Assembly: GCA_003158475.1 (NCBI GenBank) | Contig: PMJR01000016.1 | Span: forward strand, 1-34,763 | Source: Ignavibacteriota bacterium | GTDB lineage: Bacteria; Bacteroidota; Ignavibacteria; UBA10030; UBA6906 | DNA length: 34,763 nucleotides | Direction of reading: 5' to 3' | Part shown: positions 1-34,763 of the stretch, piece after piece | Layout of the letters: each line of letters opens with the position of its first letter | Position numbering within the stretch: the stretch's first letter is position 1 | Notes under the pieces: model-generated | Seen by the model: only the letters and a program-made list of their open reading frames with translations | Told to the model about the DNA's origin: nothing | Databases searched by the model: none | Position numbers and translations under genes: made by a program

Positions 1-1
1 T

Positions 2-199
2 GGCAACGATGATATTTATTATGCGAGAATGTTTCCAATTCCCCTGACAACAATAAGGGCACCTCAACAGGAGATTGGCATAATGGCCGCGGAAATTCTC
101 ATTCGCAACATCGAATCTCCGACAATCTTGCCGATTGAACGGGTTATCTTAGAGACAGAGTTTATTGTCAGGCAGTCATCGAAGGTCTTGAGCACCTGA
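2..199 (+). CDS. LacI-family transcriptional repressor, C-terminal fragment
   Basis: Sixty-five C-terminal residues of a protein whose start lies before the window. The frame opens with GNDDIYYARMFPIPLTTI and ends in TGA at 197-199. It aligns by eye with the end of the complete LacI-family repressor at 4737-5795, where GNDDIPLSRYFPTPLTTI is followed in both by an AAE(I/M)LI-NIESP-LP segment and a final strand with E-F-I-R. This is the effector-binding (periplasmic-binding-protein-like) domain; the helix-turn-helix part is outside the window. The gene runs towards xylA, which is convergent, so it probably has its own promoter to the left. The two proteins are clearly paralogues, which matters for the operators found further right. 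The family call is secure; the effector is unknown, and a xylose or xylo-oligosaccharide ligand is only a guess from the neighbouring xylA. Confidence 0.88.
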   Translation, partial: GNDDIYYARMFPIPLTTIRAPQQEIGIMAAEILIRNIESPTILPIERVILETEFIVRQSSKVLST

Positions 200-203
200 T
201 CAT

Positions 204-224
204 ATCTGAAAGCAGATTGTTTTA
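204..224 (+). terminator. weak intrinsic terminator candidate after the LacI fragment
   Basis: Four bases after the stop codon there is a 5-bp stem, ATCTG (204-208) and CAGAT (213-217), with the loop AAAG, followed by TGTTTTATT. Position and T-run fit a Rho-independent terminator, but the stem is short and AT-rich, so it may be chance. Confidence 0.35.
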
Positions 225-513
225 TTATCACTCTTCAAGAATCCATCAGCCGCCGATTGCGGCCATGGTCCTTTCGCTGAGAACAGCACTTTCGCATCGT
301 GGCTGACATTCAGAAGGAGTTGCTTGATGATCAGAGGAAGGAACGCGCAGATTCGTCAGTCAAAGGCGGTTTGTTCCCTAGAACCTGGCTGGTTCCTCGT
401 CTTAGAACGCGTTTCGCAAATGTCGGGAGGCCCGTTCAAAGGTGGAATGGCCCCGTCACGCTGGAATGGTTTTCGCGCGGACGGAGTTTTGACGAGACTC
501 AGGCGCGTTGGTC
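225..513. other. intergenic stretch between convergent genes
   Basis: This lies between the 3' ends of the LacI fragment and xylA. Short open frames cross it, but none shows a ribosome binding site, a signal peptide or a recognisable motif. A small inverted repeat, GAACC-TGGCT-GGTTC near 386-400, has no T-run on either side. I see no gene here. Confidence 0.6.
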
Positions 514-1845
514 CTACATGAACATGGTAATGATCTGTTCAAGTAATTCCTGCTTCCCGCTCGTCTGAGCCGGCTCGCCATTTGTAGTCACCTGCTTCCG
601 GAGATCTTCGAATGTGAGTTCGCCATTTTCAAATCGCTTCCCTTCTCCGCCGTCAAACGACGCGTAGCGCTGCCGGCGCATCCCTCGGTACTCTGACTCC
701 CGAAGAATGGCATCGGCTGAGAGCAGCGCGCGAGCGAACAGGTCGATGCCCGTAATATGGGCAACGAGGAGATCCTCTGGATCGGTTGAGTTTCTCCTGA
801 CCTTGGCGTCAAAATTCACACCACCCTTTCCGAAACCCCCTGCCTCTGCAATCACGAGCAGTGCTTCCACCATTTCGTACAGATTCACGCTGAATTGGTC
901 AGTGTCCCACCCATTTTGGGAGTCTCCCCTATTGGCATCCATGCTCCCAAACAAACCGGCGTCGACTGCACATTGGACTTCATGCTGGAATGTATGGCCG
1001 GCAAGAGTCGCATGATTGACCTCGATATTGAGCTTGAAGTCGCCGTCGAGCCCATAGTGCCGCAGGAAGCCGATGGTCGTCTCTGCATCGTAGTCGTATT
1101 GATGCTTGGACGGTTCCATCGGCTTCGGCTCGACGAGAAAAGTGCCGGCGAAACCATGTTGCCGTCCGTAGTCACGCGCCATCGAGAGAAACCGGGCGAG
1201 GTGGTCTTTCTCGCGCTTCATGTTTGTGTTTAGAAGCGTCGAGTACCCCTCCCTGCCTCCCCAGAACACATAGTTCTCTCCGCCGAGCTCGATCGTGATG
1301 TCCAGGGCGCGCTTTACCTGGGCGGCCGCGTGGGCAACCACCGAGAAGTCCGGGTTTGTTGCGGCACCATTCATGTAGCGCTTATGGGAAAACAGGTTAG
1401 CGGTCCCCCACAGCAATCGGACGCCGGTCGACTCCTGCTTCCCCTTGGCATACTCTACCATTGCCTGCAATCGTTTGTCGGATTCGGCGAGAGTGGTACC
1501 CTCCTCGACGAGATCAAAATCGTGAAAGCAATAATACGGCAGACCCAGCTTTGTGACAAACTCGAACGCAGCGTCCATCTTCGCTTTGCCCCGCGAAACG
1601 GGGTCGTTGCCGATCTTCCAGGGCAAATCCCGCGTCGCTGATCCAAAGGGGTCTTCACCGGTTGCGCCGAAGCTGTGCCAATACGCCACGGCAAAACGGA
1701 AATACTCCTTCATCGTTTTCCCGGCAACAATTCGATCCTCGTCGTACCAGCGGTACGCCAATGGGTTCTTTGAGTCTTTCCCTTCGAACTCCACCCTCTT
1801 GACGCACGGGAAATACTCCTTGGATCCGACTTCGATCTTGGTCAT
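514..1845 (-). CDS. xylA: xylose isomerase
   Basis: Converts D-xylose to D-xylulose in the cytoplasm, the first step of the isomerase route of xylose use (EC 5.3.1.5). The 443-aa length is typical of the class II enzymes. Visible family motifs are the catalytic His region YYCFHDFDL (His near 108, Asp near 111), the metal-site blocks [24 protein letters not shown] and [17 protein letters not shown], and [19 protein letters not shown] near residue 320. I chose the ATG at 1843-1845, giving [12 protein letters not shown], because AAAGGAGGG sits seven bases upstream; the frame stays open for 25 more codons, but those look non-coding. There is no signal peptide. No xylulokinase gene is adjacent within the window. 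A LacI-type operator lies about 115 bp upstream (1959-1972), so repression by a LacI-family protein is likely. It is the only clearly cytoplasmic sugar-metabolism enzyme in the window, and it points to xylose as a released product of the locus. Confidence 0.97.
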
Positions 1846-1958
1846 TGGAAACTCCCTCCTTTGAGATATCGTCGTTCGCGGACCCGGTTCTTCGACAGGT
1901 TCCGATAAATATTCGTTCAAAAAATGCTTGCCTCTTTTGAATGATACGTTTATCTTTA

Positions 1959-1972
1959 TTGAAGCGATTCAA
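1959..1972. promoter_or_regulatory. LacI-type operator upstream of xylA
   Basis: TTGAAGCGATTCAA is a CpG-centred near-perfect palindrome in which 6 of 7 base pairs match; only the pair next to the central CG differs. This is the usual form of LacI/GalR-family operators. It lies in the AT-rich part of the xylA leader, where the xylA promoter is expected, although I could not fix a convincing -35/-10 pair. It resembles the sites at 5869-5882 and 34344-34357, so it may belong to the same regulon. Confidence 0.68.
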
Positions 1973-2296
1973 CTATTTCACAATCAATTCAATTTATCCA
2001 GAAAGTCAAGAGCTCGATCGGGATGCCGGCCACAAGAGGAGCGACCGGGCTTTCGGGCACCGTCGGTTCTCAACTTCCGGGGGTGACGACAGCATCGGTG
2101 AACGAAGGGGAGATTTCCCCGGTATGCTGAAGAAGCGAACATTCGAGGTTGTCCGGATTCGCTCCCGGAAACCCGCAGGCCTTGAATTTCATTCAACACC
2201 GGACGCAATCCTCAGCTACACCGGAACCCGAACGTTTGGTCCCGATGAAGTGAGAACGGCCGGCCTCCACATTGTACAACAAACGGGACCACACCG
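1973..2296. other. xylA/GH2 divergent intergenic region
   Basis: Apart from the operator at 1959-1972, this stretch has no gene I can support. A plus-strand frame is open from 1941 to 2300 (119 codons), but it starts inside the AT-rich regulatory region, has no ribosome binding site and no recognisable domain. A weak CpG-centred imperfect palindrome, CCGAACGTTTGG at 2228-2239, lies about 60 bp before the GH2 start and might be a second, degenerate LacI-type site. GGGGA-GATT-TCCCC, at about 2115-2128, is a small hairpin without a T-run. Confidence 0.4.
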
Positions 2297-4750
2297 ATGA
2301 CCCCATTACTCATGAAAAGGGAAACGCGCCTGCGTCATATGTGTCTGGTCGTTCTTCTGGCTCTGCTGTCCATAACGTCCACGGCTTCCTCATCAGCGAT
2401 CCGAAGAACCGAGAACTTCTGCAAGGGCTGGAGATTTCATCTGGGCGACGTTCTGAATGGCCAGGAACGATCGTGCGACGATTCCCAATGGCGACTGCTT
2501 ACTCTTCCGCATGACTGGAGCATCGAAGGAACATTCAGCAAGGATCATCCCGCCACACCCGGAGGCGGCGCACTGCCCGGCGGGATAGGATGGTACCGCA
2601 AGACTTTTATGGTGCCAGCAACCGATCAGGGGAGACTGACGTCTGTCGAATTCGACGGGGTATACCGGAACAGCGAGGTGTGGATCAACGGCCACTATCT
2701 CGGCAAGCGTCCGTACGGGTTCAGTTCGTTCCGCTACGAGCTGGCACCGTTCCTGAAGTACGGGAGTACGGCAAATGTGCTGGCAGTGAAGGTTGATAAT
2801 TCGCAGCAGCCGAATTCGCGATGGTATTCCGGCTCTGGAATCTATCGAAACGTCTGGCTCGTAACGACTGAGAAACTCTGTGTGGATCACTGGGGCACGT
2901 TTGTCACGACACCGCAAGTGACCGAAACTACAGCCAGAGTTTCGATCAAAACCAGAGTACGAAATGCGTCTCAGAAGGATCAGTCCATATCGTTGAAGGT
3001 TCTTATCGTTGACGGCGCCGGCAGGAGGGTTGCCGGCATGACGTCGCAATCCGTAGCATCGAAGGATTCCGTCTGTGAAATCGTCCAGGAACTCGTCATA
3101 CGCAGGCCGGCACTCTGGTCGATCGACGATCCCCGCCTGTACACTGCCGTCACGACCATACAATGCAAGGGCCGGCTATGCGATAACTATGAGACATCAT
3201 TCGGAATCCGGACATTTGCCTTCGACAGCGGGAGAGGCTTCTTTCTGAATGGCAGACAAACCAAGATCAAAGGCGTGTGCAACCACCACGACCTGGGCTG
3301 TCTTGGCGCCGCCGTCAATCTTCGAGCTCTGGAGCGCCAACTCGAGATCATGAAAGCGATGGGTGTGAACGGGATCCGCACATCCCATAACCCGCCGGCT
3401 CCGGAGCTCCTGAAGCTGTGCGACAGAATGGGATTCATCGTGATGGATGAGGCCTTTGACATGTGGAAAAAGAAGAAGACCGACTTCGACTATTCCTTGA
3501 GTTGGAATGAATGGCACCAGCGGGATCTCGAGGACATGATTCTGCGCGACCGGAACCATCCCAGCGTATTTATCTGGAGTATCGGGAACGAAGTCAGTGA
3601 ACAATGGGACAAGCAAGACAGCAGCGGGATGAACATCGCACGCGAATTGGCCGGCATCGTACGGTCCCTCGATGCGTCACGGCCCATTACCTCCGCTTGC
3701 AACGACCAGGATTCCCTGAATCCCGTTATTCGATCGGGTGCCCTCGATTTGATCGGCTACAACTACAATCAGAATAACTATCCGCTCTTCCCGACAACCT
3801 ATCCCGGGAAGGCCTTTATCGCCACAGAAACCACGTCTGCCCTGGCTACCCGGGGACACTACGATATGCCTTCGGACAGCATCCGCCGATGGCCGCGCCG
3901 GTGGGACCTCCCCCTTCTTGACGGAAACGTCGACTTCACGTGCTCATCATACGACAACTGCTGTGTCCCCTGGGGTTCAACCCATGAAGAAACCTGGAAA
4001 GTCATGAAGAAATATGCATTCCTGTCCGGGATGTACATCTGGACGGGTTTTGACTACCTGGGAGAACCCACACCGTACGGCTGGCCTGCCCGGAGTTCCT
4101 ATTTCGGCATTGTCGACCTGGCAGGTTTCCCGAAAGACGCGTACTACATGTACCAGAGCGAATGGACGAACAGACCGGTGTTGCACCTGTTCCCGCATTG
4201 GAACTGGAGGCAGGGCGACACAGTCGATGTCTGGGCATATACCAACTGTGATCAAGTGGAATTGTTCCTCAACGGCCAATCTGTGGGGATCAGGAAAAAG
4301 ATGGGGGAGGATCTGCACCTCGTGTGGCGCCTGCCTTTTGCTCCGGGTACACTGAAAGCGGTCGGCCGCACCGCCCGGAAGGATATCCTGACGCGGGTAA
4401 TCAGGACGGCAGGAGCTCCGGCGACAATCGATCTTCAGGCCGACCGGAGCGTGATAGCCGCGGATGGAAAAGACCTTAGCTTTGTCACCGTCAAGGTCCT
4501 GGACAAGGAAGGAACGCCTGTGCCTCAGGCCAGCAATCTGATTCGCTTCGAGATTTCCGGTGATGGGAAGATTGTTGGCGTCGACAACGGACTCCAAACG
4601 AGCGATGAGTCATTCAAAGCGACGCACCGGAAGGCATTCCATGGCATGTGTCTCGTTGTTGTTCAGGCTGGTGAAAAGCCGTCTCACATCGTGGTGAAGG
4701 CGGCATCCGAAGGTGTTGCGGAGACGGCGATTACTATCACCTCAAAATGA
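2297..4750 (+). CDS. secreted GH2 beta-galactosidase
   Basis: An 817-aa glycoside hydrolase family 2 enzyme, probably an exo-beta-galactosidase that trims galactose from oligosaccharides. The N-terminus is basic, then hydrophobic up to about residue 33, so it is exported. In order: the sugar-binding beta-sandwich (GWRFHLGD, LPHDWSIEGTF, GGIGWYRKTF, about 40-190), an Ig-like domain (about 200-305), and the TIM barrel from GVCNHHDLG (about 327) with RTSHNPP, VMDEAFDMW, the acid/base Glu in WSIGNEVSEQW (near 432) and the probable nucleophile Glu in FIATETTSA (near 511). A further beta-rich region and an invasin-like Ig domain (APATIDLQADRSVIAADG) close the protein. The architecture is that of Bacteroidota GalB/BoGH2A-type enzymes. 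Unlike many neighbours it has no T9SS sorting domain, so a periplasmic location is likely. The start could also be the in-frame ATG at 2312; neither has a clear Shine-Dalgarno. Its stop overlaps that of the convergent lacI gene by 14 bp. Beta-galactosidase is the likeliest activity; beta-glucuronidase or beta-mannosidase cannot be excluded by eye. Confidence 0.9.
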   Translation: MTPLLMKRETRLRHMCLVVLLALLSITSTASSSAIRRTENFCKGWRFHLGDVLNGQERSCDDSQWRLLTLPHDWSIEGTFSKDHPATPGGGALPGGIGWYRKTFMVPATDQGRLTSVEFDGVYRNSEVWINGHYLGKRPYGFSSFRYELAPFLKYGSTANVLAVKVDNSQQPNSRWYSGSGIYRNVWLVTTEKLCVDHWGTFVTTPQVTETTARVSIKTRVRNASQKDQSISLKVLIVDGAGRRVAGMTSQSVASKDSVCEIVQELVIRRPALWSIDDPRLYTAVTTIQCKGRLCDNYETSFGIRTFAFDSGRGFFLNGRQTKIKGVCNHHDLGCLGAAVNLRALERQLEIMKAMGVNGIRTSHNPPAPELLKLCDRMGFIVMDEAFDMWKKKKTDFDYSLSWNEWHQRDLEDMILRDRNHPSVFIWSIGNEVSEQWDKQDSSGMNIARELAGIVRSLDASRPITSACNDQDSLNPVIRSGALDLIGYNYNQNNYPLFPTTYPGKAFIATETTSALATRGHYDMPSDSIRRWPRRWDLPLLDGNVDFTCSSYDNCCVPWGSTHEETWKVMKKYAFLSGMYIWTGFDYLGEPTPYGWPARSSYFGIVDLAGFPKDAYYMYQSEWTNRPVLHLFPHWNWRQGDTVDVWAYTNCDQVELFLNGQSVGIRKKMGEDLHLVWRLPFAPGTLKAVGRTARKDILTRVIRTAGAPATIDLQADRSVIAADGKDLSFVTVKVLDKEGTPVPQASNLIRFEISGDGKIVGVDNGLQTSDESFKATHRKAFHGMCLVVVQAGEKPSHIVVKAASEGVAETAITITSK

Positions 4751-5795
4751 GCGTGTCCTGGGCGGGCCGCAATGCCCTTGTGGATTCCCTTGGAATGAAC
4801 TCCGCATCCAGTACCACCTTCTGGACGGGGAGCGGTTTTGGGGATTCGATGTTGTCGATGAGCATTTCCGCCGCCCTTCTCCCCAGTTCGACCAGCGGAG
4901 CATGAATTGTCGTCAGCGGCGTAGGAAAATATCGCGATAGCGGAATATCGTCGTTCCCCACTATGGAGATATCGTCCGGGACTCTTATGTTCATCTCGTT
5001 GAGCGCCGCCATCACTCCCAAAGCGACCTGATCATTGTAGCAGACGATGGCGGTGGGGTAATCTTCCTTGTGCCGTTTTTGAAAATACTCGATGCACTTT
5101 TCATAACCACTCTCCAGGTGTGCGCCGGTGGGGATGATCATGTCATTGCTGTAGGCAAAGTGGGATTCACTGTATGCCCGTCGGAAGCCGTCGATCCTTT
5201 CATACGTATGCGAGGCGTGGGTCGGCCCTGCGAAATGCACGATCTTGGAGTGTCCGCTGTCAATCAGGAATGCCATCGCCTTCTTCATCGCCTTGATGTT
5301 GTCGATGCTCACCACATTTGCATGGATCCCCTTGACGTTTTCGAGGAGAACAAACGGGAAATTGATCATCTTCAATCGAAAGAGATGTTCGATTTCTGCC
5401 GTCCCTTCCAGTACGGGGGCGATTATGGCTCCTTTTCTGTCGGTGTGTGTGAAATTCCGTGTCACTTCCTCTTCGTAGGCGTGATCGCCTTCCGAGCTGG
5501 CGATCACAACAAGATATCCCTTGTCGCTGGCGTACTGACGGACACCGGAGGCTACCGCCATGTAGAACGGGTTGTCGAGCTCCCGAACGAGGAGGCCGAT
5601 GCTGCCGCGGTCCGTGCTCTTGTTCTTGAGAGTTCGGGCACTCCCTTGTGGCCGGTAGTTGAGCTCCTTGATCGCTTCGAAAACCGCACCCCTGGTTTCC
5701 GTCTTGACGGTATTCTTGCGATTGATGACGGCAGACACCGTGCCTATGGACACTCCGGCCCGCCTGGCGACGTCGGTAATGGTCACTTTTTTCAT
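4737..5795 (-). CDS. LacI-family transcriptional repressor
   Basis: A 352-aa DNA-binding regulator. The N-terminal helix-turn-helix and hinge are VTITDVARRAGVSIGTVSAV with the recognition helix and NYRPQGSARTLKNK, followed by a periplasmic-binding-protein-like core (GLLVRELDNPFY, VSIDNIKAMKKAMAFLIDSGH, YNDQVALGVMAAL, ISIVGNDDIPLSRYFPTPLTTI) that would bind a sugar effector. I place the start at 5795 (MKKVTITD), with GGAG six bases upstream; the longer frame to 5882 would run through an operator and add a basic tail atypical of the family. Its own upstream region carries a LacI-type operator (5869-5882), so autoregulation is likely, and the same site overlaps the start of a rightward promoter. 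It is a paralogue of the fragment at 2-199. The effector is unknown; a xyloglucan breakdown product would fit the neighbourhood. Confidence 0.96.
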   Translation of the reverse strand: MKKVTITDVARRAGVSIGTVSAVINRKNTVKTETRGAVFEAIKELNYRPQGSARTLKNKSTDRGSIGLLVRELDNPFYMAVASGVRQYASDKGYLVVIASSEGDHAYEEEVTRNFTHTDRKGAIIAPVLEGTAEIEHLFRLKMINFPFVLLENVKGIHANVVSIDNIKAMKKAMAFLIDSGHSKIVHFAGPTHASHTYERIDGFRRAYSESHFAYSNDMIIPTGAHLESGYEKCIEYFQKRHKEDYPTAIVCYNDQVALGVMAALNEMNIRVPDDISIVGNDDIPLSRYFPTPLTTIHAPLVELGRRAAEMLIDNIESPKPLPVQKVVLDAEFIPRESTRALRPAQDTLILR

Positions 5796-5838
5796 TAGTG
5801 ACTCCATTTGGAAAAGACGAGGTTTTAGAAGAAAAGAC

Positions 5839-5866
5839 TTGACTTTTTGAAAGAATGCCCTATATT
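5839..5866 (+). promoter_or_regulatory. sigma70-like promoter towards the plus-strand cluster
   Basis: TTGACT at 5839-5844 and TATATT at 5861-5866 are separated by 16 bp, a good -35/-10 pair reading right. The expected transcription start, about 5873, falls inside the operator at 5869-5882, the classic arrangement for repression. The first gene downstream is the T9SS-exported protein at 6287, which leaves a leader of about 400 nt. In Bacteroidota the main sigma factor prefers a different consensus, which lowers confidence. Confidence 0.5.
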
Positions 5867-5868
5867 GC

Positions 5869-5882
5869 TTAAAGCGTTTCAA
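5869..5882. promoter_or_regulatory. LacI-type operator between lacI and the plus-strand cluster
   Basis: TTAAAGCGTTTCAA (TTGAAACGCTTTAA on the other strand) is a CpG-centred imperfect palindrome, with 5 of 7 pairs matching, close in sequence to the perfect site at 34344-34357. It lies 74 bp before the lacI start codon on the minus strand and across the presumed start of the rightward promoter at 5839-5866. It could therefore control both the repressor gene itself and the glycan cluster. Confidence 0.65.
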
Positions 5883-6286
5883 TCCCCAGGTAACCCCTTC
5901 AATTTAGAGTATCTCTTCCGAAGAATCAAGGGGCCATCGCGGTTGGGGACTTAGGTTTGGCATAAAGTCACGCCGAATTCTTCGCTGGGCTCTGCAAAGC
6001 TCGTCTCGTTCCTCCAAATTCAGCGTGTTGGTCTAAGGCTAAGGTGGAGTCCAACTCCCCCCTAATGCCTGGTAACAGGCGCAGCAATAAAAACGGCCCT
6101 GTGCAGACATCCAGGGCAGCGGCCTCATTGACGATTGATGATTGGTATCATGTTCCCTCATGAACAGAATCGAAACTATTTCAGACATTGTATGAAGAAA
6201 GGAGGCGATTGCAGAAAGTACAGCGAGAAGGCTCGTACGTGAGATAGATCGAGTTCATACAAAAACCAATGGCGGAGAACTGCATC
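5883..6286 (+). other. long leader with several small hairpins, no gene
   Basis: This is a stretch of about 400 bp with no convincing reading frame. Two adjacent perfect hairpins stand out. GCCTG-GTAA-CAGGC (6067-6080) would have a GUAA, GNRA-type tetraloop if transcribed rightwards. GCCCTG (6096-6101) and CAGGGC (6112-6117) have a 10-nt loop. Read on the minus strand, the second hairpin is followed by CGTTTTTATT and would look like a terminator. GACTT and AAGTC arms flank AGGTTTGGCATA near 5957-5978. I do not recognise a known riboswitch, tmRNA, SRP or RNase P signature. A structured 5' leader or small RNA is possible but unproven. Confidence 0.4.
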
Positions 6287-7741
6287 ATGGACTTGAGAAG
6301 ATTTTTCACTCTGTCCGTTTGTGCGATAACGTTCCTTGCAACACAACTGTTCGCGCAGACGAACCTTACCGTGCTTAACCATAGCTTTGAAAAACCCGAC
6401 TCGGGAAAGATCAAGGGTTGGGATGGGAAGTGCTCCGACGCAGGCTATACTGGTAAAAAGATGGATATTCCGTTCTGGAATACCGATGCCAAGGATTCGG
6501 CGGATTTCGACTCGGGAATTGAGCTAGCCACGACCACCGATGGAAAGTATAGAGGCTATCTGATGGGGGCCGACACTTCAGTGTATCAGCTTACCAACAG
6601 ACGCATCGAGGATTCTGATACGCTGGAGTTGGCGGTGGATGCAGTAAACACGTACCAAGCACCCAGCTTCAAGATGGAGTTGTTTTATCTGCAGTACGAC
6701 TCCGTCAGAGTCCCGATTGTCTCCGAAGTCAAGACCCTTACCTCCAGCATGGCGAGGTATACTATCTCCTTTTCCACAGACCCGAACTCATCACCGTGGA
6801 TCGGTTGGAAACTTGGCATCCTGTTTGACAATGTGACGAACCCGGTCGGGACCGATAACCTCCATGGCGGCTGGCTTGGGTTTGACAATGTGCAGCTGCG
6901 GAATCTCAATCATACTTCTATCCCGATCGTCAACTACAGTTTCGAAGAGCCTGATTCAGGCAAAATAAAGGGCTGGAACGGGGTGTGCACCGACCCCGCG
7001 TGGACCGGCCCGACAAAGGTCCCGGGCTGGACCGGTGATAAAGACCCCCTCGATTCCGGCGTCGAATTAGGCTGGACTCCCCGGGATGGACAATATACAG
7101 CGTTCATGAGGGCGACTCCCGACTCCAGTGTCTACAACATGACCGACTATACGATGCAGGCTGACGATGTGTTCCAGTTGAAGGTCGATGGAAGGGCGAC
7201 CTGGGCCGCGACATCGCTGAGGACGGCACTCTTTTACGTTAACGGCTCCGGGCAGAGAGTGATACTTGGATCCCAGGACAACCCACTTAATGCGGATTTG
7301 TCCTATGCGGCATACTCGCTTATTGCGAGTGCAGATGCGTCCGCTGCCGGACACAAACTGGGGATACTGCTCCAGAATTCCAGCACCCTCAGCGCCTCGT
7401 GGGCCGGCGCCGACAACGTTCGCGTCTTTAACATGACTCGAACGGTCACTGCTATCGGAACACAGCAAGCGGGGCCATCCAAGTTTGCATTGGCACAGAA
7501 CTATCCTAACCCCTTCAACCCGACCACCAATATTCAATACACACTGAAGAGTACCGGCAACGTGTCTCTCAAAGTGTACGATGTCGTGGGCAGACAAGTG
7601 GCCAGTCTGGTTGACGGTATCCAGAATGCAGGGAATCACGAAGTGAGGTTCCTCGCCTCCGATCTGGCGAGCGGCGTGTATTTCTACAGACTGGTAAGCC
7701 CCTCGGGGACGTTGGTAATGAAGATGATGCTCATGAAGTAG
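6287..7741 (+). CDS. T9SS-exported protein with two copies of an unrecognised beta-type module
   Basis: A 484-aa exported protein. The start at 6287 gives a typical signal peptide (MDLRRFFTLSV to FAQ) with GGAG nine bases upstream; an in-frame ATG six codons earlier has no such site. After the signal come two tandem modules of about 190 residues. Both begin N-(H/Y)-SFE-PDSGKIKGW and contain a W-G/D segment, a DSG(I/V)EL block, DSSVY-T, an ELFYL/ALFYV strand, LGIL, and GW/ASWAGADNVR or GWLGFDNVQLR near the end. I do not recognise the family; the layout is like a jelly-roll carbohydrate-binding module. The C-terminal ~85 residues are a T9SS type A sorting domain ([43 protein letters not shown]). 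A third copy of the module sits in the CotH protein at 22801-25089. It is the first gene after an operator-controlled promoter and is followed by a strong terminator. Glycan binding at the cell surface is an inference from its context. Confidence 0.85.
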   Translation: MDLRRFFTLSVCAITFLATQLFAQTNLTVLNHSFEKPDSGKIKGWDGKCSDAGYTGKKMDIPFWNTDAKDSADFDSGIELATTTDGKYRGYLMGADTSVYQLTNRRIEDSDTLELAVDAVNTYQAPSFKMELFYLQYDSVRVPIVSEVKTLTSSMARYTISFSTDPNSSPWIGWKLGILFDNVTNPVGTDNLHGGWLGFDNVQLRNLNHTSIPIVNYSFEEPDSGKIKGWNGVCTDPAWTGPTKVPGWTGDKDPLDSGVELGWTPRDGQYTAFMRATPDSSVYNMTDYTMQADDVFQLKVDGRATWAATSLRTALFYVNGSGQRVILGSQDNPLNADLSYAAYSLIASADASAAGHKLGILLQNSSTLSASWAGADNVRVFNMTRTVTAIGTQQAGPSKFALAQNYPNPFNPTTNIQYTLKSTGNVSLKVYDVVGRQVASLVDGIQNAGNHEVRFLASDLASGVYFYRLVSPSGTLVMKMMLMK

Positions 7742-7770
7742 GCGATTGCTGTTCTGTCCTGGTAGATCCA

Positions 7771-7811
7771 ATACGCCTGCGGCTCTCCATCGGCCGCAGG
7801 CGTATTTTTTT
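7771..7811 (+). terminator. strong Rho-independent terminator
   Basis: A perfect 13-bp inverted repeat, ATACGCCTGCGGC (7771-7783) and GCCGCAGGCGTAT (7793-7805), has a 9-nt loop and runs into seven T residues (7805-7811). It lies 30 bp after the stop at 7741 and before the xyloglucanase gene. That gene is therefore either read-through dependent or has its own promoter within the short 7812-7859 gap. Confidence 0.92.
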
Positions 7812-7859
7812 CCGACTCTTCTCGGGAACATGAAGAGACACTGAAGGAGGAAGGAACCT

Positions 7860-10184
7860 CTGGCTCGATCACCCCACTCCATGGTCATGGCGGCAGTGCT
7901 TGCGGCCGTATTTCCGTCTGTGCCCCTTGCCCAATCACAGACCCCCCCGCCTGCACCCTACGCCTGGAAAAGCGTTCAAATCGTCGGCGGAGGATTTGTC
8001 GACGGTATTGTGTTTCACCCGACGGCCAAAGGTGTGTGCTACTGTCGTACCGATATGGGGGGTGCGTACCGGCGCAACGAACAAACGATGGCATGGGAGC
8101 CGATGCTCGACTGGGTCTCGTACGAAGACCTGAATCTCATGGGTGTTGAAAGCATCGCGCTCGATCCCTCTGATCCGAAGAGGATATATCTTGCCTGCGG
8201 AACCTATACGTCTCCATGGGTCCCGAACGGCGCAATACTCCGGTCGAGCGATCGCGGCAGATCATTCCAACGAGCAAACCTCCCGTTTAAGATGGGCGGA
8301 AATGAAGATGGCCGCGGGAATGGCGAACGCCTGGCCGTTGACCCGAACGATGGAAACGTTCTCTATCTCGGAACGAGACATGCGGGGCTGTGGAAAAGTG
8401 TGGACCGTGCCTTGACCTGGAGGAAGGTTGAGAATTTCCCCGACGTCATCGAGGCCCCTCCCGCAAATGTGCAGAGCCCCGACAGCATTCGACGCTGGCA
8501 ACGACTCAACACGGGGAGCGGGATTATCTTCGTCCTCTTTGATCATCAAAGCGGATTCTCGGGCAGGGGAAGTTCCACGCTCTACGTTGGCGCTTCTCTC
8601 ATCAATCGCGAAAACATGTTCCGCAGCACAGACGCCGGGATAACATGGCAGGCCCTTCCCGGTCAACCTACGCACTATCGGCCCACCCGCGCCGTTCTTG
8701 CCTCCGATGGGGTCATGTTCATTACGTACGGTACTTCCCCCGGTCCCTCACGCATGAACGACGGCGCCGTATGGAAGTTCAACACGACGAATGGCGAATG
8801 GATGGAGATCACTCCGGACAAACCAATGCCCGAACAACGCAAAGCATTCGGCTACGCCGCAGTTTCCGTCGATTCCCATAATCCACGGACTCTTATCGTA
8901 AGTTCATTCGGCCGCCCTGAGAGTGCGGGCAGAGATGATGTATTCCGAAGCACCGATGGCGGATCGTCGTGGAAACCGATATTCGGAGGGGGAGGCACGT
9001 TCGACTTTTCTCTTGCGCCGTACGTCGCACGAACGCCAATACACTGGCTTTTCGACATCGAAATAGACCCTGCCGATCCCAATCACGCGATGTTCACAAC
9101 CGGCTATGGCGGGTACGAGACTTTCGACCTTTCCGATGCAGATGCCGGCCTGCCGACACGGTGGCGTGTCATGAGCAAAGGAATCGAGGAGACGGTAGCC
9201 CTCGATCTGCTCAGTCCGCCCCAGGGTGCACACCTGATTTCTTCAATCGGGGATTACGGTGGTTTCGTCCACTGGGACCTTGATGCGCCCGCGCCCGAAG
9301 GGAGCTTTTTTAATCCAGTGTTTGGAAACACGACCAGTGCGGCGTGCGCAGAGAATAACCCCGACGTCATCGTGCGTGTTGGGAGGGGAACGGATGACAA
9401 TCCAGGTCGCAATATCGGCTTTTCGGTGGATGGCGGCAAGACGTGGAAACCCACCCCCACAATGCCCGGGCCAGAGTCCAGGCTCGGCTCAATCGCCGTT
9501 TCCTCGGATGGATTTATTTGGATATGGGCGCCGGATCCGATTCAGGGATATCCTCGCTCAGGCCGACCGCCGGTCCCCACGCCCGTGTATCGCACCGGGG
9601 ATCGTGGCGCAACATGGTCGCAGTGCCAGGGCATCCCCGACAATACCAGGGTCATTGCAGATCGTGTGTCCGCACTGAAGTTTTACGCGATGGATTTGTT
9701 CGGAGGAAAGATCTTCGTCAGCCTTGATGGCGGGGTACGCTTTGCCGAGCACTCGCTGACCCTTCCGGGCGGTCCCGTTCGCACCAATGAAAACCGTGGC
9801 GACAGCCGTGGAGGAGAGGACCGGATTTATGCAGCACCCGGCAGGGAAGGAGACCTTTGGATCGCTGCATTCGATGGACTCTACCACTCCGCTGATGTCG
9901 GCAGGTCATTCTCACGGATTGATGGCGTGCAGGAACTCCATGCCTTTGGGTTCGGGAAGGAGGCGCCTGGCAAGTCGTATCCTTCGTTGTATGTTGTCGG
10001 CTCTCTCAACGGCCTACGCGGGATCTTTCGTTCAGACGATGTGGGGCACACCTGGATGCGCATCAATGACGATCAGCACCAATGGGGTCTGTTGCTTCAA
10101 ATTACCGGCGATCCGAAGCGATATGGCCGGGTGTATATAGGGACGCACGGGCGGGGAATATTGTACGGCGACCCGCAGAAATGA
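7860..10184 (+). CDS. GH74 xyloglucanase, secreted
   Basis: A family 74 glycoside hydrolase of about 774 aa. It hydrolyses the beta-1,4-glucan backbone of xyloglucan by inversion with two aspartates. The first is seen in YCRTDMGGAYRRN (residue 58 from the ATG at 7881), the second in SSIGDYGGFVHW (residue 458). GNEDGRGNGERLAVDPNDG is a GH74 hallmark. Many BNR/Asp-box repeats (SSDRGRSF, SVDRALTW, STDAGITW, STDGGSSW, SVDGGKTW, TGDRGATW, SADVGRSF, SDDVGHTW) mark the twin seven-bladed propellers. The start is unusual: AAGGAGG at 7844-7850 fits a CTG codon at 7860-7862, nine bases on, giving LARSPHSMVMAAVLAAVF with a basic residue before the hydrophobic core. The first ATG (7881) is 30 bases from that site, and its signal peptide would lack any positive charge. 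An in-frame stop at 7842 limits the choice. There is no T9SS sorting domain and no carbohydrate-binding module. This is the enzyme that best defines the locus as xyloglucan-directed. Confidence 0.93.
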   Translation: MARSPHSMVMAAVLAAVFPSVPLAQSQTPPPAPYAWKSVQIVGGGFVDGIVFHPTAKGVCYCRTDMGGAYRRNEQTMAWEPMLDWVSYEDLNLMGVESIALDPSDPKRIYLACGTYTSPWVPNGAILRSSDRGRSFQRANLPFKMGGNEDGRGNGERLAVDPNDGNVLYLGTRHAGLWKSVDRALTWRKVENFPDVIEAPPANVQSPDSIRRWQRLNTGSGIIFVLFDHQSGFSGRGSSTLYVGASLINRENMFRSTDAGITWQALPGQPTHYRPTRAVLASDGVMFITYGTSPGPSRMNDGAVWKFNTTNGEWMEITPDKPMPEQRKAFGYAAVSVDSHNPRTLIVSSFGRPESAGRDDVFRSTDGGSSWKPIFGGGGTFDFSLAPYVARTPIHWLFDIEIDPADPNHAMFTTGYGGYETFDLSDADAGLPTRWRVMSKGIEETVALDLLSPPQGAHLISSIGDYGGFVHWDLDAPAPEGSFFNPVFGNTTSAACAENNPDVIVRVGRGTDDNPGRNIGFSVDGGKTWKPTPTMPGPESRLGSIAVSSDGFIWIWAPDPIQGYPRSGRPPVPTPVYRTGDRGATWSQCQGIPDNTRVIADRVSALKFYAMDLFGGKIFVSLDGGVRFAEHSLTLPGGPVRTNENRGDSRGGEDRIYAAPGREGDLWIAAFDGLYHSADVGRSFSRIDGVQELHAFGFGKEAPGKSYPSLYVVGSLNGLRGIFRSDDVGHTWMRINDDQHQWGLLLQITGDPKRYGRVYIGTHGRGILYGDPQK

Positions 10185-10241
10185 TGATCCCGCCGCACAA
10201 GACCGATTCAGCACATTCACAAGCATGGCAGGATAAAGACC

Positions 10242-13136
10242 GTGAAAAAGTGCATTGCTTTGATTCTCCTCGCGCTCTGCCTCTCGGAGGCTCTGTATTC
10301 GCAGTCGCTCACCATTACTGTCCTTCCGCGGAATATCGAAGGGGTCAGTGGGACGAACGCTAATCGAATTCCGTTCGCCTTTCGAGCATCGATCGCAGGA
10401 TTGACCGCAAATGCCACCTACCGTTACATGAATCAATGCGTTCTCTCCTCGGATTTGCCCACCGCCAACGGTTCAGGGAACTGCATCTTTGCGTCTCCGT
10501 CAGGCAGTTTCGTCCGCACAACAAGTCCCGGTCTCGCTACCGTGGGGACGTACGGCGTATTTACCACGGATGCTTCGGGCAGCTACGAAGGATGGTTCAT
10601 CACGGAACCAACGGGGAATGCCCGGTTCGTTCCCGGGGGTTACGTGTTTATGCGCATCATGCTGAACGACGGCGGCATTGGGACTGTCGTTGCAACAAGG
10701 CTCACCACTGCGGATTCCGTTCGTGTGGCAAAACTGGATCCGGCTGCCGCAGACAGTGCCGGTACCGGTCTCCGTTGCACGAGCACCCTGAGCCCAAAGG
10801 ATTTCGTTTTCGTTTATGACGACACGGCCGCTACGGGTCGTCCGCTGTCTGGATCGTTCATCGAGGATGATGGCACAGCCAATACGACCGGAAACAACTA
10901 TGCCGCTTTCTATGGCACCAGCGTCAATGGCGTCAATGGCGCATTTGGTCTCGTCCTGCCGAATGTGCTGCCGAACGGCGTGCGGCGGATCGAGCAGCGA
11001 TCGCTCGCCAACGGAGCGCTGGTTTCATCGGCGACGGACGCCGACGGCATCTGGCCGAGCGGCGCGAACACGATAAATCCCTCGGGAGGCACGACTGAAA
11101 TTGTGATGGCGGGGACCGATCTCGATGCCTACACTCTCACAGTGAATGCAACGCATGGATCGGTGACACGACAACCTGATCAACCGAGATATCAGCACGG
11201 AACGAATGTTCAAATCACGGCTATTCCCGACGCCAGTTACCACTTCGTCGCATGGACCGGAGATGTACCCACGGGTCACGAGACGGACAATCCGCTTGCA
11301 GTCACGATGGACAAGAACCTGGTGATCACGGCTTCCATTGTTCTCAACACCTCTGTGCCGACACTCATCGTGCCGACATTCTCGGGCGTCACCTCCACCA
11401 CGGCGATACTTGGCGCAAAGATTGCCTCCGACGGGAATTCTCCGATCAACGAACGCGGCGTGGTGTGGTCAACGTCGCCCGGCCCGACGACGGCCGACAC
11501 CAAAGTGGTCGCATATGATACTGCGGCGATATTTACCGACACTGTCGGCACCCTGCCGGCGGGGACGTTGATTTATTTTCGCGGCTATGCGATCAATGGC
11601 ACGGGAACGGGCTATTCCCCTGACGGGACGTTCTTTACTCTCTCCAATGAACCTTCTCATCAGGCAGGGTCATTCCTTGCAACCGCAGTTTCAACAAGTC
11701 AAATCCATCTCTCATGGAGTGTTGCGTCAGGTGCGACCGGCTATATTGTTCTTCTACGGAGCGGTTTCGATCCGACGGGTCTGCCGCATGATGCGAACAC
11801 GTATGCTGCCGGCGATACGATAGGTGACGGAATCGTTGCCGCAAAAATGCCGTCGGGTGACAGCACCTCTGTCGTCATCGCCGGGCTTCGCGCGGCGGTG
11901 TGGTATCACTTTGCGATCGTACCGTACGCATGGGACGGGTCGCATTCTGCCACCATCAACTACAAAACCGACGGCGCGATTCCCAGGGATAGTGCAGCGA
12001 CATTTCCCGGCGCCCAGATGGCCGCACTTGTTCTGCCACAGTACATCCAGGGGAATAGCGGAACAAATGCCAACAGGATCCCCTTTGCCTACCGGGCCAG
12101 ATTGTCAAATCTCAATCCAAGGGCTACGTACCGTTTCGCCAACCAGGTAGTGGACCAGACTGACGTTGATTCCGCGGATGGCTCCGGGAATTGCATCTTC
12201 GTCCCGGCAACGGGTAGCTTCATACGCACATCGGGCCCGGACCTTGCAACGTCCGGCGACTACGGCGAGTTCACGGCTGACTCGGCCGGAAGCTACGTTG
12301 GCTGGTTCATCACCGAACCGACAGGAAACAGACGTTTTGTCCCGGGCAGCTTCATCTTCATGCGCATTTGGATGAATGACGGCGCATCCGGTACGGTACC
12401 CGTTACGCATCTTTCGTTACCCGATTCTGTACGAGTCCTAAAACTGGACCCGGCCGCCAGCGACAGCACGGGGACGGGAATTCGCGGCGTGAGCACAGCA
12501 TCCTCGATGGATTTTGTCTTCGCCTACGACAATATCTCAGGCAGCGGCCGCCCCATTTCAGGTTCGTTTGTCGAAAATGACGGCACCGATAACTCTCTTG
12601 CCAATCACTACGCCTCTTTCTACGCGGCGCGAGTCGATGGGATCAGCGGCGCGTTCGGTGTTGTTGCGCCCAATGCACTCCCTGCCGGCATCAGGCGGAT
12701 CGAGTGGCGCTCTCGCACGACGGGGAGCGTTGTCGGATTTGTGACCGATGCCGACGGAGTCTGGCCAAGCGGCGCGAACACGGTGAACCCTGCCGGCGGG
12801 CCAAGCGAAATTGTGCTCGCGGGCTCTGATCTCCACTGGGTCACGGCTGTCGCCGATGCTCCGACAGTCGTGAAACAATTCGCACTCTTCCAAAATTATC
12901 CGAATCCGTTCAATCCGGTAACAGAAATCAGATATCAGTTGCCGGTAGCCAGCAGGGTGTCTCTGAAGGTGTATGATCTCCTCGGAAGAGAGGTGGCCAC
13001 TCTGGTGGACCAGGTCAGAACGGCCGGATCATATACAGTGACGCTCAATGCGTCGACGCTTTCCAGCGGTCTGTATTTTTACAGGATGACTGCCGGCAGT
13101 TTCAATCAGACAAAACGCCTGATTCTCCTGAAGTAG
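10242..13136 (+). CDS. T9SS-exported multidomain protein with a duplicated ~270-aa module
   Basis: A 964-aa exported protein. It begins with GTG (AGGA nine bases upstream) and a signal peptide ending near residue 20 (ALYSQ). Order: module copy 1 (about 23-293), an InlB/Listeria-Bacteroides-type repeat (VNATHGSVTRQPDQPRYQHG, FVAWTGD, about 300-365), two fibronectin type III-like domains (about 370-480 and 485-590), module copy 2 (about 594-864), and a T9SS type A sorting domain ([42 protein letters not shown]). The module has conserved blocks SGTNANRIPFA-RA, DGSGNCIF, GWFITEPTGN-RFVPG, RVKLDPAA-DS-GTG and DADG-WPSGANT-NP. I do not recognise the module; it may be a lamin-tail or beta-sandwich type surface domain. 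It follows the xyloglucanase after 57 bp and is probably cotranscribed, so a role in substrate binding or in displaying the enzyme at the surface is plausible but unproven. Confidence 0.82.
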   Translation: MKKCIALILLALCLSEALYSQSLTITVLPRNIEGVSGTNANRIPFAFRASIAGLTANATYRYMNQCVLSSDLPTANGSGNCIFASPSGSFVRTTSPGLATVGTYGVFTTDASGSYEGWFITEPTGNARFVPGGYVFMRIMLNDGGIGTVVATRLTTADSVRVAKLDPAAADSAGTGLRCTSTLSPKDFVFVYDDTAATGRPLSGSFIEDDGTANTTGNNYAAFYGTSVNGVNGAFGLVLPNVLPNGVRRIEQRSLANGALVSSATDADGIWPSGANTINPSGGTTEIVMAGTDLDAYTLTVNATHGSVTRQPDQPRYQHGTNVQITAIPDASYHFVAWTGDVPTGHETDNPLAVTMDKNLVITASIVLNTSVPTLIVPTFSGVTSTTAILGAKIASDGNSPINERGVVWSTSPGPTTADTKVVAYDTAAIFTDTVGTLPAGTLIYFRGYAINGTGTGYSPDGTFFTLSNEPSHQAGSFLATAVSTSQIHLSWSVASGATGYIVLLRSGFDPTGLPHDANTYAAGDTIGDGIVAAKMPSGDSTSVVIAGLRAAVWYHFAIVPYAWDGSHSATINYKTDGAIPRDSAATFPGAQMAALVLPQYIQGNSGTNANRIPFAYRARLSNLNPRATYRFANQVVDQTDVDSADGSGNCIFVPATGSFIRTSGPDLATSGDYGEFTADSAGSYVGWFITEPTGNRRFVPGSFIFMRIWMNDGASGTVPVTHLSLPDSVRVLKLDPAASDSTGTGIRGVSTASSMDFVFAYDNISGSGRPISGSFVENDGTDNSLANHYASFYAARVDGISGAFGVVAPNALPAGIRRIEWRSRTTGSVVGFVTDADGVWPSGANTVNPAGGPSEIVLAGSDLHWVTAVADAPTVVKQFALFQNYPNPFNPVTEIRYQLPVASRVSLKVYDLLGREVATLVDQVRTAGSYTVTLNASTLSSGLYFYRMTAGSFNQTKRLILLK
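10308..11120 (+). repeat. module copy 1 of the duplicated ~270-aa unit
   Basis: Encodes residues about 23-293 of the 964-aa protein. Marker blocks shared with copy 2 are SGTNANRIPFAFRA, WFITEPTGNARFVPGG and DADGIWPSGANTINP. The copies are separated by about 300 residues of other domains. Boundaries are approximate. Confidence 0.85.
12021..12833 (+). repeat. module copy 2 of the duplicated ~270-aa unit
   Basis: Encodes residues about 594-864 of the 964-aa protein and matches copy 1 nearly end to end without large gaps (SGTNANRIPFAYRA, WFITEPTGNRRFVPGS, DADGVWPSGANTVNP). The divergence is large enough to show an old duplication, not an assembly repeat. Confidence 0.85.
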
Positions 13137-13253
13137 AAATCGGGGTTCTCCCTCGCGGCGTTCTGATTTCACTTTGGCTGCCACCGCGCTGCCGGATTCT
13201 TGAAGCATGCGAAGGAGTTCGGCGCGCCACAATCTATCGTCGTCAGGCCTCGC

Positions 13254-14975
13254 TCATTGCTCCGGTCGGAGCAGGGTATCGCGCGGCGCCTCCGGGTGCG
13301 TTTTGGTCCCCCTGTTCGGCAAGTTCATGGATTTGCCGAAATCCAGCCACTTGTGGGTAGTCAGCTGCGGAAACGGCGGAACCACCACGGGAAACGGGAC
13401 ATTGTGCTGGAGGGCAATCACGTCGATTCCCGTCAGCTTGATGTCATTGAACTCATCCACGTTGACTTCCACCGTCGCGCCGTACTTGTGCCTCAGGGAA
13501 TCTACATACGGGTCCAGGTACCGTGTCACCAGATCCAGTTGGTCCCCTCCAGGATTACCGATCGAGTTCAGATAGGATTGTTCCTGCCAGAGGCTGAGCA
13601 TCGCATCTTCCCACATTTCAGTATTGTGCGTCACGATCCCATAGGAATCGTACCCTCGCTTGTACGCTTCATTCGAGAGATACCGGTCGCGCACCATATC
13701 GACGATGGCCAGTTCCAACTGCCTGGCGATGGTGCTCTTTCGAAGAGTGCCTTCCCGGAACACAAGAGGGTGTTTCTCCATTTCCTGAATAACATCCTCC
13801 ATGGTCCACACGTGGCCATCAAGGCTCAAAAGAGGCGGTCCCTTCAGCATGGCAAGTTTCTGTTCTGCATCGCCGAGTGATGGAATCTTCGGGGCCCCTT
13901 GCTTGTACATGTCGGTGAGAGCGGCCTCCTCCCGCGTATCCTGAGCATTGAGGTAATATGGTGCGACAGCTTCCACAAATTGTTTGAACGCGGCGGGTTC
14001 GAACTCCAGCGTCTTTCCTGCCATCGTCCCCGTGACGAATTTCTCATACCGTTCGTCCGCCTGTTGGCGGGTCAACTCTTCCGTTACATCGTCCCAACGT
14101 TCGGTTTTCTGCTTCTCGGAGACAGCGACGTGATCTGTCCACCCCTTCACGCGAATAAAGAGATAGTGCCCTTCACCCACACGCAGAGGTCCGATGATCT
14201 GATGTGCAGTCGGTCGGTCAGTGAAGAGGGCTTTGTGAACGGCCTTGCTCTCTTTTGAACTCCAATCGACGTCTCGTCGCGGGATTGTGTCCTGTCCACT
14301 CAGTGCCTGATAGACGGCGGCAAATGAGCTTGCGGAAGTATCGATGATGCGTTTGACTGTCGAAGCGACGGAATCATTGGGAACATCGAAGTATTCGCAA
14401 TGATAGGTTCTTCCGGCAATCTCGTTCTCCCTCCTGAGCTCCGAGGAATCGAGGCGCACCCTGGCGGTACCCTCCGCGTAATAGAGCACCTCACGCATGA
14501 GCTGTTCTTTGCGTCCTTGCATCATCCGCTGAAACGAGGAGTTCCTTGTCAGTTCATTGTCCCTGCCCGCCTCAAGTGCCAGCATTTTCTCGGCAAGCAA
14601 CGAGTTCAGGACGATCTTCTTCTCAAAGCCACCGTTCCCTCTGCAGTACGATGGGCGGACGGTGTATACCGATCGGCGAATGAACTCGTCGATAAGGATG
14701 GACTTCCCGTCTATCCTTGCAATAACCCTTCCCGTGTCGGCAGGCGGAAGTCCTCGTTGGACATCCTTGACGCGATGTTTCGGCGTCGGCCGTTTTCCAC
14801 CCGGTTCTTTCTTCGTGTCTGATTCCTGAGGGTGGTGAATTTCTCCCCGGTCGGATAATTCGGCCGGGCCCGTGCCGCTGAGTGCCTGTTTTCCGCAGGG
14901 ACACCCGGCGAAGAGCGCTAATGCTACTACGCCTTTGAGCAGAGGTCTCGACACGCGTGGAATGGGGAATTGCAT
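13254..14975 (-). CDS. parvulin-like (PpiC/SurA-type) lipoprotein
   Basis: A 573-aa envelope protein, likely a periplasmic peptidyl-prolyl isomerase or chaperone anchored by lipid. The ATG at 14975 gives a short basic start, a hydrophobic stretch and a lipobox ending in FAGC, so the mature protein would begin at a lipidated cysteine near residue 24; a longer GTG-started frame to 15029 spoils this signal. After a low-complexity linker comes a SurA-like N-terminal region (RVIARIDGKSILIDEFIRR, then LLAEKMLALEAGRD) and a PpiC-like segment (about 210-310, with IIGPLRVGEGHYLFIRVKGW). The C-terminal half is helical and unlike known folds, and contains LLSLDGHVWTMEDVIQEM, a second SurA-type motif. 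It is last in a four-gene block with a PorV-like protein, a large secreted protein and a TonB-dependent receptor, so a role in folding outer-membrane or T9SS cargo proteins fits. It is convergent with the 964-aa protein gene. Confidence 0.75.
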   Translation of the reverse strand: MQFPIPRVSRPLLKGVVALALFAGCPCGKQALSGTGPAELSDRGEIHHPQESDTKKEPGGKRPTPKHRVKDVQRGLPPADTGRVIARIDGKSILIDEFIRRSVYTVRPSYCRGNGGFEKKIVLNSLLAEKMLALEAGRDNELTRNSSFQRMMQGRKEQLMREVLYYAEGTARVRLDSSELRRENEIAGRTYHCEYFDVPNDSVASTVKRIIDTSASSFAAVYQALSGQDTIPRRDVDWSSKESKAVHKALFTDRPTAHQIIGPLRVGEGHYLFIRVKGWTDHVAVSEKQKTERWDDVTEELTRQQADERYEKFVTGTMAGKTLEFEPAAFKQFVEAVAPYYLNAQDTREEAALTDMYKQGAPKIPSLGDAEQKLAMLKGPPLLSLDGHVWTMEDVIQEMEKHPLVFREGTLRKSTIARQLELAIVDMVRDRYLSNEAYKRGYDSYGIVTHNTEMWEDAMLSLWQEQSYLNSIGNPGGDQLDLVTRYLDPYVDSLRHKYGATVEVNVDEFNDIKLTGIDVIALQHNVPFPVVVPPFPQLTTHKWLDFGKSMNLPNRGTKTHPEAPRDTLLRPEQ

Positions 14976-15087
14976 AGAAGGGTTGTCGTCCAATGTTCTC
15001 AATGGAAGCAACGGGGAGACGATGAACACGTGTATGCCGTGTCTACCGCCTCCCCGATCGCTGGATGGTACGGGAGAAGGAATAGCC

Positions 15088-16155
15088 CTAGAACAGCAAA
15101 CTTACACCAAGAGATTGAACGTTGCCAAGAATGCCCATCGTGCGGTAGGCATAATCGACTTTCAAATCATGATCCCCGAACAGGTCGGTCTGCACCCCGA
15201 TCCCGTAGGTCATGGAATACTGTGAATCCGGCATTCCGAGCGCTTTATACCCGGCGCGGAGAGACAACTTGCCGAGGTCCTTGAGCGTGAGCGAGTATTG
15301 CGCCCCGACGTTGACAGATTCGCTGTTGTTATTCGGATGCAAGGCATCGACGGAGACGACAATCTCGTGAGCATCGGTGAACAAAGGTGTGAACGAGGCG
15401 CCCATGCGAAAAATCAACGGCAGCTCCCAATCCTGCGTTGCGTATCTTCCCGGCGCATTGCTGTAGTTGCCGGCTTCGGTGGGGGCCGCATCGATCGGGA
15501 CAAGGAGATCGAGACCTTCATACCGGAGAGGCGTTCCATAGTTGGAGATGCTCATTCCGATATCAAGCCCGTGCTTGTTTCCGCCTTCAGGAGAGAAGAA
15601 GCCCGTCTTGATGATGACGCCGAGGTCGAAGGCAACCGCAGTGGCGGACTCATGCCAGATCGACGAGTTGATCATCTTGGCGGTCACTCCGAAGGAAAAC
15701 CAATCCACGAGATTTCTCGCGAAGGAGAGACTGACGGCAAGATCCTTGGCTGAGAACTGCTCACCCGTTCCCTCCTGCATGGCCACGGTCGTGACTTCCA
15801 TGTCTCCGTAGTTCATCAGTATGAGGCCGCCGCCAATCGTGCCAATATCCGGCACGACGATGCCGAACGACGCGAATGTCGCGTTCATGCCGACAATCCA
15901 TGGTTGTGTGACGAACATGACCTCCGTTCTCTCCATCTGGGCGAGGCCCGCGGGGTTCCAATAGACTGCGGAGGCATCGTGCACAAGGCTCACGTAGGCA
16001 TCGCCCATCGCGATGCCCGCCGCCCCATAACCGATTTCCAGAAAATCGGCCGCCGTACTGCCGACGCGCGTCGGCTTCTGTGCATAAGCGGGGATCGACA
16101 TGATCATACACGCCGCCAGCACGACCATTGTTCTGTTGGATCTTTGCAGTTTCAT
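15088..16155 (-). CDS. PorV/PorQ-family outer-membrane protein
   Basis: A 355-aa beta-barrel protein of the PorV/PorQ (UPF0164-like) group, part of or related to the type IX secretion shuttle that brings cargo to the cell surface. A signal peptide (MKLQRSNRTMVVLAAC to AYAQ) is followed by the family start GSTAADFLEIGYGAAGIAMGDAYVSL and the signature ASAVYWNPAGLAQM. Alternating hydrophobic strands follow, and the last residues, GVSLLF, fit a barrel C-terminus. GGGAGAG lies about nine bases before the ATG. It lies 28 bp downstream of the 1208-aa secreted protein and 112 bp upstream of the parvulin lipoprotein. Whether it is the core PorV of the cell or a dedicated paralogue for this locus cannot be told from the window; genomes of this group often carry several paralogues. 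Confidence 0.88.
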   Translation of the reverse strand: MKLQRSNRTMVVLAACMIMSIPAYAQKPTRVGSTAADFLEIGYGAAGIAMGDAYVSLVHDASAVYWNPAGLAQMERTEVMFVTQPWIVGMNATFASFGIVVPDIGTIGGGLILMNYGDMEVTTVAMQEGTGEQFSAKDLAVSLSFARNLVDWFSFGVTAKMINSSIWHESATAVAFDLGVIIKTGFFSPEGGNKHGLDIGMSISNYGTPLRYEGLDLLVPIDAAPTEAGNYSNAPGRYATQDWELPLIFRMGASFTPLFTDAHEIVVSVDALHPNNNSESVNVGAQYSLTLKDLGKLSLRAGYKALGMPDSQYSMTYGIGVQTDLFGDHDLKVDYAYRTMGILGNVQSLGVSLLF

Positions 16156-16183
16156 AGTGATTTCTCTCCCTGTGGCCCGATGA

Positions 16184-19100
16184 TCACTTAATCACCGCGA
16201 ACTTGCCGAGTTTTTCTTCTCCGGTGACATTGGATTTTACATCGTACACGTATATCCCAGCGGCGATCTCCAAGCCTTCCTTCGTCAGCATGTCCCACTG
16301 CACAGTGCCGTTGTCCGGCGGATTGTTGACATCGATCTGACGGACGAAAACGCCGCTCGATGTGAAGATCTTGATGCTGCATCCTGCAGGGATGTGTGTG
16401 AAGAGCAACACCCTCCTCTGGTTCAGCCCCTGGTTGCTGATGTACTGTTCCATGGTGTTTGTGACGAGGTACGGGTTGGGGACAACCTTGATTCGTTTCA
16501 TGTCGCCGCTGAGCTGTAAAGCATTCGCGGTACTCTGCGTGTGCACGGTAAAGGTGATGGAATCATTCAACGCGCTCACGATTTTCAGTCTGTACACATC
16601 TCCCGGCTTCGGCTGTTCGCTCTGCAGTCGCATCCCAAACAGCGTCGCGGGGAAGACCCCCTGATTGGCGATCCGGGACGGGTAGCCTACAAGAACAGTG
16701 TCAATGTCGGGGTCGTAGACACCGTTGCCGTTCGCGTCTTCCACGATAGCGTCGAGCTCTTCAAATCCCCGGAATCCGGCCGGGTCCCGGACATTCTTGT
16801 TGATGATATGAAATGGGAACGACTTCCCAAGCAGTATTTTGTTGGACTGGGCGATCTGGCGGCCATTGGCATCCAGAATCGCGGCAAGGTTTTTGCTGGT
16901 TGTTTTTGACCTGTACGGCGGGTCCACCGTCGTGTCGACAAAGACGATATTGTAGTCGTAGGCATAGTACGGCATGATGATTGAATCGACTTGAATGCCG
17001 ATTGGAGCATTTCCTGTCTGCCACTTGCTGAGTGCTGTGTCCGGAGTCGGAAACGCTGCCTTCGGCTGTATGAAGTACTGAAGCCCGTCGACGACGCTTG
17101 TGGTAATACCGCTGCTTGCAATCCTGGTGTACGGCGTTGTACCGATAGTGGCTTTTTCCCAGTTAGCCTGCAAGCGGCTTGTCGGAGTTTCCGCATAGAG
17201 TAGCGTGTTGCCCGCTGTAATGTCGGAGATGGAATATCCCTTTGTCGTGAAAAATCCCTCCCTCTTCGGACGTACGGCCGGCACAGTCTTCCACGCGACA
17301 ACGGCCGTATCGAACTTCATCGAGTAGACATGATCCGGCTTCACAATATCGGAATTGAAAACCGACGCCGTGATGGTGGCATTCGACTGAATGTCCTGCG
17401 GGTCGGTGATCGTCAGGTTCGGAGGCGTATACCCCGCCGCATTCTGATGCGGTGTCACGATTTGGACGTTCTGTCCAACCCCAATGACGTTTTCGCTTTC
17501 GTCCAGACTGATGATCGTATTGCTCTCCGAGGGAGACATGGAGAGACCCAGCGCCCCGACGCCCTGGATGCCGTAATCATACGCGACGAGCGCGTAATAA
17601 TACGTGCGGCCGTTCTGTACGGTGTTATCCACAAAATAGTGTCGGAGGCCGGTATCGTCACCAAGATAGTATTCGAGTCCGTTGACCGAAGTGAAACTCA
17701 CGAACCCCTTGATGGAATCAACGAGGTCGCACTGAAAAATCGGCAGCTTGCCCGCGGGGTTGCCATACCCATCGCGAAGAACCTCGGCATCCTGGAAATG
17801 TTTGTCGGTCGACCTGTAGAGCTTGTAGCCCTCGAAATCGTTTGCGCCCCCGAGGAAGGGCTCGCGCGTGAGTTTGTCGGACCGGTCATCCCACGAGAGG
17901 TACACCTTTCCATCGGCGGCCTTGGCCGTCAACGTGGGAGTGAGCGGCGCCTGGGCAAACCGGTAATCGGATTGATAGACGAGTTCCACCATTCGCAACT
18001 TCTGGTACAGAGAAGGTGCCGGATGATGGTCCGCGACGTCATTCAAACCGATCAAAGGCTCGTACGAATTGACATTGGACATCGAGAGCCTCTCGGTTCT
18101 GCCATGGGCCAATCGGAAAACGCCGGATCCGAATGAGACGTAGAGGTTTGAAGGATTTGGGAACTCCTGAAGCAATCGGGGAGCGGTAAGTGTGTCGTAG
18201 ACATTCTGGTCATTCTTGAGCTGTGCAGCACCTGTCTGTTGAGGATGCGGAAACATCGAGAATGAGGTGAGCCCAAGCATGTCCGATTCATGCACGTCGG
18301 TAATCGCAAAATCCGGCTCTGCGCCGACGCCTTCCAGGAAGTCCGGCCTGTGGTTGCACTCGGTGCCGTCTGCGTCGGGCCCAGTGTAGTTAAGATCGCT
18401 CGGACCAACGCCGTCGAGTCCAACGTCATCGCCGGCATCTTCACCTGGATCGTACCTGCCATTACCGTTCGCGTCTTTGCCATCTCTCCAGTCGCCGTCC
18501 TCGTCACCCGGCCACCAGAGTCCCTGGGCGACCGCCGGGACCTGATCGAGGCTTTTGTAGCCGAAGTATTTGAGGAATTTGCTTGTGTCATGGGAAGCCA
18601 CGAACGCTGCAATGACCGCGGCTTTTCCCTTAATTGGGCCCGAGAATCCTCCCCAGGGACCTTCGGCGGGGTTGTCGCGGCGCTCATCAATCATGCCGTC
18701 GTGGTCATTGTCGATTCCATCGTTCGCCACCCCAGGACTCTCCAGAAAAGCCCAGCCGCTCACAGGCGGCGTTCCACCCCCAAAGCCGGCTCCGCTCAAC
18801 GACCACGTGTAGGTGAATGCTTGAAGTGTGTCAAAGAATCCGATTTGATCTTCTGAGGCGGAGGTGGGGGACTTATTGCCGTTGGCGCAGTCGAGGTAAA
18901 AACCAAACACTCCTCGAGCCAGATCGTAATCGGAAATATTCGAAACGTTGTATTCAAAAAAGACGGCATCGCGGGTTTGTTGATTATTCCACTGATATGC
19001 CCTGACTTCAGCCCGCAAGCCCAGGCCGCCCCAGGCGTCTCCACGCTGAATAGTAATATCGTTCGGGCTGAGATCGCCTACGTAATGGCCCGGGCGTGGA

Positions 19101-19810
19101 TAGAACTGTATTTTCAAAGGAGGCGCCGTCGGATCCTTGGGCAGGAGGTTCTCCTGGTCCTGTGCGTCATTTGCAGCCCAATAGGCTTCCAGGTCGGCAT
19201 ATTTTACTCCTCTGCCAAACCGACCATTCCACTCACCCGGCCACTTCTTCTCCAAACCGCGGGATGGCCATCCACCCGAAGGCCATGAATCAGGACGGTT
19301 GCTGATGGCCGCGTAGTCGCTCAGCCTGTTGAAGTACCCAAACACCGGATAGAATCCCCATTCAATGGATGAGCCCAGCGGCTGATCCATGAAGTTGGGC
19401 TGAATGGAAGAACTTTGCGCACACCACAAGGTATCCAGCAGCCCCTGGCTTCCGAGAGACTGGATGTCCGCTTCATCCGTAATCGGAATGGAATCGAAGG
19501 GACATGCGGGACACTTCTTGATAAATACCATATTGCCGACGATGAGATTGAAGCTGTCGAACGTGTTCAGTCCGGTGGCGTCATTCGGCCAGAGAGAGAC
19601 GAGCGGACTTGGCCACCCCCCGAAAGAGACTTTATTGCTGATCTGGAGGGAGACCCTGTTGCCGTTCATCAATCCCAACCGGGAAGCGCTGGGATCGCCC
19701 GCCTCATCCGTCGGTCCTTCATATGGTCTGCTTTGAGCATTCAGATCCGCTACCATGATCGGAATGAGCGCTATCAGCAGAGCCTTAATAGTGGAATTGC
19801 GAAAGAGCAT
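16184..19810 (-). CDS. large secreted protein with fibronectin-like domain and FlgD-like C-terminus
   Basis: A 1208-aa exported protein of unknown function. The ATG at 19810 has AAGGAG six bases upstream and opens a signal peptide (MLFRNSTIKALLIAL to LNAQS); an upstream in-frame ATG at 19858 would overlap the previous gene. Visible features are Asp-rich calcium-type loops (DNDHDGMIDE near 370 and DGKDANGNGRYDPGEDAGDD near 450, thrombospondin type 3 or EF-hand-like), a fibronectin type III-like domain (about 640-780: GKVYLSWDDRSD, FEGYKLYRST, YYYALVAYDYG), a beta-rich region, and a C-terminal domain beginning IKVVPNPYLV. It ends with IKIFTSSGVFVRQIDV, GTVQWDML, GIYVYDVKS and KFAVIK, which resembles FlgD Ig and T9SS sorting domains without the NPFNP core. 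It lies 25 bp after the TonB-dependent receptor stop and is surely cotranscribed, so it may sit on the receptor as a surface partner, in the way SusD sits on SusC. That role is inference only. Confidence 0.8.
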   Translation of the reverse strand: MLFRNSTIKALLIALIPIMVADLNAQSRPYEGPTDEAGDPSASRLGLMNGNRVSLQISNKVSFGGWPSPLVSLWPNDATGLNTFDSFNLIVGNMVFIKKCPACPFDSIPITDEADIQSLGSQGLLDTLWCAQSSSIQPNFMDQPLGSSIEWGFYPVFGYFNRLSDYAAISNRPDSWPSGGWPSRGLEKKWPGEWNGRFGRGVKYADLEAYWAANDAQDQENLLPKDPTAPPLKIQFYPRPGHYVGDLSPNDITIQRGDAWGGLGLRAEVRAYQWNNQQTRDAVFFEYNVSNISDYDLARGVFGFYLDCANGNKSPTSASEDQIGFFDTLQAFTYTWSLSGAGFGGGTPPVSGWAFLESPGVANDGIDNDHDGMIDERRDNPAEGPWGGFSGPIKGKAAVIAAFVASHDTSKFLKYFGYKSLDQVPAVAQGLWWPGDEDGDWRDGKDANGNGRYDPGEDAGDDVGLDGVGPSDLNYTGPDADGTECNHRPDFLEGVGAEPDFAITDVHESDMLGLTSFSMFPHPQQTGAAQLKNDQNVYDTLTAPRLLQEFPNPSNLYVSFGSGVFRLAHGRTERLSMSNVNSYEPLIGLNDVADHHPAPSLYQKLRMVELVYQSDYRFAQAPLTPTLTAKAADGKVYLSWDDRSDKLTREPFLGGANDFEGYKLYRSTDKHFQDAEVLRDGYGNPAGKLPIFQCDLVDSIKGFVSFTSVNGLEYYLGDDTGLRHYFVDNTVQNGRTYYYALVAYDYGIQGVGALGLSMSPSESNTIISLDESENVIGVGQNVQIVTPHQNAAGYTPPNLTITDPQDIQSNATITASVFNSDIVKPDHVYSMKFDTAVVAWKTVPAVRPKREGFFTTKGYSISDITAGNTLLYAETPTSRLQANWEKATIGTTPYTRIASSGITTSVVDGLQYFIQPKAAFPTPDTALSKWQTGNAPIGIQVDSIIMPYYAYDYNIVFVDTTVDPPYRSKTTSKNLAAILDANGRQIAQSNKILLGKSFPFHIINKNVRDPAGFRGFEELDAIVEDANGNGVYDPDIDTVLVGYPSRIANQGVFPATLFGMRLQSEQPKPGDVYRLKIVSALNDSITFTVHTQSTANALQLSGDMKRIKVVPNPYLVTNTMEQYISNQGLNQRRVLLFTHIPAGCSIKIFTSSGVFVRQIDVNNPPDNGTVQWDMLTKEGLEIAAGIYVYDVKSNVTGEEKLGKFAVIK

Positions 19811-19835
19811 GATACTCTCCTTTTCGACTATGGTA

Positions 19836-22646
19836 CTAGAACATGACCTCGAAGCCAACCTTGATGGAGCGGGGGTTGGTGAATGAGTTCGGGTCGTTAA
19901 TCCAGTCGTAAATCGTACTGAAGTTGCTTGTGTACTTTGCTATATCCGTTGGAAGAAGGATCTGCTGGTTGGCTCTCCCGGTTGTCGTGTTAACCGCCAC
20001 CTCGTTGAGTGCATCAAACAGATTATAGACGAGGAGCGTGAGCCGTGTTCTGGCCGGTCCAAACGACCAGAGATTTACATAGGCGTTGAGGTCGACTGAA
20101 AAGAGTGTGGGTCTTGTCGCATCGTTCGGCTGCGGGGTCACGAGCGCCTGCTGGCTGGTGGCAAGCGGGACCCAACCGTACGGCGTGCCGCTGTCGAAAT
20201 GGCCTGTGATGGAACCACCGAACTCCTTGTGTGCGTAGGCGAGGGATGCGTTCAGCGTATGCCGCTGATCCCAGTCCATGGGGATGAGCACGTTGACTGG
20301 ATCGAGCTTCGATCCCTCGCGGGTAAAAGTGTAGGTTGGACTGTTCGCGTTGCCGCGTGTATATTGAAGAGTGTAATTCACGGAAGCGGAAAACTCGCCC
20401 GCGAGATAATCGTACTTGAGCTCCAATCCCCGCGCGTTCCCATAATCCTTGTTGCTGTACAATCCGTAGTGGATGGCATTAAATGTCTCCACTGTTACGG
20501 CGCTCAGCAAATCATAGATATCCCTGTAAAACACCGCGACCTCGCAACTCATATGCGGATTCAGCTGTTGCCACAGGCCGGCCTCGTACTGAATCGTTTT
20601 CTGTGGTTTCACGAGCGGATTGCCCATAACCGTCTGGTAATCGCCGAGCACGGTGTGCCAATAATCCGTGTACAATGCGTACAACGGCGGCATCTGGAAA
20701 AAATGCCCGTAGGAGAACCTGAGCAGCGCCGTCTCGGCCAGTTTGTACGAGATGCCGAACCTGGGGCTGAGTTGCCGCTTCGCGGGTGCTCTGAGGTACA
20801 CGCTCATCTTCTCCGGGTTGTCCGGATATGTAAGGGCATTTGACGGATTTCGAAGCTCGGAAGGATACGATGCGTTTGGGACGAAGCAATCGTACCGCAG
20901 GCCGGCATTGATGACCATATAATCGAACTCCATCTTGTCCTGCACGTAGGCGGAGTATTCCAGAGGCTTCACTACGTAGATGTCCGCACCTGAGGTTATC
21001 CCGGTGGGGAGGGAAGGCTTGTAGTAAAGATATGTTCTCATGCCGGTTACCGGGTCGTCATAAGAGCGGCTCTCATCACTGCCGTACGAATTGAGCACGG
21101 TCGTGTTGAATCGGTGAATGCCGTGCTTTGTATAGTCGAACCCGGACTTGATAGTATGTTGCTTGGTCGCCTGCCACGTTCCGTCAATCTTAAGATTGTA
21201 GTCCTCGATCCAATTCTGACTCCATGATTTGTCCTGACCTCCGGTGGAAAAGCCCGGGTTGTACGATGTCTGGGCGGCATACTGATCGGACACATACGCA
21301 TAGACAGGCAGTCCGACCCTGTTGATGCTGTCTCCCCCCGCAACGTTCTTCAGCGTCTGCATCGGGTTTTCGAACAGGTAGTAGGCGCTCCAGTTCTTGA
21401 TGTAGCTGGCCGAGGCTTCGTAGAAAAGGGAGTTCGAAAGAGTGTGGTTCAATTTGGCTGAAAGAAGCTGGGAAGTTGAATAGTTCGTCGGTACTCCTTC
21501 CGGGTTGAACTCGTAGAAGTGATTGTAACTCTTCCCTTTGTAGTAATTGTACGTATAGTCGACCGAAGCACGAATCTCCTGAAGGGGATTCAAGGAAAGC
21601 TTGCCGTACGCGGTGGCTGTGGTATTGTATTCCATCGCCACGACTGCATTGTCCCCTGTGTGATCCGAATGCCACGCGGTGGGGTCCGCGGAGGGCCAGT
21701 TGCTGTAGTTGTTGGGCATGAAGCGTCTGATCCCGTTGCGCGCGCCAACATTGTCCTGATACCGTCCGTTGACGAGGAATGAGAGGTCATCCTTAATAAC
21801 CGGCCCCTCGAGAAAGAGCTGATAATCTTTGCTCCGGGGTACATCCTGAAGATTCGAAACGGTAAGACCGGTGAAATTGTACGTGTGCGGCGTAGCAAAA
21901 TTGCTCGCACTGATGGATCCGGAACCCCGGAACTCATTGCCTCCATTTTTTGTGACGTTGTTCACGACGCCGCTCATCGCGTTGCCATACTCGGCGTTGA
22001 ATGTCCCCGTAATGACCTCGACCTCCGAGATGGCGTCATTTTCCACATTGACCGATCGTCCAAGGGCGTATGCGTCCTGCACCTTGATACCATTGAGAAG
22101 ATACGCCACTTCGTCCGCGCGCCCGCCACGGAAATGACCGCGCACCACGCCTGCCTGCAGCGCCACCACCTGATCGACATTCTCCACGGGCAGCGCCTTT
22201 ATTTGATCGGACGTGATATTTCTGACCGAGCTGGTCTGGTCCTTTTTTTGCTCGATGAGGGGTGCGGTGACGACGACCTCCTGCCCTTCGATGACACGCT
22301 CTGACAGTCTAAAATCCGCCACCGTTGTCCTGTTGACCGACACTACAAGAGATTGCATAACCACCGGTTCGTACCCGATCAAGGTGGCGCGCAATCGGTA
22401 TGTCCCCGGGGGAATGTTGAGGATGTAATACTCGCCGGCCTTATCGGTCACGGCACCGAGGCTTGTCCCGACGACCATGACATTCACCGCAATCAGGGGG
22501 TCGCCGGATTTCCTGTCGAGGATTTTGCCGGAAAGTTTCCCCGTTGTCTGGGCAACACCCTCTGTCGCAAGCAAGGAAAGGAGAACCACCACGATGCTCC
22601 ACCCTCGTGCTTTCGATCGCCATGTGAATCGGTTTTCTGTTGGCAT
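19836..22646 (-). CDS. TonB-dependent receptor with carboxypeptidase-regulatory-like N-terminal domain
   Basis: A 936-aa outer-membrane receptor. The ATG at 22646 gives a signal peptide (SIVVVLLSLLATEGVAQ); a longer frame to 22772 lacks one at its start. Residues about 34-115 form a CarboxypepD_reg-like domain (GKLSGKILDRKSGDPLIAVN, GEYYILNIPPGTYRLRATLIGY). The plug domain follows with ITSDQIKALPVENVDQVVAL, HFRGGRADEVAYLLNGI, EVEVITGTFNAEYGNAMSGVVN and VTKNGGN, then a long barrel ending in an aromatic residue (KVGFEVMF). This is the style of large Bacteroidota/Ignavibacteria receptors that import oligosaccharides, peptides or metal complexes with TonB energy. No SusD-like lipoprotein follows; instead the next genes are the 1208-aa secreted protein, a PorV-like protein and a parvulin lipoprotein. 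The cargo is unknown; hemicellulose oligosaccharides are suggested only by the neighbours. A perfect 16-bp palindrome lies 25 bases before the start codon. Confidence 0.93.
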   Translation of the reverse strand: MPTENRFTWRSKARGWSIVVVLLSLLATEGVAQTTGKLSGKILDRKSGDPLIAVNVMVVGTSLGAVTDKAGEYYILNIPPGTYRLRATLIGYEPVVMQSLVVSVNRTTVADFRLSERVIEGQEVVVTAPLIEQKKDQTSSVRNITSDQIKALPVENVDQVVALQAGVVRGHFRGGRADEVAYLLNGIKVQDAYALGRSVNVENDAISEVEVITGTFNAEYGNAMSGVVNNVTKNGGNEFRGSGSISASNFATPHTYNFTGLTVSNLQDVPRSKDYQLFLEGPVIKDDLSFLVNGRYQDNVGARNGIRRFMPNNYSNWPSADPTAWHSDHTGDNAVVAMEYNTTATAYGKLSLNPLQEIRASVDYTYNYYKGKSYNHFYEFNPEGVPTNYSTSQLLSAKLNHTLSNSLFYEASASYIKNWSAYYLFENPMQTLKNVAGGDSINRVGLPVYAYVSDQYAAQTSYNPGFSTGGQDKSWSQNWIEDYNLKIDGTWQATKQHTIKSGFDYTKHGIHRFNTTVLNSYGSDESRSYDDPVTGMRTYLYYKPSLPTGITSGADIYVVKPLEYSAYVQDKMEFDYMVINAGLRYDCFVPNASYPSELRNPSNALTYPDNPEKMSVYLRAPAKRQLSPRFGISYKLAETALLRFSYGHFFQMPPLYALYTDYWHTVLGDYQTVMGNPLVKPQKTIQYEAGLWQQLNPHMSCEVAVFYRDIYDLLSAVTVETFNAIHYGLYSNKDYGNARGLELKYDYLAGEFSASVNYTLQYTRGNANSPTYTFTREGSKLDPVNVLIPMDWDQRHTLNASLAYAHKEFGGSITGHFDSGTPYGWVPLATSQQALVTPQPNDATRPTLFSVDLNAYVNLWSFGPARTRLTLLVYNLFDALNEVAVNTTTGRANQQILLPTDIAKYTSNFSTIYDWINDPNSFTNPRSIKVGFEVMF

Positions 22647-22670
22647 AGGAGCCTTCTCCGAATTCGAGTT

Positions 22671-22686
22671 CTCAGAAGCTTCTGAG
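22671..22686. promoter_or_regulatory. perfect 16-bp palindrome before the TonB receptor
   Basis: CTCAGAAGCTTCTGAG is fully self-complementary and lies 25-40 bases before the receptor start codon on the minus strand. It differs from the LacI-type sites in the window. It may be an operator for another regulator or form a hairpin in the mRNA leader. Directly downstream, GGAG-AAGG-CTCC could also fold over the ribosome binding site. Confidence 0.45.
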
Positions 22687-22800
22687 CAAGCGAACCTCAG
22701 TTTCCGCCGGACGCAGACCCAAAGGCCCTTGTGAGCTAGTCCCCTCTGTCCATCCCACGGTCGTTTTTGCATTGTTGTTATCTCTCTGGTTCATGTGATA

Positions 22801-25089
22801 CTACTTCATCAACATTAACTTAATCGTCTTCGCATAGACCTGTCTTCCGGAAGCGTCGGCGGCGATCATTCGGGCGAAGTACATCCCGCTCGCGGCGTTC
22901 TGAGCGTTCCACGCGACATTGTGCTGTCCTGCCGCCATCATGCCGCTTGCCAGTACCGCCACCTTGCGACCGAGAATATCGTAGATATCCAGAGATACCA
23001 TACTGTTCTCCGACAATTGATATCTGATCTCTGTGCTCGGATTGAATGGGTTCGGGTAGTTCTGTGTCAGCGAGTACCCAAGGGGAGATGTGCGTGTACC
23101 GGCGATGCCAGTGAACTTGTTGCTGAAGAGTTTCACGTTATCTACGCCAATCCACGAATCGCCGTTTGGACTGATATTGTCAAACGAGATGCCGAGTGTG
23201 CGGCCGATGCAGGCCGGATGGTCGGCCGCGTGGAAGGAGATCGATTGATTCACCATCGCGCTTACCACCGCGTCCTGCCCCACCGCAAGGGGGATTTTCG
23301 CCCCCGCATTGTCCAGATAGAACAACGCCAGTTCGCAGAGAGTGGCTCCCCACGTCGAGCAAACATCGGCGGTCATCGTGACGTCATCGTCTGCAAGGAT
23401 CACATGACTTGTAATCTGATACACCGATGTGTCGCTTCCCCTAAGATATGCCGACCAGGTTCCATCAGTGGCGTTCCCAAACTGTTCGACGCCGCTATCG
23501 AATGCCGGCGCATCGCTGCTCCACCCGGGGATATCATAGACGAGTCCGGTCCAGTTTGGATCGGCGCACACCCCATCCCAACCTTTCACTTTCTCCGTCC
23601 CCGGCAGCTCAAAACTCGGATTGACAATCTGAATGTTCGAGGTGTCTCTGGGGTGTGTGATGTTGTCTTGAAGCTTCGGTATGTTGACGTCAAGCCAGGC
23701 AATCCTGCGAGCGATCCAATCCTTCAGTCGAGTGACTTCTTCGGCGTACGACTGCGACGGCGGCTCGACTTCGGGCGCTGCGTTGGGAGCGGAAATCGGC
23801 CAGAGAGCAAAATGGCGTTGCTGCGCATCGTTCACTGAAGCTGCAACCGAGTCAATGTACCTGTTGAACGTAGCGAGAGAGAGCAAGCCAGTGCGGAGAA
23901 ACTGATACCGGGCGATCAATTGATTCGTGAATGCACTATCCTGCAGCAGCCGTTTGTGCCAGTCGGGAACGGCGTACCCAGGATTCAGGTCGTTGGTTTT
24001 GTATCCCCATCCAGAACCGTCAGTGTTGGCGAAGATATACTCGGTGATATCCTTCCATGCCCAATCGAAGTCCCACACAGGACCGGCACGCAGCAAGCTG
24101 TCCTTGTCGTCCCTGTCCTTGTAGAAGAAACGGCTCTTTTTGTATCCGTCGACATTGCGCGACACTTCGCTGAGAATGAAGTAATCAATGAACGACGGGA
24201 CGTCGACATACCGGTGGTATCCGAGGGACGAGTCGGTGAAATGAGGACCGTACAACGATCCTTCGGCATCTCTTATGAAATGTTGAATGTACGTCTTCTG
24301 TGCAGGCACGATGTCGGTCGGCTTCGGAAAGACGTAATCATAGTGCACCTGTCTGTCGGGGTAACCGAGCGGGGGATAGGAGGATATCCAATTATCATCC
24401 GTGCCGTAGTAGTCGACGCTGATGATATACCCTCCCGTGACCGCGACTCCGGTGCTGTCTCCTGTGGCCATCTTTGAGATGTCGACGCGATTCTTGTCAG
24501 GTTTGATCTTCTCGCAGAACACGTAGATGCCGCGGTACTCCCCGTTGAGCATTACCTCACATAATCGTGCCCGCGTTGCATAGTGTCCCATGTTGCGGAA
24601 CCAATCAAACGAAATCAGGTTTCGCATGAGCGACTTGTCATCGTAGTTCGATGTCAAAATCCAGTCGTTCTCCTTTGGCATTCCGAGGAGCGAAACGTTC
24701 AGATTATTGCCCAAGGCATCGCGCGTTTCCAGGCCATACGGTTGCTGAGGAAATGTCGCAGAAAAATGACCACGCACTTCGATGCCGATGTATCCGTCAT
24801 ACTCCGCATCCGGGTCTGTCGGATGATTGCGTACCCCCGGCGCATGATCGATGATCCTCATAGTGGCCGTGATCTTGGTCCCATAGGGGATCGTTTGTCC
24901 GCCGGTGGTGATCATCACGATCGGTAAATTGGTCGAATCCAGGGAAACCGCAAGCTCGCCGAGGGACCCTGTGGACGCAGAAGCATCCGCCGCCAAGAAA
25001 GAAGAATCCTCCGATTCGCCTTCCCCGTATGTTTCCGTACCGGCACACAGAAGAACGGCGCCGCAGCACGCGATGGCAGTCAGCCTCAT
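22801..25089 (-). CDS. T9SS-exported CotH-kinase-family protein with C-terminal module
   Basis: A 762-aa exported protein. The ATG at 25089 has GGAGG seven bases upstream and opens a signal peptide (MRLTAIACCGAVLLC). Residues about 60-460 are a CotH kinase-like domain (IGIEVRGHFSATFPQQPYGLE, MPKENDWILTSNYDDKSLMRN, EVMLNGEYRGIYVFCEKIK, GPVWDFDWAW with the Asp pair expected at the metal site, then LLQDSAFTNQLIARY). CotH of Bacillus is an atypical secreted protein kinase; secreted homologues occur in cellulolytic bacteria. Next is one copy (about 490-660) of the module seen twice in the protein at 6287-7741 (NPSFELPGTEKVKGWDG, DSGVEQFG, IGVDNVKLFS). Last is a T9SS type A domain ([42 protein letters not shown]). 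It lies between the glycosidases and the receptor block. Substrate and true activity are unknown; phosphorylation of surface proteins or sugars is only possible. Confidence 0.88.
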   Translation of the reverse strand: MRLTAIACCGAVLLCAGTETYGEGESEDSSFLAADASASTGSLGELAVSLDSTNLPIVMITTGGQTIPYGTKITATMRIIDHAPGVRNHPTDPDAEYDGYIGIEVRGHFSATFPQQPYGLETRDALGNNLNVSLLGMPKENDWILTSNYDDKSLMRNLISFDWFRNMGHYATRARLCEVMLNGEYRGIYVFCEKIKPDKNRVDISKMATGDSTGVAVTGGYIISVDYYGTDDNWISSYPPLGYPDRQVHYDYVFPKPTDIVPAQKTYIQHFIRDAEGSLYGPHFTDSSLGYHRYVDVPSFIDYFILSEVSRNVDGYKKSRFFYKDRDDKDSLLRAGPVWDFDWAWKDITEYIFANTDGSGWGYKTNDLNPGYAVPDWHKRLLQDSAFTNQLIARYQFLRTGLLSLATFNRYIDSVAASVNDAQQRHFALWPISAPNAAPEVEPPSQSYAEEVTRLKDWIARRIAWLDVNIPKLQDNITHPRDTSNIQIVNPSFELPGTEKVKGWDGVCADPNWTGLVYDIPGWSSDAPAFDSGVEQFGNATDGTWSAYLRGSDTSVYQITSHVILADDDVTMTADVCSTWGATLCELALFYLDNAGAKIPLAVGQDAVVSAMVNQSISFHAADHPACIGRTLGISFDNISPNGDSWIGVDNVKLFSNKFTGIAGTRTSPLGYSLTQNYPNPFNPSTEIRYQLSENSMVSLDIYDILGRKVAVLASGMMAAGQHNVAWNAQNAASGMYFARMIAADASGRQVYAKTIKLMLMK

Positions 25090-25221
25090 AGGTGTACCTC
25101 CAACGAGGTTCTCGTTTCGTATGTGTATGTGCTCCGCAGCCCGCAACAATCACCTTGGGCGAGGCGAAGGAGGACTCTACGTAACGGACAGTGCAATGGC
25201 ATTGTTGACCCCCGATGCCAG

Positions 25222-25245
25222 GTCCCTGCAACAAGGAGCAGGGAC
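25222..25245 (-). terminator. hairpin after the broken GH59 gene
   Basis: A perfect 8-bp inverted repeat, GTCCCTGC and GCAGGGAC with an 8-nt loop, lies five bases after the stop codon of the gene ending at 25251. There is no T-run on the minus strand, so it may be a factor-dependent terminator, an mRNA-protecting hairpin or a processing site. It would separate expression of the glycosidases from the CotH and receptor genes. Confidence 0.5.
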
Positions 25246-25250
25246 GAGGA

Positions 25251-27960
25251 TTACTTGATCAGCACCAAATGCTTCGTCTGTGTAAAACCTTCCGTTTGCA
25301 GTCTGTAATAGTATATACCGCTCGACAAGTGGGCAGCATCGAGAGTCACGGAGTAATCCCCGGCATTTTGATGACTGTTCACAAGCGTCTCGATCTCCTT
25401 TCCCAGGACATCGTAGATCCGTAACGTCACCTGCGCAGCAACCGGCAACCGGTAGCTGATCACTGTTGTCGGGTTGAAAGGATTAGGAAAATTCTGGCGG
25501 AGAAAATAATCGCGCTCCGGGTACGATGATCGTTGAACGGTTGTGGTGCCGGATTGCCGAAAGTCCACCCTGTCCGGAACAACCCAGGAGTTGGTGCTGC
25601 TTGCATTCTTTGTGCCGGTCACCCGGATTTTGAAGAGATGATCGCCGGGCGGGAGAACGGAGCTCGTCCACATCAACTGGTTTCCCATGCGGGTTGCGGC
25701 GTAGAAATCGACGAGGGTTTCACTGCCGCCATCGATCGAAATGGCGCCGATGCCATGCCCGGGATCTTCGACGCCGTAGAATCGTATCTGAGTCCCGTTG
25801 AATTCGACTGCCGCCTCGTCATCGGTTGTGTTGTCCCATGAATTGCGTCTGGTCATAGAGATCCGCGCCGCATCCCGTGCAGTGTGACCATCCCGAGCCA
25901 GACGTACGAGAACGAAGTCGAACCCGCTCCCCATCATGGCGTCGTCAATGGTGGTCCAATCGCTTCCCGCAGTCTTGCATGCACGAAGAAATTGTCGAAT
26001 TCCGCCTGTTGCCATTTGCTCACAAGCAACCCCACTTGGCCGGATGCATAGGTACCGTCATTTGACCGATCGTTGCCAACACAGAATCCACAAATGCCTG
26101 GACGGTGTCGGCATTGAAGCTGAGTGAAATTTTGTGCCAGCTGTTCAATCCTATTGTCGCCGTCCCCGCTCCAAGCTGCGTATCGACTCCCCCTGCGGTC
26201 TCCTTGAACAGGCTCCACGTTCCATTGCTCGTCACACGCAGGTGATAACCCTGTGAGGCGCCGGGAGACGATTGCGATTGCGTCCCTAGTCGGCCGATCA
26301 GATCAACGTAGCCAGTTTGCTCCAGCAACACATCGGTGCTCACCGAGTAGTTGGACCATCCCGGATCTCCTACAACGGCCAGCGGCGGTGTTGGAGAGCC
26401 GCCGGGCCACTCTAGAGGAGCCAGATTGATCATCTGCCGCAGGCACCGGCCGGTGCGTCCGCCATGGCAGCTGTCAACCTCGAATGCGCCTTGGATTGCA
26501 TCAAAGTAGCTTGGGATTGCTCCGATGGCATACTGGTCAAAATTCTCAGTGTACGGCAGGCCCATCGTTGACGGCGATGGAGGGGAGGTTGTCCCTTTCC
26601 CCTGACCTGTCGTCGTGCTGATCGTATACACAAAACCCGGCTGAAGGGTGACGTTAAATCTCCCTCCGACCGGGAGAATATCGCTGAGGTGAACAAAGAA
26701 GTCGTTGGAATTTGGCGAATTGACATTTGAAGCCCACACATGGACCGTGTCAGTGGAAAGGCCTCCTACGACGGCAAACGTGACAGTCTGCGGTGTCGCG
26801 GCGTCCATCGTTTCTACGATCGTGCTATAATCCTTTGCATTGGTCGACTTTAGCGTCACATAGCTGCCGTTCGTTCGGACCCCCCCCAAATACCCGCAGG
26901 AGACATCCACATAATGCCAGCCGACCTCCGCAAATTGGGCGGTGTGTGCCATAACCCAGATGCTCTTTGCGACATAGTAATACCCGGACCACGGTTGATC
27001 GGCAAGCATGAGCCCACACCCGTAATAGGGGAGCGTGCGATACCATGCTGCGATGAGGCTCCAATTGATATACGCGGTCATCCTGCTGTCGATATAGTCC
27101 CGGTTCAGCGCGCGGGCAAGGGCTGTTGCGCCGGCATCGTAGTTTTGGGACCCGTGTTCGCTTCCCCATACGGGAATGCCCAGACCTTCCGCGACTGAAG
27201 TGTAGGTATTGTCGGAACAGTTCTGTTCTCCTGAAAGATAGCCGCATGGATAGTGGACACCCATGATGTCCACAGCAGCCTTGAATGCCGCATCGCTTGA
27301 CAAATCACCCGCGATGTTCCACCCATTGTCCGCCGCCACCACCTTCGTCGTCAAGCCATTGTTCAGCAGCGCCGTCTTCAGGTTTTCATACCACGTCTTG
27401 TCCCAGCCTGATTCGTTCCACCCGCCGATGTAGTCGATATGAAGATCATGGTCTGATTGCGCGTGCTTGATCCAACTTATGATATAGTTGATATTATCCT
27501 GTGACCAGAATCCGCCCGTAAACCATCCCGGTGAACCCCACTCCAGGCCATAGAGTTTGATATTCGGGTTCCGTGATTTCGCCTGCTCCATCAGCCACCA
27601 CTCATATCCACGAGTGAAATTCGAGTCGGTCCGTGAGCGCATGTGGCTCGCCTCGGCCCCGTTGGTGCTATTGGCATCGCCGCCGATCTCCACTTTCAAT
27701 ATTTGCAGGCTGGCGCCATAATGAGGCAGAAAGAGGTAGTCCAATATCTCATCCCGCTGCTGTGCCGGATAATCCCACAGCAAGCGCGATGTCCCGCCAC
27801 CACCACTCAAGCCCCCAATCCCGTCAAAAGCTCGACCGGAACCCGTGCCCGAGATAACGATGGTCGTGCCCTGCGCCATCGCCTGTGGAATGGCAATGGG
27901 GAGCAGCTGCATACTCATGAATGGCAGCAACACTGCCATGGCTCTCGTGCTATGGTTCAT
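25251..27960 (-). pseudogene. GH59 beta-galactosidase (galactocerebrosidase type), broken by clustered frameshifts
   Basis: The first half (27960 to 26020) has a signal peptide (MNHSTRAMAV to AMAQG) and a clear GH59 domain: FDGIGGLSGGGGTSRLLWDY, HYGASLQILKVEIGGD, RGYEWWLMEQAK. The acid/base Glu is in IGGWNESGW (near 183) and the nucleophile in VWGSEHGSQ (near 268), so the catalytic part is intact. A lectin-like domain follows and is cut at GCL-stop (26020). Its missing end, SNDGTYASGQVGLLVSKWQQ and AEFDNFFV, lies in another frame (about 26055-25980). The next domain resumes in a third frame (TAGSDWTTIDDAMMGSG), jumps again (SGSGWSHCTGCGADLYDQT, about 25912-25846) and returns (SWDNTTDDEAAVEFNGTQI) to run to the T9SS sorting domain (QNFPNPFNPTTVISYRLPV). 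About three single-base losses and one gain within 215 bp explain this. As read, the enzyme would be made without its last domains and sorting signal. It could be decay or an assembly fault. The intact enzyme would release terminal beta-galactose. Confidence 0.87.
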
Positions 27961-28046
27961 AGCGACCCCGCCTCTCAATCGCCGCTCCCACGAATGCATC
28001 CTGCGATAGAACATGCCGCGCATCATTTCTCATGAGCAACAGGTCC

Positions 28047-34116
<6,070 letters not shown>

Positions 34117-34343
34117 CTCTCTTCAGGGTTAGCAAAGTAGCAGTGTTTGCTCCAAGGTCATTTTCTCGCACAGCTTTCCGGTCTCAGCGGTCGATACAAT
34201 ATGAAGCCAGACTCGTTGCTTCCTCCGTGCGCTGTTGCCACGTTGAAACACGTACGTGTGTCAGTAAATGGAAGGAACACGGGGAAGGAGAGCACATTCG
34301 CACCCAACCTTCGATCGCTGATCCTTCCCGGTATAGTTACAAT

Positions 34344-34357
34344 ATGAAACGTTTCAT
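34344..34357. promoter_or_regulatory. perfect LacI-type operator before the glycosidase operon
   Basis: ATGAAACGTTTCAT is a perfect 14-bp CpG-centred palindrome, the canonical form bound by LacI/GalR-family repressors. It lies about 230 bp before the GTG start at 34116 on the minus strand. It shares the TGAAACG half site with 5869-5882 (TTGAAACG on its minus strand) and the general TTGAA-CG-TTCAA form with 1959-1972, so the same repressor or its paralogue may act on all three. Confidence 0.78.
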
Positions 34358-34530
34358 TCCGGGCCGATGACACTCATCACGTGGCCAAAGATATGCCGGA
34401 GTGGCGCGTTTGCTCTCGTTTTGATGCACAGAGATAGGTGTCGCTCGGGAAGACCGTCAAAACGACGATGTCAAAGTACGGAATACAGGGAGGCCGGGAG
34501 TGACGAGTAGTGTACAAAGGTAATCAAAAT

Positions 34531-34548
34531 ATATGGAAACGTCCATAT
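34531..34548. promoter_or_regulatory. second inverted repeat, operator-like
   Basis: ATATGGA-AACG-TCCATAT has two perfect 7-bp arms around a 4-bp centre, in the most AT-rich part of the region. It contains GGAAACG, close to the LacI-type half site, but the central CG is one base off the symmetry axis. It may bind a different regulator or be a second, weaker site that allows looping with 34344-34357. Confidence 0.5.
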
Positions 34549-34663
34549 TTATAAGAAATAAAATTCGTGGCGATGTTCCACGTTTCTTCATAGGTCGAGC
34601 TCGAAAAAGTTCTCAAGTGACCGTGCGCCGCTCGTTCCTCGCAACATAGGGACGGCGCGGAGG

Positions 34664-34762
34664 TTATCGTAGTTTATACAGCGCATACGATATTCCAGGC
34701 ATTTCAAGCGAGTAGCTCCCCCCGTGATTGGAGATCCTCAGTTTGTCTCCTGCCAGCAGTGT
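34664..34762 (-). CDS. C-terminal fragment of an unidentified protein
   Basis: Thirty-two residues ending in TAA (stop at 34664-34666) on the minus strand; the gene continues beyond the right edge. The sequence LLAGDKLRISNHGG with ISYALYKLR at the end looks like the last strands of a beta-sandwich, as often found at the C-terminus of glycosidases. It lacks the end of a T9SS sorting domain. The fragment is too short to name. If it is real, the next gene upstream is also on the minus strand, and the 34117-34663 region separates it from the glycosidase operon. Confidence 0.5.
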   Translation of the reverse strand, partial: TLLAGDKLRISNHGGSYSLEMPGISYALYKLR

Positions 34763-34763
34763 C

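Follow-up and report, generated by a model that had tools for sequence, protein, structure and literature searches.

A recurrent TonB receptor, large secreted protein and PorV-family barrel gene unit as a candidate nutrient importer in Ignavibacteria and related phyla

Gene content of the locus

The window, meaning the whole 34,763-nucleotide stretch that we analysed, is an entire contig (C130) of a 3.75 Mb draft genome of an Ignavibacteriota bacterium (153 contigs, 97.9% complete). An earlier note, made from the sequence alone, had described a block of four envelope genes here. The four open reading frames lie where it placed them, in a single direction on the minus strand (a strand it had not given), and the intergenic gaps that it reported, 25, 28 and 112 bp, are exact given ATG starts. 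The features considered below are as follows.

19836-22646, minus strand: TonB-dependent receptor (TBDR), 936 aa, with plug, barrel and CarboxypepD-reg domain matches
16184-19810, minus strand: BIG, secreted protein of 1208 aa, proposed to be the partner at the cell surface; its family has no name
19733-19810, minus strand: BIG signal peptide, residues 1-26 (...ADLNAQ|SRPYEG), from sequence reading
17561-17947, minus strand: fn3-like segment of BIG, about residues 622-750, with FEGYxLYRSTD strongly conserved in alignments
16187-16498, minus strand: C-terminal domain (CTD) of BIG, about residues 1105-1208 (VVPNPY...GKFAVIK), a putative PorZ-like type-A T9SS CTD
15088-16155, minus strand: module PorV, 355 aa, a PorV/PorQ-family barrel matching NF033709
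13254-14975, minus strand: putative SurA/PpiC-type parvulin lipoprotein, 573 aa, with an LFAG|C leader and PF13145 matches in its family; optional module member
22801-25149, minus strand: CotH-domain secreted protein with a T9SS tail, next gene upstream of the TBDR, same direction
26020-28026, minus strand: GH59 (galactocerebrosidase-type) hydrolase, same direction; context gene
28047-32132, minus strand: GH2 LacZ-type beta-galactosidase with F5/8C domains and a T9SS tail, same direction; context gene
4737-5882, minus strand: regulator of the LacI family belonging to the locus around the module; context gene
2297-4750, plus strand: second GH2 glycoside hydrolase; context gene

The four genes of the module close a nine-gene unidirectional run, which begins with a 648-aa T9SS-tailed protein and continues through the LacZ-type GH2, the GH59, a short T9SS-tailed protein and the CotH protein. 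GGAG-type ribosome-binding sites precede both BIG and PorV; promoter predictions did not exceed those in shuffled sequence, and terminator predictions barely did. The locus has the look of a beta-galactoside glycan-utilisation locus without SusD. Within this bacterial glycan locus the GH59 adjoins the LacZ-type GH2, which carries PASTA-like segments as well as its F5/8C domains. Separately, a 964-aa T9SS-tailed protein (10242-13136, plus strand) contains an internal duplication in which residues 32-298 are 61% identical to residues ~602-868.

The receptor, the PorV-family barrel and the parvulin

The TBDR exceeds the cut-offs for both the Plug (PF07715) and TonB barrel (PF00593) families, has its CarboxypepD-reg-like domain at the N-terminus and carries a TonB-box-like motif, QEVVVTA; an in-frame ATG at 22772 offers an alternative start. 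Its 70 bits fall far short of the 368 that the SusC/RagA model TIGR04056 requires. The module PorV passes the PorV/PorQ superfamily model NF033709 (PorV_fam; 209.7 bits, cut-off 90), fails the PorV equivalog NF033710 (78.9 bits against 250) and scores below the PorQ and PorV2 equivalog cut-offs. Its closest solved relative is the T9SS PorV (PDB 6h3i, E 2.1e-6); the FadL/Toluene_X family is matched weakly, and the BamG model NF053685 matched marginally in one module PorV only. Since the canonical PorV is encoded on contig C124, together with SprA, and PorQ and a PorV2-like protein are encoded elsewhere in the genome, we rejected the possibility that the module barrel is the T9SS's own PorV or PorQ. 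SprA itself appears in this genome as two adjacent open reading frames of ~1,300 and ~1,100 aa (C124, L129:1035-8019, minus strand), either because the gene is split or because the assembly carries a frameshift there. Two further PorV-family genes stand in tandem on C146 (L033:7891-9808), outside any TBDR-BIG module.

The window parvulin has no Pfam match of its own, the PPIC-type domain included, while 21 of 28 aligned members of its family match Rotamase_2 (PF13145). Its structure model is poor overall, with a better core at approximately residues 185-285 that has a parvulin-like topology, and this low-confidence model matches PrsA, SurA and PEB4 structures.

The large secreted protein and its link to T9SS

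The leader of BIG, read from the sequence, has no lipobox cysteine, and BIG relatives have similar leaders. DxDxDG-type loops occur at residues 367, 446 and 1025, so that the description of a large secreted protein with calcium-type loops and an fn3-like segment stands; FnIII structures are among the fold matches, which low TM-scores make weak. The window protein matches no Pfam or NCBIfam family, and 30 diverse members yielded almost exclusively CTD-type family matches; no solved relative was found other than the PorZ CTD. The monomer model, built with 13 sequences, is too poor (pLDDT 53) to reveal a ligand site or interface, and we used only its C-terminal and FnIII matches. In two BIG members there is a match to NF052337, an NCBIfam model of the phage tail tube (best E 2.8e-7), which probably reflects an Ig-like fold resemblance. 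A second BIG-like gene lies ahead of the TBDR in six loci (L074, L075, L077, L078, L080 and L081).

The variant sorting domain suggested for this protein corresponds to a C-terminal domain that shows a relationship to T9SS tails while scoring below Pfam and TIGR cut-offs. An ending of the type G[KR]FA[VI][IVL]K is kept in 57 of 58 BIGs, and hhalign comparison of the BIG C-terminus with the genome's own T9SS tails, a family with 97 matches in this genome, gave a probability of 93% (E 3e-7). The best relative of the CTD is PorZ, whose model matches 7 of 30 BIGs (best E 1.9e-8; PDB 5m11, E 0.011). In nearly all members, however, the domain falls below the PF18962 and TIGR04183 cut-offs, which counts against the explanation that we favour. 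SprA is present in all 138 genomes with a strong BIG match (E<1e-30), and BIG in none of 92 SprA-lacking genomes, a correlation that is confounded by clade, most of the SprA-lacking genomes listed being of one family.

Two precedents bear on how such a domain may be held. PorZ and PorU retain their CTDs, the barrels that bind them being PorQ and PorV, and it has been proposed that a cognate PorV-like barrel protects a CTD against cleavage (PMC10202324). Type B cargo is anchored by PorP/SprF barrels, as in the SprF-SprB and PorP-PG1035 pairs (PMC9143113).

Conservation and co-divergence of the module

A scan of named genome contigs recovered 13 BIG loci from Ignavibacteriae, Neomarinimicrobiota, KSB1 and Calditrichota at 42-46% identity, with a single exception at 92% in the Ignavibacteriae MAG fen_1260, the nearest named relative found. 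Nearly all complete loci among these carry TBDR-BIG-PorV, with the parvulin added in four. Across the phylum, the BIG profile matches 173 of 395 sampled genomes, 138 of them strongly. From the best BIG matches we sampled 40 phylum loci, chosen independently of their neighbours: BIG adjoins PorV in all 40 (39 by script and one, L087, read by hand), the TBDR lies within the cluster in 39, and the exact order TBDR-BIG-PorV was counted by script in 34. L087 has the same order on the opposite strand, and one short open reading frame intervenes in L092. The same three genes also occur in permuted orders, as BIG-PorV-TBDR in L055, BIG-TBDR-PorV in L063 and rearranged again in L070 and L071. The parvulin is present in 24 of the 40 loci, and all four genes stand in the window's order in 17. 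The proposal that the four genes are conserved together was thus upheld for TBDR-BIG-PorV, both within the phylum and in further phyla of the FCB group, but only in part for the parvulin, which is found in ~60% of loci. Its absence from about 40% is a further point against our favoured explanation, and the parvulin is an optional part of the module.

Pairwise distances among 58 triads are correlated for BIG-PorV (0.82), BIG-TBDR (0.92) and PorV-TBDR (0.92); the highest value reached in 999 permutations was 0.20. One copy from the source genome (L031) is nearest to a Rhodothermus locus (L127) in all three trees, so that subtypes cross classes as a unit, and paralogues from the same genome are seldom nearest each other. 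Co-divergence is in part shared species history; the placement of paralogues in these trees argues for something beyond it.

Copies in the source genome and association with uptake genes

Searches with the BIG and PorV families found six TBDR-BIG-PorV copies in the source genome: that of the window, those on C128, C150, C24 and C108, and a sixth split across C75 and C76. Counted from coordinates, these modules hold 6 of the genome's 18 plug-domain receptors. Because of the six copies and the conservation across phyla, the association of the four genes exceeds chance. A LacI-type regulator lies immediately upstream of the C150 copy and also upstream of the C75/C76 copy, in which a parvulin follows PorV, and the C24 copy is followed by GH94-like and glucoamylase-like proteins. 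The C128 copy (L027:12943-16454) leads instead into S51-type and carboxypeptidase-like peptidases in place of glycosidases; this counts against the favoured explanation and suggests that some modules take up peptides.

The 75 proteins downstream of modules include 13 solute-binding proteins of the SBP_bac_1/8 type together with 21 ABC permeases, and a MalEFG operon frequently lies directly downstream. Within 0.59 Mb of module loci we counted 14 sugar-type solute-binding proteins (SBPs) by hand from coordinates, where 0.60 were expected from 151 in 148.9 Mb of the 39 host genomes (23-fold, P 5e-15). Recurrent neighbours are GH94, GH130, GH2, GH9, GH3, GH5, glucoamylase, CBM9 and LacI. In Rhodothermus marinus DSM 4252, modules are found on the chromosome and on plasmid pRMAR01 (RMAR_RS14120/14115/14110, annotated as "TonB-dependent receptor, hypothetical protein, PorV/PorQ family protein"), and the module is therefore testable in a cultured organism. 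One DSM 4252 module, at ~0.39 Mb, runs through TBDR, BIG, PorV, an SBP and two permeases and on to a GH130-like gene; a near-identical locus of another Rhodothermus (L110) has LacI upstream, and another Rhodothermus locus reads LacI-TBDR-BIG-PorV-CBM9-GH10. The R. marinus xylan locus (PMC6987092; TBDR Rmar_1070 and hypothetical proteins) was considered as a module and rejected, its DSM 4252 TBDR being distant and without BIG, and a Roseithermus xylan transcriptome paper (PMC7409140) does not mention a TBDR or PorV.

Relationship to SusD

A search of the source genome for SusD (PF07980/PF14322) found none. The suggestion that the 1208-aa protein takes the place of SusD survives as an analogy, BIG being unrelated to SusD, the source genome having none, and modules having sugar ABC importers, glycoside hydrolases and LacI as neighbours. 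The stronger suggestion, that the module replaces SusC/SusD in this lineage, holds locally and not elsewhere. In the window's class, 7 genomes have both BIG and SusD, 50 have BIG only (of 57 with BIG), 13 SusD only, and neither is present in 28 (odds ratio 0.30, P 0.023). Outside this class, 64 of the phylum's 81 BIG genomes have both and 17 BIG only, with 128 genomes having SusD only and 88 neither (odds ratio 2.6). Strict replacement is thus rejected, SusD being present in 71 of 138 BIG genomes, and the two are not exclusive, so that we see in the module an alternative to SusCD that operates side by side with it. In the window's class it is probably the main one.

Proposed mechanism and alternative explanations

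On balance we favour a reading of the module as an importer driven by TonB: T9SS would deliver its surface subunit, a PorV-like barrel reserved for this task would hold that subunit in place, and a parvulin would act as chaperone in those loci that have one. The TBDR would be the transport barrel of an outer-membrane nutrient-uptake module. BIG would be exported through the genome's T9SS by means of its PorZ-like CTD and would remain on the cell surface, where it would bind ligand for the receptor in the manner of SusD/RagB for SusC/RagA; the PorV-family barrel would take up the CTD and anchor BIG, uncleaved, beside the receptor. Where present, the parvulin may serve as a periplasmic chaperone for BIG, for both barrels or for all three. 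Ligand reaching the periplasm would pass to the glycosidases or MalEFG-type ABC importer often encoded beside the module. For the locus in the window, a glycan containing beta-galactose is the probable ligand, the GH59 there suggesting a beta-galactoside substrate. For the broader proposition, that such modules form a separate FCB class of TonB importer in which the surface subunit is a T9SS substrate docked permanently through its uncleaved CTD on a dedicated PorV-like barrel, we regard the case as evenly poised.

One may postulate instead that BIG is a T9SS-exported surface adhesin or cell-wall scaffold carried on a PorV-like barrel, with the TBDR importing independently and the genes merely co-regulated. 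The size of BIG, its fn3-like segment and its calcium-type loops do resemble those of adhesins, and SprB/SprF is a cargo-barrel pair of just this kind; the TBDR, however, is present in 39 of 40 loci, its divergence follows that of BIG more tightly (r 0.92) than does that of PorV (0.82), and SBP and ABC genes are enriched beside modules, and we therefore consider this reading unlikely. It is decidedly improbable that the module is a device for secretion or assembly, in which the TBDR-like barrel and PorV together provide a platform for exporting or anchoring BIG and uptake is no part of the task: PorV-family and FadL barrels do participate in export and BAM machines and 60% of loci include a parvulin, yet the window TBDR has a typical plug and a TonB-box-like motif, a MalEFG operon often follows immediately and all carriers already have SprA. 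We give still less credence to PorV as a channel of the FadL kind, unrelated to T9SS, through which hydrophobic ligands diffuse, with TBDR and BIG importing another ligand; the weak FadL/Toluene_X match is set against a closest solved relative that is the T9SS PorV, a neighbouring gene that always encodes a T9SS-type CTD and the finding, in the genomes sampled, of BIG only where SprA is present. Ordinary co-location of envelope genes without common function, conceivable in a genome so rich in them (as its T9SS-tail matches indicate), is already refuted for TBDR-BIG-PorV by cross-phylum conservation, permuted orders, multi-copy paralogy and co-divergence, and its probability is negligible.

Significance and comparison with known systems

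To our knowledge, SusCD/RagAB is the sole well-described architecture for glycan or peptide uptake by Bacteroidota-type TonB receptors. If the importer reading is true, the module would be a second, unrecognised nutrient importer design, and T9SS and PorV paralogues would build nutrient transporters, beyond secreting enzymes and adhesins. It would explain the feeding of abundant environmental Ignavibacteria, Rhodothermia, Neomarinimicrobiota, KSB1 and Calditrichota, would assign a task to many orphan PorV-family barrels, and would make BIG a marker with which to annotate glycan loci overlooked by SusD-based methods. Each component, whether TonB receptor, PorV-family barrel or T9SS CTD, belongs to a known kind; we believe that their fixed combination is undescribed, and the open-licence papers that we searched contained no prior description of a TBDR-BIG-PorV unit.

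Several known systems resemble the module in part. The accessory set of the Bacteroidota BAM machine (the FadL barrel BamG, BamH and PPIs) likewise brings together a FadL-type barrel, a big surface protein and PPI lipoproteins (PMC12578637, PMC12611786), whereas the module is without BamA, is multi-copy and sits with nutrient loci. In the PorZ-PorQ and PorU-PorV attachment complex, a surface protein has a retained type-A CTD bound by a PorV/PorQ barrel (PMC10202324), as we propose for BIG; the module proteins are nonetheless separate paralogues, and BIG is PorZ-like in sequence in its CTD only. The SprB-SprF and PG1035-PorP pairs share with it a large secreted protein with a C-terminal T9SS-type domain beside a dedicated PorV/PorP-class barrel (PMC9143113), but theirs is type B CTD cargo, while the BIG CTD is PorZ/type-A-like and the module barrel is of the PorV family; moreover, the module nearly always comes with a TBDR and is tied to nutrient genes instead of gliding. 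SusC/SusD and RagA/RagB, nutrient importers of Bacteroidota, also pair a CarboxypepD-reg TBDR with a large surface partner, occur in multiple copies and lie near glycosidases and regulators. The module differs from them in a receptor that scores far below the SusC/RagA cut-off, in a partner unrelated to SusD, without a lipobox, about twice its size and ending in a T9SS-type CTD, and in having a third conserved gene, a barrel.

Follow-up and report, generated by a model that had tools for sequence, protein, structure and literature searches.

The GH59 galactocerebrosidase family, represented by the structure 4ccc, combines catalytic, middle and lectin domains with two motif glutamates that presumably serve as acid/base and nucleophile. 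Short-read metagenome assemblies are known to contain contigs that are chimeric between species and gaps that were filled wrongly. We analysed a 34,763-nucleotide stretch of an Ignavibacteriota genome (the window), in which a minus-strand GH59 gene (28,026 to 25,251) has the three domains and both motif glutamates in common with the family. It differs from the family in adding ~150 residues without a Pfam match followed by a T9SS sorting tail, and in having a frame that is broken, as deposited, into five segments (Table 1).

Results

Pfam analysis showed that the 668-codon first frame contains the catalytic, middle and lectin domains (PF02057, PF17387 and PF21708), with the catalytic domain scoring 373.6 bits against a curated cut-off of 27. 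The glutamates of the WNE and SE motifs align with glutamates in 4ccc. A 254-codon frame downstream carries the sorting tail (Por_Secre_tail). Six-frame translation gave the frame order 0, 2, 1, 0, 1 on the minus strand from ~26,071 to 25,845, and the frame of the front part continues to a stop at 26,020, shortly past the first break. As deposited, the gene cannot encode one protein.

Table 1. Positions in the window of the GH59 frame segments, the inserted bases and the substitution-free block
Feature	Position	Strand	Basis or detail
Front GH59 part: signal-like start, the catalytic and middle domains, most of the lectin domain	26072..28026	-	one frame
Second frame segment: closing part of the lectin domain	25977..26062	-	six-frame translation and alignment
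Third frame segment: start of the Pfam-less domain after the lectin domain	25914..25974	-	translation and alignment
Fourth frame segment: within the Pfam-less domain	25846..25900	-	translation and alignment
Last frame segment: remainder of the Pfam-less domain and T9SS tail (Por_Secre_tail)	25251..25844	-	translation, Pfam
Insertion cluster: seven extra bases at six sites, without deletions	25845..26071	-	alignment to the fen_1260 gene (L007, genome G006)
Block identical to the fen_1260 gene apart from inserted bases	25573..26124	-	552 alignment columns, 0 substitutions

A scan of genome contigs identified the Ignavibacteriae MAG fen_1260 (G006) as the source of the closest relative (L007), on contig C57 of 159,802 bases. 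This relative has a single 906-codon open frame and also contains the ~150-residue Pfam-less stretch and the T9SS tail. The next three relatives (L008, L009 and L010) are single frames of 889, 917 and 906 codons that aligned through to the last residue, and in all four the alignment extends through the sorting tail. Because all four are single open frames, the natural form is, as judged from these relatives, one gene. The first-pass annotation had named a natural encoding of the homologues as two separate genes as the finding that would speak against its view; the four closest relatives, at 889–917 codons, are not encoded in that way, and a two-gene design was rejected on the same ground.

Among 21 genomes of the family, including its own, the 668-codon protein was matched only in its own genome and in fen_1260, which belongs to another genus. 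When the substitution-free block was used as a query against 391 genomes of the class, we obtained three matches: its own genome, fen_1260 and a weak one (69%) in G122. No second copy of the gene that could be the source of the block was found in its own genome, where the other matches were short, 70–74% identical and fell at the end of the query that carries the sorting tail. A search of a plasmid collection for the block gave no match, and a plasmid source was rejected for that reason.

Alignment to the intact relative showed that the cluster consists of insertions only, with 0 deletions and 0 substitutions. The first-pass annotation had described four frameshifts within 25,840–26,062 and had proposed aligning homologues to place the indels, an approach that yielded the six sites and seven extra bases of Table 1. 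Four changes are indeed visible, and the peptides it named lie in frames 0, 2, 1, 0, 1; the count itself rises to six by alignment. Two pairs of sites are only 8 and 12 bases apart, so each close pair resembles a single change by eye and the six sites show as four. The cluster lies in the span given, with the first two sites a few bases outside it. Its further statement that the other long genes of the window are unbroken was borne out, since all of them read in one frame.

In window alignments of at least 80% identity, these six sites are the only uncompensated frame-breaking indels within genes and away from gene ends; the remaining frame-breaking indels are four at gene ends and two pairs whose members compensate each other. 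The cluster is therefore not due to chance. Judged by the alignment, insertions free of any substitution or deletion do not look like mutation. Five of the six sites abut a fourfold-degenerate third codon position, compared to 33% of the slots in the block (P = 0.017, post hoc). This placement is what would be expected if a gap-filling or consensus step had written out both of two alleles at synonymous sites; extra bases do not arise by themselves when an assembly simply changes from one graph path to another. We also considered flow-type sequencing error as the source of the inserted letters, which by reasoning is a poor fit.

A coding-frame HMM (81 sources) did not flag the switches in the window directly. 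It bridged them with a short noncoding state (25,978–26,053) and so gives no measure of the rarity of such clusters; it reported 48 switches elsewhere. A protein-based frameshift scan, which has low sensitivity for short segments, compared the fetched parts of the window's own genome (G000) and of fen_1260. It kept 13 events in the former, of which four lie 0–9 bases from NN joins, two lie in the anomalous patch and seven lie elsewhere.

All six insertion sites fall inside the 552-base block. Substitutions affect ~11% of the columns in the gene and its near surroundings, compared to none in the block, and the naive independent-sites probability of such a run is 2e-29. The runner-up substitution-free run in the syntenic locus (~28 kb), where mostly 10–15% of positions differ, is 66 columns. 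We extended the comparison beyond the window to 80 more contigs of its own genome, taking at most the initial 20 kb of each, giving together with the window 1,084,725 of 3,745,098 bases against 715,957 bases of fen_1260. The second-longest run in this sample was 90 columns, in 141,532 aligned columns (102 alignments of at least 300 columns, shorter ones dropped), and the ~1.08 of 3.75 Mb compared contained no other such patch. The block sits mid-contig in both genomes, and no N adjoins it in the window.

At fourfold-degenerate sites of the gene, 0 of 90 differ inside the block, compared to 92 of 371 outside it, which rules out purifying selection as the cause of the identity. Because sites without protein constraint are identical, the block DNAs of the window and fen_1260 share, on the sequence evidence, a very recent source, whether in a cell or in a computer. 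Both anomalies coincide at one spot, so a single cause very likely lies behind the clustered frame breaks and the identity to the other species.

The GH59 gene is part of a carbohydrate-degradation locus (window 6172–34763) that includes two nearby GH2 genes, CotH, a TonB receptor and sorting-tail proteins. Beside the TonB-dependent receptor gene lies a 1,224-codon frame (window 16184–19858) without a Pfam match at E 0.01. Over ~28 kb the locus is syntenic with contigs C33 and C57 of fen_1260, mostly at 83–90% identity with one 70% stretch, compared to 65–80% for the bulk of the DNA aligned elsewhere between the two genomes. Three genomes of the same genus gave only weak matches over most of the locus. 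Because locus identity exceeds the genome background and same-genus matches are weak, these data suggest that the locus may have been transferred horizontally between lineages.

We assessed the assemblies for marks of their construction. Of the N runs in 80 loci of the window's own genome (L118–L197, 1.05 Mb; runs of at least 2,000 set aside), 48 of 52 were exactly two N long, as were 77 of 91 in 43 loci of fen_1260 (two partly overlapping). Two-N runs occurred in 5 of 12 short loci examined from G008–G010, compared to 0 of 79 other genome-contig loci; being common to the group and absent from those 79, they suggest one pipeline for the group. At least four of the two-N joins lie 0–9 bases from a mid-gene frame change, and split genes at such joins should therefore not be taken as pseudogenes.

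Exact overlaps between contig ends measured 23 bases in two pairs of fen_1260 contigs and 20 bases in two pairs from the window's own genome, where one further pair shared 15 bases and another 95. The NN joins and the 20- and 23-base overlaps fit short-word assembly. The junction of C33 and C57 is such a 23-base overlap, just downstream of the fen_1260 GH59 gene (window ~25200), so that assembly also breaks near the block. At a word length of 21, the two species have 261 separate runs in common over window 4,798–34,763, and, had they been assembled together, their graph paths could cross at many points.

The label fen_1260 presumably refers to the Stordalen site, and from the NN marks we infer a shared project of origin for the window's genome and fen_1260. 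The Stordalen bulk soil metagenomes are described as assembled by habitat with the CLC de novo assembler (PMC6786970). The roundup mode of FinishM is described as contig scaffolding and gap filling via a de Bruijn graph (PMC4932879). Our literature search returned no paper joining chimeric metagenome-assembled sequence, gap filling, frameshifts and indels.

Discussion

Our data favor, with reasonable though not high confidence, the view that metagenome assembly produced the frameshifts as an artefact, through a patch that merged two related species. Two related bacteria with the same ~28 kb locus could be tangled by short-word assembly at any common word. Some 552 bases of the GH59 gene would then come from the second species, or from a path in which the two were merged. 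Where alternative alleles were set down side by side, merging would leave the extra bases, mostly beside fourfold-degenerate third codon positions. We infer that both species were present in one assembly, that the cause lies at the level of reads and that both alleles were written. The first-pass annotation had suggested an assembly fault or very recent decay. The fault half is supported by the presence of insertions only and by a block far closer to the other species than its flanks are; very recent decay is not supported, as decay does not make synonymous sites identical to those of another species.

The next reading in our ranking, possible but on balance rather unlikely, is that ~550 bases truly recombined between the lineages in recent time and that reads then collapsed, with real differences written as insertions; the block would be biology and only the frameshifts artefact. 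The block without substitutions speaks for this reading too, as does the SNP-like placement of the inserted bases. Exchange is also plausible for a locus that is more similar between the lineages (86–90%) than most of their other aligned DNA (65–80%) and that three genomes of the genus lacked in our searches. This account nevertheless requires two events at one spot, and neither the locus nor the sampled genome parts contain a further tract. An assembly patch is thus most likely, followed by a recombination tract with collapsed reads. Under either, the frameshifts are artefacts, and the real organism probably encodes a single unbroken GH59 enzyme that is secreted and ends in a T9SS tail.

True recombination followed by real insertions, amounting to recent decay at the domain junction, would account for a gene that as given cannot make a single protein. 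We regard it as very improbable, because it must explain seven insertions alongside 0 substitutions and 0 deletions in 545 compared sites, in a window whose other long genes are intact. The usual mark of decay, substitutions and deletions beside insertions, is absent from the block. Fainter still is the prospect that a very recent ~550-base import from another genus, unchanged so far at all synonymous sites and with real insertions at the junction, has turned a tailed, exported GH59 into a tail-less one. Programmed recoding, or two naturally separate genes, could also set the sorting tail apart from the enzyme; the downstream frame with its tail would fit this reading, which we consider next to negligible. 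The closest relatives are single frames in four of four cases, all six sites within 227 bases would need recoding, and the start of the 254-codon frame reads unlike the protein of the relatives.

The biological weight of this finding is small, and its use is as a quality check. A merged patch in a MAG can be recognised by clustered insertions within sequence that suddenly matches another species perfectly. Such a patch would mislead gene catalogues, which would list a GH59 without its tail and a sorting-tail protein on its own, and would likewise mislead scans for interspecies recombination. Like known interspecies chimeric contigs, the window has a block that abruptly matches another species between diverged homologous flanks, together with the marks of short-word assembly; unlike plain chimeric contigs, its block also carries extra bases.
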